A DNA stretch of 64,000 nt, from NCBI GenBank assembly GCA_029834535.1, contig JAQMWT010000328.1:62001-126000 (forward strand). The letters run 5' to 3'. Below the pieces are notes generated by a model. The model was not told where the DNA came from. It did no database searches and saw nothing but the letters and a program-made list of their open reading frames with translations. Shown in pieces: positions 1 to 64,000 of the stretch; position 1 is the first letter of the stretch; every line of letters starts with the position of its first letter. The position numbers and the translations under genes were made by a program. Source of the DNA: Chrysophaeum taylorii. Taxonomy: Eukaryota > Sar > Pelagophyceae > Pelagomonadales > Pelagomonadaceae.

Positions 1-595
1 CGGCGACCTCGCAGACTATTTCCACGATCCGCGGCGGCTCTTTCAGCGCGCCATTCTCACGCCCCGTCGAAACGATGTTGTCGATGCGGACAACGCGCGC
101 ATGACCGCGGCCTTTTTTTCCCGGAGACGAGGCGTCGGAGTTCTTTTCGGCTGACTAGGCTGGGTCGGAAGACGACGCCTCGCTCTTTACAGTAGAGTTT
201 TCAACTCCCTGACAACCAACGGCATGCTGACTTTGATCGCGAGCTTTATGTCTTCTCAACCTCGACCCGTCGCACGGCCACTGCAACGGTACCAGATACA
301 TGATCGATCGTGTCGTTGTCACCGAGGCTCCTCCAACCTGTATCCCGTAAGGCCCGCCGACGCCAAACGATCACCAAGAGCCAGGGCCAGACGCCCCGCG
401 AGGTCGGCGTCCTCTTGGCGAAGCCCGTCTTCTGCCACGTCCAGCTCTACGTGGCTCTCTGTCGATCGGCAACCCCGAGGATATCCTCTTCTGAGTCGAC
501 GACTCCACCCTACCCCACACGTGCTGCGCAATACCGATAAGCCCCCTCCCGGCGTCTACACGCGCACTGTAGGTGAACTTACTGGGACCAGGTGA
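1..595 (+). pseudogene. PIF1/Helitron-type helicase remnant, copy 1
   Basis: Decayed C-terminal part of a PIF1-like DNA helicase of the kind encoded by Helitron rolling-circle transposons. It opens at the window edge. Reading across frames gives RAILTPR, then a stretch ending in FNSL, and near 391-466 the block TPREVGVLLAKPVFCHVQLY, continuing VALCR. This resembles the last helicase motif of the family, in which a conserved valine block precedes PVF-H-QLYVAL-R. The pieces lie in different frames with stops between them, so no protein can be made. Bases 1-595 recur at an offset of 1032 bp (copy 2), and a more diverged copy lies near 43.8-44.3 kb. The assignment rests on motif resemblance only; the Helitron label (rather than a cellular PIF1) is inferred from the dispersed repeated state. 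Confidence 0.6.
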
Positions 596-596
596 A

Positions 597-900
597 CTTA
601 CTGGGGTTTGAGATTGGGACTAGGTGAACTTAGTGACCAGGTGAACTTACTGGGACCAAGTGAACTTACTGGGGTTTTTAGAGTAACGCAAAGGCTAGCG
701 GCGTGTACGGATCAAAGCAGCTTAGATTGGCGGAGGTGAGAGCGACGAGCTCGAAGGAGAGTGGGGTGAGTGGGTGTGAGCACGAGTGGGCTTACGCCGA
801 ACTTACTGGGGTTAGAGATTGGGACTAGGTGAACTTAACGGGGTGAACTTACTGGGGTTAGAGATTGGGACTAGGTGAACTTACTGGCCTGCACTTGTCC
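597..900. repeat. Irregular GGTGAACTTACTGGG short repeats
   Basis: At least six copies of a 15-base word, GGTGAACTTACTGGG or a one- or two-base variant, often followed by GTTAGAGATTGGGACTAG. They follow the helicase remnant directly and recur after copy 2 (about 1605-1742). They may be the decayed end of the transposon or a small local satellite. No gene is seen here. Confidence 0.75.
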
Positions 901-903
901 TAA

Positions 904-1012
904 CTACTAATCGACAGATGTTTGTCTGTCTGTTTGTCTGTTTGTCCCTCGATTTAGGGTAAGGATCAGGTAGGCGCGAGAGTAAGGATCAGGTAGGCGC
1001 GAGAGCCAGACA
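904..1012. repeat. TGTC-rich run and 23-bp tandem duplication
   Basis: A TGTC/TTTG-rich simple run (about 918-947) is followed by two consecutive copies of a roughly 23-bp unit beginning TAAGGATCAGGTAGG (about 958-1005). Together with the surrounding short repeats this marks a locally slippage-prone stretch. Nothing coding is seen. Confidence 0.7.
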
Positions 1013-1630
1013 GTGATCCTCCAAGCCGTCTACGGCGACCTCGCAGACTATTTCCACGACCCGCGGCGGCTCTTTCAGCGCGCCATTCTCACGCCCCGTC
1101 GAAACGATGTTGTCGATGCGGACAACGCGCGCATGACCGCGGCCTTTTTTTCCCGGAGACGAGGCGTCGGAGTTCTTTTCGGCTGACTAGGCTGGGTCGG
1201 AAGACGACGCCTCGCTCTTTACAGTAGAGTTTTCAACTCCCTGACAACCAACGGGATGCTGACTTTGAGCGCGAGCTTAAGGTCTTCGAAACCTCGACCC
1301 GTCGCACGGCCACTGCGACGGTACCAGATACATGATCGATCGTGTCGTTGTCACCGAGGCTCCTCCAACCTGTATCCCGTAAGGCCCGCCGACGCCAAAC
1401 GATCACCAAGAGCCAGGGCCAGACGCCCCGCGAGGTCGGCGTCCTCTTGGCGAAGCCCGTCTTCTGCCACGTCCAGCTCTACGTGGCTCTCTGTCGATCG
1501 GCAACCCCGAGGAGATGTACTCATCTGGGTCGACGACTCCACCCTACCCCACACGTGCTGCGCAATACCGATAAGCCCCCTCACGGCGTCTACACGCGCA
1601 CTGTAGGTGAACTTACTGGGACCAGGTGAA
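1013..1630 (+). pseudogene. PIF1/Helitron-type helicase remnant, copy 2
   Basis: Second, tandem copy of the helicase remnant at a constant offset of 1032 bp from copy 1, with scattered substitutions and small indels. Because copy 1 is cut by the window edge, copy 2 shows a few more upstream codons (VILQAVYGDLADYF). The same split-frame motif blocks are present: RAILTPR, and later PVFCHVQLYVALCR. The last codons differ from copy 1 where a short stretch after the QLYVALCR block has changed. Both copies carry the same inactivating stops, so the duplication probably happened after the gene had decayed. Confidence 0.6.
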
Positions 1631-1756
1631 CTTACTGGGGTTGGAGATTGGGACTAGGTGAGCTGAGTGACCAAGTGAAACTGGGACCAGACCAGGTGAA
1701 CTTACTAGGGTTAGAGATTGGGACTAGGTGAACTTACTGGCCTGCACTTGTTAGAC

Positions 1757-1849
1757 TTAAATCAAAAGTGGCAAAGTTAAGTGAACTAACCCTAGAACAG
1801 AGGGTACTAACCCTAGTTCAGATTTTCTACCTCTAGTAGGCTCTACGCC
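1757..1849 (-). repeat. Terminal-repeat-like block, left copy
   Basis: About 93 bp, beginning AAATCAAAAGTGGCAAAG on the plus strand, nearly identical to 15608-15705 in direct orientation. It lies just beyond the RNase H end of the element, where a 3' LTR is expected. The exact LTR ends are not clear: the sequence preceding the left copy (TGTTAGACTT) is not found at the right copy. Confidence 0.55.
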
Positions 1850-2016
1850 CTCACAGATTGAACGTGGGGAGCGAAATCTGGATCAAACTAAGCGGGAAGC
1901 GTCGTACCATCGACAAGAATGTAGAGAGTGTTCTGGACAGAGTCGTACGGTGGAAGAGTAGCCGAAAGAGCAACTTGATGTGATGAAGTGGAGTGAACGC
2001 CGTAGGCGTTTTTGAA

Positions 2017-2874
2017 CTAGTGAATTAAGTTGCGTTGAAGGAGCTTCGAAAAATGATCAGCGACCTGGTAGAGAGTAGGACACCAGAGAGGTCGAATGAT
2101 CGAATTAGCTTGGTAGTCGCGAATGCGAAATTCTCGTAAGTTGATATGACGAGAAGGAGCACTGACTTTAGGATGATTAGCGACATGTAGTGCGCTAGCG
2201 TTGTCAATAAGCAAGGGGATAGCGTGAGCTTGATCACACGAAAACAGATAGGGGTGGGAGGAGAAAAGCTTGTAGAACCAGTGACATTCATCAGCGGCTG
2301 CGCTGGCGGCGATGAGTTCAGCTTCCATGGTGCTCTTGGCAGTGAGAGTCTGACGTTTGCTAGACCAAAATACGAGATTGTCAAAGACGAATATACATGC
2401 ACCAGAATTGGATCGTAAGCGAGGGTCAGAACGATCAGCAAAGCTTGCATCAGTAAAACAGATAATAGGTGAACGAAGATGATGCAGTTCAGGATCGTGA
2501 GCGATCAGATGCTGAATAAAGGGGGTAATAGACGGGCTGTCGGATGAATAGTCAAGGGAGTCATTCGGAGTGCCATTTAAATAGCGAAGTAAAACATATA
2601 AGCGCAGAAGGTGTGTTTGGTCGGGGTTGTGCATCCCTTTGCAGCATTTGTTGCACACTGTGGTGATGTCCGGCCGACATGTGACAGACAAATAAATGCT
2701 GGTGCCACAATAGAAAGGGAAGTTTTGGCGTAATACATCTAAGGTAGTAGCCAAGTCTGAGAGAAGTTTAGTAGAAGGTTTTTTGACGAGGATGTCCGAA
2801 TAGGGGGCGTCTAGGCTATGTAGGTTGAGCTTATGCTCAGCAAGCATCTTTTTGATCTTCGCTGCTACATTCAT
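2017..2874 (-). CDS. Copia RNase H region (element A)
   Basis: C-terminal part of the Copia polyprotein, 285 codons from an ATG that is probably not a true start. RNase H degrades the RNA strand of the cDNA hybrid. The frame begins in the region joining RT to RNase H. Visible hallmarks in order: CRPDITT with the following chromodomain-like spacer, the first catalytic block TDASFAD, FWSSKRQ, the block TMEAELIAASAAADEC carrying the catalytic glutamate, the block LLIDNASA carrying an aspartate, and ADHFSKLL at the end. All expected acidic positions are present, so the domain itself looks intact. It overlaps the RT frame by 4 bp (ATGA) because a frameshift near 2985 splits the two; this is decay, not a translation signal, as far as can be seen. 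Confidence 0.88.
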   Translation of the reverse strand: MNVAAKIKKMLAEHKLNLHSLDAPYSDILVKKPSTKLLSDLATTLDVLRQNFPFYCGTSIYLSVTCRPDITTVCNKCCKGMHNPDQTHLLRLYVLLRYLNGTPNDSLDYSSDSPSITPFIQHLIAHDPELHHLRSPIICFTDASFADRSDPRLRSNSGACIFVFDNLVFWSSKRQTLTAKSTMEAELIAASAAADECHWFYKLFSSHPYLFSCDQAHAIPLLIDNASALHVANHPKVSAPSRHINLREFRIRDYQANSIIRPLWCPTLYQVADHFSKLLQRNLIH

Positions 2875-4124
2875 AGTGAGATGACCAGCGGAGACATTAT
2901 AGTGGACATCGATGCCAAGAAAGGACCGGATGTTGTCATGCCATGTACCCTTGCCATATTCGGTCTCCAGAGCGGTGCGAAGAGACGCAATTTGGCAGCG
3001 TTGGTACCAGTGATCAATAGGTCATCGACTGAAACGGATAGTAATACCCATTGGTTGATAGATCGATCCCAATTGATGTAAAGACAAGTATCGACTTGTG
3101 AGCGTTCGAACTCATGTTGTCGAAGAAATGAGTCGAGCTTAATATTCCACAAAAAAGCTGACTGTTCGAGGCCATAGAGAGCCTTGACGAGTCGGAGAGC
3201 GAGCTTCGACTCTGGATGGTTCTTCTGTATCTGCTGGATAAGATTTGGCGAGACACGTATTCCTCGAGGAAAGTCGATCCATACGGGGCGATCGAGTGCC
3301 GACTGGATGAATGCCTGAGGAATGTCCGCGTGCGCGACCGGGAGCTTGTGCTTCACAGCGATGGCGAGCAGTAACCGGTTGGTAGCGAGCATTGCGGTTG
3401 GTGAGGATGTGGCATACACGTCAATGCCTACACGTGCCAAGAAAGCTCGGGCGACTATACGAGCTTTATAGCGGTCTGGAGTGCCGTCAGCAAAATACTT
3501 GATCTTCAGCACGAGCTTCGTCGAGATAGACGAACGGTCTGGTGGTAAAGGCTCAAGCTTGAAGACACCATTGGAGCACAATCCTTCAATTTCCTTGCGA
3601 ATCGAAGCGATATGCTTTAACTTATCTTCTTCGCTGAGTCCTTTGAGTTCGACAATCTTTTCAGGCTCATAGACAATATCTTCAACGGTCACAAGTTGTA
3701 ACACAACATGATCGATGTGCTGCAAATCATAGTCCATGACTTCTCGTAGAATGTCTTGATTCGGATCACTTTGACTTAGGAAGAGGTGTCCGAGTTCGCC
3801 AGAATCATGCATGAAGGCATGCCTGTGACGAGAAGCTAGATGGTAGTGCTGATGCGCGGAGATGCCCCATAGAAGAGAGGAACCCATACAACAGAATTCT
3901 TGATTCCATTGACGCGCATAGTACTCTGCCGGTGACATTTCGTCATGGCACATGTAGTTCTCGAGAACAGAATTGTCGTTATCAAGGTGGTCAATCAACA
4001 CAGACGAGTGGCATGGCTTCCTGCGGAAGTCAACGTACAAGAGTTCCGCGTCGGTTTCTCTCTGCAAATCCAGTGCGGTCCGCCCATGATACCATAGTCT
4101 TGTGTGGTACTTGCTAGGAGACAT
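2871..4124 (-). CDS. Copia reverse transcriptase (element A)
   Basis: Reverse transcriptase part of the Copia polyprotein, 417 codons. It copies element RNA into cDNA. Residues 1-150 continue the linker after integrase. From about 180 the RT fold begins: a KLVLKIKY block, DRYKARIVARAF (218-228), the ADIPQAFIQ block (266-274) with the first catalytic aspartate, ALYGLEQSAFLW (315-326), and SVDDLL (365-370) corresponding to the catalytic Y-V-D-D box. After residue 378 the frame leaves the family pattern. In the neighbouring frame the expected SFLGIDV continuation appears, so a frameshift lies near 2985. A second frameshift near 4100 separates this frame from the upstream linker. The enzyme core is readable but the polyprotein is broken. 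Confidence 0.9.
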   Translation of the reverse strand: MSPSKYHTRLWYHGRTALDLQRETDAELLYVDFRRKPCHSSVLIDHLDNDNSVLENYMCHDEMSPAEYYARQWNQEFCCMGSSLLWGISAHQHYHLASRHRHAFMHDSGELGHLFLSQSDPNQDILREVMDYDLQHIDHVVLQLVTVEDIVYEPEKIVELKGLSEEDKLKHIASIRKEIEGLCSNGVFKLEPLPPDRSSISTKLVLKIKYFADGTPDRYKARIVARAFLARVGIDVYATSSPTAMLATNRLLLAIAVKHKLPVAHADIPQAFIQSALDRPVWIDFPRGIRVSPNLIQQIQKNHPESKLALRLVKALYGLEQSAFLWNIKLDSFLRQHEFERSQVDTCLYINWDRSINQWVLLSVSVDDLLITGTNAAKLRLFAPLWRPNMARVHGMTTSGPFLASMSTIMSPLVISL

Positions 4125-4894
4125 CCTTTCGGGACATCATGAGGCGGCTTAGCTTCTCTTCGAATGTTGAGAGCAGAGGCGATGCTGGCGGCGTGGCCCT
4201 GGTGCAGAGCGCTGACACTGATGAGGAACATCAATGTGCTGGACATGTTGGCTGTGGCGTGAGCCGTGGATTGCTCCTGCTGGTATTTCCAGTTGCGACC
4301 ATACTCTGAGGCGATAATGCGTCTGGTGAAGGGTTTTCCATCGTCAACACGTTTCACGATGTAGAGTTGATCCTTAGGAATGCGGAATCCACGTTCGTCA
4401 TTGAGATCTGCTTTGAGCTTATCGCTCTGGTTGCGATGCACGAGAACTGGAGTAAAACCTGAATCGTCGAGAACAACCTCTAGGCGATCTTTTCGTTTGG
4501 GTATCGGAATGCTACCATCCGGCGGAGGTGGCCGGTTGAGGAACGAAAAATCCTGTTCAGGTGTCGCGTCGCTGACGGGACTTGAATCAGCAGCGGGAGT
4601 TGGATCCAGTTCTTTGTGTTTGTCGTCATCGCTAGGTTGGTCATCGTGCTCGTCTTCGTGAGTCTCGCCCTCATTTTTTGATTCCTGTCTAATTTCCGGC
4701 ATTTGCTGTTCGCTTATAGCTGGTAGCGGGTCCTCTTGTCGTGCCTTTGGTGAGAACTGTGCAAGTGCTTTGATCCGTTCGATCTCCTTGTCTCGGTTGA
4801 CTGGCATGTCCGCGTCGACGTGAAAGTCGTTTTGAGATGACGATTTTTCCTTATCGCCCTTGATGTACAAGCAGGATAGAGCTGTGAACATCAC
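3995..4894 (-). CDS. Copia integrase-RT linker (element A)
   Basis: Polyprotein segment between integrase and reverse transcriptase, about 260 meaningful codons. It is acidic, rich in Asp, Glu, Pro and Lys, and looks disordered: runs such as DEHDDQPSDDDKHKE and a proline-rich block NRPPPPDGS. It holds no catalytic motif. Its 3' end overlaps the RT frame by about 130 bp in another frame, so a frameshift near 4100 interrupts the polyprotein. Upstream the frame stays open to about 4960, through a short TG...CA block that may be an LTR piece, so the natural junction with integrase is not preserved here. Confidence 0.7.
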   Translation of the reverse strand: MMFTALSCLYIKGDKEKSSSQNDFHVDADMPVNRDKEIERIKALAQFSPKARQEDPLPAISEQQMPEIRQESKNEGETHEDEHDDQPSDDDKHKELDPTPAADSSPVSDATPEQDFSFLNRPPPPDGSIPIPKRKDRLEVVLDDSGFTPVLVHRNQSDKLKADLNDERGFRIPKDQLYIVKRVDDGKPFTRRIIASEYGRNWKYQQEQSTAHATANMSSTLMFLISVSALHQGHAASIASALNIRREAKPPHDVPKGCLLASTTQDYGIMGGPHWICREKPTRNSCTLTSAGSHATRLC

Positions 4895-4933
4895 GGATAA
4901 ATCGGTCCGTTCCGGGGAGGTTCGGGAGATAGT

Positions 4934-5015
4934 TGTTACTATGAAAGTAAGACTCTAGGGTCCGAGGATGGATGACGTCATTCACAGTATCCCCTAACAC
5001 TCCCCCCAAACCTCC
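4934..5015 (-). repeat. Possible solo LTR end with polypurine tract
   Basis: On the minus strand a purine-rich tract, GGCGGAGGTTTGGGGGGAG, runs directly into TGTTAGGGGATACTG and, 66 bp later, the stretch ends in GTAACA. TGTTA at one end and TAACA at the other form the inverted dinucleotide-type ends typical of LTRs, and a polypurine tract normally lies immediately before a 3' LTR. No matching second copy was found in the window, so this is a suggestion only. Confidence 0.35.
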
Positions 5016-5034
5016 GCCTAAATCTAACAATATA

Positions 5035-5039
5035 TGCCG
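5035..5039. repeat. Target site duplication of element B, left
   Basis: TGCCG immediately before the 5' LTR of element B, matched by TGCCG at 9303-9307 immediately after the 3' LTR. Five base pairs is the usual Copia integrase duplication. It marks a real insertion into element A. Confidence 0.85.
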
Positions 5040-5135
5040 TGCGAAGAAGCTATGACACTTACCCCTGCACCACGTATCCAGTATCCTTACGTCTTTCTCT
5101 TATCGCTAGTCTAACGCCTCATACCATTCGTAACA
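5040..5135 (+). repeat. 5' LTR of element B
   Basis: Ninety-six base pairs starting TGCGAAGAAGC and ending CGTAACA. It differs from the 3' copy at only about one position (GAAGAAG against GAGGAAG), so the insertion is fairly young despite the decayed interior. The LTR is unusually short for Copia. Confidence 0.9.
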
Positions 5136-5152
5136 TGGTAAGCAGGTGCTCG
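5136..5152 (+). other. Putative primer-binding site of element B
   Basis: TGGTAAGCAGGTGCTCG directly follows the 5' LTR. Its first bases agree with the TGGTA(N)CAG pattern complementary to the 3' end of initiator methionine tRNA, the usual Copia primer. The match is partial. Confidence 0.5.
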
Positions 5153-5236
5153 TCGACGACGACCTGAGCTTGCTTCGTGGCGACTTCTTCTCGGCTTCAG
5201 TTCATTGCTACGTGTTCGGTTCGTTGTCGTCTATCA

Positions 5237-5960
5237 TGTCCTCGATCGAAATTCAAGCTAGCAGGCTTTCGCAAAAACTCGATGCTTTCAGTGGTGAGCG
5301 ACATCTTTTTCACCAATGGACCCGGCGCCTGGAAAACATGATCATTTCCACCGGTGATCACATTATCTCGACCAACGATCCTTGGACTAGCATCTCAGCA
5401 TCTCGCTGCTCTGAAGAAGACTTTCGCGTCAAGCAACAACGTTGATATCCATGAAAACCGCGACACGAACTTCAGCGAACAACATGAAAACCGCGACATG
5501 AACTTCACGCGACTTTACAAGCGCATTACCGATGTCTACATGGGCCGTGGGGATCGCGTAGCGAACTTCCTCAACAAGTTCATCATCGGAGTATACAAGT
5601 TGCTCAGCATTGTACCTATCACCGGCGTTCAAGTTGCTCGGCATCTTACCTATCACCGGAGTTCAAGTTGCTCGGCATTGTACCTGATCCGACGCACCCT
5701 CGAGTGTGTCCTCGCATTTGACTACGTGCATCGTGCTTCAAGCCTTACTGGCTTTGTTTTATCGTCTCGCGTTTCGTACCGATGAATGTGGTTGTACCCT
5801 TGAGAAGTTCAACAACAACCAATTTCGATGGCATGCACAACCACTTCCGCCGCGCTATCCGCCGCGTCGTCAGCCACCAGACTATTCCAAGCTGATGCAA
5901 GCACATGAACAACCCCATCCCACGGAAGCCCCTCGTTTTTGTTTTTAGCTCCTATTGCAC
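5237..5960 (+). pseudogene. Gag-like remnant of element B
   Basis: A frame starting at an ATG near 5237 reads MSSIEIQASRLSQKLDAFSG followed by a HLFHQWTRRLENMI block, the pattern of a Copia gag start (a short polar N-terminus, then a helix with a central tryptophan). It soon runs out of frame. Downstream, two short tandem duplications are embedded: a 30-bp unit with AACATGAAAACCGCGAC (about 5450-5510) and a roughly 33-bp unit with CAAGTTGCTC (about 5595-5685, three copies). No zinc knuckle was seen. Confidence 0.5.
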
Positions 5961-7580
5961 AGGCGCCTCGTTCTGTATTTTCCGCTATTCGTTGCTCCAC
6001 TCCCCGTTGTGCATTTTCAGCTATTCGTTGCTCCACTCCCCGTTGTGCATTTTCAGCTATTCGTCGATCCACTCCTCGTTGTGCTTGTCGGTTTCGGTAA
6101 TACCAGCGAATCACGTTCCATCGCGCATTTCACCTGCCACAACTAAGCCGTGCCTCTCAATTTTTCACGTGCGCAGTTTTCGTGCTTCCTATGTGGTTGG
6201 ATCGCTCATCTTCGGGATCCTGGACAGACGCTTCTTTGCTGTGTGATTTGTGGTTCTCCTTCACGCACTTTTTCGCCGCTTTTCTGACCTTTAAAATTCG
6301 GTTTTGCTATCGACGTGAATTCCGTGCTCAGCACCCGCGACGCTATCTGCAATGTTCTTACGTGCCACTGCGACGCTATCTGCAACGTTCTTACGTGCCA
6401 CAACTGTTTTGCCACTGTCGCCAACTTCTACCGCAGCCTATTCGAGTATGACGAGCGAAGCTCGCCGCTTGCTCCTCCAACGTTGGCCCATATGGCAATT
6501 TCGTTCTTGCGAATGCGAACACGGGCCACTTTCTTATCTGTCACAGCAGGCTGGCATACAGCAGCCTGGTCTACCTGTGTTCGTTCCTTACACCGCTGGC
6601 GCGTCCGAAGTCTTCCATCTTCGCGTACAGGACGCGGTCGTGCCCATGGGAACTAGCTCGCGCCACAACAACCAAACACCCACGTTCGCATCAAACCTGT
6701 TTACGCCTGTTTTTGCTTCTGTCGACTCCGACCATCGTCATAACCTGGTCACCATGCACCATGCAACCTATCTGCCCACAGGCCACGTTCTCATCAGACG
6801 TCTGGTATATCGCCATCATATGTACCAGCTTGTGTTCCCGCTATCTTTGCCCCGCTGCGATCCTCAGTGGCAACAATCGTCAAACGCACGTCATCCCAGG
6901 CACTTTTGTCGCTATTGTTCTTCAGACCTCGATTTTGCTGACAGTTTCACTTACCCGATTTCCTGCAATGTCAACCACCGAAGGAACTTCAACGTTGTTC
7001 TGACTTTCTCGAATCACGCTTCCAAGCTCTCGTCTATTGTTGCCCCATTGTCACCTGTTCCTGCTGTTGCCCCCTTGTTCGCTGTTGCCCCCTTGCCCCC
7101 TGTGTTTGATGAGAATGCGCCGGTTTCACTGGGACTGATCACCCCATCACGTGAACCGACCATTCTACGAGCTCGAGAGAAAACAACAGAAAGTGCAAAA
7201 GAGCAACAAAGAGAGAAAACAACAGAAAGTGCAAAACAAAGTCGTGCCAAACGGGGCCGACCGCGCAAAGTCGACCAACGCGCGTTACAACAACCAACAT
7301 TTTTTTTTTTTACGGGCCATTCTGTTTCATCCTGTCACAATGTTGATACGGGCCATTCTAATGTTGATACGGGCCATTCTGATGTCGATACGGGCCATTC
7401 TGTTTCCCCCTGTAACTCTTTGTATGTCTCTTCTGTTAGCTTTCGTTTGTTAGTTCATTAGGTCTTCCTTCCCCTTTGTTTAGCTAACACCCTTGTTGAT
7501 CCCCATGCATACGTTTATTACTCTGCTTCCGACGCTAAAGAATACAGCTCTCTTGGTCCGCTTGGTTGCTGGAATGTTAT
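5961..7580 (+). pseudogene. Undetermined internal part of element B
   Basis: Between gag and RT of element B. Fragmented open frames with several two- to four-fold tandem duplications: a roughly 36-bp unit near 5985-6090, a 30-bp unit near 6337-6402, a 30-bp unit near 7170-7240, and a GATACGGGCCATTCT unit near 7310-7400. The longest frame (6352-7461) carries an AT-hook-like core, KRGRPRK, near 7250. Protease and integrase motifs that should be here could not be recognised, so this part is either deleted or heavily decayed. Confidence 0.5.
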
Positions 7581-7593
7581 TCTCCTTCCTTCG

Positions 7594-8352
7594 ATGATGA
7601 TGATGTTTCTGGCAACATTTGTACCCTCAAGTGGATCCTCCGCAAGAAGTATGACTCTGGCCGCTTCAAATCGTACAAGGCTCGCCTCGTTGTCCGCGGT
7701 TACACGCAGGTTCACGGCATTGCTTTCCACGACACGTGCCGTCCTGCAGATGTCATCTCTGCTTTCATACAAGCCCCTGTCTGGCGTTGCTGTTCATGAC
7801 TGGGATTTACACAAGTTGGATGTCAGCTCCGCTTTTATCCAAGCTCTCATTGACGAAGACATCTATGTCTGGCCACACGAAGGTTATGCTCCTCGCCAAC
7901 CCACCGATGGTTTCAAAATCATTAACACGCTCCGTCGCTCTTGGTATGGTTACAAACAAGCTTGTCGCAATTTGTGGCTTTATTTGGCACGCTTTCTCGT
8001 CAATGACTGTGGCTTCGTCCGCGGATCTGGTGACACTTGCCATTACAAGCTCGTGCTCAATTCTACCGTCCTTCTAAGTCTCGTTCTGGTCGTTGATGAT
8101 CTTCTTGTGGCGCACCCTCGTCATTGCATTGGCCATTACCAAGCCTTTTTCCTCCGTTTCCGCGCTTTCACTGACGTCAATGAACTGATCTCACCTCTTA
8201 CGTTGGTCTTCGCATTACGCGTCATCGCCCTCGGAGAACCCTCACTCTTGACCAATCCCATGCTATCCGTGAAATCCTTACCGAACATCGCTTCATCAAC
8301 AGTAAACCCGAACTCACTCCCGCTCCCAAAGGTCTTCATCTTCTGCGGCTGA
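7594..8352 (+). pseudogene. Copia reverse transcriptase remnant (element B)
   Basis: Reverse transcriptase of element B, partly in frame over 252 codons. Just upstream, in another frame, lies the conserved lead-in KYDSGRFKSYKARLVVRGYT (near 7650-7710). In this frame follow DWDLHKLDVSSAFIQAL with the first catalytic aspartate, EDIYVWPHEGY, the SWYGYKQACRNLW block, and VVDDLLVAHP with the paired catalytic aspartates. A short internal repetition of the DVxSAFIQA block (7750-7790 and 7820-7850) adds an out-of-place segment. A stop at 8350 and frameshifts on either side prevent a functional polyprotein. Confidence 0.85.
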
Positions 8353-8386
8353 CTGTCCTACTCCTGGTTCTCCAGATCACATTTTC

Positions 8387-9115
8387 ATGGCACGCATCCC
8401 TTTTCGCCGTATTGTTGGCTGTGTCCTCTTCATCTCCATCATGACTCGCCCTGATATCACTTGGTCCGTCAATCAGTGTGCGCGTTTTTCCCACAATCCT
8501 GGTAAACCCCACTGGCACGCTTGGCACGCTTTATCTCCCACTCTGCGTTATCTCAATGGCTCTCACGATCTTGCCCTTGTTCTTGGTCGCGATTCTACCC
8601 TTCGTCTCTGTGGTTATTCCGATTCCAGCTGGGCCGACGACCCTGATGACCGCCACTCCACAACTGTTTCTTTGTTTTCTCTGCTGGCTCTATGATCGCC
8701 TACTGCCCCCGCTCGCAGTACTTACTTGCTCGCTCTTCTTTTGTTGCTGGCTCTATGATCGCCTACTGCTCCCGCTCGCAGTACTTACTTGCTCCCTCTT
8801 CTTTTGTTGCTGGCTCTATGATCGCCTACTGCTCCCGCTCGCGGTACTTACTTGCTCGCTCTTCTTTTGAAGCTGAATTGCTCGCTCTTTACGCCGCTAC
8901 TGCTGAGCTCTCTTGGTTTCTCAAACTTTTGTGATGACTTTGATCTCCCTCGTCACACCGTCCCAATGTATGTTGATAATAGCACCACCGTCACCCAAGT
9001 CCGTCTCCAATGTCTCACACGGCGCACCCGCCATATTGACATTCGCTTTTACAGCACCGCCGAATATCATCGCAACCAGATCATTGATCTCAAGCACATA
9101 CCCCGCGAGGATCTC
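8387..9115 (+). pseudogene. Copia RNase H remnant with 63-bp triplication
   Basis: RNase H of element B. Visible blocks: MTRPDITWSVNQCARF, RYLNGSHD, YSDSSWADDPDDRHST with the first catalytic aspartate, SSFEAELLALYAA with the catalytic glutamate, YVDNSTTVTQ with the next aspartate, and RHIDIRFY. Between the first aspartate and the glutamate, a 63-bp unit (21 residues, GSMIAYCSRSQYLLARSS plus three) is repeated three times at about 8670-8870. Only the last copy leads into SSFEAE; the first two read SSFVAG. Frameshifts separate the blocks. The triplication would insert about 42 residues into the RNase H fold. Confidence 0.85.
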
Positions 9116-9206
9116 ACTTACCCCTTTTTCCTTTTCTTTCTTTTTCCAGCACCTGTGTGAGGACCTCACTTACCCCTTTTTCCTTTTCTTTCTTTTCCAG
9201 CACCTG

Positions 9207-9302
9207 TGCGAGGAAGCTATGACACTTACCCCTGCACCACGTATCCAGTATCCTTACGTCTTTCTCTTATCGCTAGTCTAACGCCTCATACCATTCGTAA
9301 CA
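9207..9302 (+). repeat. 3' LTR of element B
   Basis: Ninety-six base pairs, TGCGAGGAAGC to CGTAACA, matching the 5' LTR. It is preceded by two tandem copies of a roughly 52-bp block (about 9105-9206) that is pyrimidine-rich (CCTTTTCTTTC) instead of holding the purine-rich tract expected before a 3' LTR. Confidence 0.9.
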
Positions 9303-9379
9303 TGCCGCGTTTGGCTAAATTGACGTTCAGCCTACAATGCTGTAAAATCCCAAATGTAGGTTTCTCGGACAATTATTAG

Positions 9380-9634
9380 GGGGTCGGATAAGAAAACGAG
9401 ACTAGCCCGCGCCGCAACGACGGTCCTACAACGCGTGGGCTTTTTCCCTTTTTTGCGTGAGGGGACGAAAGGATGCCGACTTCACTATGGGGACTAGTTC
9501 CATCGCGACGATCTCGCGGCGTGGCGGCACATACTGCTTGAGTACAAATGAACATAGCTCAGCGATCCGTTGAGTATGTCTTAGTACAAACTGAAACATA
9601 GTTAACGGCTCGTACGAACTTTCTTATCCGACCC
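9380..9634. mobile_element. MITE-like 255-bp inverted-repeat element
   Basis: Perfect 15-bp terminal inverted repeats: GGGTCGGATAAGAAA at 9381-9395 and its complement at 9620-9634, with possible 3-bp TAG duplications (9377-9379 and 9635-9637). There is no coding capacity. It sits exactly where the integrase-containing frame of element A stops: the last base of the repeat forms part of that frame's TAG stop. This looks like a small non-autonomous DNA transposon that truncated the polyprotein. The family is not identified. Confidence 0.6.
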
Positions 9635-12600
9635 TAGTAAGAGGCAGAGACGCTGGAGGGTTCCAGTTTGTGACTATGAGGGTAGACAAAAGTGACAGGT
9701 TCGCCAAAGGGGAGAAGCTTCAAGAGCGGTGCCGTGGGCGACATGATACGCCGGGGAACGGTGCATGGCATGTGTGTGCGCGAGGGCAGGCCATGGGAGC
9801 GCTGGTTGTCGGCTTGGATCTTATGCAGGAAAGCAAATGGGTGATAATACGCAGCGGCAATAGACTTTCCTTCGATGCGTACACTGCGAAGGTTGAGGAG
9901 ACGAACCACGGTGCCTCGAGTGTTTTCTTTAATAATATTTTCAGCAAAGTTCCGCTGCTGGAGGTGGCGACCAAGGATTTGGAATTGGAGACCAAGATGC
10001 ACCTTGAGAGGGTGGAAGGCTTCAGAACGAAAAGTCGAGAATGCGTCAGAGGATCTAATCTTGACATGGACATCGAATTCGACCTTGATTACATTGGCCA
10101 CATAGAGGATGCCGGCCAGAACATCTTGTGCGTCTAATTTCCGTAGGAAATAGACCCATTTGTGTGCTGAGATGATACACACGAAGTGCATGATATAGTG
10201 AAATCCGCCGTAGCACTTGTTGATGCTCGGGTATGACACATCCATGTGGAGGTGTTGGCCAGGAGCATAGGCCAATTCATCCTGTGACCAGGAAGTGTTT
10301 TTGTGACTGAAGCTTACGTGCGATTGGCAGCGCTTGCATTCACTGCAGTCTTGCAAATACCGATCATCACCTGGGCGGAGATTCGTTACGTTAGCGGCAA
10401 TCGTGCGGCGAAGAATCTCTGGTTGCTGGTGGTGTATGCGGTGCCAGCGAGTGACCAAAAGCACTCTTTTGGCGTGCTGAGTGGTGCCGGGCTGGTGCAA
10501 GGGAGGCAGAGCGGCAGTCGAAGCGCTGGGGGGGCTGGGTCGCTTGTCGACACGGATTTCAGCAGCGGTTGCCTCGGCAAGAAGCGTCTCGAGGTTTGTC
10601 GATTTGCTTGGTTTGCGGATCGCATCATGGTGAGCATCTGCAACGGCATTGAAGAGGGAGGTGAGGTTCAGGTCTTCCTCTGCTAAGAGACGGCTGGAGA
10701 TGGCTGAGAAGAATTCTGCAACCTGATGGATGTCTCCAGGGCTGGGGATGCCATTGCGTATTGTAGCCCATTCGACGTGAAGGTTCACGTGGTGGTGCGA
10801 TTCGTGGAATGCGAGGACAGCGCTGTACTTTGCCTGCAACATGTGGTGCGTGACGGCGTTGGCCAGTGCCTTGAACGCGAAGTACGGCGGGTGCTGTTTG
10901 AATAGTTGGAGCAGCTCCGGGTCTGAGTGGTGTCCAAACTTTGCGATTTCGTCGAGGGTCGCATAGCGGATTTGGTCTGGAGAGATCAGCAGCAAGGCAT
11001 TGGAGTAGCTCGTGTTGGTTGGGTACGAGCCAGTGACCGAGTAGCACTTGCTGCTCTTCTGAAGCGTGTCTCCGATGTGGCCGACATAGTCCGCGTAAGT
11101 GGGACGTGCTTTGGACATTACGAGTCCCTTGGGGTCATCGAGAGCAATTCGCCCTTGTGAGTCGATCGCGGCAAAGCCAGGATGCGAACGATTCATATAG
11201 TGGACCCAAGTGGACGGGCGCGAACAGCTGTGAGCGGCGGCCAAGGAGGTGGTGTAAGCGACGACCAGAAAGGCAGTGCCCTTGGGAATATCCAAGGAAG
11301 AGGAGTGCGTTGGGGAGAAGACTGCGGGTTGAAGGGAACAGTCCAAGATCTTAGGAGGCCTGGAATGGAGGGTGAGGGAGGCGCGCGGGAAGTGGCCATA
11401 TGCGACGGCAGTAGCGGCGGTGCCGGTGATGGTTCCATTCAAATGGTAAGCACATTGAGACTCTGAGGCATGAAAACAGCGTATGGTGTTCCAAGCGGCG
11501 AGAGTGGGGTGTTGCGACAAATGGTTGTGCAGGAGCGTAAAAACCAGTAGGTTGGAAATGGACGCCATTGTGGCGTAGGGGGTGCCGTCGGCATCTAGAC
11601 CGAGATCCGTGAAGGGCTTGGTGAGACGTGCGAGCATTTGGCAGATGCGGGCATTCTCGGAAGTCGAGAGTTTCGAGGCGTTGGTGGGCTTGTAGGAGTA
11701 GGTGGCCTTGTGCTGGTAGTAGTCCAATGTGGAACGGGGCACTGTACCACGAAGGGCGGGTTTGGCCATCCAGAAATCGTCAGGGATGGTGTGACTGGGT
11801 TCCAGGAGAGGAAGCATGCTCGGAGGCGAGGTTAACCAAGTAGAGGCGGTTTTCTCGAGGTTGTAGCAGGTGAGCGGGTGCCGGGCGTACACAGCGAGAT
11901 AGCGAGTCTTGCTGATGACATCACCAAAAGCAGAGGCATTGTAGACGCCGGAGTGGCGGAAGTAGCCTAAACGCTGATAACCTTTGGCGAGTTGAGTATA
12001 CTCGTGGTGAGTGCGGGGGTTGGGAGGTACGTTCTCGACAATGGCATAGGTCGGGAGCGTGCAACGAACGAAGCGGATTTGTTCTTTCACGAAAAGGTCG
12101 GCGGTGACCGGAGTGGCATAACCGTTGTAGTCTTTCATTACACTCAGATGTTGGCAGGGCAATGTAAAAACTGCCAGGTCGAATGTAGGGAGTCGTATTT
12201 TGCCGGTTTGGAGTGCGGCATTGAGTTTTCTGAGGTCCGCATAGTGCTGGGCGTGCGGGAAGAGGTGTTTCGCACGGGTACGCAGGATATCGTTGATTTC
12301 GCAGGTGACCACGACAGTTAGGCGTTTGTCGAATCGTTTGCGAATAGTGTCGAAACCTTCCTGGAAGGCGTAGTGGACGACAGGAGATTGGATGTTGAGC
12401 AGTTCGGTACGATACCGTGAGTGGGTTTGTAGCTTCGCGAAGTCAAGCGTGTGCGATTTTGAGCGTGTCTTTGCGACATGCTTTGTGATGTGTGCAATCT
12501 CATCTTTGATGGACATTCGTTTTCTTGTGTGAAAGCTGACCACAGTGGCGAATGTTTGGTTGGGGTGAGATGGCAGGGACAACAGGCCGTTAGGCTTGCG

Positions 12601-12978
12601 AGTGGCAAGTACGACGGCGGTCTTTCCTAGAAGTGTTGCATAATTGTGGGGGTCTGAGGTTGAGGAATTTAGGAGCTCATAAAGGTAGGGCTCGTGGGGC
12701 AATGGCGGGTCTGTAGCTTGTACATGCAGAGCTTTGAGCTGAGATGTTGCTATAACTTGAAGACCTTGTCTGGATTGCGGGACTAACATAAACACGAGAT
12801 ATAAAACGTAACCTGTTGTGTCTTCCGTATCCATTGAAGAGAGACCTGCAGCCTGCAGATACAACGGTTTAACACCGATGAAGTGACTGGTATGAGTTCC
12901 TCGGCCCATATGAATGGTGTGTTCGGGAATTCGGCGTTGGTCTCGGGGACAAAATTTTGAATTGTGCGCGTAAGGCAA
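9634..12978 (-). CDS. Copia pol with C5-cytosine methyltransferase and integrase
   Basis: Uninterrupted frame of about 1114 codons; the first codon is TTG, so it is a continuation of gag-pol and not a free gene. Residues 1-100 are the tail of a Copia protease. Residues about 196-720 read as a C5-cytosine DNA methyltransferase: a degenerate AdoMet loop (HYAFQEGFD), VTCEIND, the catalytic TLPCQ (Cys275), IVENVPP (313-319), the motif-VIII-like SKTRYLAVYAR (356-366) and, after a long target-recognition-like region, RYATLDEIAKFG and ALANAVTHHML (704-714). Residues 841-1030 are an integrase: zinc ligands including CSECKRC, then Asp913, Asp978 and Glu1013, a D,D-35-E spacing. The frame ends where a 255-bp element is inserted. 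Methylation by LTR-element-borne enzymes is known in a few algae; activity here is unproven. Confidence 0.85.
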   Translation of the reverse strand: MPYAHNSKFCPRDQRRIPEHTIHMGRGTHTSHFIGVKPLYLQAAGLSSMDTEDTTGYVLYLVFMLVPQSRQGLQVIATSQLKALHVQATDPPLPHEPYLYELLNSSTSDPHNYATLLGKTAVVLATRKPNGLLSLPSHPNQTFATVVSFHTRKRMSIKDEIAHITKHVAKTRSKSHTLDFAKLQTHSRYRTELLNIQSPVVHYAFQEGFDTIRKRFDKRLTVVVTCEINDILRTRAKHLFPHAQHYADLRKLNAALQTGKIRLPTFDLAVFTLPCQHLSVMKDYNGYATPVTADLFVKEQIRFVRCTLPTYAIVENVPPNPRTHHEYTQLAKGYQRLGYFRHSGVYNASAFGDVISKTRYLAVYARHPLTCYNLEKTASTWLTSPPSMLPLLEPSHTIPDDFWMAKPALRGTVPRSTLDYYQHKATYSYKPTNASKLSTSENARICQMLARLTKPFTDLGLDADGTPYATMASISNLLVFTLLHNHLSQHPTLAAWNTIRCFHASESQCAYHLNGTITGTAATAVAYGHFPRASLTLHSRPPKILDCSLQPAVFSPTHSSSLDIPKGTAFLVVAYTTSLAAAHSCSRPSTWVHYMNRSHPGFAAIDSQGRIALDDPKGLVMSKARPTYADYVGHIGDTLQKSSKCYSVTGSYPTNTSYSNALLLISPDQIRYATLDEIAKFGHHSDPELLQLFKQHPPYFAFKALANAVTHHMLQAKYSAVLAFHESHHHVNLHVEWATIRNGIPSPGDIHQVAEFFSAISSRLLAEEDLNLTSLFNAVADAHHDAIRKPSKSTNLETLLAEATAAEIRVDKRPSPPSASTAALPPLHQPGTTQHAKRVLLVTRWHRIHHQQPEILRRTIAANVTNLRPGDDRYLQDCSECKRCQSHVSFSHKNTSWSQDELAYAPGQHLHMDVSYPSINKCYGGFHYIMHFVCIISAHKWVYFLRKLDAQDVLAGILYVANVIKVEFDVHVKIRSSDAFSTFRSEAFHPLKVHLGLQFQILGRHLQQRNFAENIIKENTRGTVVRLLNLRSVRIEGKSIAAAYYHPFAFLHKIQADNQRSHGLPSRTHMPCTVPRRIMSPTAPLLKLLPFGEPVTFVYPHSHKLEPSSVSASY

Positions 12979-13001
12979 AAGGATGCGCCACCGTCAATCA
13001 A
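12783..13001 (-). pseudogene. Copia aspartic protease remnant (element A)
   Basis: Short frame starting MIDGGASFCLTRTIQNFVP. The D-G-G-A-S core followed by a hydrophobic-polar stretch is the active-site region of a Copia retropepsin, which cuts the Gag-Pol polyprotein. The rest of the protease (MGRGTHTSHFIGVKPLYLQ) is found in the neighbouring frame, so a frameshift near 12915 splits the domain. Upstream the frame should connect to gag. Confidence 0.7.
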
Positions 13002-13080
13002 TGAGGTTTCAGTGCCGGGGCCATTGCATCCGTGCAGTGAGCTAGTCTTCTATGAGGTCTTGTCTGGAGTGTAAGCTGCA

Positions 13081-13284
13081 CTAAGAAAATCGGCGACTCT
13101 GGGTGAGATAGTTGATGAAGTCGGGAAATTCGTCATCTGGAGGTTTGGTGCCTGATGAAGTAAGGTGTGGTTGGCGGCACAGGCGTCGTCGGCAACCATC
13201 AGCGAAAAAGCCGACTCTGGTGGAGAGCACGCATGTAGTCACTGTGGCGTTTAGCGTAGTCTTCGGCGGCGTCATCTTCATCAT
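13081..13284 (-). other. Short frame between gag and protease (element A)
   Basis: A 67-codon frame overlapping the gag stop by 4 bp. It carries cysteine and histidine residues (CVLST, CRRRLCRQPH) that could be remains of a nucleocapsid zinc region, but no C-C-H-C knuckle spacing is visible. Most likely the out-of-frame continuation of gag toward the protease. Confidence 0.35.
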
Positions 13285-15404
13285 TGGTTTCGGGAATGGC
13301 GTCGTCGTATAGGGCTCTGCTGACCGTTGTCGTCATAAAAGCCGAGATGTCCTTTGTCGTCTTGTTCATCGGTTTCGGCTTCGCCCTCATCAGATTGATC
13401 GTCTTGGGAATCGGACGTTAACATCTGGAGGAATTCGGCGGCGTCATTTTCGGCTTCGGAAAGAAGTATCTCGTCGGAAATGGTGGTTATGAGGTTGATT
13501 AGCTTGTTCATATGCTCGGAGCTGGACGTATGTTGGCGACCGGCTTGGCTAAATTTCCGTATGGTTTGGAGCTTACGACGGACTTCACGAAGGGGGACCT
13601 TGAAGCGTTGGTCTGGAGTAGATGGTTTGGGTGGATGAGGTTGTGTGGGGAAGGTGACCTTGCGAAGATGCGGGTGCTCGTGTTTGTCAGGGGTGACAGG
13701 AGGAGCTCGGGGACAGTGCTTGTTCTTCGGTGGGGTGACAGGGGCGGCCTTAGGCTTAGGACTGTCATTGACGTCGTAGTAAGACGGGGAGCGAGGATTA
13801 GGAGGCTTTTTGCCTGGAGGGGGCTTTTTGACGTGCCGCGAAATTTGCTTCTTGCGGTAGGCGTGTAGTTGGCGAATAAGATCATTGTCTTCTTCTTGAT
13901 CAAGATTGGCCTCCGTGAGAAAAACGGCGACGAGGTCGGTGTCTTCAATGGGGTCCGGAGGGGTGTCGTCTTCAGAGGGAGAGGTGTCATCATCGTCTTC
14001 GGTGAGATGGAGACCATGACGGCGGGAGCGAAAGCGGGGGTTGTCTTTGTCTTTTGTGGGCAGACGACCAAAGTCCGCGACGAAGCGCAAAGGCTTGAAA
14101 TTAAGAGTGGGGTGAGGCTTGAGGTGAGCCCAAAAGTTGCGCTCAAGCGTTGAGATGACGGTGATGCGAGCGATGAGCTTAGGAAGGTGGTGGATGGCGT
14201 CCTTGTCTTCGTCGAGTAACAGCGAATCGTTGGGAGTGCGCAGACAGTTAGCAAGACGTGCAAAGCCCTTTATGTGTGTTGGGGCGCGGGAGTCAAGCAA
14301 GCTTGGGGGGTACTTGAAGCGAAGAATTTGGTGAATTTCTTCGAGTATCTTGTGGTCTGGGAGTTGGAGAGAAGTGTCCGTGGTGACCTGGCGGAGTTGC
14401 TGCACGACATGACGCATGTAGTCGATGTAGTGAGCTGGCTCATGGATTTCGGGGTTGAACGGCGTGTCCAGAAAGGCATTGTAAACATAATGCGCATGGT
14501 GGATGTGGTTCTGGCCCGTATGCTTATCGAGAGCGAGGCGAACTTGAAGCACGAATTCGAGTCCTATCGGGTAGGAGGATCCAAGTGCATCGATTTCGTC
14601 GTATGCTGGGTGCTTGACGGAGTCGCTACCGGCATGTAGGAAACGACGAAAGAGGGGGTGTACAGTCTCGCGGAGATATACGATGAAGTCGGCTTCTTTT
14701 CCTTGGAGATGTGGTTGAGTTATTGGATGTAACTTGCCTTTTGTCATATCGGTTGGGTCCTTGTATTGATCTCTTAGTTCTTGGAGTTTTGGCTCGTAGA
14801 CGTTGTCCAGGAAGTGCTTGCCGAACTTGCGGTAGACACCCTTGTAGTAGACGTAACGGCCTTGGAAATCTTGCGTGTTCCCGGCGGTAGAGTGGTTGTC
14901 GGGGTCCTTGTCGTATTCGTCGATACAGCAGTGGCTTAGGAGAGCGTCAGCGAGATCGTTAGATCCGCGCAGGACGGATTCCCACGTGTAGAAGCCCTGT
15001 AGGAAGTACTGAGTTATACCTGTTTCAGGCATCAGATGTTCGACGAACAATTGCATGACACGAAACGAGAGCATTTGGGGTGTGACTTGCGACGAGTCCA
15101 TGGACTTGAGAACGGCACTTGGTGGGTCACTAAAGGTGTTGATCTTAGACTTGGGATCTTGTTGAGCCGGAGTGGGAGGCGGAGCCGCAGCAGTCACGGC
15201 AGATGGTGGTGCTTGCGTTGCTTGTACTTGGGCGGACAAAGCGCTTATTATGCGAGCCATCAAGCGAGTTTCTTGGTCTTGCATTTCTTGTTTATGCCGA
15301 GCTTCGGACGCTTGAGCTTGTTGTTGCATGTCTCTTTGGTACTTGGCTTCTAAACGAGCTTCTTGCTCTCTTATCTCCTTCTGGAGTTCTTGGTTCGTCG
15401 GCAT
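13281..15404 (-). CDS. Gag-like polyprotein of element A
   Basis: Frame of about 707 codons from the ATG at 15404 (MPTNQELQKEI); it is open for 27 more codons upstream but without another ATG. The first 60 residues are a charged coiled coil (EIREQEARLEAKY...). The middle is folded-looking, with many aromatic residues (YFLQGFYTWESVLRG, FIVYLRETVHPLFRRF, HYIDYMRHVVQQL). The C-terminal third is acidic and proline/lysine-rich. Position between the terminal repeat and the protease, size and composition fit a structural Gag protein that forms the particle holding the element RNA. No zinc knuckle is seen. It is larger than usual for Copia gag. The call is based mainly on position. Confidence 0.65.
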   Translation of the reverse strand: MPTNQELQKEIREQEARLEAKYQRDMQQQAQASEARHKQEMQDQETRLMARIISALSAQVQATQAPPSAVTAAAPPPTPAQQDPKSKINTFSDPPSAVLKSMDSSQVTPQMLSFRVMQLFVEHLMPETGITQYFLQGFYTWESVLRGSNDLADALLSHCCIDEYDKDPDNHSTAGNTQDFQGRYVYYKGVYRKFGKHFLDNVYEPKLQELRDQYKDPTDMTKGKLHPITQPHLQGKEADFIVYLRETVHPLFRRFLHAGSDSVKHPAYDEIDALGSSYPIGLEFVLQVRLALDKHTGQNHIHHAHYVYNAFLDTPFNPEIHEPAHYIDYMRHVVQQLRQVTTDTSLQLPDHKILEEIHQILRFKYPPSLLDSRAPTHIKGFARLANCLRTPNDSLLLDEDKDAIHHLPKLIARITVISTLERNFWAHLKPHPTLNFKPLRFVADFGRLPTKDKDNPRFRSRRHGLHLTEDDDDTSPSEDDTPPDPIEDTDLVAVFLTEANLDQEEDNDLIRQLHAYRKKQISRHVKKPPPGKKPPNPRSPSYYDVNDSPKPKAAPVTPPKNKHCPRAPPVTPDKHEHPHLRKVTFPTQPHPPKPSTPDQRFKVPLREVRRKLQTIRKFSQAGRQHTSSSEHMNKLINLITTISDEILLSEAENDAAEFLQMLTSDSQDDQSDEGEAETDEQDDKGHLGFYDDNGQQSPIRRRHSRNQ

Positions 15405-15607
15405 TTTGCTTGGGTTCAGGAACGTCAGTGAGCTTGACTTGTCTGGAAATCCTGGGGCTCTGCTGATACCGGGACTGGTGCCCAATACCTAGAGAACAGT
15501 AATCACAACTGTGTTACCCTTCAGCAGAGCGTGAGAACAGTGGTAGTCTGTCCTCGAATCTGTCTCTTAATCTTGCACAGGCGGTGTGAATAACACAGCG
15601 TTTTCTT

Positions 15608-15705
15608 TTAAATCAAAGGTGCCAAAGTTAAGTGAACTAACCCTAGAACAGGGGGTACTAACCCTAGTTCAGATTTTCTCCCTGTAGTAGTAGTAGGCTG
15701 TAGCC
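15608..15705 (-). repeat. Terminal-repeat-like block, right copy
   Basis: Direct repeat of 1757-1849 with a few substitutions and two added TAG triplets (GTAGTAGTAGTAGG against CTAGTAGG). It lies upstream of gag, where a 5' LTR is expected on the minus strand. About 200 bp separate it from the gag ATG; a GGTATCAGCAGAGCC stretch on the minus strand near 15460 resembles a tRNA-iMet primer-binding site but is far from the repeat. Confidence 0.55.
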
Positions 15706-16891
15706 TTTGTCATCGTGTGACACCATCCATGAGCTATAGCTCATCGGCGGGCAATCTAGTCCACATGCCGTCGATGTCATCCAGAAAGAGGCCTTCATGG
15801 TTGGTTGCTCATGAGGCCACGCTGCAGTATGCCCCCCGACGTGCAACCTGCGATGTATCAAATGAGATCAAAAACAACTATTTATCCAACTACGTGCGAG
15901 CACAATGCATGGGGGGTATGCTAATCCCAGTGCCTTGACGCGCGGGATAAAAAGGCACGGCGTTCAGAGGAGGGCTTCAGAGAGAGGATAATGGAAAGGG
16001 TGTTGGTACCCTGTCGAAATTTGTCACGGTCTCGAGCGAGGAAGTAAGAGATCGTTGGTATCCGCGGAATGCCTTGTTGAGACCCGGCACGCGAACTGTG
16101 GGGACTCGACTCGCGCGGATGTTTCGAGGCGCACCTTCATCGACTAGAAATCCTCGGGATGTTTCGGGTCGTGGCAGGGCCTCGACGGTAGCCTCGGGAT
16201 CTAACGGGGCGAGGTAGGTGTGAACCAATATATGGGCCTGTTGTTGTCGTCCGTGCCGAAGGGTTGGCGGTCAGGATGCGTCCCGAGCCCTCGACGTGGT
16301 AGACGCTGTGCAGCGCCGGCTGCTTCTTCCCATTGCCGCCGAGGAGTCCCTCCAAGGCCTCGTCGAAGTCCTCGGGGTCGAGGACCTCGTACCAGGAGCA
16401 CTTAGGGTGGCCAACCCAAAAAGGTGCGACCGGGCTTCACGCAGAAGGGGGTGCCACGGAGTGCGCCATTCAACTTGACGTCGAGGCCTTCGAACGCATC
16501 CCGCAGCACCTACCTTTGATTGGAGGACGCGCGTCGAGGGCGCAGTCACGGTACGCTCGCGCGAATAAGCGGCCGGCACCGGCCGGCGTGCTCACGCCCC
16601 AGGCGAGAAAACCCCGGTCCGTGCCAGAAAAGCGCATCGCGTCCTTAATTCAAACAGCCCTGCAGATCTACTTATGTGTTTTTTTTGGGTTTTAAGAGAG
16701 TCCTTACTACTAATAAGGCGCCGTAGCGAAACAGCCGTGTACACTACGGGAGGAGGCCTCGGCGCGTGTTTCGGGCCACCGCAAGAATAGAACTCGTCGT
16801 AAGGCGGAAGGTGCCTCGACCCACGTCACATCGAAAGGGGGGGCTGAGGCCATACAGGAGAACGAAAGAATTATTATTTATTACCCTACAA
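15706..16891. other. Intergenic; decayed minus-strand frames 15977-16580
   Basis: No intact gene. On the minus strand three overlapping frames read in order as one plausible protein: KLNGALRGTPF, then CSWYEVLDPEDFDEALEGLL, then TANP, then FGTDDNNRPIYWFTPTSP, then LPRPETSRGFLVDEGAPRN. The order is kept while the frame changes several times, so a decayed gene is likely. The family was not recognised. The remainder (16580-16890) shows nothing. Confidence 0.35.
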
Positions 16892-18217
16892 CTACTTCAG
16901 GTCAGTCGGGTTTTTTGCGATTTTGGTATCGACGAGGCGGGCGATGTCGCGGGCGATGTCGGTGGTGGCGTCGGGCTTGGCCGCCTCGAGGGCTCGCGCA
17001 GCCATCGAGTGGCGCGTAGCGTCGTCTTCGAGGAGGCGACGGATCTCTCGGGCGATCTTCTTCGGGCGTCGCTTGAAAACGCCAAATTCGTGCGTCTTGA
17101 CGACGAACTTGACGTTCCCCGCTTCCTGGCCGGGGAGGAACGACGATAAGACCACCGGGAGACCGCGGGTCGCCGCTTCGGCGATAGTTCCGGGTCCCGC
17201 CTTGGTGACGACGCAGTCGGCCGCGGCCATGTACTCCTCTATGTTGGAGACGAAGCCTAAAATGGAGGGGCGGACGTGGTCCGGCCAATCGTAGGTCTCG
17301 AGCTCGCGCTTGGCCGCCTCGTTTTTGCCGCATATCACCACCAGCGACGCCTCGTCCCGAAGTTCGGAGGCAATCGTCTTGGCTACTCTCGCGATCCTAC
17401 CGACGCCATCGCCACCGCCCATCACCAACACCGACGGTACGTCCGGAAGGCCTAGGTGCTGGCGTACCTCGGGCTGCGTGCGGTGCTCCTGCTCCCAAAA
17501 GGGAGCGCGGAGCGGGAGCCCGCGCGACACGAGCTTGTCCGTCGGAAGCCCGCACCTTCTCGCTTTGTCGTAGATCGCTTTCGACGGCACGAAGCACTTG
17601 TCGACGCCGCGGTGGAACCAGGTCGGGTGTGCCGAGGCGAGGTCCGTCACCACCGTCACAAATGGCACGCCCCTCTTGAGCTTCCTCAGCGCGCGGAGCG
17701 GTATTGTCTGACAGAGCGGATGCACCGACACCACTACGTCTAAGTCCTCGATTCTCTCCTCTAAGACCTGTTTAAAACGTTTGAAGCAGGACAAGGCCGC
17801 CGCTTTTTCCTGGGCAAATCGCGTCAACGGAAAGTTCCCGTAGATCCACAGCATTCGCCACAGCATCGGCTTTTTGGCCAAAAACGAGTAGAACGGGACA
17901 AAATTCGAGTACGGCCACGCGGCGTGCTCCGTCCATATGTCCAGTATCTCGCACTCCCACCGCTCGGGGAACAGCTTTTCGAGCGCGTGCGCGATCGCCT
18001 CGGCCGACGCCCGGTGACCCCCTCCCGTATCGCTCATCAACAGCAAAATGCGCTGCTTCTCTGGGCTCGCGGGTTGTCCATTCGCGAGCGGCCGCCACTC
18101 GGTCAACGCCCTGTCCTGCTGGACCGCCCCGAGACCCACCTTCACCCGCGGCTGCTGCACCACGGCGAACCCGAGGGCCCCCGCCACCATCAACCCGTCA
18201 CACCACCACCGCCGCAT
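16892..18217 (-). CDS. MGD1: Monogalactosyldiacylglycerol synthase
   Basis: Transfers galactose from UDP-galactose to diacylglycerol, making MGDG, the main lipid of plastid membranes; it acts at the plastid envelope. 441 residues from an ATG. Family signatures in order: LLMSDTGGGHRASAEAI (59-75) for the lipid-binding N-domain, HPLCQTIPL (166-174), VMGGGDG (265-271), GFVSNIEEYMAAAD (321-334), KAGPGTIAEA (339-348) and LPGQEAGN (361-368), the last three forming the UDP-sugar site of this GT28 family. The N-terminus has a hydrophobic signal peptide ending ALG-FAVV, where the phenylalanine at the predicted cleavage point fits heterokont plastid targeting. Length is normal once a targeting sequence is counted. 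The decayed region to the left and the pseudogene to the right isolate it. Confidence 0.93.
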   Translation of the reverse strand: MRRWWCDGLMVAGALGFAVVQQPRVKVGLGAVQQDRALTEWRPLANGQPASPEKQRILLLMSDTGGGHRASAEAIAHALEKLFPERWECEILDIWTEHAAWPYSNFVPFYSFLAKKPMLWRMLWIYGNFPLTRFAQEKAAALSCFKRFKQVLEERIEDLDVVVSVHPLCQTIPLRALRKLKRGVPFVTVVTDLASAHPTWFHRGVDKCFVPSKAIYDKARRCGLPTDKLVSRGLPLRAPFWEQEHRTQPEVRQHLGLPDVPSVLVMGGGDGVGRIARVAKTIASELRDEASLVVICGKNEAAKRELETYDWPDHVRPSILGFVSNIEEYMAAADCVVTKAGPGTIAEAATRGLPVVLSSFLPGQEAGNVKFVVKTHEFGVFKRRPKKIAREIRRLLEDDATRHSMAARALEAAKPDATTDIARDIARLVDTKIAKNPTDLK

Positions 18218-18406
18218 GTCGCCGTCGGCGTCAGAATTGAGATTGAAGCCCCTTGACCCCCCGAATCTTCTACATACCTATCATCATAGAGGGTTTCATT
18301 TTTCGACTACACTACTGCTACTTCAAGGAGGGGGAAGCTCTGTCTTGTTTTTTTTTCCAGCAGCGGATCCTTGCTTGCGAGACTAGGGTTTGAGGTTGCC
18401 CCTAGC

Positions 18407-20760
18407 CTACCTCCTCTCGATGTTCGCCTCGAGGACGTTCGACCGCGCAGCGTCGCTCGGGATCTGCTTAAGTGCCGCGTCGAGTTGTGCCTCTTGACCG
18501 TCGAGAGCTAACGACGGCATACTCGTCGTCGACGACAGGGTCGAACTTTTTTTCACGGCCTCCAGGGGCCTTTTCACCCAGGGCCTTCTCAACGGTCGCA
18601 GCGGACGCCGACGGTGCTTCGTCGCGCCGCTAGGCGGCAACCTGTGCCTTGTGGTTCTGCCGACCACAACCAGCTGCCTCCATCAACGCTCTTTGGTCGT
18701 CGTCGCTGCGTGTGGCAAGGCGACCTCCATCGTCTCGATCACGCGTGCTAGCCTTCTTTTCTGGCGCTTGGCCGCAAAACTCGCGGCGGCGCGGTCAAAG
18801 ACGTGCTCCCGTCGGCACGAGACGACCCCGTCGCAGCTTTCGACGCTCATGTTGAAAACGGCGGCGTGGTAAATCTTCATGGTGCCAAACTTGAGTTCCG
18901 CCGGGCGCGATCAAAGACCCTCTCGAGCTCCGACGTCTGGTTGAACCGCCGCGAGGTCGCCGTCGTTGCGCACAAACCCCCTCAAACGTGCGGCCCATGC
19001 ATGCGGCGGCCCCAGGCGCGTGTCGAGGAGCAAGGTCTTGGTCTTTTGATCAATGGCGTCAGTCAGAGGAGAGATTCGCCCGAACACCCGCGAGGATCGA
19101 GGACTGGCCGGCGACGGACAGCTTCGCCGACCTAGCCCGGATCTCGAGGAACTGGGGGTATGTGGGGATCTCGGTGTCGAAGGCCTCATCGTACTCGGCG
19201 GTCGCGACAAGTAATGGATTACTCTGGCAGACTCTGAAGAAGGCTGGCTGGCTGCAACCCGAGAACCGTCGCAGGTCCGTAGCGTTCCTGCTGATCTTGT
19301 CGAACTGGAGCGCTAGATTCAGATCGCTGACCTGATCGACGATTGCCTTGGCCACGATCTGGTGGACGGAGATCTCGTACGCGCTGAGCGTCCAGTATTC
19401 CGTCTTGCCGAAGGGTTTAACGCGGCGAACCTGTGTGGTCGCGATTTCTTTGTCGTCGAGCAGCGTCGACGACGTCGCCATAGCCCAGCGCGAGGGCGAC
19501 GGCTGTCCCGTAAAGGACGCCCAGTGCGCAGCTCGCGAATGAAGCGTTCGGACGGGAACTCCACATCACTCGCCGGCCCGGAGAGCATCAATTACCCGCT
19601 CTGGGCCGGCGATCGCCTAAACGACCGAGGCCAGGTACCCACGCTTTCGTGTTCTGCTTCTCGAGGGTCGCGACCCGCTCCCGCAGCCGCTCGATCACCT
19701 CCTTCTTGGCCTGAACGCGGCCCTCCGCAGCCACGACCTCAATCTTCATTTGCTTCGCCTCCTGGCTGACTGCGGCGTATTTGTCCATATGAGTTGTCGC
19801 ACGGCCCGAGGGTCACGGATTTCTTCCATTGGCGCCCGCGCTTTGGCCGCCACCACCGCAGCCTGTCTTGCTGCCTCCTTGGAGACTAAGCCTTGGTCGC
19901 GTTGAGTGAGTGAGTGATTGAGCTCATCGATGGATTGCTACACCTTCGCAGCATCGTACTGCTGCTTCTTCCTCACAGCAACTTACTTGGCGCTCTTTCC
20001 TGACCCGGATTCGTTCCTCCCGACCATCCCGAACCTCGTCCTCGTACTTCGCGGTTCGGCTGCGGCAGCGCGCCCTTCTTGTGCTGCCTTGAACTGCTGG
20101 ATCTGGTTGTCTCTTAGCGTGAGCACTCGCCGAAGCTGGGGTGCTGCTGACGACAAGGTCGTGAGGACTCTCTTTGAGCGCAAGAACTATCCGCCCGAAG
20201 TGGTTGTCGGCTCGTCGCTCTGATCGCCAGACGCGATCCTCCAGTGACGCCCGCCACGATGCCCGTGAGCCCGACAGTGACGGTCTGGGTGACAGTCTTG
20301 ACGCGAAAAATAGTCCCGGCGCTTTAATGCGTGCTGTCGACGGTCCCAATCACCAGGTCGTTCCGCCCCGCCGAAAAGTCCTGGACGACCGAGTCGCCAG
20401 GACGAAGTCTATGTCCGAATCGTCGTCTTCAAGTGCCGCGTGAAAAAGTCCGAGATCCTCGACGGATGATTGCTCGAATCGGCCCTGTTTTTCGATTCTT
20501 GGGTGCCTGCGACACTCCGTCGAGCAGAAACGAACCGGCGAGTCGCCACAAGAAGATCCGTTCGAGATAGAGCGGCGCCCCCTGTTTCCCAAAGCGTCTT
20601 CACGCAGCGTGCGCACTCACCATCAACCAAATCGTCGCGCGGTTCGCGCCTACCGGGCGGGAGGCTTCTTTGGCCGTCGGGCTTTCGGCGCTTCGTCTGC
20701 TCGGTCGGATGGGTCCGTATGGTTTTCCTGATGGGCGCGAGACCTCCTCCGGGCACGTTC
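18407..20760 (-). pseudogene. Decayed coiled-coil gene, family unknown
   Basis: Minus-strand pieces lie in consistent order but in changing frames: a basic start near 20750, LVDGECARCVKTLWETGG, coiled-coil stretches (LRDNQIQQFKAAQEGR; QTRDQGLVSKEAARQAAV-like; EVIERLRERVATLEKQN near 19600-19700), then a 140-codon frame (19481-19059) with GKTEYWTLSAYEISVHQIVA and LALQFDKISRNATDLRRF, then LLLDTRLGPPHAWAARLRGF, then KIYHAAVFNMSVESCDGVV near 18880, and RLARVIETMEVAL. At least six frameshifts or stops separate them. Several pieces look protein-like rather than random, so a once-intact gene of roughly 700 codons is plausible. I do not recognise it. An unspliced multi-exon gene is the main alternative. 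Confidence 0.4.
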
Positions 20761-23700
20761 TCGACGGCTATAATGGGCTCTGCGGTGGAGATCGATTCGT
20801 GTGTATTTATGTGTGGGGACGCGAGGGATGCCTTGATGGCGGGCTCGGGGGTTTGTGGGATGTGTGTTTCAAAAACACGCTGCCGCTTTTCTCGTTTCGC
20901 ATTCGAAAGTGGAGGAGGCTGGTGTCTAGTTCGAAGCTTTCTGATCCGACCCTTTCATCAAAATCACGTATGCGCTGCGCAAGGAGAGGAACTAAGCAAC
21001 GGGCGCCCGTTGCTACATCCACCACAAAATTTGCCCGCAGATCTAAACCTGCCTCGACAGCCGCTGGTGTGCAGGTCCCATTTTTATCACCGCCCGCCCG
21101 CCCGCCTTCCCTCCCTCCAGGGAGGAGGATGGCACGGTTGTCCCGGTCATAACTCGCGACTTTTGCTACGGCGCAACTTTTGGAGTATTATCGACATAGC
21201 CATTGGGAGGGACGGCGGGTCTTTGCGTCGGAACGGACCAATTTTCGATTTTACTGAGGCCTGCGAAGGCGACGATGGGCGATCGGGAGTGCAGAGTACA
21301 TTTTCAGAAGAAAATAATAATAAAGTCTATCGATACGCGGCGCGACTTCGATTTTTTTTTTACCTTTCAGATAAACTGATCTGTGTTGTAGCACAAATTC
21401 GTCTAGGCCGCTTCGCGCAACTGAAGTGAGGCCACATCGGTGCTCCGAAGGCGAGGATTCGCGCAGGGCCAGCTCGTCGATCTCAAGGCGAGGTCGCCAC
21501 GCCCATAATACTCGCCGAGCAACGTGAAGAAACCCTTTTATTTCAACGCGCGGGCGTAGGTTCATTGAAGCAGGGTCTTGAGCCAAGATCTTGTAGACCT
21601 CGTGCATGCTCAAGATCTGTGCTGTGTCCTAGGCCGGTGCTACTTCGAGGGCAACAGAGGCCTTTTGAGAGCTGCTTGTGCAGGGGCTTACCAATTCGGC
21701 CCTGCTCATTTACATTCTCTCGCAACAATATAATATAATATAATGTTATATCTCCCGATTTCGGCATTGTGCTCGCTCGCTTCAACGAGCTTGTTCTGTA
21801 TCAGCCAGCTCCAACCTGCTCCGCCGCGTGATAGTGTTCCGCGGAGCAGGGCGAAGCTCCTGCACTCTCGAAGAAGAAGAAGAAGAAGAAGAAGAAGAAG
21901 AAGAAGAAGAAGAAGAAGAAGAAGAAGAAGAAGAAGAAGAAGAAGAAGAAGAAGAAGAAGAAGAAGAAGAAGAAGAAGAAGAAGAAGAAGAAGAAGAAGA
22001 AGAAGAAGAAGAAGAAGAAGAAGAAGAAGAAGAAGAAGAAGAAGAAGACAAAGGGGCTACATAACATAACGTTTTAAAACATATCACTCGAGGCATCTGC
22101 CGAGAAATTAAGATGTCCACGGACATGTATCTAAAGGGGCTCGTTGATTGAACAAGCATGGGTCGTTGTCATCTTTACCCAGCACGATTTTTTCTCCAAT
22201 CCAGGCGCGTCTCGAATTTCCGTGTTTAAAGCACACCACGATTTTCTCCACGAATACTCGTCAGAGCGCGCCAGGTGGAGGACTTGAAGGTAGCCCTGCT
22301 CAGCTGCGGCGGAGCACGTCCGCCTACTTGCATCCATTAACAACCCTACCGACTTGTCCAGGAGGTTCGGCGATCACGGGCTCAGTTGTTGCCGGCACCA
22401 GCGCCGACCGCGCAACGGGAGTCACTAGAGACCCGGTGCCAGAACTTGATTGTGAAGGCGTCGACAGACGAGCCCAAGGCCAAGGGACGACGCTCGAGCT
22501 TATCATCAATGAGTGAGAGGAGACTTCGACGCGGCCAGAGAACAACACCTACGTTGACACCTCTGAACCGAAGAAAAGACCCCGACGTGGTGGTGAGCAT
22601 CGTCTGAAGGCCTACAAGGAGCTCGTCATTTTAACGCGCCCATGCCCTCGTCGACGAAACCATCTTGCCGAGGCACGCCCAGCTCGACGATGACAGTCTC
22701 CGGAAAGCGCGACAGCTGTGGTGGCATGAAGTGTGTTAATTGGAACTTCCGAAGCTTCCTGAATCACGAAGCCATCGACGGCACGGGCCACCAGTGAGTG
22801 CCCTCTCAACGCCAACTGCGACGAGTGGCGAAACCACGGCCTCTGCCAGTACGAGAACAGAGACTTATAATAAGGAGAACGCCGCCGTCCGGTAAATTTA
22901 AAAAAAAAGAAGACAACGGACTGCCTTGGCATCTTTGAACCCGAAGGCGACAAGCTTGCCGCTATGCTCACCGCGTCTCCACAGCGACGGGTGGCTCTAG
23001 CCAACCTCCCTGCTTGCACCCACCCAACAAGCCGCTAGACGGTCCTGAACTTTGGTGTCCCAGGACTTCGGCGGTCTTCAATGTCGATTCGCTTGATTCG
23101 TGATCACCTCGATTATGGGATTTTCATTGAGCCACCCAAGTTACACCAACGACGAGAGCGGCGTCGGCTCGTAGTTAAGTTGACGTTTGAACTTTGGTTG
23201 TGGCGAGACCGTGAGCCACGAGCTTCAACGCAGCAGCGTTTCAAGACACCGACAGGAACCCTTCGGACGACATGTTCCAAAACAACTTTTCGTGTGCAAC
23301 AGCTTTTCTTGGCGCAGTGTTTGCCCCGTTACTGCCGCGGGAATGGATATCGGTACTGCTGGTCCTTTTTGGAGTTGTTCTCGTAGGATGATGACAAAGG
23401 CGGACCCAGGTCCGCGTCGGACGGAATGAGATAATTCAAGCAATCTTCGTCGTCGCGCTTTCGCCCGGGCGGCGGTTCTAACTTCCTTCCCGAGTCTCGA
23501 ATGATCTTCCTCCAATTCCTTCTCGATGTTAGTGGCCCCTCACCTTGGGAGGGAGGACACATATCTCCGGCCGCATCGCTCTCTTGTTGGTGATTTTAAT
23601 CGCAAAGACTCCCCATTGATTCCTGCGCTGCTGCTAGGGTGTTCTCTTCGTCCATCGAAAAGACGTGTGTCATGTTCGAGCAACAACGGAATTCTCGGTT

Positions 23701-23766
23701 TTTAAATAAAAGGCGCGAACCGGAAAATGGGAGGTTAGTGTGAGAGTTGAGAGAGAACGACAACAG
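20761..23766. other. Intergenic with GAA expansion and decayed frames
   Basis: No intact gene could be supported. The GAA repeat lies at 21870-22048. On the plus strand around 22340-22680 and 22920-23070 fragments such as TSTRPENNTYVDTSEPKKRPRRG and EGDKLAAMLTASPQRR look protein-like but are short and change frame; they may be a decayed gene. An AT-rich tail (about 21710-21750, TATAATATAATATAATG) precedes the GAA run. The last 300 bp are upstream of the RING1 gene. Confidence 0.4.
21870..22048 (+). repeat. (GAA)n microsatellite, about 59 units
   Basis: An uninterrupted GAA/TTC triplet run of about 179 bp. All three frames stay open on both strands, giving artefactual poly-Glu, poly-Lys/Arg, poly-Ser and poly-Phe frames. 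Such homopurine-homopyrimidine tracts can form triplex DNA. It is the longest simple repeat in the window. Confidence 0.97.
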
Positions 23767-24240
23767 ATGAGCCGTGCTTCGTCAGCGAGCGCGCGGAGCC
23801 TGTCGGCGTCGGCGATGGAGGAGTCGCCGTTCGTGCGGCGGCCACCCATCAGCGACGAGAATCACGAAATAACGGTGAGTTCGCAGTACTTGAATATGGA
23901 ACTGACGTGCCCGGTGTGCCTGCGCATTCTTCACAAGACCGAAATTGTGATGGAGTGTCTCCACCGGTTCTGTAGCGAGTGCATTCAGAAGTGCTTGCGC
24001 GTCGGGAAGAACGAGTGTCCGAGCTGCAGGAAGCACGTGCCGTCGCGGCGAAGTCTTCGCCCCGATCCGAACTTCGACTCCTTGATACAAAAGATATATC
24101 CTGATCTCGAGGCCTTCGAGATCTACGAGGAGAAGATGATTGCGGCCTTCAACAAGAAGCGCGCCGAGACACCGCGCCCGCGGCCCCCAAAGAGACAGAG
24201 GGTCGGGACACCCCCCCCCCCGAGGAGGACGGCTAGACCC

Positions 24241-24277
<37 letters not shown>

Positions 24278-24597
24278 TCCGCCGACCTAAGGAAAAACAA
24301 CCTAATACGGTCAACTTCGTGCTGCGGCTCCATCCCCACGAAACCGGAGTGGCGGGTCTCGCGCGCGAGTACCTCTCCACAAGCGACCAGCTCAAAGTCC
24401 AGCACCTCAAAAAATTCCTCGGCTTGAAGCTCAGGTACTCGCCGGTCGACGACTTCGAGCTCCTTATCGCCCTCGAGCATCAATGCGTCGTCCTTAACGA
24501 CCACCTCTCCCTCGCCCAGATTGTTGCCCACTTCGCCCCTGATGTCGACGTCGAAGTCGTCCTGCACTACCGCCTCGCCAGGCCCACCGGCGTCTGA
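23767..24597 (+). CDS. RING1: RING1-type Polycomb E3 ubiquitin ligase
   Basis: Probable catalytic subunit of Polycomb repressive complex 1, which ubiquitinates histone H2A to hold chromatin silent; nuclear. 276 residues from the ATG at 23767 (an upstream in-frame codon at 23740 is GTG). C3HC4 RING finger: Cys48, Cys51, Cys64, His66, Cys69, Cys72, Cys84, Cys87, with the flanking helix-strand elements (PNFDSLIQKIYPD at 101-113) typical of RING1/RNF2. A proline-alanine linker (PAPAPAPAPAPA, encoded by a GCCCGC repeat) and a basic KRQRVG stretch follow. The C-terminal part (about 180-272) fits the RAWUL ubiquitin-like domain: VNFVLRLHPHE, LKKFLGLKL, LSLAQIVAHF, VVLHYRL. It is shorter than animal RING1 (about 400) mainly in the linker. 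Identity as Polycomb rather than another RING-RAWUL protein is inferred from both domains together. Confidence 0.88.
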
Positions 24598-24617
24598 CCT
24601 GATGCTTGATCGATCCA

Positions 24618-24644
24618 GAGCGAGCGAGCGAGCGAGCGAGCGAG
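24618..24644 (+). repeat. (GAGC)n microsatellite
   Basis: About six tandem GAGC units just beyond the RING1 stop codon, in the short gap before the convergent giant gene. Nothing else is seen in this 150-bp gap. Confidence 0.9.
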
Positions 24645-24747
24645 TACCCATCCTGGCACAGTCTGACCCCCACCCCCTTACGTATTATAGTAAACCAAAT
24701 CCACACATTCTTTTATTTACTTAATGGTGGAGCGAGGATGGGTGGTC

Positions 24748-27700
24748 CTACGACCGGTTCGACAGGTCGCTCAGCTCGCTCGCGTCGCTCGCCGTCGACC
24801 GGCCCCCCAACGAGCTCCGCGGCGTCGCGCGATGATGCGAGGTCGCCAGGAGCCGGTGATGCCGCACGAGCACGCGCAGGATGGCGATGCGCCACTGCCG
24901 TCGCTGTCGTTGCGTCGCCGCCGCCAGCACGAGCCGCTGTTTCGAGCTTCTCGAGGAGGACTGCTTCACCCTGAACCGGTACAACAACGCCGATTCACCA
25001 TCTCTCGTACTCCGCACGTCAACCACCCCCGTGGACCCGTCAAGCAACTGGCTTCCGCTCAGCCTCGAGGACCCTTCGCGGTAATACCGAAGGCACGGAC
25101 CGAGGTACGTCCTCTTGTCGCTGTGGAAAGTCACCGCCACAAGCTCGCACACAAATTTCTTCATCGCACCATCAACTTGCAACAACCACACGAGACCCCT
25201 CTTCACGACGACGCGCATCGATCGATCACACTTCTTCGACGTTTTTGGCCCGACCACTTCTTTGCTTTGAGGACGTTTTGCTGCTGCTGCTGCTGACGAC
25301 AGCGTGATAAGAAGTGATTCGAGCTCAGTATCCTTGACTGCACCTTGTTTTTCGCGAGTCAGAGCGTCGTGCCAACAAGCAGGGACGTCGTTGTCCCATT
25401 GACCAAGTTTTGGCCGTGACGACAAACGGTCTGCCTGCCGCGGCTGGTCGTCGGGAGGAGAAGAAGAAGTTTGCGGATCGGCTGCGACGGCCAAGGCACT
25501 CATCATAGATCGTCGCTCGCAACCAGTCGTCGCTTTTTCCTTTTCTTGGATTGGACCACCGAACCGAGACGACCGACAGATTCGTTCCTCGTGGACAACC
25601 TCGTCGCATGGCACGCCCGCGTCGTCGTCGTCGTCGTCTTCAAGTGTTTGCTTCGTTGGCGGTTCAGGCATTCGATTGCTGTTATCGGAAAAATCCTTGC
25701 CGCTGAGCCGCTTGTCTTTTTCTCGCGCGGAAACCGGGGTATTTAGCTCGGATGGTGGTTCGATGCTGCCAGTTGGGCCGCCGTGAGCCTTGTTTTTTCT
25801 TTCAGGATCTGATGACACTGATGAAGGTCCATCTTTGCCGCTGTCGACCGATGGTGCATCTTCAGCACCGCATTGCGCGGCGTCGTCTAGGCGCCGTGAA
25901 GTACCGGCGTCGTCGTCGTCGTCTTCGCGGAGTGACCTTCGTAAAGGTGGTTTGAGATTCATTGATTCTTTTTGTTCTTCTTCGTCCAGATCGAGGAGCA
26001 AAAAGTCGTCGACCACAACTGTCTCTTCTGCGTCGGTCGACTCGTCGTCATCGTCGCCATCAACCGTACCACGAGTGTCGTTCACCAAGGAGCAAGGGCT
26101 ATCCTCGGATGCGATTACGACTCGTGGCGGCCTCGACCCTGCCTGCTGCGCGGGAGAGGAGTCATTGGAATGCGTGACTAGTCGGCCCGAAGCCTCGTCG
26201 TTCCGGTCGAGTTCGACGACGGTTGTTGTTGATTGTTGTGCGAGAGCAGATGCCAGCAATGGCTCCTCCGTATTCGTAGCAGGGTAGGTTTCATCTGATG
26301 GCGCGAGTGCAGCATCGATGCGCTCATCTCCTTGTCTTGGCGGCAATTCTTCGGCTTCTTCCTCAAAATCGGTTTGTGATGACGGCACCAGTCGCGTGAC
26401 AGCGCCGGTCGAGTAAATTGCGACGACGATTGTGTCAGAGGGATCGCTAGGTGATGCATCTTGTGCTGCATCTTCAAGCGCAGGTGTGAGACCACCACCA
26501 TCGCGTATGTTTGCAGCACTCCATTGCTCCTCCCATATTGTTGTTGCTTTGGGCTTAATCTGCGATCGCGCGGTCGTGTTCCCCGCCGCGGATGGTACGT
26601 CGGCAGCTTCGTGGGTCGGGTCACCAGATGGCGGCGATTTCGTTTCGGCTGCTTCCGTAGTGGGCTTATTGTCAAAAGTCACAAACGATCTGCCCGGTAT
26701 CTCGTTGACCCCGAATAATGGCTGCGCTAATTCTTCACCAAATGGAACCTCGTCTCTTCGAGTCCCAAACTCTGACGAAGCGGTCGACGTGCCATTTGGC
26801 TCAGGTGCTGTTTCTTTCTGCGCAACGAGCGCATATTCGATCTTTTCCGCAGTATCTGTAGAAGCGCGAAAAATTGAAGATGGGGTTGCAACAATTTGCG
26901 CGTCTCCTCCAAGTCGTAGCGGCGATGCCACTTCCGCCTCATCTACCTCCTCTCTCGACCGGGAAAAAGAAACGTTGACGGGCTCAGGTGGCGCTTGATT
27001 GACAATAACTGAGGGGGACGACTCGCCGATGTGTGACTTTTCCTCGTCAGACGCAATACTTTGTTCCTCGAAAGCATCAACTTTCGCGCCACTCAAATTC
27101 GCTGAAGCCGCCGCTGCTGCTGCTTCCGAAGTCAGAGCGTCGTGCCAAAGAGTAGGGACGTTGTGTTGCGGCTCGCTTTGATCGACCGCACCACCGAACC
27201 AAGGGAATCGACGGTTGTTTTTTTGCTGCTGGTCATAGGGAGAAGATTGTTGGTCTGCTGCTTCTCCTCCTCCTCCTCTGGTCAGTGCACTTAGCCATGA
27301 TGACCGACGATTGGGCCGTCGTCGATGGTCACTTACTCTGCCGTCATTTCCTCCTTGGGTCGCAACAGGAAGACCCTCGAACCAAGAGGAACGACGGTTG
27401 TGCATCAACCGGGCCTCATCAATCGCGACACCGGCGGCCGAGCCTTCGTCACCACGCTCTATTTGCTGCTGCGATGGATATTTCCTTTCCTCCTCCGTAG
27501 GCGTACGATCGTTGATATCTGAAGATGAAGATCCACTAGAAGTTTCGTTGGAATTCGGCTGTGTATCGTTTCCTTGCGTCACCTCCTCTGCATTCTCATC
27601 GGATTGTCGAGTGCTGGGTTGTTCAATGATAGTTGCGTCAGGAGCGAAACGCGTCGCGTCGTTTGCAGAGTCTGCCATAAACTGTTTGTCCTCGTCACTG

Positions 27701-30700
27701 TCGACGACAGTTGGTGTGGGTGGACAACTGCCCTCGTACCGAAGCTGTGAAGTGGCATCATCTTGGCGACGAAGAGATCTCAAGACCATCTCCTCTTCAG
27801 CATCATCGAACGAGTCGTCGTCATCAAACGTAGCGTTTGTGTCGATCACACAAGAAGAACGTGGGATATCCTCGGATGCGATAGCTTGTGGGTTCGAAGG
27901 CCCACCTGACTGCGATACAGAAGAGCATTCGTCGAAGAAATGCATGAGTAATCGTTCCGACGCATCTTCGCCCCCAGGTAGTGGCCGCGATGCTGCTTCC
28001 TCGTGCCGAATTCCTGATGCAGTCTCGTGAACGCTCACATCATCAATCGAAGAGGAGTCGTCGCGTGCGTCGGTGGTGTAGCCCTTTGGCTGCAGAGCAG
28101 ATGTAACTGGTGGCGTGTCCATATTCGCAGCAGCAGCAGCAGGAGGGCCATCGTCTGAAGGCGCGAGTGCATCGTTGATCCGCTCATCTCCTTGGTGCGA
28201 TTGCAATTCGGCTTCGTCAGATCCGCCGGGAGATAACACGAGTTGTACCTTCGCATCTTTTGCGGGATTGTCGAGTGTGTATGAAGATTTCCTGGGTGGT
28301 GTATCATGTGCTGCTTCCTTGTGCGAACGCGGGCCGTAGTCTGTTATGGTGGCTGCATCATCGCGCGTGTCTCTGCGTGATGGCTCTGATAGTTCTTCTT
28401 CGTGGATGAGATGGAATCGCGCTGGATCATCATGCATATCGGCGGACGATGCTCCGGCAACTCTTTTGGTCGAGCCAGATGAAGGCAATTTCACTTCATT
28501 TGCTTGCGCAGTAGGCTTGCTCGCCGAAGGCGCAAACGATCCTCCCGGCGTATCTGTTTCCTCACGTGATGGGTGCGCTCTTTCCTCGTTTGGTGATGAC
28601 GCATCTTCGAAAGTCACATCGACAGAGGAGGCATCGTTTCTGCGCGCGGGTTTGGTAACTGATTTTGAGTTTTGTTGCGCAAGCGCAGACTCTGATAGCT
28701 TCTGTTCCTTGAAATCTCCCGAAAAGCTGCCATCTGAAGGTAGGAGTGCGCCAGTTAGCGTGTCTCCGTGTTGCGACGCCACTTCCTGCACTGCCGTTGT
28801 TGCTTCTCGCTTTGCTCGGACAACAAAGAGCTGTTCGGTCGGCGCTTGCATGATATCAGGGGAGCACAACTCGGCGGCCCGCGTATTTTTGTCGTTAGAA
28901 GCAACGTCGCGACCGACGTCTTTCTGGCTTGCGTCGTTTTGGTGCACACCTCCTCGATCGCCACTTGTATGTGGTGAGCGTGGCTTCGCTTTACTCCCGT
29001 GAAAATCGGCATCTTTCGAGTCGAACGCATTGTCAACGGCTCCCGAAGTCAGAGTGTCGTGCCATGATGTTGGGACGTTGGCAGAAGCCCTCGTAACTTC
29101 TTCGGTGATCGGCCGCGTGTCTTTTTTTGGCACCACCTTCGTAGCGATTGTGCCGGAATGAATTGGAACCGCCTCCTCAGGGCTTTCGTCACCTGGCCCG
29201 TCGATTTGACGTTCGAATTCGGCAGTCGCATCAGCGGTGTCGTCCGCTGAAGAGCTCAGTACACGACGCGCAGATGCGACTGCGAGTGCCTTCGCTTCCT
29301 TTTCCACGAGCCTGTCGTCTGAAGGCGTTGATGATAAACTCGTTATTTCGTCTTTTTTGCGTGATAGCGGCGACGATACCACACCGCGCACAACTTGCAA
29401 TGGAGTCTGTCGTACGATCCTGTCGGCTGAGGAATCGTCAATTTCGGCACCCATTTTCGTGGTTGATCTTCTTTGCGCGACTGCTGTTTGATTTGGTTTC
29501 TCGATTGGTTTCTCATCATCTGGAGGTGAGCTACCGTTGGAAGGAGCACGTTCGCCACGGAGCGACAGATTCTCACGAGTTGAGAATATTTCCGGTGCGT
29601 CTCGGGACTCGTCGAGTGTTTCGCCGCCAGCGCTTGGTTTTTTGGATGCTTGCAGCGCTGCGTCCGAAGGCAGTCCGTAAAATGAGCGCGCGCGCGCATC
29701 ACCGAATGGGGGACTTTTCGCTAGTCTTTGCTGCGCTGGAACTTTCTCGGGCCATGTTTGTGATGCTGCGGGTCCGTCCCTGCAATCTGAATTTTCCACA
29801 ATATGAGATGAAGACCCTTCTTCCCGTTCAGAACAATGGCGTGCGGGTGAATCGTAATCGACCGCGAAAGATGGCGGCGCGTCTGCTTCCTCGCTCCCAA
29901 CAGGTGATGGGGTATCTCGCGTATTCCCAGCGTCCAAAGAAGCGTCAGGTGTTAATTTCGGTGTTGATCTCCATTGCGCTAGCACAGGCGCTGTTTGATC
30001 CAGCTTTTTACCATTTGCAGCAATGTCGTCCGCATCGGAAGACGGCGGTACTCCAACGAGCGACACTCCAAGTTGTGGCATCGAGCCCTCACCTTTCTCT
30101 TCGTCTCTTCGCCCAAACAAAAATTCGTCGACAGGCTCAACATTGCTCGCAGATCGTTTGGGTGTTTTGTTGCCACTTGCCAGGCGCACGTCCTCTGGAA
30201 CATCTGCTGACATCGGCCGTCCAATGCTGTCTGCATCGTCATCGGCGTTGTTGCTCACAAAAGCGCGCGATGAATCATCTTTTGACAGACAGCGGTCGTC
30301 AGAAGGCGTGTGTGATCTTCCCGCCGCATTCTCGACTCCGAGTGGTGTAGTCATCTGTGACGCTGGTCCCCCGATCTCATTTCGTGACGGGTTCTCGCCG
30401 TCACCCGCGTTGCGTGCGGAATCGTCGAATGCGCCGGTATTTCTCATCGTTGATCGTTGGGCAGGCACCGATGCTGGAAGATTTGAGTCGCCGGCGTCTT
30501 CACAAAAGCGGTCACCAACTGAAGGCGCGGGTGAACACACCGTATCTTCGGCCTCGAGCGGCAGCACCCCTGGGTCCCCGAGCACAAGTGGTGATGGGGT
30601 ATCGTGAATGATGCTTGCGTCATCCAAAATAACATCAAACGCACCACTGGTCGTAGTGGAAGGTCTTCTTCTGACAGGTTCAGATGCGCGCGTATTTGTT

Positions 30701-33700
30701 TCTTCAGCATCTGCACGAGAGTCCGACGTTGCGAGCACGCCACTGCACGCGCCCCCGAGTATTTCGTCGCGACTCAAGGGTCTGTCTTTTTCCGGAGCCT
30801 CGTGTCCACTCAAGTCAGTTCGTGTGATCGGCTGTTCCATCCCGGCTGAATCATCGTCAGAAATGTCGTTCACTATCGAGGACGGTAAGCGATCCTCTGG
30901 CCAGCGGTTGTAGTCATCAGAAAACTCGAATAATCCTCCTCCTGGCATGCTCTCGACCCCTAGTGCTGGCCGCAATACTGGTTCCCCGCTCACGGTGGGT
31001 GCGCTATCCGATGAGTCATGAGCTGCGCCGATGGTTTTGATGTCCGAGTGCTGGGAAAGCACCAACGCTGATGGATTCGGTTCGTCCGTATGCACGCGAG
31101 AGTGGTCACTTGCAGGCACGGGTGAGGCCCCCACACTAACGACCTCAAGAGCCCCAGGCGATGCTGGTTCCTTGCACCCAACTGGTGCTAGGGCCTCCTT
31201 GACATTTGCGCCATACAAGGAGACATCAGGCACCGTGGTTTCCGTGGCAGATGATCTTTCGGCAGGATCGGATGGTGGTGGACATGTTTCCCCAGCGTCT
31301 GCAGGAGAACAATCACCCGATGCCGCGAGAGAACCGCTGTGAGCATCCCTTATCGTTTCGTTGCAACTCAAACGCGTGGACTTTGGCGCCGTTCGTGCAT
31401 TCATATCGAGTCTCCTGTTCAAACGCTTACTGATGCGGGCTGCGTCGTCATCAGTTGTGTCGTACACAGATGAACAATCATGTACCAGAGAAGCGTCGTG
31501 ATCAGAACGGGCGGCTGACCTCCCCGGCGCGGCTTCTTCCACCCCGATTGTGGGTTGCGACGCCGGATCCCCGCCTTCAACAGGTGACGGGGGCTCGTGT
31601 ACACGCGCGGTATCCGTTGAGTCACGAGATGTGCAGGTGGTTTCTATGGTTGATCGTTGCGAATACACGGATGCTGGGAGATTCAGTTCGTCAGCATATG
31701 CATGCGGGCGATCATCAGCAGGCGTGAGTAAGCCACCCACACATCCGGCTTCGTATGCTGGCTGCGATGCCGGTCCGTTGCGCCAAACTCGCGTTGAATC
31801 CTCATTGACATTCACATCGTCAAAGGAAACCTCGGGCGCTTCAGCGAATTCCATCGCAGGCGCAGATGCTTTCACTTTTGCTTCCTGGGCGTCTGCGGGA
31901 GGGTGATCAAAGGATGCCACGAGTGCAGCACCGCACGCATCCCTGACTGTTTCGTTGCAACTCAGATGCGTTGACTTCGGCGTCTTACGTACATTCATAT
32001 CAAGTCGTGCGTTCGACCGCTCAATGCGGGCTGCGTTGTCGTCTGTAGGGTCCTTGACAAACAAACGATCATGTACCGGAGAATGGTCGTCGGCAGAATG
32101 CGCCGCTGAACTCCCCGACACGGCTTCGACCCCGATCGTGAGTTGCGACGCTGGCACACACGCATTGTCCGAGAAGTCATTTGTTGCGCCGGAGATTTTG
32201 ATGGGTGATCGTTGAGAAAGCACCGATGCTGGGATATTCCTTTCGTCAGTATCTGCACGTGAGGGTTTATCTGAGCGCACGAGAGGGTCCCCGACACCTT
32301 CCGCTTCGAGAGGCCGCGGCGATGCTGTTTCCTTGCACCCGACTTCTGGAGGGGCCTCGTGGACATTCATGCCATCCGAGAAGACCTCAATCGCGCCAGT
32401 GGTGTCCGAGGCAAGTCTTCCGGTAGGTGCGGATGCTAGTGGATGTGCTTCGCCGGAATCTGCAGGTAGGCGATAGCTCGATGCCGCAAACGCATCACTG
32501 CATGCGATCCAGAGTTGTGGCTGTGATGCCGCTTCATCCAACACAACGCGTGATGGCGCTGCTCGGACATTATCGTCGTCTGAGGAGTTTTCAGGTGCGC
32601 CTGCGGAAGTGATGAGCGCACTGTCAACAACGTTCGACATAAGTGTTGAATGTGCAGCGTCCTCATCCACTTGGCCCTCTGAAGGTGATTGTGCATCCAA
32701 GGCGGAAGGCGATGCCGTTCCTTTGTTTGATCGAACACTGGTTTCGTATCCAGTACCCGCTGATGCCCCGTTGACGGAGTGTTGCGCGACGTAAGAAGAT
32801 GATGGCTCTGTTTCTTCTGCTTGTACAGGTGCAGTTACTCTGTCCAACACGTGCTGGGCCTCGAGTGGAGGCTGCGACGTTGCTTCCACACGTTCAACTG
32901 ATGATGCAGCACCTTTTTGAGTCCCAGAGTTGTCGTCGGGCGCAGCAGTGGTTTTGGTCGCTGTCTGCAACGCAAATATTGGTACCGGCATATTGGGGTC
33001 GTCGTCGGCATAAGCAGGAGAGTGGTCACCTGGAAGCATTACTGTATCACTGTGTGAATCTCGGAGTTGTGGAGCCGCATCCCCAACTCGTGATGGCACC
33101 GGTTGTACATTCACTGCGTTGGGGGCATGACAAGATGTGTCGGATGGTCCGCCGTTCCTTTCCGGTGAGCTCTGCGCAAGCTCGGATGCTATTTCTGGTT
33201 TCGTTGCTTCTTCTTCTTCTTCTTCTGCTGGAGAGTTGGTTGTGCCGTTGGTTTTGTTGACCGATCTTCGAGCGCGCATAGATTCTGCTGTTCGATTCAG
33301 CTTCGTTTCTTCTATAGCAGGGTAATCACCTAAAATCAGAGCCGATTTCATCGGTGAGCCATCAGTGGTGTTACCTCCCTCACGTTGTTGGATATTTTCG
33401 CCGTGTGAGGAGTCGTGGTGTGCGTCGGTGATTTCGTTGGTTGTTCGTTTAGCGAGCGCAGACGCTGAAAGCTTCAGTTCATCTGCTTTCAAATGGGGTT
33501 CATCCGAACGCGCGGGTGATCCCCCCGATACGTCTTCTGCGTTGCGCGATGGTCGCGACACCGCCTCGTTGCCCCCAACTATTGATGGCGCCACGCATCC
33601 AATTCCGTCAACAACTACGTCGATTGCGCCGAGGGTTTTGGTGGGTGGTTTCTGAGCCAGAGCAAACGCTGTTTGATTCTCTGTTGGCTTTTCGTCACCT

Positions 33701-36603
33701 ACGCGAGCGCGATAATCACCAGGCACGCGTCTCGTGTTGCCCGCATCTCCGAGTTGTGACCGTGATGATGCTTCCTCGCGCAATGGAATATTTTTGCCTT
33801 GCGAGGATCCGGCGGTGGTATTGTTGGTTGATCGTCCCGCAAGCGCAGATACTGGAAGCTTCTGTTTCTCTACTTTTGGAGGGTGGTGGTCGTCTGAAGG
33901 CGTGAATGAAGCGGTCGCATCTTCGGCCACGGATGACACCTGCAAAACTGCCTCCTCGACATCCTGTGGGGACGGCGCTGCCTGCAAATTCACGGTATCT
34001 GGGGAGTCGTCGATTGCACTAGTGCTACTACGGGCTGTCGATGCCTGGGTGATCGTTGATGCTTTTGACTTTCCAACACGTCCAGGAGGTTGATCATCAG
34101 AAATCTGAGCTGAAGCCATGGGTGGGGCGTCTCCTTCCTTGTGTGATGAGTCGTTTCCATGGTACGATATGGAGTCGGTGGGCGTTTCAATGGTTTTGTT
34201 GGTCGATCGTTGCACACGCGCAGATGCTGCAAGTTTCAGTTCCTCTGCATTCGAAGGGCGGCCATTCAAAGATGCAGGTGATCCGTCAGACACATCTTCT
34301 GTTTCGCACGATGACTGCGACGCTGCTTCCTCGCGCCTAACTTGCGATGGCGCCTCCCGGACAATCTCATCGTTTGAGAGGCTATGGCTTGCGCCGGTGG
34401 TGTCGTTGGTGACTGAAATTTGAGTGAGCGCAGAATTGAATTGATTCGGTTTCTTCGCGTCTACAGCTGGGTGATCATCAGACGGCACGCGAGTGCCTGC
34501 ATCTCCGAGATTTTGTGGCCATGCCGATTTCTTCTTGGGTGATAGGATATTTGCGCCGTGTACGGAGGCGTCGGATGCACCAGTAGTTTCATTGGTTGCT
34601 CCCTCGGCAGGCGCAGACGATGGAATCTTCAATCTTCCTTCTTCTTCTTCTTCTCCTAGAGCTTGGTCAACAGAATGCGCCGCCACTGATTCTGTCACAT
34701 TCTCGGTCCAACGCAAAACTGTATCCTCGCCCTCGCCTGGTGATGGCACTGTTTGCAAATCCCCAGAGTCGAAAGAGCCTTTGCTCGCGCCTGTGCATTT
34801 GGTTGATGATGCTTGCGCGGGCGCACGTAGCTTCTCGGCATCTGCAAGAAAATGATCATCTGAAGGTTCGCGCGAGTCACTGCTTGCGATACCGCGTCCT
34901 CGCTGTGATACCAACTTTCCAGATCCGACTTGTGGTGACGCGTTCATCGAAAACTCCTCGGTTGCGTCAGACGACTCCTCAGGGGGTGAACCGCGTGCGT
35001 TCGTTGAGCATATTACAAGCTCGGATTCAGGTGCCCTCGTTGCTGATTCTTCGGTCGACCGCGGCTGGTCCTCTGAAGGCGCAAAGGTCCCCTTGGCCGC
35101 ATCTTCGGCGGTGCGTCGCTTCGCTGCTGCTTCCTCATCAGGCTCTAATTGTGATTGCAGGGCGGGTACATTCCATCCATCGCGTGAACATGGGTCGGTG
35201 ATTTCGCTCGACGAGTGTTGGTCAAAGTCAGAACGTGGCGATGGCAATTTCGCTGCGTCAGCTTCTGAAGGAGACTGGTCCTTTGTAGACAGAAAGCGCT
35301 CGCCCGATACGTCCTCTGCCCACAATCGTGACTGCGGTACTACTTCCTCGCGCTCAAGTAGTGGTGGTGCCTGTAGTGCAGTTCTATTTTGCGAAAAGAA
35401 ATCATTTGGTGTGATGGCAGCTTTCGTGCCCGAAAGTACTGATAAATCAGATGATGGTTGCGTCTCTCCGCCCGCATCTGTAGGAAAGTGATCATCTGAC
35501 GTCTCGAGCGCACCTTCGTGCGCATCTCCCGGTTGTGTCGGTGATACTATGTCCTCGGTGGTAAATAGCAACTGCCCTGGTTGTACTTTCGCGCACGTCT
35601 GTGAGTTGCTGGCTGCGTCTGGAGATTCGTTGTCAGGTGCGGAACTCCTATTGAATAAGTGCCGATAAAAATCATAAGCCAGTGCCCGTACGTCCTCCGC
35701 ACCGGGGCGGTCATTTATTGGCGTGCTTACTTCACCGGGTATATCTTCAGATCCAACTCGCGATCGCACAGATTGTGCGCCGTCTGATGATGACGCGTCA
35801 ACGGTTTCCCTGGAAAAATGTTGTGTACAGTCAGGTGTAAGTGATGTCGCCCCCTCTTCGTCTACACCACGATTGTATTTCGTCGGTGAGAGAGATCCGC
35901 CCGACGCGTCATTGGTGTTGAGTTGTGGCATCGACAATACCCCGTCAGGAATAAGATCGTCCTTTCCAGCAACCACTCTTTGCTTAGACACAGAGGTGGT
36001 GCCCGTCGGAGGAGGATCTCCTCTTGCTTGCGACTCGTTTGTTGACATCGATTCAAAAGACTCGCCAGCGGTCGCAACCCCTAATGCCGCTGACATGTCG
36101 ACGCCACCAGCGTATCGCTCGGGCACGTGAAGACCTCGTTCAGCACTTTGCGAGGTGCGGGGCGATTCTCCCTCGTCGACCCTACTACCTGCAGCAGTAT
36201 CTCTCTGCGCATCCTCTCGTCTAACAGCATCATATGCGTTGTCCTCTTCTTCTTCTTCTTCTTCTTCTTCGACAAAGTCGATAATTCGATGGGCAGCTGG
36301 GGCGGCGTCACCGCATCTGAAATTTTGTTTTCTGCAAGTCGGTTCTCCGTCCGCGTGATCTATGTTGTCATACCGGTCGCTTCCAGCAGTGTTGTTCGGG
36401 GTCCGGAGTTTCCCCGAAACTTTTGGGCGCGTATTGGTCAAGTGTTGCTGACTCGCGGCGTGTCTGAGTGGGGTCGTCCTCTGCAAGGCTGGCGTCAGCT
36501 CCAATGCCTCGTCCCTCGCTCGCCTGATCAGCCAATGTAACTGCGTCGTCGGATTGCGTCCGTGTTGGCTCAGATATGACTGATGTTTGCTGTTCTCCTT
36601 CAT
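24748..36603 (-). CDS. Giant repeat protein with C-terminal PH-like domain
   Basis: One open frame of 3951 codons, with no intron. Apart from its ends it is low-complexity and acidic, built of degenerate units of about 70 residues: a SDD-P-DA-E stretch, a LPASALAQRST-like stretch, a T-GA-DDS stretch and an EEAASQ-L stretch. In places these group into units of about 200 residues (for example three versions of a SCNET-R-A block near 31350, 31950 and 30750). A second motif, WHDALT, occurs three times near the C-terminus. A poly-Glu run (IDFVEEEEEEEEED) lies near the start. The last 180 residues look like a PH domain (GLVWLLQVDG, LRYYREGS, and a final RQWRIAILRVL helix), suggesting lipid or protein binding at a membrane. 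It is probably the continuation of the 718-codon frame upstream. Function unknown. Confidence 0.7.
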   Translation of the reverse strand: MKENSKHQSYLSQHGRNPTTQLHWLIRRARDEALELTPALQRTTPLRHAASQQHLTNTRPKVSGKLRTPNNTAGSDRYDNIDHADGEPTCRKQNFRCGDAAPAAHRIIDFVEEEEEEEEEDNAYDAVRREDAQRDTAAGSRVDEGESPRTSQSAERGLHVPERYAGGVDMSAALGVATAGESFESMSTNESQARGDPPPTGTTSVSKQRVVAGKDDLIPDGVLSMPQLNTNDASGGSLSPTKYNRGVDEEGATSLTPDCTQHFSRETVDASSSDGAQSVRSRVGSEDIPGEVSTPINDRPGAEDVRALAYDFYRHLFNRSSAPDNESPDAASNSQTCAKVQPGQLLFTTEDIVSPTQPGDAHEGALETSDDHFPTDAGGETQPSSDLSVLSGTKAAITPNDFFSQNRTALQAPPLLEREEVVPQSRLWAEDVSGERFLSTKDQSPSEADAAKLPSPRSDFDQHSSSEITDPCSRDGWNVPALQSQLEPDEEAAAKRRTAEDAAKGTFAPSEDQPRSTEESATRAPESELVICSTNARGSPPEESSDATEEFSMNASPQVGSGKLVSQRGRGIASSDSREPSDDHFLADAEKLRAPAQASSTKCTGASKGSFDSGDLQTVPSPGEGEDTVLRWTENVTESVAAHSVDQALGEEEEEGRLKIPSSAPAEGATNETTGASDASVHGANILSPKKKSAWPQNLGDAGTRVPSDDHPAVDAKKPNQFNSALTQISVTNDTTGASHSLSNDEIVREAPSQVRREEAASQSSCETEDVSDGSPASLNGRPSNAEELKLAASARVQRSTNKTIETPTDSISYHGNDSSHKEGDAPPMASAQISDDQPPGRVGKSKASTITQASTARSSTSAIDDSPDTVNLQAAPSPQDVEEAVLQVSSVAEDATASFTPSDDHHPPKVEKQKLPVSALAGRSTNNTTAGSSQGKNIPLREEASSRSQLGDAGNTRRVPGDYRARVGDEKPTENQTAFALAQKPPTKTLGAIDVVVDGIGCVAPSIVGGNEAVSRPSRNAEDVSGGSPARSDEPHLKADELKLSASALAKRTTNEITDAHHDSSHGENIQQREGGNTTDGSPMKSALILGDYPAIEETKLNRTAESMRARRSVNKTNGTTNSPAEEEEEEATKPEIASELAQSSPERNGGPSDTSCHAPNAVNVQPVPSRVGDAAPQLRDSHSDTVMLPGDHSPAYADDDPNMPVPIFALQTATKTTAAPDDNSGTQKGAASSVERVEATSQPPLEAQHVLDRVTAPVQAEETEPSSSYVAQHSVNGASAGTGYETSVRSNKGTASPSALDAQSPSEGQVDEDAAHSTLMSNVVDSALITSAGAPENSSDDDNVRAAPSRVVLDEAASQPQLWIACSDAFAASSYRLPADSGEAHPLASAPTGRLASDTTGAIEVFSDGMNVHEAPPEVGCKETASPRPLEAEGVGDPLVRSDKPSRADTDERNIPASVLSQRSPIKISGATNDFSDNACVPASQLTIGVEAVSGSSAAHSADDHSPVHDRLFVKDPTDDNAARIERSNARLDMNVRKTPKSTHLSCNETVRDACGAALVASFDHPPADAQEAKVKASAPAMEFAEAPEVSFDDVNVNEDSTRVWRNGPASQPAYEAGCVGGLLTPADDRPHAYADELNLPASVYSQRSTIETTCTSRDSTDTARVHEPPSPVEGGDPASQPTIGVEEAAPGRSAARSDHDASLVHDCSSVYDTTDDDAARISKRLNRRLDMNARTAPKSTRLSCNETIRDAHSGSLAASGDCSPADAGETCPPPSDPAERSSATETTVPDVSLYGANVKEALAPVGCKEPASPGALEVVSVGASPVPASDHSRVHTDEPNPSALVLSQHSDIKTIGAAHDSSDSAPTVSGEPVLRPALGVESMPGGGLFEFSDDYNRWPEDRLPSSIVNDISDDDSAGMEQPITRTDLSGHEAPEKDRPLSRDEILGGACSGVLATSDSRADAEETNTRASEPVRRRPSTTTSGAFDVILDDASIIHDTPSPLVLGDPGVLPLEAEDTVCSPAPSVGDRFCEDAGDSNLPASVPAQRSTMRNTGAFDDSARNAGDGENPSRNEIGGPASQMTTPLGVENAAGRSHTPSDDRCLSKDDSSRAFVSNNADDDADSIGRPMSADVPEDVRLASGNKTPKRSASNVEPVDEFLFGRRDEEKGEGSMPQLGVSLVGVPPSSDADDIAANGKKLDQTAPVLAQWRSTPKLTPDASLDAGNTRDTPSPVGSEEADAPPSFAVDYDSPARHCSEREEGSSSHIVENSDCRDGPAASQTWPEKVPAQQRLAKSPPFGDARARSFYGLPSDAALQASKKPSAGGETLDESRDAPEIFSTRENLSLRGERAPSNGSSPPDDEKPIEKPNQTAVAQRRSTTKMGAEIDDSSADRIVRQTPLQVVRGVVSSPLSRKKDEITSLSSTPSDDRLVEKEAKALAVASARRVLSSSADDTADATAEFERQIDGPGDESPEEAVPIHSGTIATKVVPKKDTRPITEEVTRASANVPTSWHDTLTSGAVDNAFDSKDADFHGSKAKPRSPHTSGDRGGVHQNDASQKDVGRDVASNDKNTRAAELCSPDIMQAPTEQLFVVRAKREATTAVQEVASQHGDTLTGALLPSDGSFSGDFKEQKLSESALAQQNSKSVTKPARRNDASSVDVTFEDASSPNEERAHPSREETDTPGGSFAPSASKPTAQANEVKLPSSGSTKRVAGASSADMHDDPARFHLIHEEELSEPSRRDTRDDAATITDYGPRSHKEAAHDTPPRKSSYTLDNPAKDAKVQLVLSPGGSDEAELQSHQGDERINDALAPSDDGPPAAAAANMDTPPVTSALQPKGYTTDARDDSSSIDDVSVHETASGIRHEEAASRPLPGGEDASERLLMHFFDECSSVSQSGGPSNPQAIASEDIPRSSCVIDTNATFDDDDSFDDAEEEMVLRSLRRQDDATSQLRYEGSCPPTPTVVDSDEDKQFMADSANDATRFAPDATIIEQPSTRQSDENAEEVTQGNDTQPNSNETSSGSSSSDINDRTPTEEERKYPSQQQIERGDEGSAAGVAIDEARLMHNRRSSWFEGLPVATQGGNDGRVSDHRRRPNRRSSWLSALTRGGGGEAADQQSSPYDQQQKNNRRFPWFGGAVDQSEPQHNVPTLWHDALTSEAAAAAASANLSGAKVDAFEEQSIASDEEKSHIGESSPSVIVNQAPPEPVNVSFSRSREEVDEAEVASPLRLGGDAQIVATPSSIFRASTDTAEKIEYALVAQKETAPEPNGTSTASSEFGTRRDEVPFGEELAQPLFGVNEIPGRSFVTFDNKPTTEAAETKSPPSGDPTHEAADVPSAAGNTTARSQIKPKATTIWEEQWSAANIRDGGGLTPALEDAAQDASPSDPSDTIVVAIYSTGAVTRLVPSSQTDFEEEAEELPPRQGDERIDAALAPSDETYPATNTEEPLLASALAQQSTTTVVELDRNDEASGRLVTHSNDSSPAQQAGSRPPRVVIASEDSPCSLVNDTRGTVDGDDDDESTDAEETVVVDDFLLLDLDEEEQKESMNLKPPLRRSLREDDDDDAGTSRRLDDAAQCGAEDAPSVDSGKDGPSSVSSDPERKNKAHGGPTGSIEPPSELNTPVSAREKDKRLSGKDFSDNSNRMPEPPTKQTLEDDDDDDAGVPCDEVVHEERICRSSRFGGPIQEKEKATTGCERRSMMSALAVAADPQTSSSPPDDQPRQADRLSSRPKLGQWDNDVPACWHDALTREKQGAVKDTELESLLITLSSAAAAAKRPQSKEVVGPKTSKKCDRSMRVVVKRGLVWLLQVDGAMKKFVCELVAVTFHSDKRTYLGPCLRYYREGSSRLSGSQLLDGSTGVVDVRSTRDGESALLYRFRVKQSSSRSSKQRLVLAAATQRQRRQWRIAILRVLVRHHRLLATSHHRATPRSSLGGRSTASDASELSDLSNRS

Positions 36604-38524
36604 CCAAGTTGTTGCGCATAGAGGCCCCGAGCGGGCTACTCGTGTGTGGGTTTGTTTCGTGAGGTCTAAGCCGATCGACGACCGCTGTCAGTGTTTTGCT
36701 CTCGCCAGAAGTCGGCACGTCGTTTGAAGCTGCGAGCTGAGCAGCTTGCTCGGTATCAGGCGCGTCAGCTGTCATGCCATTTTCGTCTTTCGTCGCGTCC
36801 GAATCGAAATCAACTGGAAGCGGCGTTTTGGTGTCGTCTAGATGATTCATTGATATGTCACTCAACGCAAGCTGTGTCGTGGAGGTGCTCGGCGCAACTG
36901 ATTCGCTCACCGCGGTAAGTTCACTCGCCGGAGTGGTCTCGCGCGCGGGCGCGACGGGAGTCGACGCTGCCGATTCCACGGAGCTCTGTGTTCGCTGTCG
37001 TCGCAGACGGGTGCGGACCGGCGGCGTCTTGACATCAACAGCAAAGAGGGGCCCATGCTCAAGGCAAGTTGCATCACGAGAAGTAGGGGTGTTTTCCTGG
37101 CCATTAGTCATCGAGTTGGCGACACTATTCGACGGCGGCATACTAGTCGAAGCAGCTGGTTGCGAGGAACGTGGAAAGTCTATTACGCCAGCAAATTCTG
37201 GTGTCTCGTCGTTGTGCAGGGTATCCAGCCAGGACAAGAAGCCCTCAGCTTTCTTTGGAACGCCAGAGGCCGCGGCGGGAGCGATGGCGTTGATTCGGTC
37301 GTGGATTGCCGTCGATGACTCGGTAGTAGCGATATCGTCGACCTGCGTAAGGTGTGCTTTCGAAGCCCTCGCTGGTGACTCTTGCGTAAGTTGTCGAATT
37401 CGACTGCCGTTGTCGGGAGTGGTAAACCCCGCAGTCGATTCTTCGCGCAGTTTGTCCGGGGACAGAGGCGCGTTAGTAGACTCTATCGAACGAGCGTCGA
37501 CTGGATGAAAGCTGGTACTCCATACATCGACAGGAAAGCTCGGTGCCAAAGAAGAAGACCCCACTTCGTTCCCCTCTCGTTGCGTAAGGTCGGTCACTGG
37601 ATGCCCGTCCGGGTCATGAACTTCGAACGAGCCGAGTAAAGATCGGAATACCGCGTCGTCGGAGGAGGGGACGCTCGCGAGGGCACAACCTGGTGTCGTC
37701 GTCGTCGTGGTGGTCGGGCGTTGATGAGTACACAATGCCTCGTGCGCGGCCACCTCGATGAGCGTGCCGCAGAAGCCACACGCGTGGCGGCACGTGTGCT
37801 TCGTTGCATCCTGTGCTCGCCGCCGCGTTCTTCGGGGAGGCGTAGTCGCGGCGGCTGCAGCCTGCGGCGCGCGAGGGACGAAACTCGGGGACGCTGCTGC
37901 GTCCAGAGGAAGCGAGAGAAAGTCGGGTGGCGCGGGACGTGGGCATTGCTTCGTCGGGGACAATATCTCGCTGCGAAACGTGGACCGCGGAGTCAAGCCC
38001 TCCTCGCTCGCCCGCGAACGCCGGAGATCGCCGTACGACTGCGCGTCGTGTTGGTTTGCACAGACGGGATCGTCTCTTCTCACGAGGTCTTTGAGGTATG
38101 CAACCCAACGATGCCAGGCGTCGCGCGTTGGCGCGACGTAGTACTCGTCGAGGCCGTCCTGCGTGGCGAGGTGGAAGGCGTCAGAACCTTCTCGGCGAAC
38201 GACGAGTCGCGCTTGCGCGAGAACGGTGGTTGCCTCGGGGATGTGGGAGTCGGCCGTGCGGAAGCGGTGGAGCGTGCGCGGCCCCAGCACGCACCAGCGA
38301 GGACATCCGTTGCAGACGAGAGGCCCGGCGACCAGATGTTCGTCGTCGCGAAGGGCGAGGTCGACATATCGCGCCACCGTGCGCTCGAGCGCGATGTGGC
38401 GCCTGAGGCCCTCCGAACACGTGGCCGTGGGGGTCTGCGACTTGGTGCGCGAGGCGAGCAAATTTCGCTGGTGGGCGTCGACAAGCTCCGGCGTGCGTTT
38501 CCAAGACCGCGCTCCCCCAAACAT
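36368..38524 (-). CDS. PH-domain and zinc-finger N-terminal part of giant gene
   Basis: 718 codons from an ATG. Residues about 63-148 fit a PH domain: GPLVCNGCPRWCVLGPRTLH, LARLVVRREG-like strands, and the closing helix RDAWHRWVAYLKDL with its near-invariant tryptophan (W138/W140 region). A C-x2-C...H-x3-C finger (CGFCG...HEALC) lies near 245-262. The rest is disordered Ser/Thr/Asp-rich sequence like that of the 3951-codon frame. Its last 236 bp overlap that frame, and composition switches from one frame to the other near 36370-36400, so one mRNA probably encoded a protein of about 4,590 residues with a PH-like domain at each end. No canonical intron that restores the frame was found, so a frameshift, in nature or in the assembly, is the simplest explanation. 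Confidence 0.65.
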   Translation of the reverse strand: MFGGARSWKRTPELVDAHQRNLLASRTKSQTPTATCSEGLRRHIALERTVARYVDLALRDDEHLVAGPLVCNGCPRWCVLGPRTLHRFRTADSHIPEATTVLAQARLVVRREGSDAFHLATQDGLDEYYVAPTRDAWHRWVAYLKDLVRRDDPVCANQHDAQSYGDLRRSRASEEGLTPRSTFRSEILSPTKQCPRPAPPDFLSLPLDAAASPSFVPRAPQAAAAATTPPRRTRRRAQDATKHTCRHACGFCGTLIEVAAHEALCTHQRPTTTTTTTPGCALASVPSSDDAVFRSLLGSFEVHDPDGHPVTDLTQREGNEVGSSSLAPSFPVDVWSTSFHPVDARSIESTNAPLSPDKLREESTAGFTTPDNGSRIRQLTQESPARASKAHLTQVDDIATTESSTAIHDRINAIAPAAASGVPKKAEGFLSWLDTLHNDETPEFAGVIDFPRSSQPAASTSMPPSNSVANSMTNGQENTPTSRDATCLEHGPLFAVDVKTPPVRTRLRRQRTQSSVESAASTPVAPARETTPASELTAVSESVAPSTSTTQLALSDISMNHLDDTKTPLPVDFDSDATKDENGMTADAPDTEQAAQLAASNDVPTSGESKTLTAVVDRLRPHETNPHTSSPLGASMRNNLDEGEQQTSVISEPTRTQSDDAVTLADQASEGRGIGADASLAEDDPTQTRRESATLDQYAPKSFGETPDPEQHCWKRPV

Positions 38525-39822
38525 TGTTGTGGAGAATCTCCGAAACCCTCAGTTATTGAATTCTCATCCAAACCCTTCAAACATGTATCAACGTCTCGGT
38601 CGTGAACACTTCGTCCTCGCGGAGCAGTTCCCCGACCAGGTCATCATCAAGCTCGACGAAAGCAACGCCTTCAGCGAGCTCAAGGGTCGTGGACAAGCTC
38701 GCCCACCGCGCCAATGCTACGCTGTGGGCCTTTCTTTGGTGGCCGCTTCGTGTTCGAGCAACTTCAGCTGGCGTCCTACTGGTGGTGGTGGTGGTGGTGG
38801 AATATTGCCTGAACGGTCTCTGAAGAAGGTGACGAGCATGGCGGTCCAACTTACCCGCCTGGCCACACGTGAAGCCGTAGAGGCTCTTGATTACCGCTTG
38901 CGCGCTCGTGGCGGCGACGCTAGACGTTTTGGCATCGACGACGGTGTCGTTTCCGGTTCCCCTCGTGATGATGTCGACGCTCGAACTCAGTACGCCCGTG
39001 ACATCCGGACTAGCGGGCGAGGAGCTCCGCCTTGGACAAGCGCTCGGTCCCTCGTCGAAGTTGCTGCTCCCGCTGGCGCTCGCACTCTTGCCGGCGTCCC
39101 CGTCGTTGCGGACGGCCTCGTTGTCTATGGCGTGGCTATCGGGTTCCTCTGGTCCGCCGGGGACTCCTACGTCGTCTCTACTTTGCAACGCGAGGTTGAC
39201 GATCAAGTGAGCTACGCGAACACTCTATTCGCTACGAGCTCCGGAACGTCTCCAATCAAAATGCGCGTGGTCCTTGGCCCGCTGCCGTATCTCTCCGTTT
39301 TTGGCATGGACTACGACATCGCGCAACATATCTCCCCCGCTCCTGCCTCGGTCATGCTCCGCCGCTATGACGAAACACGCCATTCTCAGCTTCGTCGTCA
39401 CCGCCCGGAGAGCAGAGCTGCTTCAGACTGTTGAAACTGAAGATATCGTCGTCCAACTACTGGGGTACGGAATAGGGATGGCGGTATTCGCCCCTGCGCC
39501 GACCTCACCCCCCGTTCGTTAACACGCCCCCCAGCTTCTCCAGGGTCTCGTCGACCTCTTCAATTTGGCGTGAGCCGTCCAAGTTCCTTGATACCGACTT
39601 GGCCCGGGCTTGCACCATCGACACCATCGGCGACATGCCGCGCTTCGTCCGAACTTAATCCTAGCGTCCATGGCAGGCGGTGTCGCCGCGAACTTTTCGG
39701 ACGCGCCGCGTCAAGCACAACCAGCAACTCCGCGCGCTTCTTCTCGGAGCTTAATACGAGTAGAACGCAACACGACCTCAACCTCATTCTGCAGTTTTGG
39801 GCAAATATGGCAGCGCCGATGG
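37589..39822 (+). repeat. Inverted duplication, left arm
   Basis: This stretch matches 61770-64000 in inverted orientation, with coordinates summing to 101589 over most of its length. Only about three small differences were noticed in 1.8 kb: a C/T change near 39286, a one-base difference in a C run near 39525, and two added bases nearby. It covers the first 312 codons of the PH gene and 1.3 kb upstream. A further 120-bp match (39950-40070 against 61498-61619) follows a diverged 130-bp stretch. The right arm runs off the window, so the true length is unknown. Confidence 0.95.
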
Positions 39823-39830
39823 TGTTGGTG
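38580..39830 (+). pseudogene. Degenerate retroelement-like region, left arm
   Basis: Upstream of and divergent from the PH gene. In one frame the segment reads FVLAEQFPDQVIIKLDESNAFSELK; the KLD-SNAF block resembles the first catalytic region of some non-LTR and tyrosine-recombinase retroelement reverse transcriptases. Further on, VTSGLAGEELRLGQALGP resembles the following SG-QG--LGP block. These pieces are in different frames, with no intact DD box. The call is weak; a chance resemblance in GC-rich DNA, or a real promoter region, are alternatives. An identical copy sits in the right arm. Confidence 0.3.
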
Positions 39831-40329
39831 GTTAAGGTGGCATCACATTTCGTAGTAGTAGTAGTAGTACAAGTAGCGCTGAAGAGCAAGAAGTTCTGCT
39901 TCTCTCGCTTCGATGATCGATCGCCCGCCGCGCATATCCCGTGACGCTGGATCTGACAAAAACTAACCTCACCTAACGCCGCATGATTCCCAACACGAAG
40001 CAGTCGGTGGTCACAAGGAAGACATAAAAGTGACAGCCGTCCTACATCCTGCGGGCCGTGCGAAAATCTTGTCCTCCATCGTGCGTTAAACACCAGCAAG
40101 AGTAAGATGTATTTAGGAGGACAAGTAGCAAGCAAGTGGCAGGATCCCTCTTTCATTCTTCTTAGTTGAAGCTTCCTTCTTCTCTCTTCTTCTTCTTCTT
40201 CTTCGGAGCGTGGTCCCGCTGCATGATAAACTTGGTGTCTGTCTGTCTGTCTGTCGCCAAGGCGGGGGGTGGTCCCGGCGCAGCAGCGGCGGCGGGGGCG
40301 TTTTCTTGTCTTTTGTTTTGTTTGATCTA
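39831..40329. other. Intergenic gap before FMO gene
   Basis: A GTA-rich run (39853-39870), a stretch of 120 bp that also occurs near 61.5 kb, TTC-rich and CTGT simple repeats (40184-40254) and GC-rich filler. No gene seen. Confidence 0.6.
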
Positions 40330-42129
40330 TCACATGGCGAAGGAGAAGAGGGACTTGACCTTCATCTTGTAGCCGTGGAGAATGTTGAGCTTGGACTTGT
40401 TGTAGAGCGTGGGGAAGCCGTGGTAGCCCGGGAGACGGGAGAAGGGCTTGAAGAGGAAGAACATCGTGTTGACGAAGAACTTCTGGACGACGGAGAAGGG
40501 AATAGTGATGGCGAGCGTGACGGGGTCCACGAGGACCTTGGAGCCGATGACAGGGAAGCGGTCCATGACCTGGTCGAAGACTTCGGGCTTGGCGCCGGGA
40601 CCCTTGAGGCGGTACCAGCAGGGCCACATCGGATAGAGCCAGTACTTGAGCCACTTGGAAGGCGAGAAGACCAACCACGGGACGGGCGGTTCGCAGCCGA
40701 TCATCGCCGTCAAGGAGCTGGCGAAGCTCGGCCAGTCGCAGAGGGAGGTGAGGTTTGGCGAGAGGACGTAGTACCGGGTCTCGGCCTCAGACTCGGTCTT
40801 GGTGACCTCGGCGATATTCGCCGGGAGCTCGCGCTCGCCCGACAACAGGAGCGCGTGGAAGCGCGCGCAGAGCTCCGACGTTTGGGGAATGCCACCCTGG
40901 TGGGGACGGGCCCACCCGATGAAGGCAAGCTTGTCGCCAAAACCGGAAGGCCAGCAGTGCTTGAACCAGGCGCGAGGGCACCAGTCCAGCTTCTGCTCGG
41001 TACGAATCCAGTCGAAGTCGTTCGTGTACCCCGTGCAGAGGACAATCGTGTCGTAGTCGTTGACGACGTCGGGGGAGGCGTTGCGCTCGCCGTTGGAGTC
41101 GACGAGCACGTCCGAGAAGGTGACCGTCTTGCCTTCCACCCGCAAATTTTGAGCGACCACGACCTCCAGCGAGCCGCGGCCAGCCATCTCCGAGATCCGC
41201 GAATTTTTGGTTACCCAGCCCGCCTGGTCCGCGCGGAGATACACGGATTTGTCGACGCCGGGGTAGGCTGTCGCGGCGCGCGAGTATTTACCCAAAAACT
41301 CGAGGTACTTGTTCGAGAAGTCAGACGCCATGATCTTCCAGCCCATCTGGCGAACCATCGAGTACATCCAGAGCGGGAGGGCGTTGATGGCGCGCGAGGT
41401 GGTCTGACACTCGAGGAAGTCGCCCACGTAGCACTCGCGCCACATCTTCTCGGTCTGCATGCAGAGGTATTCGTCGAAGCCGGGCTTGGTAATGTGGCGG
41501 GCCGTGTACCGCGGGGCGAGAATGAAGGGCCGCCGCGCCCACACGGTCGCGTGCTGTGCGACCCCCGCGATCTCGGCGGCGACGTCGCTCGCCGACTCGC
41601 CGGTCCCAACGATCAGCACCCGTTCCCCCTTGAAAGCGTCGGCATTCTGGAACTGAGACGAGTGCACGACCTTCCCCCCGAACGGAGCGAAAATCTCGGG
41701 GGTCTTTTTTGGCACCTGGTTTGACCCCGTGCACACAATCAGGCTGTCGGCCGACACCTCGCCGTCCGAGCACTTAATGCGCCAGGTCTCGCCCTCCAGC
41801 GTCGCCGCCTCGACCGTCGTGTTAAACTTGATCCGGTCCAGCAGCCCGAAGTGCGCCGCGTACCGCTCGAGATATACGGCGTACTCCTCCTTCTTCGAAT
41901 ATTTTATGTAGTCCTCCTCGCACGGAAAATCTGAGTACGCCATGAACACGTTGGAGATCGTCAGGTACAACGCGTCGTACGACGATTCGCGAAGGGTCGA
42001 GAACACGCCCCCGATTACGCCGGACTTTTCGATGATCGTCGCGTCGTGGCCCTTCTCCAGCATCTCCTTCAACGCGACGAGCCCCGACGGCCCAGCCCCA
42101 ACGATGACCACCACCTTTTTCTTCATCAT
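40330..42129 (-). CDS. Flavin-containing monooxygenase
   Basis: NADPH- and FAD-dependent enzyme that oxygenates nucleophilic N or S atoms (or, in Baeyer-Villiger relatives, ketones). 599 residues from the ATG at 42129 (MMKKKVVVIVGAGPSG); the frame extends 46 codons upstream, but the only earlier start is GTG. FAD-binding GAGPSG at 11-16; the FMO signature FGGKVVHSSQF (150-160) matches F-x-G-x3-H-x3-F; NADPH-binding GTGESASD at 175-182; a CTGYTNDF block near 415 closes the FAD domain. Longer than typical FMOs (about 530) by a C-terminal hydrophobic region (VTLAITIPFSVVQKFFVNTMFFLF) that could anchor it in a membrane. No signal peptide is visible. The physiological substrate cannot be told from sequence. 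Confidence 0.9.
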   Translation of the reverse strand: MMKKKVVVIVGAGPSGLVALKEMLEKGHDATIIEKSGVIGGVFSTLRESSYDALYLTISNVFMAYSDFPCEEDYIKYSKKEEYAVYLERYAAHFGLLDRIKFNTTVEAATLEGETWRIKCSDGEVSADSLIVCTGSNQVPKKTPEIFAPFGGKVVHSSQFQNADAFKGERVLIVGTGESASDVAAEIAGVAQHATVWARRPFILAPRYTARHITKPGFDEYLCMQTEKMWRECYVGDFLECQTTSRAINALPLWMYSMVRQMGWKIMASDFSNKYLEFLGKYSRAATAYPGVDKSVYLRADQAGWVTKNSRISEMAGRGSLEVVVAQNLRVEGKTVTFSDVLVDSNGERNASPDVVNDYDTIVLCTGYTNDFDWIRTEQKLDWCPRAWFKHCWPSGFGDKLAFIGWARPHQGGIPQTSELCARFHALLLSGERELPANIAEVTKTESEAETRYYVLSPNLTSLCDWPSFASSLTAMIGCEPPVPWLVFSPSKWLKYWLYPMWPCWYRLKGPGAKPEVFDQVMDRFPVIGSKVLVDPVTLAITIPFSVVQKFFVNTMFFLFKPFSRLPGYHGFPTLYNKSKLNILHGYKMKVKSLFSFAM

Positions 42130-42273
42130 CACCACCCTTTTCTGGCTGCAGCTGCTCGTCTCCTCGTCTTGGTGAGTAACACAAACGTCGCTGACGTCAG
42201 GCGTTCTTCGAGAAACTGGGACATAGGGTAGAGATGACGAGAACAGAAACCATGCGTCACTACTCACTCATTC

Positions 42274-42315
42274 ATTCATCATCATCACGATCTGCTGATG
42301 ATGATGATGATGATA
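42274..42315. repeat. ATC/GAT inverted repeat upstream of FMO
   Basis: CATCATCATCA followed after about 10 bases by TGATGATGATGAT, forming a potential hairpin roughly 150 bp upstream of the FMO ATG. Probably simple-sequence in origin; a regulatory role is unproven. Confidence 0.5.
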
Positions 42316-43800
42316 TCAGATTCTTTCACCGGAATAATAATGATAATAAATAATAACGGTGGTGGTCAAACTGGATACAATCAAAAAAAGTTACTTGTTG
42401 ATACACATTATATTGATATATATCCCTTGGTTAGATTTTTTTGAAAAAAAATCTTTTCCGACTTTTCTCTGCTGGACAACAACAACAAGAGACGCAGGAT
42501 ATGAGCGACGTTATCGACGCCGCTGCTGCGGTGGAGGACAGACAACACGGGCCGGGCGGAATCCCGTAGGCATCGACTTCGCGACCTCAACGATGATCAG
42601 AGCGTCTGGCGATTGGTCCCAAGGTTGCGCGCGACGACGCCTACGGCCCTGGCCGCTGTCGTGCACCGCATCTGCGAGAGACACGACTGGCTTGACCAGT
42701 TCTTCGCCCGACTTTTAATTGATGGCTCGGGGCTCTTCTTCCACCCCCAGGGCAGAACGCTGTGTGCAGGGACGGCCAACACCTGGAGTTCGCCGAGGCC
42801 GCAGCTGAGTAACGGGAGCGAGAGCGCCTGCAATTCGCCATCGGCAAGGTCAGATGGATGAAAACGTCGACCCAGCAGGCCATCGACTTGCTCGAGAACG
42901 CCAGCGGACTCGACGGCCAGCCGGCCGGCCGGCACCCGACGGAGGATGGCCTGAGATCAAGGAGGAAGAAGCCGCTACGACGACGATGACACCCCGTATC
43001 CAAGGCCGCTCCGCGAGCGTTGCCATCTCCTCCTCGATCGACCTTGCATCTCCTTCCCGTAAGGACGTGCGAATTATGCTCTCCGAAACGTGCATGCGAT
43101 ATTCTAGCTTAACCAGTTGATTTTTGCTGGACGCCCCCGTCGTGCTCGTCGTCGTCGGATGCGACCTCTTCGTGCGTGGAGCCGCTCCGCCTCCTCCGCG
43201 TCGAGTACGCCGTTAAGATCGCCGTCGTTTATTACTGCCCTGGATTGTGGTGAGTCGGGATGGACGTGCTTTTATTTCTGCCAGCTGAGAGGCGCAGCGT
43301 TTTGGCTTGTGGCCATGAGAGGGCGGCGGCAGGGCCTTTATGTTGAAATACAACATCTTAAAAGTTTTTAAAAAGGTCGACTGCTAAGAGTTTGGGTGCT
43401 AGAAATCGGGCAGTAGCGATTCGAGGTCAAGGTTCGAATTGGCAAAGGCGATGGCAATGCATGGACGCACCGAGTCACGGTGCTGCTGCGCCTACCCAAA
43501 TCAGGTACTTCTTCTGCGGGCGATGCGATGCTCCTTTCGACCCCTCTTCACGACTATCGTTATTAACTCTTTGTCGTCGAACTGCTCCCCCTTCACAATC
43601 AACCTATACATCATCCGCTCGTTCCCTGTCTTCTTCGGGTACGGAAGTCGGCGAAGGGTGCCGCCGGCTGGTCTCCCGCCTCTCTGGCCGCCGGACGGTT
43701 TGTGTCATCATCCAGAGCCGCCGCGTGGCGGTCCGCCGTCGTCGCTGGCCACCACGAAGGCGATGCTGTTTATTGCGATAAAAAACGGAAGACGTTCGAA
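42316..43800. other. Intergenic with decayed frames
   Basis: No intact gene. Plus-strand pieces near 42560-42960 (DDQSVWRLVPRLRATTPTAL, CERHDWLDQFFARLL, then KVRWMKTSTQQAIDLLENAS) look protein-like but are in different frames with stops, suggesting a decayed gene of unknown family. The part 43130-43800 contains short GC-rich frames without recognisable content. Confidence 0.35.
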
Positions 43801-43809
43801 GCAAGTCTT

Positions 43810-44290
43810 GCGTCTTTCGATTCTGTCAACGCGCGCATGACCGCGGCCTTCCTCGGAGACGAGGCGACGGAGTTCTTTTGGCCGACGAGGTTGGGTCGGA
43901 AGACGACGCCTCGCTCTTTACAGTCGAGTTTCTCAACTCCCCGAGAATCAACTGCATGCCGACTTTGAGCGCTAGCTCAAAGTCTTCCCATTCTCGACAC
44001 TGCGACGGCACTCGATACATCACCTATCGTATCGTCGCAAAGAGGCTCCTCCGACTCGCTTATTGGGTTAAAAAAAACTCCTTCTGGTCCCGCGCGTTAC
44101 CCTCACCACGAAGCACGGAGTGCTCCCCTTAAGAGCTGCGCCGACGCCAGTTTCCGTTGCTATGTGCTTCGCCATAACGACGATGAACAAGAGCCAGCGC
44201 TCCGCGAGGTCGGCATCCTCTTGGAAAAGTGTCTCGCATTATGTCGGTCACTCGCGTGCGTGGACTCCGCGTCATCCGCGTACGTGTTGA
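43810..44290 (+). pseudogene. PIF1/Helitron-type helicase remnant, copy 3
   Basis: Third, more diverged relative of the remnants at 1-1630. The stretch NARMTAAFLGDEATEFF, then in another frame VGSEDDASLFTVEFLNSP, and later NKSQ...REVGILLEK, matches the two left copies in the same order. The version here keeps DEATEFF-(W)AD-VGSEDDASLFTVEFLNS almost in register, clearer than in copies 1 and 2, so it helps to recognise the family. Stops and a frame change still break it. It shows that the element is dispersed over at least 42 kb. Confidence 0.6.
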
Positions 44291-45263
44291 TTCTTCTTCT
44301 TCTTCTTCGAGCGCGCTTTGCAATGTGACGACGTCCAGCGCGCTCAATTATCCTGGTCGAAAACGCTACTTTGCAGAGCCCGACGACCTTATCGCTGTTG
44401 CCGTGATGTGGGCAAAGTCGTTGGCACGTACAAACTAAAAGAGCCGAGGACACGTCCCAGTTTAAAAATGCAAACGAAGTTGATCGAAACGGAGAACTGC
44501 AGCACCCGTATGTGGTGGACGGCTTGGCGCATCAGGTTCGCACCAAAGTTCGTGCTAGTTTCGGCGGCGGTTCCCTGTCGAAAGAAGCGGCTTGCCTTGA
44601 CGAAGGAATAAGCTGCAGCGCTTGTTGGAGACGAACTTTTGCGCCGCGACCAATGACGATGATGATGATGATGATGATGCCAAGATGGTTTCCCGGCCCA
44701 CCCCTTGTTTTTTAGTAAAATACCAACAAGGCCGACGTCGCATTTCTCTTTTTCTCGGGCGACGAGAAAGCATGCACAACGGCTCCCATTCGAGAATCCC
44801 AATCGCCAGCCGAAGACCAGTGGCCATACCTCGTAATGCTCGAGCGGCTGATATTCTGAGCCGTCGGAGAGCACTACGGATGGACGGCACAGCGTTTTGT
44901 TTCTAGCACAAATTGGGACGTTGTCCGATTGTTTCCTGCCTGAAAGCAGCAAAGTTGAAGTCGCATACTTTTTTTCGCGAGATGCGAACAAAGAACACAC
45001 CAGCGCGCTCATTCATTCGTTTATCCTCACGATAAAAACGAGCACCATCATCCAGCTTTCGCCGCATTCGTGTCTGACGCGACGAACTCTGTCCTTGGAC
45101 AACAAAATTCCCCAATACCGCGACGTTCCATCAAGCAATTTGCGACGTGCATTCAACACGTTCCACATCGATCGCCTTCCTATCTCGGCCACAGAATCAC
45201 CTAGGCGAGCCCTGCAGAATTTAGGCGTGAACGAATAAGTACCGACGGCGGCCCCCCTCATTA
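44291..45263. other. Intergenic with GAT repeat and short frames
   Basis: Contains a (GAT)n run near 44656-44682 and short frames on both strands. The longest (207 codons, minus, 45012-44389) includes a poly-His run that is simply the GAT repeat read backwards, and no domain is visible. Probably non-coding. Confidence 0.45.
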
Positions 45264-45875
45264 TCATTCAGATGCCGAGTCTAACTTAGTCTCGTTGAGG
45301 ATGAGGGAGAGGATGATGACCCAGCAAAAAAAGACGCAGTTGATAAAGAGGACGCGGTACTCGAGGGGTACGAGGGCGAAAGAAACGGTGGTCGCAGGAA
45401 TAAAGACGATCCAGTTTTTTAGCAGCGTCTCGGCGAGCGTGGTTTTAATCTGGCGGGTCCCCGCCTCGATTCCCCTTCCTTCGATGATCGCGAAGAAGTA
45501 GAAGACGAGGGCGGTGAATAGGGGGGCCTGGACGAACTGGTCGACGGCTACCTTCAGCGCTAACGGATTCGGGGGAATAGGCAGCGCGGCGTCGATCGCG
45601 TTTTGGTAAACATGGTTCCAGGGGGCCTGGAGCACGAGGCCGAAGACGGCCCATCGAAAGACTCGCGCAGGGTCGACTCCGTTGCCTTCGATCCTTTGGG
45701 CAACCGCGTCGCCGCAGCCGATAATCACCGTTGCTGTCACGCATTTCGTTGCGAGGGGGGCTGTCTCGAGGAGCGTCGTGTATCCTGCCCACGCCTCGCT
45801 CGGGGATACCGCGTTCAGCCTCGAGAGTCGAGGTAGCGGCGCCGCCGCCTGGAAGGCGACGACGAAGAAAAACAT
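45264..45875 (-). CDS. Mpv17/PMP22 family membrane protein
   Basis: Small integral membrane protein of the Mpv17/PMP22/Sym1 family, found in mitochondria, peroxisomes or plastids, where members act as channels or help keep metabolite and nucleotide balance. 203 residues from an ATG, the usual family size. Hallmarks: W-x2-Y near 29-32, TAPLATKC, the GDAVAQRIEG block (about 55-64), DPARVFRWAVFG, PWNHVYQN, KVAVDQFVQAPLF, and the C-terminal LKNWIVFIPATTVSFALVPLEYRVLF with its conserved W-x2-WP-like and VP-x2-R positions, ending with a hydrophobic helix. Four membrane helices are expected. The first 20 residues are hydrophobic and may be a targeting signal. Neighbour to the right is the divergent VTT gene about 1 kb away. 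Confidence 0.92.
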   Translation of the reverse strand: MFFFVVAFQAAAPLPRLSRLNAVSPSEAWAGYTTLLETAPLATKCVTATVIIGCGDAVAQRIEGNGVDPARVFRWAVFGLVLQAPWNHVYQNAIDAALPIPPNPLALKVAVDQFVQAPLFTALVFYFFAIIEGRGIEAGTRQIKTTLAETLLKNWIVFIPATTVSFALVPLEYRVLFINCVFFCWVIILSLILNETKLDSASE

Positions 45876-46877
45876 GATGACGCAAAGGAAGGGGTAAGGG
45901 TGTAAAGCACGGAGGGGTTAGGGAAAAAATTGTGGGTAGTGGCTGCGCGCGAGACGTGTCTGCTGCGGTTTTTGGCGCTGCCACAACACTACTTTAAGAC
46001 TTATTAGCGTTGCCGCAGCTCATCCTGAAGCCCGTGGTGCAAGGAGCTCAACACGTCGTGGGCTAAACAGTTCACGAGCACGACGAAGGTCGTCCGTCAC
46101 CCAATGCATGCACAATCTCGACATGGAAAATGCCGAGAATCCGTTACACCAAGGAGGTCGACGCCGTCAACGCTTTTTTGCGCCGTGAGGGGCTTGTCTC
46201 GGGCTGGCCACCGCGCGTCGGAAAAAAGCTGCCTCGCGGAGACGAACGAGCCGCCGACCGCGTGCTTCGAACGTGCGAAAAAAAAGCTCCTCCACCAACT
46301 GCCAAGGAGCGGCGCGAGGAGGGCTCGACGAAGCGCAACATCTGGACTAGCTCGAGCTGCAGCTGGCCTTCTCGCCTTAGGCAACTAACTACACGTTGCC
46401 GCCGCCGCCGCATTTGAAGAGCAACCGTGTATATCCTCGACACAACACCCAGGTGATAGAGAACCTCTTTCTTCTTTTCGTTTTCTGCGTTGTTTTAAAG
46501 GTGGTGTGTCTTTCATCTTGTAGTTGGTGCCTTGGGAGAAAAGAACCTTTTCTTTGCTTGAAAAACTTACTGACGACGCGAGATGAAAAGAAAAGAAAAT
46601 AAAATAAAAAAGAAAAGATCGCGTGATGATAAACTCGGCCCTTCGATATTCACGCTCCAAACGAGCTGTTTTCGATACTGTAGTCGCGGTTCCTTTTTTC
46701 AGTAGTCAGTCAGGAAGGAGTGATTGTCGACCCGTCCCGTTCCGCAAAAGGCCGTGCCAGCGCAAAAATCGTTGTTTACTAAAGTCGAGAGACGACGACG
46801 ACGCGAAGAACGAATTCGCAGAGAGAGGTCGGTCATTCTGGACCCCAGCATTTAGCGCACGTAATAATAAGTTAATA
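45876..46877. other. Intergenic; small plus frame at 46130
   Basis: A plus-strand frame from an ATG at 46130 reads MPRIRYTKEVDAVNAFLRRE and continues basic for about 90 codons. It could be a decayed or small gene; no family is recognised. The AT-rich part 46400-46870 holds only homopolymer-rich sequence between the 3' end of the VTT gene and this frame. Confidence 0.35.
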
Positions 46878-48245
46878 TTAATATTTGGCGTCGATGGTTT
46901 CCTGGAGGGTTTGGTTGTTGAAGAGAGCGCCGACGACGACCCAGGAGTAGAGGGAAGCCTCGAGGAGCCAGCCCGAAAGAGAGAAAGAGGCGTCGGCGCC
47001 AGGGGGGAGGTCGGTGATGTAGGTTATGTTGCGAAGAGGGTCGTCCTGACGGGCGAGTTCGAGGTGCGCGAGGTGGAGTTCCTGCTGAGCCATGGAGGCA
47101 AGGGCGTAGCGGGCCCTCCGTGCGCGCTTTCGGAGGCGGCGGCTCGGCTCGGGCTCGACCTGTTTGGCCGCCCTGGAGACGGAGGCGCCGGCGCGCCAGA
47201 ACCAAGTATCTCTGAGCTGAAGGACGTCGATCCAGTCGCCGCCGTCGTCGTCTTCGAGGAGGTCGTCGTCGGCTTGGGCGGCGGCGGCGGCCTCGATCTC
47301 GTTCCATATTTGCGTGGCCAGTTGCGAGGCGACGGCGCCGACGGCGACGACGGCCGCGCAGACGACGAGAATCGCGAAGTCCGAGACGTCTTCCTTGGCC
47401 TGGATGATGTCGTTGCCGACGCAGCCGAGGTAGGCGTCGAAGGCATATGGTTTTATGGAGCCCAAAAAAGTCGCCGGGAAAAATTTCCAAAAAGGGACCT
47501 GGGCCGCGCCGTAGAGGTAAGAGTACGCGCCGATGGGTATGGGCAGGACGGGCGCGAGCCGAAGGACCAAAACCGTAGCGAAGCCCCGGTCAGAGACGCC
47601 GCGGACGAGGGCGCGCGCGCGTTTGTTGCGACGCGCGATCGTCAGGATCCTCGGGCGATAGTCCGAGAGTCGCGCCAGGTAAAACGCAACCGACGATCCT
47701 AGAGAAGCGCAGACGCAAGCCGCGAGAGTGCCACGAACGACGCCGCCGAAGAGAACTCCAGAGGCGATCGCGAGCGCGAGGCCCAGTGGGTCCAAGCACA
47801 GGGTCTTGGCGACGACCCACAAAAACGCGTAGCTCGCCACGAGGGTGGTCGAGGACATCGTCTCGAGCACGCCTTGCACGCCCGACGCGATGCCTTCGCT
47901 CGTCGACGGGTCGAGGCCGACGAGCCCCAGCAGGGCGGCGCGCCCCCCGACGCGCAGCACGATCGCAAGAATCACGATTCCAAACGTCGCCGTCGCTATC
48001 GTGTCCACGGGATCGTCCTCCTCGAACTCATCCTCATCATCAGCCGGGGCCGCCAACGACAGCTTGAGCGCGAACAACGACCGCGTCGCGTTGCGCCGAC
48101 CCTCCCAGATCTTCTGGGTTCGCGGCTCGACGGCAGCCAGCACCCGCGGTGGCGGCCTCCGGCGGGTCCTCGTCGTCGTCGTCACTGTCACGAACGCCGT
48201 CGCCGGCAGAAGAAGCAACAACTTCAACCCCATTTTGAATTTCAT
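46878..48245 (-). CDS. Plastid-targeted VTT (DedA/TVP38) membrane protein
   Basis: Member of the VTT/SNARE-associated (DedA, TVP38/TMEM64) family of polytopic membrane proteins, several of which are lipid scramblases or needed for membrane lipid balance. 455 residues. The VTT core spans about 155-275: GLALAIASGVLFGGV, a re-entrant region, and the signature block LRLAPVLPIPIGAYSYLYG (228-246) followed by KFFPATFLGSIKPYAFDAYLG. Flanking hydrophobic helices at about 85-110, 132-150 and 290-310. The N-terminus MKFKMGLKLLLLLPATAFVT is a signal peptide followed by ATAF, the heterokont plastid-import motif with Phe18 at +1, then a Thr/Arg-rich transit-like stretch. An acidic loop (LLEDDDGGDW) and a charged C-terminal region follow. 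Its start lies only 58 bp from the divergent roadblock gene. Confidence 0.85.
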   Translation of the reverse strand: MKFKMGLKLLLLLPATAFVTVTTTTRTRRRPPPRVLAAVEPRTQKIWEGRRNATRSLFALKLSLAAPADDEDEFEEDDPVDTIATATFGIVILAIVLRVGGRAALLGLVGLDPSTSEGIASGVQGVLETMSSTTLVASYAFLWVVAKTLCLDPLGLALAIASGVLFGGVVRGTLAACVCASLGSSVAFYLARLSDYRPRILTIARRNKRARALVRGVSDRGFATVLVLRLAPVLPIPIGAYSYLYGAAQVPFWKFFPATFLGSIKPYAFDAYLGCVGNDIIQAKEDVSDFAILVVCAAVVAVGAVASQLATQIWNEIEAAAAAQADDDLLEDDDGGDWIDVLQLRDTWFWRAGASVSRAAKQVEPEPSRRLRKRARRARYALASMAQQELHLAHLELARQDDPLRNITYITDLPPGADASFSLSGWLLEASLYSWVVVGALFNNQTLQETIDAKY

Positions 48246-48303
48246 AACCCTACTTATTAATTAATCGTCGTCGTCGTCGTCGTCGCAGGAAGAAGATAGC
48301 GCC
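48246..48303. promoter_or_regulatory. 58-bp shared 5' region of VTT and roadblock genes
   Basis: Two divergent genes have start codons separated by only 58 bp, so their transcription must be driven from within this stretch, from inside the neighbouring coding regions, or both. It contains TTATTAATTAATCG and a (TCG)n run. No TATA box or defined motif is claimed. Confidence 0.5.
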
Positions 48304-48609
48304 ATGTCCGAGGTCGAGGAGACACTGGAGCGCGTCAAGGTGCAGCCCGGCGTGGAAGGGTACGTGATCTGCAATCGGCAGGGCCAGGTCCTCCGGAGGC
48401 TGCCCTCGATGTCGCAGGCCCAGGCGGACATTTATGCCCAAAAGATGAGCGGTTTGTCGAAGAAAGCGCGGGGCGTCGTACGCGACCTCAACCCCAAGAA
48501 CGAGCTCCGGTACCTCCGCATACGGGCCAAGAAGCACGAAGTCCTCGTCGCCTACGACCAGGAGTTCCTCGTCATCGTCATTCAGCGCTGGACCCCCGCC
48601 CAGGCCTGA
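48304..48609 (+). CDS. DYNLRB: Dynein light chain, roadblock type
   Basis: Roadblock/LC7 light chain, a small subunit that binds the dynein intermediate chain and links cargo adaptors in cytoplasmic and ciliary dynein. 101 residues, the usual length. Fold elements in order: EETLERVKVQPGVEGYVIC (N-terminal helix and first strand), LRRLPSMSQAQADIYAQKM (helix 2), RDLNPKNELRYLRIRAKKHE (strands), VLVAYDQEFLVIVIQ (last strand) and a short tail. No gap or frameshift. A strong, small, single-exon gene. Presence of a dynein light chain is in keeping with a flagellated stage or flagellate ancestry, though cytoplasmic dynein use cannot be excluded. Confidence 0.96.
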   Translation: MSEVEETLERVKVQPGVEGYVICNRQGQVLRRLPSMSQAQADIYAQKMSGLSKKARGVVRDLNPKNELRYLRIRAKKHEVLVAYDQEFLVIVIQRWTPAQA

Positions 48610-48712
48610 CGACGCCCATAATCTATCTATCTGCAAAAGTAAAAAAGGGCGTTGATTGATTGCTTTATTCGAGAGGGCAAGCGTCGTCGTCCGTCGTATA
48701 GGACTATCGCTG

Positions 48713-50506
48713 ATGGCTGTCGCGCTCTCTGCTGGTGGTGGTGGCGGCGGCGCGGTGATGCCGAGCGCCCCCATGGCGATGACGCCGCCGCAGCCTCAGC
48801 CGTTCTCCCAAGTGCCGCGGATGCGCGTTGCGGCCCCGGGGGTCCGCGCTCCTGCCGCCCCCCGGGGCGCATCCACCGATGGCGACGAGAGCGCATTCGG
48901 GGGCGACGCGTGTCTGTGCGTCGAGTTCGCGGGGGGAAGGGTGTGCGCGGCCGCGTGGGACGCGCGGAAGCGCGAGGCCGTCGCGCTCCCCGTCGGGACC
49001 GAGGGCGCGATGGTCGGAGCCGACGCGGCCGTCGAGGTGGATTCTTCCAAGACGTCGCAACTCGCGGCGTGGCTCTCCAAGCCGCCAAAGGCCCGCGCTG
49101 CCGAGGTCCACACGTCGGCCGTGCGGATCGCGACGTCGGGGGCGGGAGGGACGCGGGTCGAGGCCCCGGGCCTGGCTCTGGGCGCCGCAGACGTAGAGGC
49201 GGCGTCGGCTCGCGCGGGCGATCAGGGCTGGTCGTTTCGCGAGCCGGAAAGAGAGGACGAGTCGAGCCCCTTGTTGGTGCCGGGCTCGCGCGTCTCGAAG
49301 GACTTTGCCTCGATCCCCCTCACCCCCGAGGACTGCGTGGCTTTGCTGATCGCGCGACCGCGACAGCGCGCTACCCAGCTCGTCGCGAAGCCCGTCCGCC
49401 GTCTGCTCGTCGTCGCGCCCGCTGGCGCCTCCCAAGCCTGGCGCCTCGCAGCCCTCGAAGCCTGCGGCAAGATCGACGCCCGCTGCACGCGCATGGTGAG
49501 CGCGCCCCTCGCCCTCGCCCTCGCGCACCGCGGCGCCGGAGAGTCGGTCTTGGCCGTCGACGCTACTCCCGTTCCCGGTACGTCGTCGATGCTCGTCGAC
49601 GCCGTCGTCGCTAAGGTCTCGCCGCACGGCGCGGCGGTCGCGGCGATCAGCTCCGAGATCGTCGAGAAGTCCGCGGTTCCCGCCGTGATCGAGGCCCTCA
49701 AAAAAGCCCACGAACACGACGCCGTCGTCGCTCGAGGCATCCGAGTGGAAGGCGCTATCGCCGCGACCCAAATGGACGCCGTCCTCGCCGCCGCTACCCT
49801 CCGTGCCTCGGAGCTCGGGCTCCCCGGCGCCCCCCAGAAACTCGTCGCCTCGGAGGCCCTCGCGTCGCCTCTCTTCGCGAGGATCCTTCCCGACGGCGAC
49901 CCCGATCAGCTCTTCGACGCGCACGCCCAAATACCCGCCTCGATCCGCCGCGTCTATCGCCGCGACAACGACAAGGAGACTGTCTTCGCCTTTCTGGAAG
50001 GCGATGCCAAGACACCCTGCGGCGCCGGCATGGAAGACCCTTTCGAGACCGTCGACGACGACGGCGAGGTCGTCCTCGCCAAGGCGGCCACCGTCGAATA
50101 CAAGGTCGACTCCCGCGGCATAATGTCCGCCCAGGTCATCCACGCCGACGCACCCAAGTCAAAAGCCCGCGCCGCCCGCGAGGCTTCCCAGCGCCGCTGC
50201 CGCCGCGTAGCCGCCGCCGTCACGGCCGCCTTTTTCCTCACGCCCGTCTTCTACACCTTAATCCACATGCGCCGCCGCGCCGTCGTCCGCAAGCACACTA
50301 TCACCGCCCTCGAAGACTTCTACCGCCGCGCCAAGCCCGACAAGATCCACGAGGCGTCCTTCATCGCCGACAAGTACGAGGGCTTCGAGGAACTCCTCTT
50401 CAAGCGCCTCGAGCGCCAGTACCCCGGCTTTACCATCACCAGGCCCGGTTCTTCTTCTTCTTCTGAGCGGAATTCCGACGACGAGGAGGACGTCATCGAA
50501 CTCTAG
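48713..50506 (+). CDS. Divergent Hsp70-like protein with membrane anchor
   Basis: About 597 residues from the ATG at 48713 (earlier codons would need a TTG start). The N-terminal two thirds weakly fit an Hsp70/actin ATPase fold: a first block ACLCVEFAGGRVCAAAWDAR resembling the phosphate-1 loop, LLVVAPAGASQAWRLAALEA resembling the strand-helix before the hinge, MVSAPLALALAHRG (the E-P-x-A-A-A-L-A-Y position), then SVLAVDATPVPGTSSMLVDA in place of the phosphate-2 D-x-G-G-G-T block, which is not conserved. Near residue 505 an Arg-rich stretch precedes one hydrophobic segment (VAAAVTAAFFLTPVFYTLIHM). The tail (FYRRAKPDKIHEASFIADKY) is folded-looking. ATP hydrolysis is doubtful given the altered loops. 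A membrane-anchored Hsp70-like co-factor is one reading; fold assignment is tentative. Confidence 0.5.
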   Translation: MAVALSAGGGGGGAVMPSAPMAMTPPQPQPFSQVPRMRVAAPGVRAPAAPRGASTDGDESAFGGDACLCVEFAGGRVCAAAWDARKREAVALPVGTEGAMVGADAAVEVDSSKTSQLAAWLSKPPKARAAEVHTSAVRIATSGAGGTRVEAPGLALGAADVEAASARAGDQGWSFREPEREDESSPLLVPGSRVSKDFASIPLTPEDCVALLIARPRQRATQLVAKPVRRLLVVAPAGASQAWRLAALEACGKIDARCTRMVSAPLALALAHRGAGESVLAVDATPVPGTSSMLVDAVVAKVSPHGAAVAAISSEIVEKSAVPAVIEALKKAHEHDAVVARGIRVEGAIAATQMDAVLAAATLRASELGLPGAPQKLVASEALASPLFARILPDGDPDQLFDAHAQIPASIRRVYRRDNDKETVFAFLEGDAKTPCGAGMEDPFETVDDDGEVVLAKAATVEYKVDSRGIMSAQVIHADAPKSKARAAREASQRRCRRVAAAVTAAFFLTPVFYTLIHMRRRAVVRKHTITALEDFYRRAKPDKIHEASFIADKYEGFEELLFKRLERQYPGFTITRPGSSSSSERNSDDEEDVIEL

Positions 50507-51154
50507 TGTGTGTCGTCGTCTCTTCTTCAAATATTATCGCGTCGGCTCTCTTCTAAAGTACGTGCGGTAAACAACGACGACGACGAGGAGAACCAGTGGT
50601 TTATTTCGCCGTCGTCGACACATTATCTGTGATCGATCTGCAGTGTGAATATATATAATATAATCTGATGGGGGTGTTGTCGACGACGTATCGTACTAAG
50701 GTATTATTTTAAAGCGGCCTGAGCCGAACGAACGAACACCCCTTGTCACCGACGACGACGACGACGACGACGACGGCGCGTTCTTCCGACGACGACAAGG
50801 ACGACGGCGCGTTTCTCCTCCTCCTCCTCCTCCTCCTCCTCCTCCTCCTAGTGGAGATGAAGATGCGCTATCGGAAAAAAACGTCGTGATGTCTCTGCTG
50901 TTTCTTTCTTTCTTCCTCGCTCAAAGCAAGCATATGGTTGGTTGGTTGGTGTGCCACGTCAGCGTTTTCTTCGGTGATTCTGATTGGTCTGTTCCGAGGA
51001 TGCGTCGACGACCGTTACTTTGGTAAAGGGCCTCGACAGCCCAGAAGATTCGGTGAAAGGTTGAAGTTGCCTTTGAAGCCGAGGAGGCCGTTGGGGTAAC
51101 GTGGCCCTTGAGGCTCCATTCTGAGGCTGACAAAGTGGTTGAAACACCAGCAAT
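50507..51154. other. Intergenic with GAC and CTC repeats
   Basis: No gene. (GAC)n at about 50751-50775 and (CTC)n at 50814-50849 lie in the gap, together with homopolymer-rich filler and a repeated GGTT near 50938-50950. The right part is the 5' region of the PX gene. Confidence 0.6.
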
Positions 51155-52219
51155 ATGCAGCACCGGAGGACGAAGAGCCTCGAGGAGGTCGTGGAGGACG
51201 ACGACTGGGGCCACTTCAGTTCGGCGGACGAGGAGCCGTTGGAGGAAGAGGAAGAGGAGGAGGAGAAGCACGAGGAAAGCGGCTCGAACCGCTTTTCATC
51301 TTCGCGTTACGGCACGTGCGCGGCCTGCGCCGTCAGATACCCGCGCGGGGGGTCGTGCGGCGCCCTCACAAAAGGCGCGTGCTCCGAAGAGGCGCCGTTA
51401 GAAAAAGAACTTCGGCTTCCGACCGGAGATGCGGTGTTCTCGTCAGAGACGCGGCTCAACGAGATCCCGCAGACGAAGAGGCGTCGCGACGAAGAACTTC
51501 GGCCGATCGAGGCTCGCGTTCGGAAGCGTCGCGACGACTTTTGCTCGGAGACCCGCGGGAACAAGACGGCTCGATGGGACGTCGAGCGCTGGCACGTCTT
51601 CGCGCCGAGAGTATTGCGCAGAGGCGAGTACGTCCCGGATCGCGACGGCATCGTCCTCAGTCCGGCGTTCCGGCCGCGCGTCGCCACCCGCTTCTTCGCG
51701 ACGCGCCGCGGCGTCACGGTCAGCTTTTCGATGGGCTCGATCCGCGTCGTCTCCACGAATTTCGAGCGCTTCGCACAATACGAGCTCGTAGTCAATATCG
51801 ACGGCCGCGCCGGCTCGACCTGGCGACGCTACTCGGCATTTCGGGCCTTGGTCGCTTCGGTCGCAGCCGAGAGTCCTCCGCGCAACATCGTCAGGACCCT
51901 CTCCGCCTGGGCGGACGCCCAGGACGCCAAACGCATCTTTCGTTGCACCCACCCGGCTTACCTCATCCAGCGGTACTACCACTTCGAACACGTCCTCCGC
52001 GAAGCCCTCTTCGAGCTGCCAAACCCCGCCCTCCTCCTCAGCTTCTTCGAACCAGAGGACAACAAGCCCCTCAGACCACCCTCCGCCGATCTCCACGCGC
52101 CGCCGCACAAAAAAACCGATGCCGCCGCTATCCAGCCCCGCACCTTCCTGGCCAACTTCCTGGGTCCCACGACGAGACCTCCTAACTTCGGGGGGCCGCA
52201 GGGCGTCCGCTGCCACTAA
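51155..52219 (+). CDS. PX-domain protein
   Basis: 354 residues. PX domains bind phosphoinositides and bring proteins to endosomal membranes. The N-terminus is acidic (LEEEEEEEEKHEES) and carries a cysteine pair (CAACAVRYP) with further cysteines that might hold zinc. The PX-like part is about residues 190-300: SIRVVSTNFERFAQYELVV, DGRAGSTWRRYSAFRALV with the key R-R-Y-S-x-F phosphate-binding block (224-229), and HPAYLIQRYYHFEHVLREAL with the final helix. The central R/K and the PxxP insert are less clear. Length and overall layout fit a small sorting-nexin-like protein lacking a BAR region. Alternative readings are possible as the domain is diverged. Confidence 0.6.
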   Translation: MQHRRTKSLEEVVEDDDWGHFSSADEEPLEEEEEEEEKHEESGSNRFSSSRYGTCAACAVRYPRGGSCGALTKGACSEEAPLEKELRLPTGDAVFSSETRLNEIPQTKRRRDEELRPIEARVRKRRDDFCSETRGNKTARWDVERWHVFAPRVLRRGEYVPDRDGIVLSPAFRPRVATRFFATRRGVTVSFSMGSIRVVSTNFERFAQYELVVNIDGRAGSTWRRYSAFRALVASVAAESPPRNIVRTLSAWADAQDAKRIFRCTHPAYLIQRYYHFEHVLREALFELPNPALLLSFFEPEDNKPLRPPSADLHAPPHKKTDAAAIQPRTFLANFLGPTTRPPNFGGPQGVRCH

Positions 52220-52559
52220 AAAAAAAATCTCTCTCAAGAAGACTATTCCTTTTTCTTGCCAACAACAACAAGAGTATATAATATTATGCGTGCGGATGAT
52301 GAGATGAGACCTTATGAGACCTTCGTCGCACGACGTTTTCTTTTTGTTTGTTAGTGTCGGTGGGCAAAAATCAAATTTTAGTGATTTTTTTTGTTTTTTT
52401 GTTTTCTTTCAAGAGGGCGCGGAGTAGTACACTACAGAGCGCCGCCGCCGCCTTATAATAACTACGTATTTTCAACCTAAGGCCCGGCCCCCTATACGTT
52501 TGTTTACCCGCTCCGGAATTCCTGGAAGTTCTTTTTCTTCTTCTTCGAATGTTATGACG
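52220..52559. other. Intergenic, 3' ends of two convergent genes
   Basis: Short AT-rich gap between the PX gene and the convergent proteasome gene, with T runs and a TTC repeat near 52530. No gene seen. Confidence 0.6.
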
Positions 52560-53225
52560 TCACGGAGACGACGACGACGACCGGGGGGTAGATGATAAAA
52601 AAGTAACAGAATGGTCGGACTTGGTATGGCCATCGGGCGTGATGAGGTGGACGACGAGGGTGCGGCCGGAGAGACAGTCCCGGTGGAGGCCCGCGCTCAT
52701 GCAGCGCACGGCGAGGTCGCGGAGCTGGTGGGGATCGAGGTCGGGCTCGTAGAGCGCCTCGCAGGCGCCGTGGAGGGAGTGGGCGGCAGTGCCAACGACG
52801 ACGTACTTCGAGGAGACGAGCTGGGCGCCGAGGGAGTCCTGGGCGCAGAGGTAGGCGTCGCCCTTCCGCGATAGCCCGGCGACGATAGGCTCGAGGAACC
52901 AGTGGGCCTCCTCCGGGGAGAGACGCGCGGCGTAGAGCATGACGGAGACCATGGCGGCGAGCGCGGAAGGCTCGATCCATGCCCTAGTCCCGCGACCACC
53001 AGCCTCGATCCACCGCAGCCGCAGCCGCGAATCGAGGTCCTCGAAGAGCGTCTGGACGTCGGCGTGGAGCCCGCGCATGGCGACAACCGCCCGGTCGCCG
53101 CACTCGAGGACGCGGCACGCGCCGTCCCCGATCAGCGCGTTCCCCGCCCCGAGCCGCTTGTCGGCGACCACGGCCACGCACCCCTTCCCGGCCATCGCCA
53201 GCAGCGATCCCCCGTTGTAACTCAT
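52560..53225 (-). CDS. PSMB3: Proteasome subunit beta type-3
   Basis: Non-catalytic beta-3 subunit of the 20S proteasome core. The start MSYNGGSLLAMAGKGCVAVV at 53225 corresponds to the conserved beta-3 beginning, giving 221 residues against about 205 in the family. Further matches: DKRLG, the L-x2-RL-x2-DVQTLFEDL region, AMVSVMLYAARLSP, WFLEPIVAGL (the YTEP-x-IAGL position), CAQDSLGAQLVSSKYVVVGTAA, CEALYEPDLDPHQL, RDCLSGRTLVVHLI. No N-terminal active threonine, as expected for beta-3. The C-terminus ends in a Ser-rich tail. An ATG at 53321 would add 32 residues that look like a signal peptide (MSSRPLLLLLRRSSSLFVIV), discussed separately. Confidence 0.9.
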   Translation of the reverse strand: MSYNGGSLLAMAGKGCVAVVADKRLGAGNALIGDGACRVLECGDRAVVAMRGLHADVQTLFEDLDSRLRLRWIEAGGRGTRAWIEPSALAAMVSVMLYAARLSPEEAHWFLEPIVAGLSRKGDAYLCAQDSLGAQLVSSKYVVVGTAAHSLHGACEALYEPDLDPHQLRDLAVRCMSAGLHRDCLSGRTLVVHLITPDGHTKSDHSVTFLSSTPRSSSSSP

Positions 53226-53321
53226 CGCGTCCGACGCGCCACAAACGCGCACCATCGCGGCGACGATGACGAAAAGGCTACTACTTCTTCGCAGCAGCAG
53301 CAGCAGCGGCCGAGACGACAT
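53226..53321 (-). other. Possible 32-residue signal-like extension of beta-3
   Basis: In frame with the proteasome gene an earlier ATG at 53321 gives MSSRPLLLLLRRSSSLFVIV and then AAMVRVCGASDA before the usual start. It is hydrophobic, like a secretory signal. A cytosolic and nuclear proteasome subunit should not have one, so this is most likely untranslated leader that happens to be open. If used, it would suggest a copy destined for the compartment around a secondary plastid. Confidence 0.3.
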
Positions 53322-53359
53322 CGTTCTTGGAGTAGGGTTAGGGAAGGTTAGTACTAGGA

Positions 53360-54343
53360 TTAGAGCCCGGCGAAGAGGGCCCACCAGGTGGTCGAACGGG
53401 GGGCTCCGTCTTCTGGCGGAAGGTGGTCGGTGCGGGCCTCGCGGGCCGCGCGCTCCTGGAGGGCCCACCAGGCCTCGACGTCGTGGCGCGTCACGACGAG
53501 GTGAAGTTTGGGCGTCTTGGCGGTGAGCGGGAGGAGGTCCTGGGCCTTGATGGTCCTGCGCACGAGGAGAGGGAGGGCGAGGTCGTGGGGGGTGCAGAGG
53601 GCGAGGTTGGCCAGGGGGACCGAGGCATTGGCGAGCCAGGCGTTGCGGCCAACGGCGTTGTGGTCCATGAGGACGACCTCGAGCACGCCATCCATGGCGT
53701 CCAAGGAGAGGACTTGGTCCCATTGTTGGTCCGGGGTCTTGATCGGCAGCCGGCGCGTCCGCGCCGTCGCGTCGCCGCAATGCAGTTTGACGTAGGGAAG
53801 CAGGGGCCTTGGCACGAGGTAGGGTTTGTGGTCGAAGACGGGGTCAATTTTCGCGACTCTTACCTCGAGCGTTCCTTTCGGGAAAACGTCAGGCCTCGGT
53901 ACGAGAAACGGCTTTTCCAAGACCGCGGACGCGGGTTTCTCGGCCGCTTTCAAAAAGTCGGGCGGCGCGGACTTCGCGAGGCCGAGTTCCCATAAGATCC
54001 CGCTCGCGTCGAAGACTAACTCTAGAACGAGTCGCAGCTTCACCGGCGCGTTGATCTTAACGATCGCGTGACCCGTCAAAGGACCTACCGCCACGATCTC
54101 GCGCTCCCCGAGACGACCCTTCGCCTTCCCCGCTATCTCCGTCACCTTCTTCATGAAGGGCGCGCGACCGCTTGACCGTTTCGAAGGGTCCTCCAACGAC
54201 CGAAGCACAGCTTCGGCGGCCACGCGCTTCGACAGCGACTCCATGTCGCACGATCCGATGAGCGAGATCACGCCATCGACCTCCCTCGCGACCTCCAACG
54301 TCGCCGCATCATCCTTTGGCACCTCCTCTTCCTCCTCAGCCAT
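53360..54343 (-). CDS. C2-domain-like protein
   Basis: 327 residues from the ATG at 54343 (MAEEEEEVPKDDAATLEVA); the frame is open for 139 more codons upstream, but the extra part is Arg-rich and unlike a protein start. The first half is helical and mixed charge (DMESLSKRVAAEAVLRSLE), then a beta-rich part EREIVAVGPLTGHAIVKINA. The C-terminal half reads as a C2-type sandwich: GTLEVRVAKIDPVFD near 195, YVKLHCGDATARTRRL, WDQVLSLDAMDGVLEVVLMDHN and ANASVPLANL. Acidic calcium-binding residues are only partly kept, so calcium binding is uncertain. It lies 38 bp from the earlier possible start of the proteasome gene and is transcribed in the same direction. Confidence 0.6.
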   Translation of the reverse strand: MAEEEEEVPKDDAATLEVAREVDGVISLIGSCDMESLSKRVAAEAVLRSLEDPSKRSSGRAPFMKKVTEIAGKAKGRLGEREIVAVGPLTGHAIVKINAPVKLRLVLELVFDASGILWELGLAKSAPPDFLKAAEKPASAVLEKPFLVPRPDVFPKGTLEVRVAKIDPVFDHKPYLVPRPLLPYVKLHCGDATARTRRLPIKTPDQQWDQVLSLDAMDGVLEVVLMDHNAVGRNAWLANASVPLANLALCTPHDLALPLLVRRTIKAQDLLPLTAKTPKLHLVVTRHDVEAWWALQERAAREARTDHLPPEDGAPRSTTWWALFAGL

Positions 54344-55672
54344 TCCTGGAATGCGCTTCCTTCCTTCTGGCAGGACAGAAATCAGTTCGTCGAAAGCATG
54401 CACATGAGTATCACCACCATCATCATCTCTGGCCGAGGTCCGTGTCTTTACGTGCGTGCGGCGGCATCCATTTGTGCCTAGCGATCGCCGTAGCCTGAGT
54501 CGATGATCTTGTGCCGAGCCCATCTCTCGAGCTCGAGCGGGCCTACCGCACGGACGTTGTTGAGGTTTGCGTTCGCCTCCTGCCAATTTGGCTCGCTTGC
54601 ATGTGGGGGGCTCCGTCGCCGCTTTCAAGTCGGCCGAGCGAATGGCACGAGACTCTAATACGTCGAGGTCGACGGATGCGCGACTTGCTCGACGAGAAAA
54701 AGCCGCCACGATTCTGCGCGAGGGCACGGCGGCGGCTCGAAAGCTGGCCCTGCCGCGCATTCAAGCCGAAGAGGGCCTTTTCTCGGCAAAAAATGTCGTG
54801 CCAAGAAATGGAGCTTCTTGTGAGGCACCGCCAACCTAAACACCGCCAGGGTGAAGCGGCGACCGTAGGTTGGGCGGCGGCGGTCGAGACGGTCTTCGAA
54901 GGGTATCTCATGCAAGACCAGCCACAGTCGACGCAGATGTCACAATTTGATTCGTCGATGACGAGAAGGTTCGCCAACGCGAGGCTCTCGTTGCCGAGAA
55001 CACCTCGAGTTCGAGACGACGAAAATCGATCGCGAAGGAAGGTAGTCGGGAATATTATGCAGTTCATAAAATTCACTGCTTCTCGTAATTGGCGACTCGT
55101 TGGTTGGCGTGTTGAGATGATCCGCCAACATGTTTCGGTCGCCGGACATCGTGTCGCACTTTACCAACCGCTGCATCATCACATCGATATCCTCAACCTT
55201 TACGCGGACGCCGGGAAGTCGTGGGGTCGTATTTGCTTCCATATTGTATAACGGCGCGAAGGTGCCGTTTTTGATGGCCTCCATATTTTTTTTAACGCGG
55301 GGAGATGAAATGCCTGACCTCACTCCACAACCCGCAAGTCCCTTGTCAATCCAGAAGATTGATTGACTGCGGAAATAATGCGATGCACGGTGATTCCAGG
55401 TGCGGTCGGACAGGCCTCGTGCCGACGCGCACCCTCGACATCATTCTGCACTACCAACCAACCGAGGAGAGTGCGTTAGAACAAATCTTTCGTTAGGGAG
55501 AATCTCGCGGCGCGCGCGAGATGACCAGATCAGATCGGATCGGATCAATAATATTCAATTAGCTTAGTCGGCCGGGCACGAGTGTGAACTTCTCGATGCT
55601 CTGGTGCGCGAACGAAGGAAGGAAGGAAGGAAGGAAGGAAGGAAGGAAGGAAGGAAGGAAGATCCGGCGCGG
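54344..55672. other. Intergenic with decayed frames
   Basis: A minus-strand frame (55323-54940) reads SRVKKNMEAIKNGTFAPLYN-like and VEDIDVMMQRLVKCDTMSG, protein-like in composition but ending without a recognised domain; a plus-strand piece reads LARREKAATILREGTAAARK. Together they suggest a decayed gene. (GAAG)n at 55614-55661 lies near the end of the PPPDE gene. Confidence 0.35.
55614..55661 (+). repeat. (GAAG)n microsatellite
   Basis: About twelve tandem GAAG units directly beyond the stop codon of the PPPDE gene, in its 3' untranslated region as transcribed on the minus strand (CTTC). Confidence 0.95.
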
Positions 55673-56734
55673 TCAAACAGAGTCGCGCTCGAGGAGGACG
55701 ATGCGGGAAGCGCGCGAGAGTTCGCCGGAGGTCTCCGCGTCGTCGTCGTCTTCTTCACGGTCTTGATCTTCGTCGTCGTCGCGATGGAACCGGGGGTCGT
55801 AGTCGCCGTCCTCGCAGACGCAGTGTTGACTGGGCTGGACCGGCATTGCGAGAGCGTAGAGCTTGAGGACGGCGTCCGTCCAGGCGGAGGGGGTCTGGCG
55901 CGGGGGCGGGGTACTGCGGCTGCGGTTGGCATTGAGACCGCCGCCGCCACGAATAAAAGGCTTGCCAAAGCGCACCGTGGTCTGGCGCGGCTGCAAGTCG
56001 AGGGGCGGGGGGCGGCCGGTCCGGCCGTTCCGGGAAAACCAGGTCGCGCTCCACGCGAGGAGCTTGTCGTTGGAGGGAACGGGCGGAGGCGAAGAGACGG
56101 TCCGCCGTAGGAGTTGACGCCTCGCCGCGCGCGGACCGTGGACGGCGTAGTCGTCTTTAATCGCGACCGCTCGCTTGCGCGCGGCGGCCTGCGCGACGCC
56201 CGCGCTCGCACCGCGGCGCATCCTCGTTTTTTCGAGGTTGTTATTCGGTTCTTCGACGACTGGTATGAGGACGCTCCAAGAGACGGGCGGCGCCGTGACG
56301 CTCGCGCGCTTGAGGCGGAAGCGCGTCCCCAGCATTCCTGCCATGGTCGGGGCGCGGTTGACCCACCCCGGGAGAGACGTCCCGGCGACCATAGAGATCA
56401 GCGCGGCGCTGAAGTGATTGCAGTTACGGTGGAGCGGATCGTAGGTCAGCGGCGTGAACTCGAACTGCAACTTGGCGAGCGCCCGCTGCACGGTCTCCGG
56501 GGAGGCGGACCTCGTCTGGACTTCGCTCGAGGTCAGCTTGCATCTCACCATCGGCGGCCGGGGCTCTGTGATGACGATGCCCTCGAGCGTGAACGAGAAC
56601 TCTCGGTTTCCCACCTGAACCCCCGTGTGATGGATCCCCAGCGTCAGCATCTTCGCGACCTCGTAGTGGAACGGGTGGTCTACCACATCGTACACGTTCA
56701 AGATCACCAACCCAGGCGGGTACTTGGTCGCCAT
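55673..56734 (-). CDS. PPPDE (DeSI-type) cysteine peptidase
   Basis: Papain-like isopeptidase family acting on SUMO or ubiquitin conjugates (DeSI) or with other roles. 353 residues from the ATG at 56734 (MATKYPPGLVILNVYDVVD); the earlier codon at 56761 is TTG. Catalytic pair: His in GIHHTGVQVG (about 36) and Cys105 in NCNHFS, with the usual strand VILNVYDV before and the EFSFTLEGIVIT strand between. The domain occupies residues 8-125. Beyond lies a 225-residue basic then acidic disordered tail (DDDEDQDREEDDDD) and a Ser/Arg end. Family members are typically 150-350 residues. The GAAG run follows the stop. Confidence 0.9.
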   Translation of the reverse strand: MATKYPPGLVILNVYDVVDHPFHYEVAKMLTLGIHHTGVQVGNREFSFTLEGIVITEPRPPMVRCKLTSSEVQTRSASPETVQRALAKLQFEFTPLTYDPLHRNCNHFSAALISMVAGTSLPGWVNRAPTMAGMLGTRFRLKRASVTAPPVSWSVLIPVVEEPNNNLEKTRMRRGASAGVAQAAARKRAVAIKDDYAVHGPRAARRQLLRRTVSSPPPVPSNDKLLAWSATWFSRNGRTGRPPPLDLQPRQTTVRFGKPFIRGGGGLNANRSRSTPPPRQTPSAWTDAVLKLYALAMPVQPSQHCVCEDGDYDPRFHRDDDEDQDREEDDDDAETSGELSRASRIVLLERDSV

Positions 56735-57180
56735 CCTGTTGGTTTGGTTGCGCTGTGGCAATGGAAGAACTCACATCCCCGTACGTACTGTAATCTACTG
56801 TACTGTCCTGTACTGTACTGTACTGTACTGTAGGGGGGGGGGGGTGTTCTTTTTGTTACGAAACTGATGCGCATATATTATGAGAGGTTCCGACGACGAC
56901 GACAGCCACCGCCTTTCGAAAATTGGCGCCCATTCGATCGTCAATCAGCGTGGGCCCGAGACAGGTGCCCCGACTCGTTCCTTCCTTCCTTCCTTCCTTC
57001 CTTTCCTTCCCCCTGGGGCTTGGAAGTTGGAAGAGAGAGAAGCCCCTTTCTTTTTTGAAGAGGGAAGTGTGTTCGCGTGAAGGGAGTCTAGTTAATCGGC
57101 CCAGGTGACGCGGTTATTATTCGAGGGTCGCCAGCCAACCTTGGAGACCTTCTAGACGCCGCCGCCGCCGCCGCCGCCGC
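56735..57180. other. Intergenic with TACTG repeat and G run
   Basis: Pentanucleotide TACTG run (about 56796-56832), a run of 12 G (56833-56844), a TTCC run (56979-57005) and a (GCC)n run (about 57155-57180) ending at the MTFP1 stop codon. No gene fits. It is an unusually repeat-dense 450-bp gap. Confidence 0.8.
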
Positions 57181-57804
57181 TTAGTCGTGATGATGGTGAA
57201 GATTGCCGAGGCTCCACTTGGGCCAGACCTTGTCGAAGGCGGCGTCGAGGAGGAACTCGGCCGGGGGATCGAGGACGGGTAGGAAGGGAATTATCGCTAT
57301 CCCAACAGCCGTCGGTCCGTAGCGGTGGACGCGGGGCATGGTCTCGAAAAAGGGGCGTTCGAGAACGTGGTGGGTCTGGTGGACGGCGGTGTGTATGATG
57401 ACGGCGGGGAGCGCGAGGGAGACGGCTGCATGAAAACAGAGCCGGTGAGCTCCGGTACCGATCAACGTGTCCGAGTCAAAGCCGAGCTCCTGCTTCCGGC
57501 GCACCTCCATCCCTGCGTCGGCGAGGACGTAGGCCACAGCGACCCCGTAGCTCGCGTTGACCATCCAGGGCTTGAGGATGGGGCGCATCGACTCGCCGAC
57601 GTCCGACGAGTACGCCACGTAGCGGATCGAGTCGGCGGCCACCGACTTGGCGCGGAGCAGTACCAATTTCAGTCGCGCGAGCGATGCCGTGTACCCCAAA
57701 TACCGCTCCTTTTGGAGCTCCTTGTCTTCGAGGAAGCACACGCCCCCCCCGACAGTGCATGCGACAGCCCTCTTCCCAATCGACGACAAAAAAAATGAGG
57801 CCAT
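57181..57804 (-). CDS. MTFP1: Mitochondrial fission process protein 1
   Basis: Inner mitochondrial membrane protein of the MTP18/MTFP1 family, needed for mitochondrial division. 207 residues from the ATG at 57804 (MASFFLSSIGKRAVACTVGGG); 66 further codons are open upstream, from an ATG at 58002, but they read antisense to the TPR gene and lack family resemblance. Family pattern: RYVAYSSDVGESMRPILKPW (the YSSDVGE-x-RP block), VNASYGVAVAYVLADAG (helix), DTLIGTGAHRLCFHAAVSLALPAVII, HQTHHVLERP and a last helix GPTAVGIAIIPFLPVLDPP ending PAEFLLDAAF. Three membrane helices are expected. Its ATG overlaps that of the TPR gene in a CATG. Confidence 0.9.
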   Translation of the reverse strand: MASFFLSSIGKRAVACTVGGGVCFLEDKELQKERYLGYTASLARLKLVLLRAKSVAADSIRYVAYSSDVGESMRPILKPWMVNASYGVAVAYVLADAGMEVRRKQELGFDSDTLIGTGAHRLCFHAAVSLALPAVIIHTAVHQTHHVLERPFFETMPRVHRYGPTAVGIAIIPFLPVLDPPAEFLLDAAFDKVWPKWSLGNLHHHHD

Positions 57805-58477
57805 GTTTTTAAGTTCGTTGGATGCAGGCCGTTGGATGCAGGTGATCACTCTGTTCGCTGCGTTGTCGCGTCGCGCGGCCGTCGTGTGGCCCGCGGCCGC
57901 GTCGGCCGCGAGCAGTCCTCGCGCGCTCGTGCAGCAGGGCATGGACGCCTTTTCCGAGGCGCGCATCGAGGAGTCGATCTTGGCCTTCGACGCGGCGGCC
58001 AAGTTGGAGCCGAAACTCGCGACGCGGTTGTGGCAACGCGGTTTGTCGCTGTACTACGCGAACCGCTTCGAGGACGCGGCCGCGCAGTTCGCGAGCGACG
58101 TCGCGGAGAATCCAAACGACACGGAAGAATCGATATGGAACTACTTGGCCCTCGCGCGCGCTCGCGGCCCGCGGAGCGCGCGGAAACAGTTGATCGTTAT
58201 CTCCGGCGAACGCCGCCCCGTGATGCGGCTCGTGTATGCGATGGTCGAGACGGGGGACGAGGCCGAGGTCGCGGCGGTCGCAACCTCGGGGACGGCCGCG
58301 CCCATCGACCGCTTCTACGCGGCGCTCTACTTGGGTTTGTACGCCGAGGCCCAGGGGGATGCGCGAGCCTCCGAGGGCTGGATCGACACCGCCCTCCACA
58401 CCTCGGACTTTTCCTATTCGAGGGACTACATGCTCGCCCTGGCCAAGGTCCACGCCAAGCTGCGACGAAAACTATAA
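57803..58477 (+). CDS. TPR-repeat protein, probable plastid lumen or secreted
   Basis: 224 residues from the ATG at 57803; a second ATG at 57836 gives MQVITLFAALSRRAAVVW, which also looks like a targeting leader ending in an Ala-rich stretch. Tetratricopeptide-type helix pairs follow: ALVQQGMDAFSEARIEESIL with AFDAAAKLEPKLATRLWQRG, then LSLYYANRFEDAAAQFASDV with AENPNDTEESIWNYLALARA, then a more diverged part and DTALHTSDFSYSRDYMLALA. About three repeats, forming a protein-interaction surface. Family resemblance is to small bacterial and plastid TPR proteins (NlpI-like), a weak match. Location cannot be fixed without a predictor. Head-to-head with MTFP1. Confidence 0.75.
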   Translation: MFLSSLDAGRWMQVITLFAALSRRAAVVWPAAASAASSPRALVQQGMDAFSEARIEESILAFDAAAKLEPKLATRLWQRGLSLYYANRFEDAAAQFASDVAENPNDTEESIWNYLALARARGPRSARKQLIVISGERRPVMRLVYAMVETGDEAEVAAVATSGTAAPIDRFYAALYLGLYAEAQGDARASEGWIDTALHTSDFSYSRDYMLALAKVHAKLRRKL

Positions 58478-58534
58478 AAGGGTAAGGAATGATGAATCAC
58501 GCCTGAAAAATTAATAGTTCCCTAGAGACACAGA

Positions 58535-59425
58535 ATGGGCCAGTGCAAGTCGAAGAACAGCGTCGACGAAGATGTGGTGGTGGTGGTGACGAGTCCCCCC
58601 AAGACCACCACCACCACGAAAATAATATCAACGAAGATTGGGGCGGGGGGGGCACCTGCTCCGACCCGAGAAGCTTTGATCCCTATTGAGGAATACGAAG
58701 GACCGGTCGTCCCCCCGGAACAAGAAACCGACAAGGACAGCGTGATTGACGGTCTGCTGGCGGCCATGACGGTCCAGACGCAGCAGAAGACCAAGGCGTC
58801 GGTCGACCGGACGCGGACAAAGCTCCAGGAGACGATCGACGCGGCCGACGCGACGACGCGAACGCTCGAGAAGCAGTCGGAGCAAATGGACGCGGTCTCG
58901 GGCGACTTGGACCGCGCGGCCGAACGCCTCGACGCCACCGACAAGCGCTTCGACGAGTACGAGAAGTGGCGAATATTCGGGGGCAAAACCAACAAGAAGG
59001 CCGACAAGGCCGAGGCGCGTTACCTCAAGGATCAGGCCGCGAAAGACTCGCGGCGCGCCGAGCGACAACGAACGTTTCGAGGCGGCGTCACCCACGACCG
59101 CCACATCGCTGCCCCCGACGTTGTTGCGTGGAACGCGGTCAACCCACCGGAACCCAAACACGAGGCTCTCGTCGGGAGAGACGACGTCGAGCAGGCTAAG
59201 TTGGACGAGATCAACCGCAACGACGCCGAAATCAATCGCGGCCTCGACGACATATCGCGCATGCTCGATGTTGTCGAGGACAAGGCCCGGACCATGCACA
59301 CGGCGACCAAGCTCCATAACGAACAAGCCGAGAAAATCAACGCCCAGATGACCACCGTCGGGCGCGGCGCCGCTCGAGCCAACACCCGCGCGGCCCACAA
59401 CCTACGCCGCATCGGGGGTGGCTAA
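58535..59425 (+). CDS. SNAP-25-like Qbc-SNARE with N-terminal lipid anchor
   Basis: Membrane-fusion protein that supplies two of the four SNARE helices (Qb and Qc). 296 residues. Helix 1 about 88-146: ASVDRTRTKLQETIDAADAT...LEKQSEQMDAVSGDLDRAAE with the central glutamine near 114-117. Helix 2 about 219-291: VEQAKLDEINRNDAEINRGL...TKLHNEQAEKINAQ with its central Gln264, ending ARANTRAAHNLRRI. The linker between is charged and has no cysteine cluster, which in animal SNAP-25 carries the palmitates. Instead the N-terminus MGQCKSKN has Gly2 for myristoylation and Cys4 for palmitoylation. A Thr-Pro-rich stretch (TSPPKTTTTTK) follows. It starts 58 bp beyond the TPR stop and is probably its own transcript. 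Confidence 0.88.
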   Translation: MGQCKSKNSVDEDVVVVVTSPPKTTTTTKIISTKIGAGGAPAPTREALIPIEEYEGPVVPPEQETDKDSVIDGLLAAMTVQTQQKTKASVDRTRTKLQETIDAADATTRTLEKQSEQMDAVSGDLDRAAERLDATDKRFDEYEKWRIFGGKTNKKADKAEARYLKDQAAKDSRRAERQRTFRGGVTHDRHIAAPDVVAWNAVNPPEPKHEALVGRDDVEQAKLDEINRNDAEINRGLDDISRMLDVVEDKARTMHTATKLHNEQAEKINAQMTTVGRGAARANTRAAHNLRRIGGG

Positions 59426-61497
59426 AACCACTGCTCAAGCCGCCTACTTTATATGGGCGGCCGGGCGGCCGGGCTTTTTATCTCGGCGGAATCGAGCGGG
59501 ATTATTAATTATTTGAAATTTTGGAGCAAGGCGAAGAAGAGTCGGGTGGGGGCACGTCTTGCGATCGTGGTGTCTACTTGACGCCGAAGAGGGTGGTGGC
59601 TGTCGTCGTCCACGCGGCAAACCTCAACGGAGGGGTTTGTTCCAAAATTTGCGCCTGCTTGTACAAAAGGGGGGGCTGACAGTACAGCGCGGAGGGGGGG
59701 TGAGCGGCCGGAGGGGGCGTGTGGTGGAAACTCAGCTCACCCGCCCCTCTTCGCCTGACCGTCGGTCACAACGTGACCGCTCAAGGGTCCTGGACCACGG
59801 GTGGTTCCACCACACGTCCAACCAAGCGCTCACACTCCGCTCACGCCATGCTGTCGAACATTTAATTGAGGGAGGGTAATTTCAAGGAATCAGCAAGAAT
59901 CGATAGATTCCAATGGGAGATCCAGCAAGATATGCTAGATCGGCAAGAGCAACACAGGTCCTCGGTACAGTAGTATCCTTGGAGAAGCAGGTGTGGGTGT
60001 CTTTAAATGTCGACTGCTAAGAGGGGGGGGTGTGTGTGGGTGTCAAGCATGACACCCCCCCATAAATGCAAGGTCAATACCAGGGCAACAATCAGGGTAA
60101 GTCATGTGGCAGGCACGCGAGTGGGGGAATGGGCGTTACCGCCACAGGCGGAGACACAACCAGTAGTACCCTGTGGACGCCAATAACTTTGATGACTCCT
60201 CGCTCAACTTGAGCTCGGCGAGGTCTTTCTTGTGGTCGTCGAGTCGGCGCTTCGTGATGGACACTATATTCGTGCCACAAACATGATGTCTAAAGTCACC
60301 AGGGTGGCTCCCCAAGCCGTTTTATTTGCCTTCTCGGCCTCAGCAAGCCGATTCGCCTTCCCGGCCTTGGCCTTCTTCGTGTTGTTCAGGCGAGCAGAGA
60401 TCTCCGCCTCGAGATAGATAGATCTTTGAGCTCCGCCATGACGTCGTCGAACTCCGTCTTGGCACAAGCGCCGACCTTTGTTTGCTAACTAGGCACTCAA
60501 CCTTTCCTAAAAATTACTAAGTTGCGAGACCGCGACTGTCAACCAGCTCGTCGATAACCTTCCGTCTGGCCGTACCCCGCCCCACTGCGAACGTTTCGGC
60601 TACAAACCGACCCCCCCCCCCCGGGGAGGCGCGTCAAGCCCCAAACCGCAAACAGCTAGGTACGACTGGCACAATGACGGGCCCAGCGGCGTACGAAACA
60701 CGGTGTGACTAGACACAACAGCCGCGAAGTCCCGCAGGATCGGAACATATAAACTATGATGCCGCCCTTGCGCAATCGCTTATTGTTGCCGACGGTTCTT
60801 GGTTCTCGAGACGATACTTTTCGTTATGGGTTCATCTCGTCTACAGTGGAGAGGACGCAGCCTTGAAAGTGCGTTTTATAAAGTTGCGCAGCAGGCACCT
60901 AAGACGATAGACGTCGGAGACGTCGGTGAAGCTGCGCAGGCGATTGTTTTCTCGACGTTGGTTCCGGTTGAATAGGTCGACGTCTTCGAGGGTCGTCGAA
61001 GAGTCTAGTTTAGCGATTTGATGTTGCCGCAAAAGGACCGCGGTAGGAGCAAGCGTCAGTGTCGTTGTCGCGCGCAAGGTCATGTCGAGTGGACACGGTT
61101 TCGTCCCTTCGCATACGAAGTGCCTGGGCCACTTCGTACCGGGGCCGCAGCTCGTCCGATTTTGCGAGTAAATTTTGTTGGAGCGCCGAACGTCTTCGAT
61201 GGTGTGCGAATACGGTATATTCGTGAGGGTGACGGGATGCTCCATTTGGTATATCTACACTTCAGCGCGCCCGGAAATTTCGAGGCCGGCGCGATGTGCG
61301 CACGGCTACCGTCGCGATGGTACAGCACGCCAGTTGGCATAGGCCCGTGCTTTCGCTCGCGTAGCTCCGTCCAGGAGTCGTAATTGAGACATGGCGGCGG
61401 CAGCCGATAATCTGACAGCAGAGCGCGCCACTGGCTTGGTGCGTTTTGGGTGCGGTAACGGCACACGTTCGTGTTTTGGCGCGGGCTGAGGAAAGAA
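59426..61497. other. Intergenic with decayed minus-strand frames
   Basis: No intact gene. A GC-rich GGCCGGGC hairpin (59459-59480) lies just after the SNARE gene. Near 60092-60480 the minus strand reads a broken coiled coil (EFDDVMAELKDL; RLNNTKKAKAGKANRLAEAE; KRRLDDHKKDLAELKL), a decayed gene. The minus frames 61466-60841 (RYRTQNAPSQWRALLSD..., then SNKIYSQNRTSCGPGTKW) may belong to the same repeat unit as the inverted arm. G runs at 60024-60050 and C runs near 60610 punctuate the rest. Confidence 0.4.
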
Positions 61498-61769
61498 TTT
61501 TCGCACGGCCCGCAGGATGTAGGACGGCTGTCACTTTTATGTCTTCCTTGTGACCACCGACTGCTTGGTGTTGGAGAATCATGCGGCGTTAGGTGAGGTT
61601 AGTTTTTGTCAGATCCACGTCAGCGATGAGACGCGCGCGGGCGATGCGAATCATCTTGGCGAGAAAGCATTGAACTACTTGCTCTTACGAAGCGTTTGAA
61701 CACGTCGACGGATTGCAGTGCGCGACTTGCCGACGATGTTGATGCCTTCTTAACTTAACAACGTCATCG
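61498..61769 (-). repeat. Outer, diverged part of inverted duplication
   Basis: Bases 61498-61619 match 39950-40070 in inverted orientation, almost identical, and 61620-61769 align only loosely with 39823-39949. Thus the duplication once reached further than the near-identical arm, and one side has since changed. Confidence 0.8.
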
Positions 61770-64000
61770 GCGCTGCCATATTTGCCCAAAACTGCAGAAT
61801 GAGGTTGAGGTCGTGTTGCGTTCTACTCGTATTAAGCTCCGAGAAGAAGCGCGCGGAGTTGCTGGTTGTGCTTGACGCGGCGCGTCCGAAAAGTTCGCGG
61901 CGACACCGCCTGCCATGGACGCTAGGATTAAGTTCGGACGAAGCGCGGCATGTCGCCGATGGTGTCGATGGTGCAAGCCCGGGCCAAGTCGGTATCAAGG
62001 AACTTGGACGGCTCACGCCAAATTGAAGAGGTCGACGAGACCCTGGAGAAGCTGGGGGGGCGTGTTAACGAACGAGGGGGGTGAGGTCGGCGCAGGGGCG
62101 AATACCGCCATCCCTATTCCGTACCCCAGTAGTTGGACGACGATATCTTCAGTTTCAACAGTCTGAAGCAGCTCTGCTCTCCGGGCGGTGACGACGAAGC
62201 TGAGAATGGCGTGTTTCGTCATAGCGGCGGAGCATGACCGAGGCAGGAGCGGGGGAGATATGTTGCGCGATGTCGTAGTCCATGCCAAAAACGGAGAGAT
62301 ACAGCAGCGGGCCAAGGACCACGCGCATTTTGATTGGAGACGTTCCGGAGCTCGTAGCGAATAGAGTGTTCGCGTAGCTCACTTGATCGTCAACCTCGCG
62401 TTGCAAAGTAGAGACGACGTAGGAGTCCCCGGCGGACCAGAGGAACCCGATAGCCACGCCATAGACAACGAGGCCGTCCGCAACGACGGGGACGCCGGCA
62501 AGAGTGCGAGCGCCAGCGGGAGCAGCAACTTCGACGAGGGACCGAGCGCTTGTCCAAGGCGGAGCTCCTCGCCCGCTAGTCCGGATGTCACGGGCGTACT
62601 GAGTTCGAGCGTCGACATCATCACGAGGGGAACCGGAAACGACACCGTCGTCGATGCCAAAACGTCTAGCGTCGCCGCCACGAGCGCGCAAGCGGTAATC
62701 AAGAGCCTCTACGGCTTCACGTGTGGCCAGGCGGGTAAGTTGGACCGCCATGCTCGTCACCTTCTTCAGAGACCGTTCAGGCAATATTCCACCACCACCA
62801 CCACCACCAGTAGGACGCCAGCTGAAGTTGCTCGAACACGAAGCGGCCACCAAAGAAAGGCCCACAGCGTAGCATTGGCGCGGTGGGCGAGCTTGTCCAC
62901 GACCCTTGAGCTCGCTGAAGGCGTTGCTTTCGTCGAGCTTGATGATGACCTGGTCGGGGAACTGCTCCGCGAGGACGAAGTGTTCACGACCGAGACGTTG
63001 ATACATGTTTGAAGGGTTTGGATGAGAATTCAATAACTGAGGGTTTCGGAGATTCTCCACAACAATGTTTGGGGGAGCGCGGTCTTGGAAACGCACGCCG
63101 GAGCTTGTCGACGCCCACCAGCGAAATTTGCTCGCCTCGCGCACCAAGTCGCAGACCCCCACGGCCACGTGTTCGGAGGGCCTCAGGCGCCACATCGCGC
63201 TCGAGCGCACGGTGGCGCGATATGTCGACCTCGCCCTTCGCGACGACGAACATCTGGTCGCCGGGCCTCTCGTCTGCAACGGATGTCCTCGCTGGTGCGT
63301 GCTGGGGCCGCGCACGCTCCACCGCTTCCGCACGGCCGACTCCCACATCCCCGAGGCAACCACCGTTCTCGCGCAAGCGCGACTCGTCGTTCGCCGAGAA
63401 GGTTCTGACGCCTTCCACCTCGCCACGCAGGACGGCCTCGACGAGTACTACGTCGCGCCAACGCGCGACGCCTGGCATCGTTGGGTTGCATACCTCAAAG
63501 ACCTCGTGAGAAGAGACGATCCCGTCTGTGCAAACCAACACGACGCGCAGTCGTACGGCGATCTCCGGCGTTCGCGGGCGAGCGAGGAGGGCTTGACTCC
63601 GCGGTCCACGTTTCGCAGCGAGATATTGTCCCCGACGAAGCAATGCCCACGTCCCGCGCCACCCGACTTTCTCTCGCTTCCTCTGGACGCAGCAGCGTCC
63701 CCGAGTTTCGTCCCTCGCGCGCCGCAGGCTGCAGCCGCCGCGACTACGCCTCCCCGAAGAACGCGGCGGCGAGCACAGGATGCAACGAAGCACACGTGCC
63801 GCCACGCGTGTGGCTTCTGCGGCACGCTCATCGAGGTGGCCGCGCACGAGGCATTGTGTACTCATCAACGCCCGACCACCACGACGACGACGACACCAGG
63901 TTGTGCCCTCGCGAGCGTCCCCTCCTCCGACGACGCGGTATTCCGATCTTTACTCGGCTCGTTCGAAGTTCATGACCCGGACGGGCATCCAGTGACCGAC
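61770..64000 (-). repeat. Inverted duplication, right arm
   Basis: Mirror copy of 37589-39822, cut by the window edge. It includes the degenerate retroelement-like stretch (63009-61770, read on the minus strand) and, on the plus strand, the start of a second PH gene. The two arms are about 22 kb apart. Confidence 0.95.
63065..64000 (+). CDS. Second copy of PH-domain giant gene, partial
   Basis: Begins at an ATG at 63065 and stays open to the end of the window, 312 codons visible. It repeats the beginning of the 36368-38524 gene, including the PH domain (GPLVCNGCPRWCVLGPRTLH, RDAWHRWVAYLKDL) and the C-x2-C...H-x3-C finger. Where both were compared the frame is kept and no stop is introduced, so the copy could be functional if it continues. 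Whether the repeat region is also duplicated lies beyond the edge. Confidence 0.75.
   Translation, partial: MFGGARSWKRTPELVDAHQRNLLASRTKSQTPTATCSEGLRRHIALERTVARYVDLALRDDEHLVAGPLVCNGCPRWCVLGPRTLHRFRTADSHIPEATTVLAQARLVVRREGSDAFHLATQDGLDEYYVAPTRDAWHRWVAYLKDLVRRDDPVCANQHDAQSYGDLRRSRASEEGLTPRSTFRSEILSPTKQCPRPAPPDFLSLPLDAAASPSFVPRAPQAAAAATTPPRRTRRRAQDATKHTCRHACGFCGTLIEVAAHEALCTHQRPTTTTTTTPGCALASVPSSDDAVFRSLLGSFEVHDPDGHPVTD

Follow-up and report, generated by a model that had tools for sequence, protein, structure and literature searches.

A frame of 1114 codons on the minus strand of Chrysophaeum taylorii contig JAQMWT010000328.1 raises the question of whether a Copia retrotransposon can carry a C5-cytosine methyltransferase (MT) within its Pol polyprotein, and what such an enzyme would do there. 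We analysed a stretch of 64,000 nt of this contig (positions 62,001–126,000, assembly GCA_029834535.1), hereafter called the window, whose positions serve as coordinates throughout. A sequence-only reading had placed an MT between the protease (PR) and the integrase (IN) of a Copia polyprotein; judged by its sequence, the frame at 9634–12978 (minus strand) does belong to a Copia (Ty1-type) element whose MT lies in that position.

Anatomy of the window copy

The features of this copy are as follows; alignment A1 sets the window copy beside nine further copies in this genome, of which three are partial.

1757..15690, minus strand: whole MT-bearing Copia copy including a nested element; 83-bp terminal repeat at each end, 5' boundary common to other copies
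15608..15690, minus strand: 5' LTR, very short (~83 bp), 94% identity to 1757–1839
13281..15485, minus strand: gag ORF, 734 aa, upstream of pol in most other copies
12549..13025, minus strand: PR region (approximate), LIDGGAS active site near 13000–13025, in a frame different from the MT–IN frame
10735..12400, minus strand: C5-cytosine methyltransferase domain (approximate limits), motif I deleted; PF00145, alignment A1
12151..12165, minus strand: motif IV TLPCQ, catalytic Cys (alignment A1)
12028..12036, minus strand: motif VI ENV, catalytic Glu (alignment A1)
11899..11913, minus strand: motif VIII SKTRY (alignment A1)
10852..10869, minus strand: motif X ALANAV (alignment A1)
9715..10467, minus strand: IN, HHCC finger and D-64-D-34-E core (approximate limits)
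5039..9304, plus strand: nested second Copia, 99-bp terminal repeats (5039–5137 and 9206–9304, 99% identical)
2985..3569, minus strand: Copia reverse transcriptase (RT; RVT_2), SVDD motif
2070..2460, minus strand: Copia-type RNase H (approximate limits), read in frame as FTDAS, STMEAELIA, LIDNASA and ADHFSK
1757..1839, minus strand: 3' LTR, partner of the 83-bp repeat

The sole Pfam-A match in the 1114-codon frame is PF00145 (DNA_methylase), at residues 243–369, with an E-value of 2.9e-8 and a score of 34 bits, above the cut-off of 22 bits. The TLPCQ, VENVPP, SKTRY and ALANAV motifs named by the sequence-only reading are all present and can be aligned with the nine other copies, and the very long target-recognition region that it described corresponds to a motif VIII–X stretch of ~349 residues (311 in P0002 and 331 in P0003, compared with 165–188 in P0012 and P0008–P0011). 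Two of its details needed amending: the frame does contain a protease tail, but the PR active site is encoded just upstream in a different frame, and the integrase triad, given as D,D-35-E, is present with the spacing listed above and is accompanied by an HHCC finger.

Assignment to Copia/Ty1 (Pseudoviridae) follows from an RVT_2-type RT (E 1.4e-32 in the window and 1.6e-38 in another copy, L024), from the order PR-IN-RT-RNase H, and from an unusually short LTR pair. This order appears in a single frame up to RT in L024, while RNase H is read in the window, from motifs that we take to be those of RNase H. In the 5' LTR region, the match starts within 14 bp of a common point in 12 of 18 loci (L011–L028). 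The gag ORF matched no Pfam family, and the flanking sequence examined contains no obvious 5-bp target-site duplication of the main element. The nested Copia (4.27 kb) interrupts the IN–RT linker; it has an RVT_2 match (E 2.6e-10 in 7594–8349), is flanked by ATGCC at both ends, and gave no MT match in the two ORFs that were scanned with Pfam.

Relative to the other copies in alignment A1, the window copy has lost 25 residues including motif I (AIIAGGLH), and because of this deletion it cannot be an active methyltransferase. With no working motif I (the SAM loop), a PR active site out of frame and a second Copia inserted into it, the window copy is a dead member of its family.

A family of copies in the host genome

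Taken alone, a broken copy with a modest Pfam score could reflect a frame open by chance, a join made in assembly or a lone host-gene insertion in one Copia copy. Genomic copies and environmental relatives refute this explanation, to which we assign practically no weight: a search of the C. taylorii genome returned 152 MT match rows (some being two pieces of one copy), 53 of the 69 RT rows tested have a same-strand MT row upstream within 12 kb, with none listed for the other 16, and independent environmental polyproteins carry the same arrangement. Moreover, 55 of the 57 PF00145 places listed in the genome overlap element MT matches, so the occurrence of an MT in Copia is not a matter of chance; the other places listed are DNMT2-like and DNMT5-like only. 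Of 1670 RVT_2 candidates, 150 places were scored: none has a listed PF00145 place inside 10 kb, and four have a listed MT row inside that distance, one of these four (C58) being the element itself. The frame is real, and what had been described as a single element is one of a large family within a wider Copia clade.

Two other copies have single frames of 1952 and 1868 codons that run through PR, MT and IN and take in most or all of RT, and the D[G/S]G of PR is legible in 21 of 23 copies, the window copy among them. Motifs I–IV, VI, VIII, IX and X can be aligned across the family. The PC of motif IV and the ENV of motif VI are kept in all 23 copies; read piecewise, motif II (Glu), motif IV (P, C, Q), motif VI (E, N) and motif VIII (Arg) show no change at these residues in any of the 23. 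Motif I has an unusual form, with its glycines (AGGL) in 22 of 22 copies besides the window copy. Median dN/dS values (136–253 pairs each) are 0.134 for PR, 0.159 for the MT core, 0.185 for the TRD, 0.154 for IN and 0.168 for RT, values that place the MT under purifying selection like PR, IN and RT. L042 and L043, in which the MT is 61–66% identical and other parts mostly 75–100%, were suspected of having swapped their MT domain; this was rejected, as both have compensated frameshifts.

By sequence and predicted fold, the MT of the family belongs to the C5-cytosine methyltransferases. The structure predicted for another copy has the C5-MT fold, matching M.HhaI and DNMT1; the top matches of the fold search are DNA enzymes, with human DNMT2 also among the 50 listed, and the family-model matches are DNA methyltransferases. 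Structure prediction from the copies alone gave a mean pLDDT of 28.7, too low for use, and a profile search of PDB sequences returned one weak C5-MT (E 0.086).

Relatives and age of the arrangement

A sister family in the same genome, ~43% identical in RT, carries an MT before IN (BLASTP E 1e-21 over the PR tail and MT; hhalign probability 94.3 for the MT part alone), as do seven environmental polyproteins. P0001 and these seven share an identical motif order and similar spacing, P0008 beginning inside the MT; PF00145 and RVT_2 occur within a single protein in P0003 and P0012. The catalytic Cys and Glu are present in all nine Copia MTs aligned. Outside the C. taylorii family, motif VI reads EM in P0002, P0003, P0008–P0011, L040 and L041 and ETV in P0012, and motif IV reads ECT in L040 and L041, whose MT-like domains are missed by Pfam; catalysis may therefore be altered in those relatives.

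In the RT tree, the MT-bearing elements and four proteins without an established MT form one group (100/100), from which 37 other Copia elements fall apart. One of these four, P0004, has no MT in its 1362-aa ORF, and P0005–P0007 have nearly the same RT as P0004, with RVT_2 the only domain listed. An MT tree of 13 rows, too small to address MT origin, groups eight of nine Copia MTs at 97/97, P0012 lying outside on a long branch. Read most simply, these trees point to one gain of the MT, at an early stage of a distinct Copia clade. Its recurrence across related elements makes the arrangement look like an old, useful part rather than an accident.

Searching 5.8 billion proteins with MT queries (window residues 1–720, and alignment A1) gave no match at E <= 0.001 among the ~8000 candidates scored for each, and the environmental relatives were reached only with an IN–RT query. 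IMG/VR scans found one relative, in IMGVR_UViG_2894445195, and none with RT, P0004, P0003 or P0010 as query; a plasmid search returned no relative, and a phage search one DNA methyltransferase (25% identity, in two records).

The motif IV of DNMT3 is PCN, whereas the C. taylorii MT reads PCQ, a difference from the DNMT3-type retroelement MTs (SymbioDIRS, KnitGypsy). The separate capture that the sequence-only reading had suggested is favoured by this motif and by the element class, which distinguish it from DNMT3-type captures; the suggestion rests on these differences and not on a tree with DNMT3 references.

Possible roles and known systems

Our main reading, to which we give a probability of roughly one half, is that of a degraded Copia copy with the Pol order PR-MT-IN-RT-RNase H, whose MT has been kept by selection and would methylate the element's cDNA. 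The anatomy and the selection can be read from the sequence, while cDNA methylation as the role of the MT is a suggestion that we rate a little short of even. Made within Pol, the MT would thereby enter the particle together with RT and IN, and could act on double-stranded cDNA or its ends ahead of integration or in its course; new copies would then enter the genome already methylated. DNMT5 is a maintenance-type enzyme, and a host DNMT5-like enzyme, the sole chromatin-type DNMT found in C. taylorii here, could copy such marks whenever the DNA is replicated. The element would gain either by having its cDNA protected or by being silenced early and so costing its host less.

Sequence traces of methylation are slight. 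The observed/expected CpG ratio is 0.99–1.06 in 10 copies, compared with 1.12 for the single nested Copia that lacks an MT and 1.27 across window positions 16000–64000; since CpG is only slightly rarer in MT copies than in the nested non-MT Copia, it bears no mark of strong self-methylation, and CpG depletion was set aside as a trace of it. There is a modest C/T excess at CG: C/T differences per site on the two strands, uncorrected for codon position, are 0.152/0.113 for CG, 0.126/0.146 for CT, 0.112/0.071 for CC and 0.076/0.062 for CA. CG thus has the highest value of one strand and the second highest of the other, which weakly favours methylation, by host or element.

The position of the MT directly before IN, an order kept in P0001 and the seven environmental polyproteins, would also suit a targeting module in which the two domains read or write methylation at the insertion site, landing in silent chromatin or making it. 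One satellite-like repeat occurs 3' of the window copy, on the 5' side of both L017 and L021 and also in L014, so insertion may not be random. However, L017 and L021 lack the end of the element at the junction, so rearrangement is as likely there as targeted insertion; short repeats can also gather elements passively, and PR may cleave MT from IN. We consider such targeting possible but unlikely.

About the same low probability attaches to the MT being a non-catalytic or weakly catalytic relic with a structural role, for example nucleic-acid binding in Pol. The altered motifs IV and VI of the relatives, the departure of motif I from its usual form and the still open frame of L042 and L043, despite compensated frameshifts through the MT, would fit a relic, but the invariance of the residues of motifs IV, VI and VIII across all 23 copies, the catalytic Cys and Glu of all nine aligned MTs and a dN/dS of the catalytic half similar to IN and RT argue for a working enzyme. 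Methylation of RNA, such as the genomic RNA or the tRNA primer, in the manner of DNMT2 is distinctly improbable: RNA would be present in the same particle as the enzyme, yet the top fold matches and family-model matches are DNA enzymes, human DNMT2 notwithstanding, and the DNMT2 signature is not seen in the alignment of nine Copia MTs. Enzymes of the same fold, DNMT2 and DNMT6, can use RNA, according to passages of PMC12344493. A role outside cDNA, target-site, RNA and structural readings is very improbable.

Beyond cDNA methylation, a Copia clade may have made the MT a standing Pol enzyme beside IN before the split at ~40% RT identity. As only DNMT2-like and DNMT5-like genes are otherwise listed, the element MT would then be the cell's only candidate de novo DNA methyltransferase, with 5mC founded by retrotransposons and maintained by host DNMT5. 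We think this extension unlikely, but elements writing their own silencing mark would invert the usual arms-race view, and a host with only DNMT5-like and DNMT2-like genes found besides bears on the source of de novo methylation in algae without DNMT1 or DNMT3. The published cases found are a few LINE, DIRS and Gypsy lineages; the Copia arrangement marks an old group, recurs environmentally and is kept by selection in its host, which makes cDNA marking and a part in the integration machinery testable.

In the closest known system, KnitGypsy-Dnmt3 of Klebsormidium nitens, an MT lies inside an LTR Pol with Ka/Ks under 0.2, according to de Mendoza et al. 2018 (PMC5890265). Like the C. taylorii element, it is an LTR retrotransposon with a C5-MT in Pol under purifying selection, but it is a Gypsy element with a DNMT3-type enzyme in a charophyte, whereas ours is a Copia element with PCQ in motif IV. 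SymbioDIRS-Dnmt3 and SymbioLINE-Dnmt are likewise described there as algal retroelements with a C5-MT in many copies and selection on the MT, the SymbioDIRS MT methylating CG in yeast; they belong to the DIRS and LINE classes, with integration enzymes other than Copia's. The same paper reports Symbiodinium LTR Copia elements without any DNMT domain and cites Iyer et al. 2011 and another study for a DNMT linked to reverse transcriptase. One sentence of PMC12344493 (2025) names 'LTR Copia' with DNMT3 members, a C5-MT in Copia as here, citing the 2018 paper, which reports Gypsy; its section 5 gives no anatomy. The titles, abstracts and some passages that we covered, outside most subscription papers, contained no anatomy of a Copia C5-MT element, the known parallels being LINE, DIRS and Gypsy elements with DNMTs. 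With the C5-MTs of M.HhaI/Dcm type and DNMT1 type, the element MT shares the catalytic-core fold and motifs I–X, but differs in its long VIII–X stretch, its unusual motif I and its fusion into a retroelement Pol.

Structure and decay of the window copy

The sequence-only reading had placed a C5-cytosine methyltransferase (MT) between protease (PR) and integrase (IN) in a Copia polyprotein, and this domain order can indeed be read on the (-) strand of the window, where the MT region matches DNA_methylase (PF00145) in Pfam with an E-value of 2.9e-8.

Features of the window copy, including reverse transcriptase (RT)
15608-15690, (-): short LTR
15485-13281, (-): gag
9634-12978, (-): PR tail (PR region), then MT, then IN
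5039-9304, (+): nested second Copia, 4.27 kb; 99-bp repeats 99% identical; Copia RT domain RVT_2, E 2.6e-10
2985-3569, (-): RT
about 2460-2070, (-): RNase H
1757-1839, (-): second LTR

The nested Copia sits in the IN-RT linker of the MT element, flanked on both sides by ATGCC, and Pfam finds no MT in the two of its ORFs scanned. The LTR pair of the surrounding copy is 94% identical. Alignment with nine other copies reveals that motif I, which binds SAM, is absent from the window MT (25 residues gone), and the PR active site lies in a frame other than that of MT and IN, so that the window copy, judged from its sequence, is a dead element. An MGDG synthase-like ORF adjoins the element (window 16892-18217, (-); PF06925, E 2.5e-26). 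Window positions 1-1756 hold satellite-like repeats (GGTGAACTTACTGGGG...) as well as a 680-bp duplication at 95.8%; this satellite-like repeat is also found beside MT-element copies at three other loci (L017, L021, L014), and may mark either a site that the element prefers or a past rearrangement.

The family in the host genome

The genome searched comprises 70.8 Mb in 697 contigs. It encodes the large subunit of rubisco, which is matched best in PDB by red-type chains, and gives 84 chlorophyll-binding protein matches (contigs C88, C539, C390 and others; adjoining copies score equally), indicating that the host is a photosynthetic eukaryote. Fucoxanthin-type antennas appear among the PDB matches of one of these 84, and the genome search returned no phycobilisome match; the host is probably an alga of ochrophyte or haptophyte type. 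Contig pairs C25/C521 and C10/C297 carry matches at nearly equal coordinates and are probably two haplotypes.

Our first PF00145 search gave 474 candidates; scoring covered 123 of them, and 57 places were listed. Eighteen of the 20 listed places fetched are the window's MT-Copia element, the others being a small gene that resembles DNMT2 by its signature and a gene that combines DNA_methylase with SNF2 domains in the manner of DNMT5; 55 of the 57 overlap element MT matches and two lie outside. Because 123 of 474 candidates were scored and intron-split genes match exon by exon, this list of host PF00145 genes may be incomplete.

The MT catalytic half has at least 152 genome matches (150 listed; 150 of 427 candidates scored), and 16 of the 150 listed lie within 1.5 kb of another, probably as pieces of one copy. 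Among the first 70 listed, 67 cover at least 175 of 186 residues, 56 of them stop-free. Single frames run through PR, MT, IN and RT at locus L024 (1952 codons) and through PR, MT, IN and most of RT at L036 (1868 codons); since, for example, the RT motif of L024 is changed, we claim intactness for no copy. Of the 149 RT matches listed, the best 68 and one lower-ranking match were tested: 53 of these 69 have a listed MT match no more than 12 kb upstream, in the same orientation, and 16 have none listed. The PR active site, usually D[ST]G, reads DGG in 20 of 21 readable copies and DSG in L022.

With frames worked out by hand, pol is -1 relative to gag in all five copies examined, where an ATG shares bases with the stop codon of gag (TGATG, read TGATGG), an arrangement that suggests expression of pol via stop-restart or a -1 frameshift.

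Gag-pol overlaps, by locus
L024: 3597-3633
L025: 3571-3607
L026: 6028-6064
L017: 5888-5924
L020: 3630-3705

Median pairwise dN/dS was 0.134 for PR (226 pairs), 0.159 for the MT core (253), 0.185 for the MT TRD (250), 0.216 for the MT motif X part (128), 0.154 for IN (171), 0.217 for the linker (151) and 0.168 for RT (136), in non-independent pairs that include broken copies, share 60 or more codons and have dS >0.05. Constraint on the MT is about equal to that on enzymes known to be needed.

Relatives and probable history of capture

RT matches in the genome (149 listed) range from 100% to 56% identity, followed by six at 40-44%, among which we read L040 and L041, a sister family. L040 carries an MT homologue between PR and IN (BLASTP E 1e-21 over 353 columns including the PR tail; hhalign probability 94.3, E 1.1e-7, for the MT part alone), and in both loci motif IV is ECT and motif VI is EM; Pfam gives no MT match in L040 or in the L041 frame scanned. 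At about residues 600-750 of the L040 ORF, a ~125-codon stretch in which no known Copia domain was found recurs at about 50 places with 73-96% identity, and is perhaps a short dispersed repeat.

An IN-RT query retrieved 225 proteins, 120 of them listed, and the precomputed Pfam column gives PF00145 together with RVT_2 in two of these 120, the environmental polyproteins P0003 and P0012, as a rescan confirmed (E 5.2e-10 and 2.1e-11). Judged by their motifs, P0002 and P0008-P0011 carry an MT too, with P0008 beginning within the MT and lacking PR and motif I. Motif order and spacing are alike (I-IV 68-74, IV-VI 41-44, VI-VIII 41-52 residues).

Our RT tree of 52 sequences took in 15 from this clade and every third protein of P0013-P0121; the nested Copia of the window was too short to include. 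A branch of length 1.12, with support 100/100, separates 11 MT-bearing sequences and P0004-P0007 from the other 37, among whose named sources are plants and a fungus. No MT was seen in the P0004 ORF, which starts just before IN, and RVT_2 is the sole listed domain of P0005-P0007; the MT of these four would be either lost or on another ORF. In the MT tree, eight of nine Copia MTs group together (97/97) with P0012 outside, perhaps because its MT was replaced or because its branch is long. A single early gain of the MT, followed by later change, is the simplest reading, short of proof, and the MT, on this phylogenetic evidence, marks a clade of Copia and not a single element.

Base composition, possible role and published elements

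CpG observed/expected is 0.99-1.06 in the ten copies measured, against 1.12 in the nested non-MT Copia and 1.27 in window 16000-64000. With codon positions pooled, C/T differences per site on the two strands are 0.152/0.113 for CG, 0.126/0.146 for CT, 0.112/0.071 for CC and 0.076/0.062 for CA. CG has the highest rate on one strand and the second highest on the other, consistent with some methylation, whether by the host or by the element; the base statistics are equivocal and would not fit strong self-methylation. Beyond the position, motifs, core fold, selection and depth in the clade that these data establish, the MT may be packaged along with Pol and could act on cDNA or at integration.

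In the literature searched, we found no description of a PR-MT-IN Copia anatomy and no report of a Copia element whose motif set is unlike that of DNMT3, or of a Copia clade marked by an MT. A 2018 paper on retroelement DNMTs describes DNMT-bearing elements of the LINE, DIRS and Gypsy classes, shows CG methylation by the DIRS enzyme, and states that Copia elements of Symbiodinium have no DNMT (PMC5890265). In a 2025 paper, one sentence, citing PMC5890265, names 'LTR Copia and DIRS' as carrying DNMT3 members (PMC12344493), so that a DNMT in Copia is not wholly unnamed in print.
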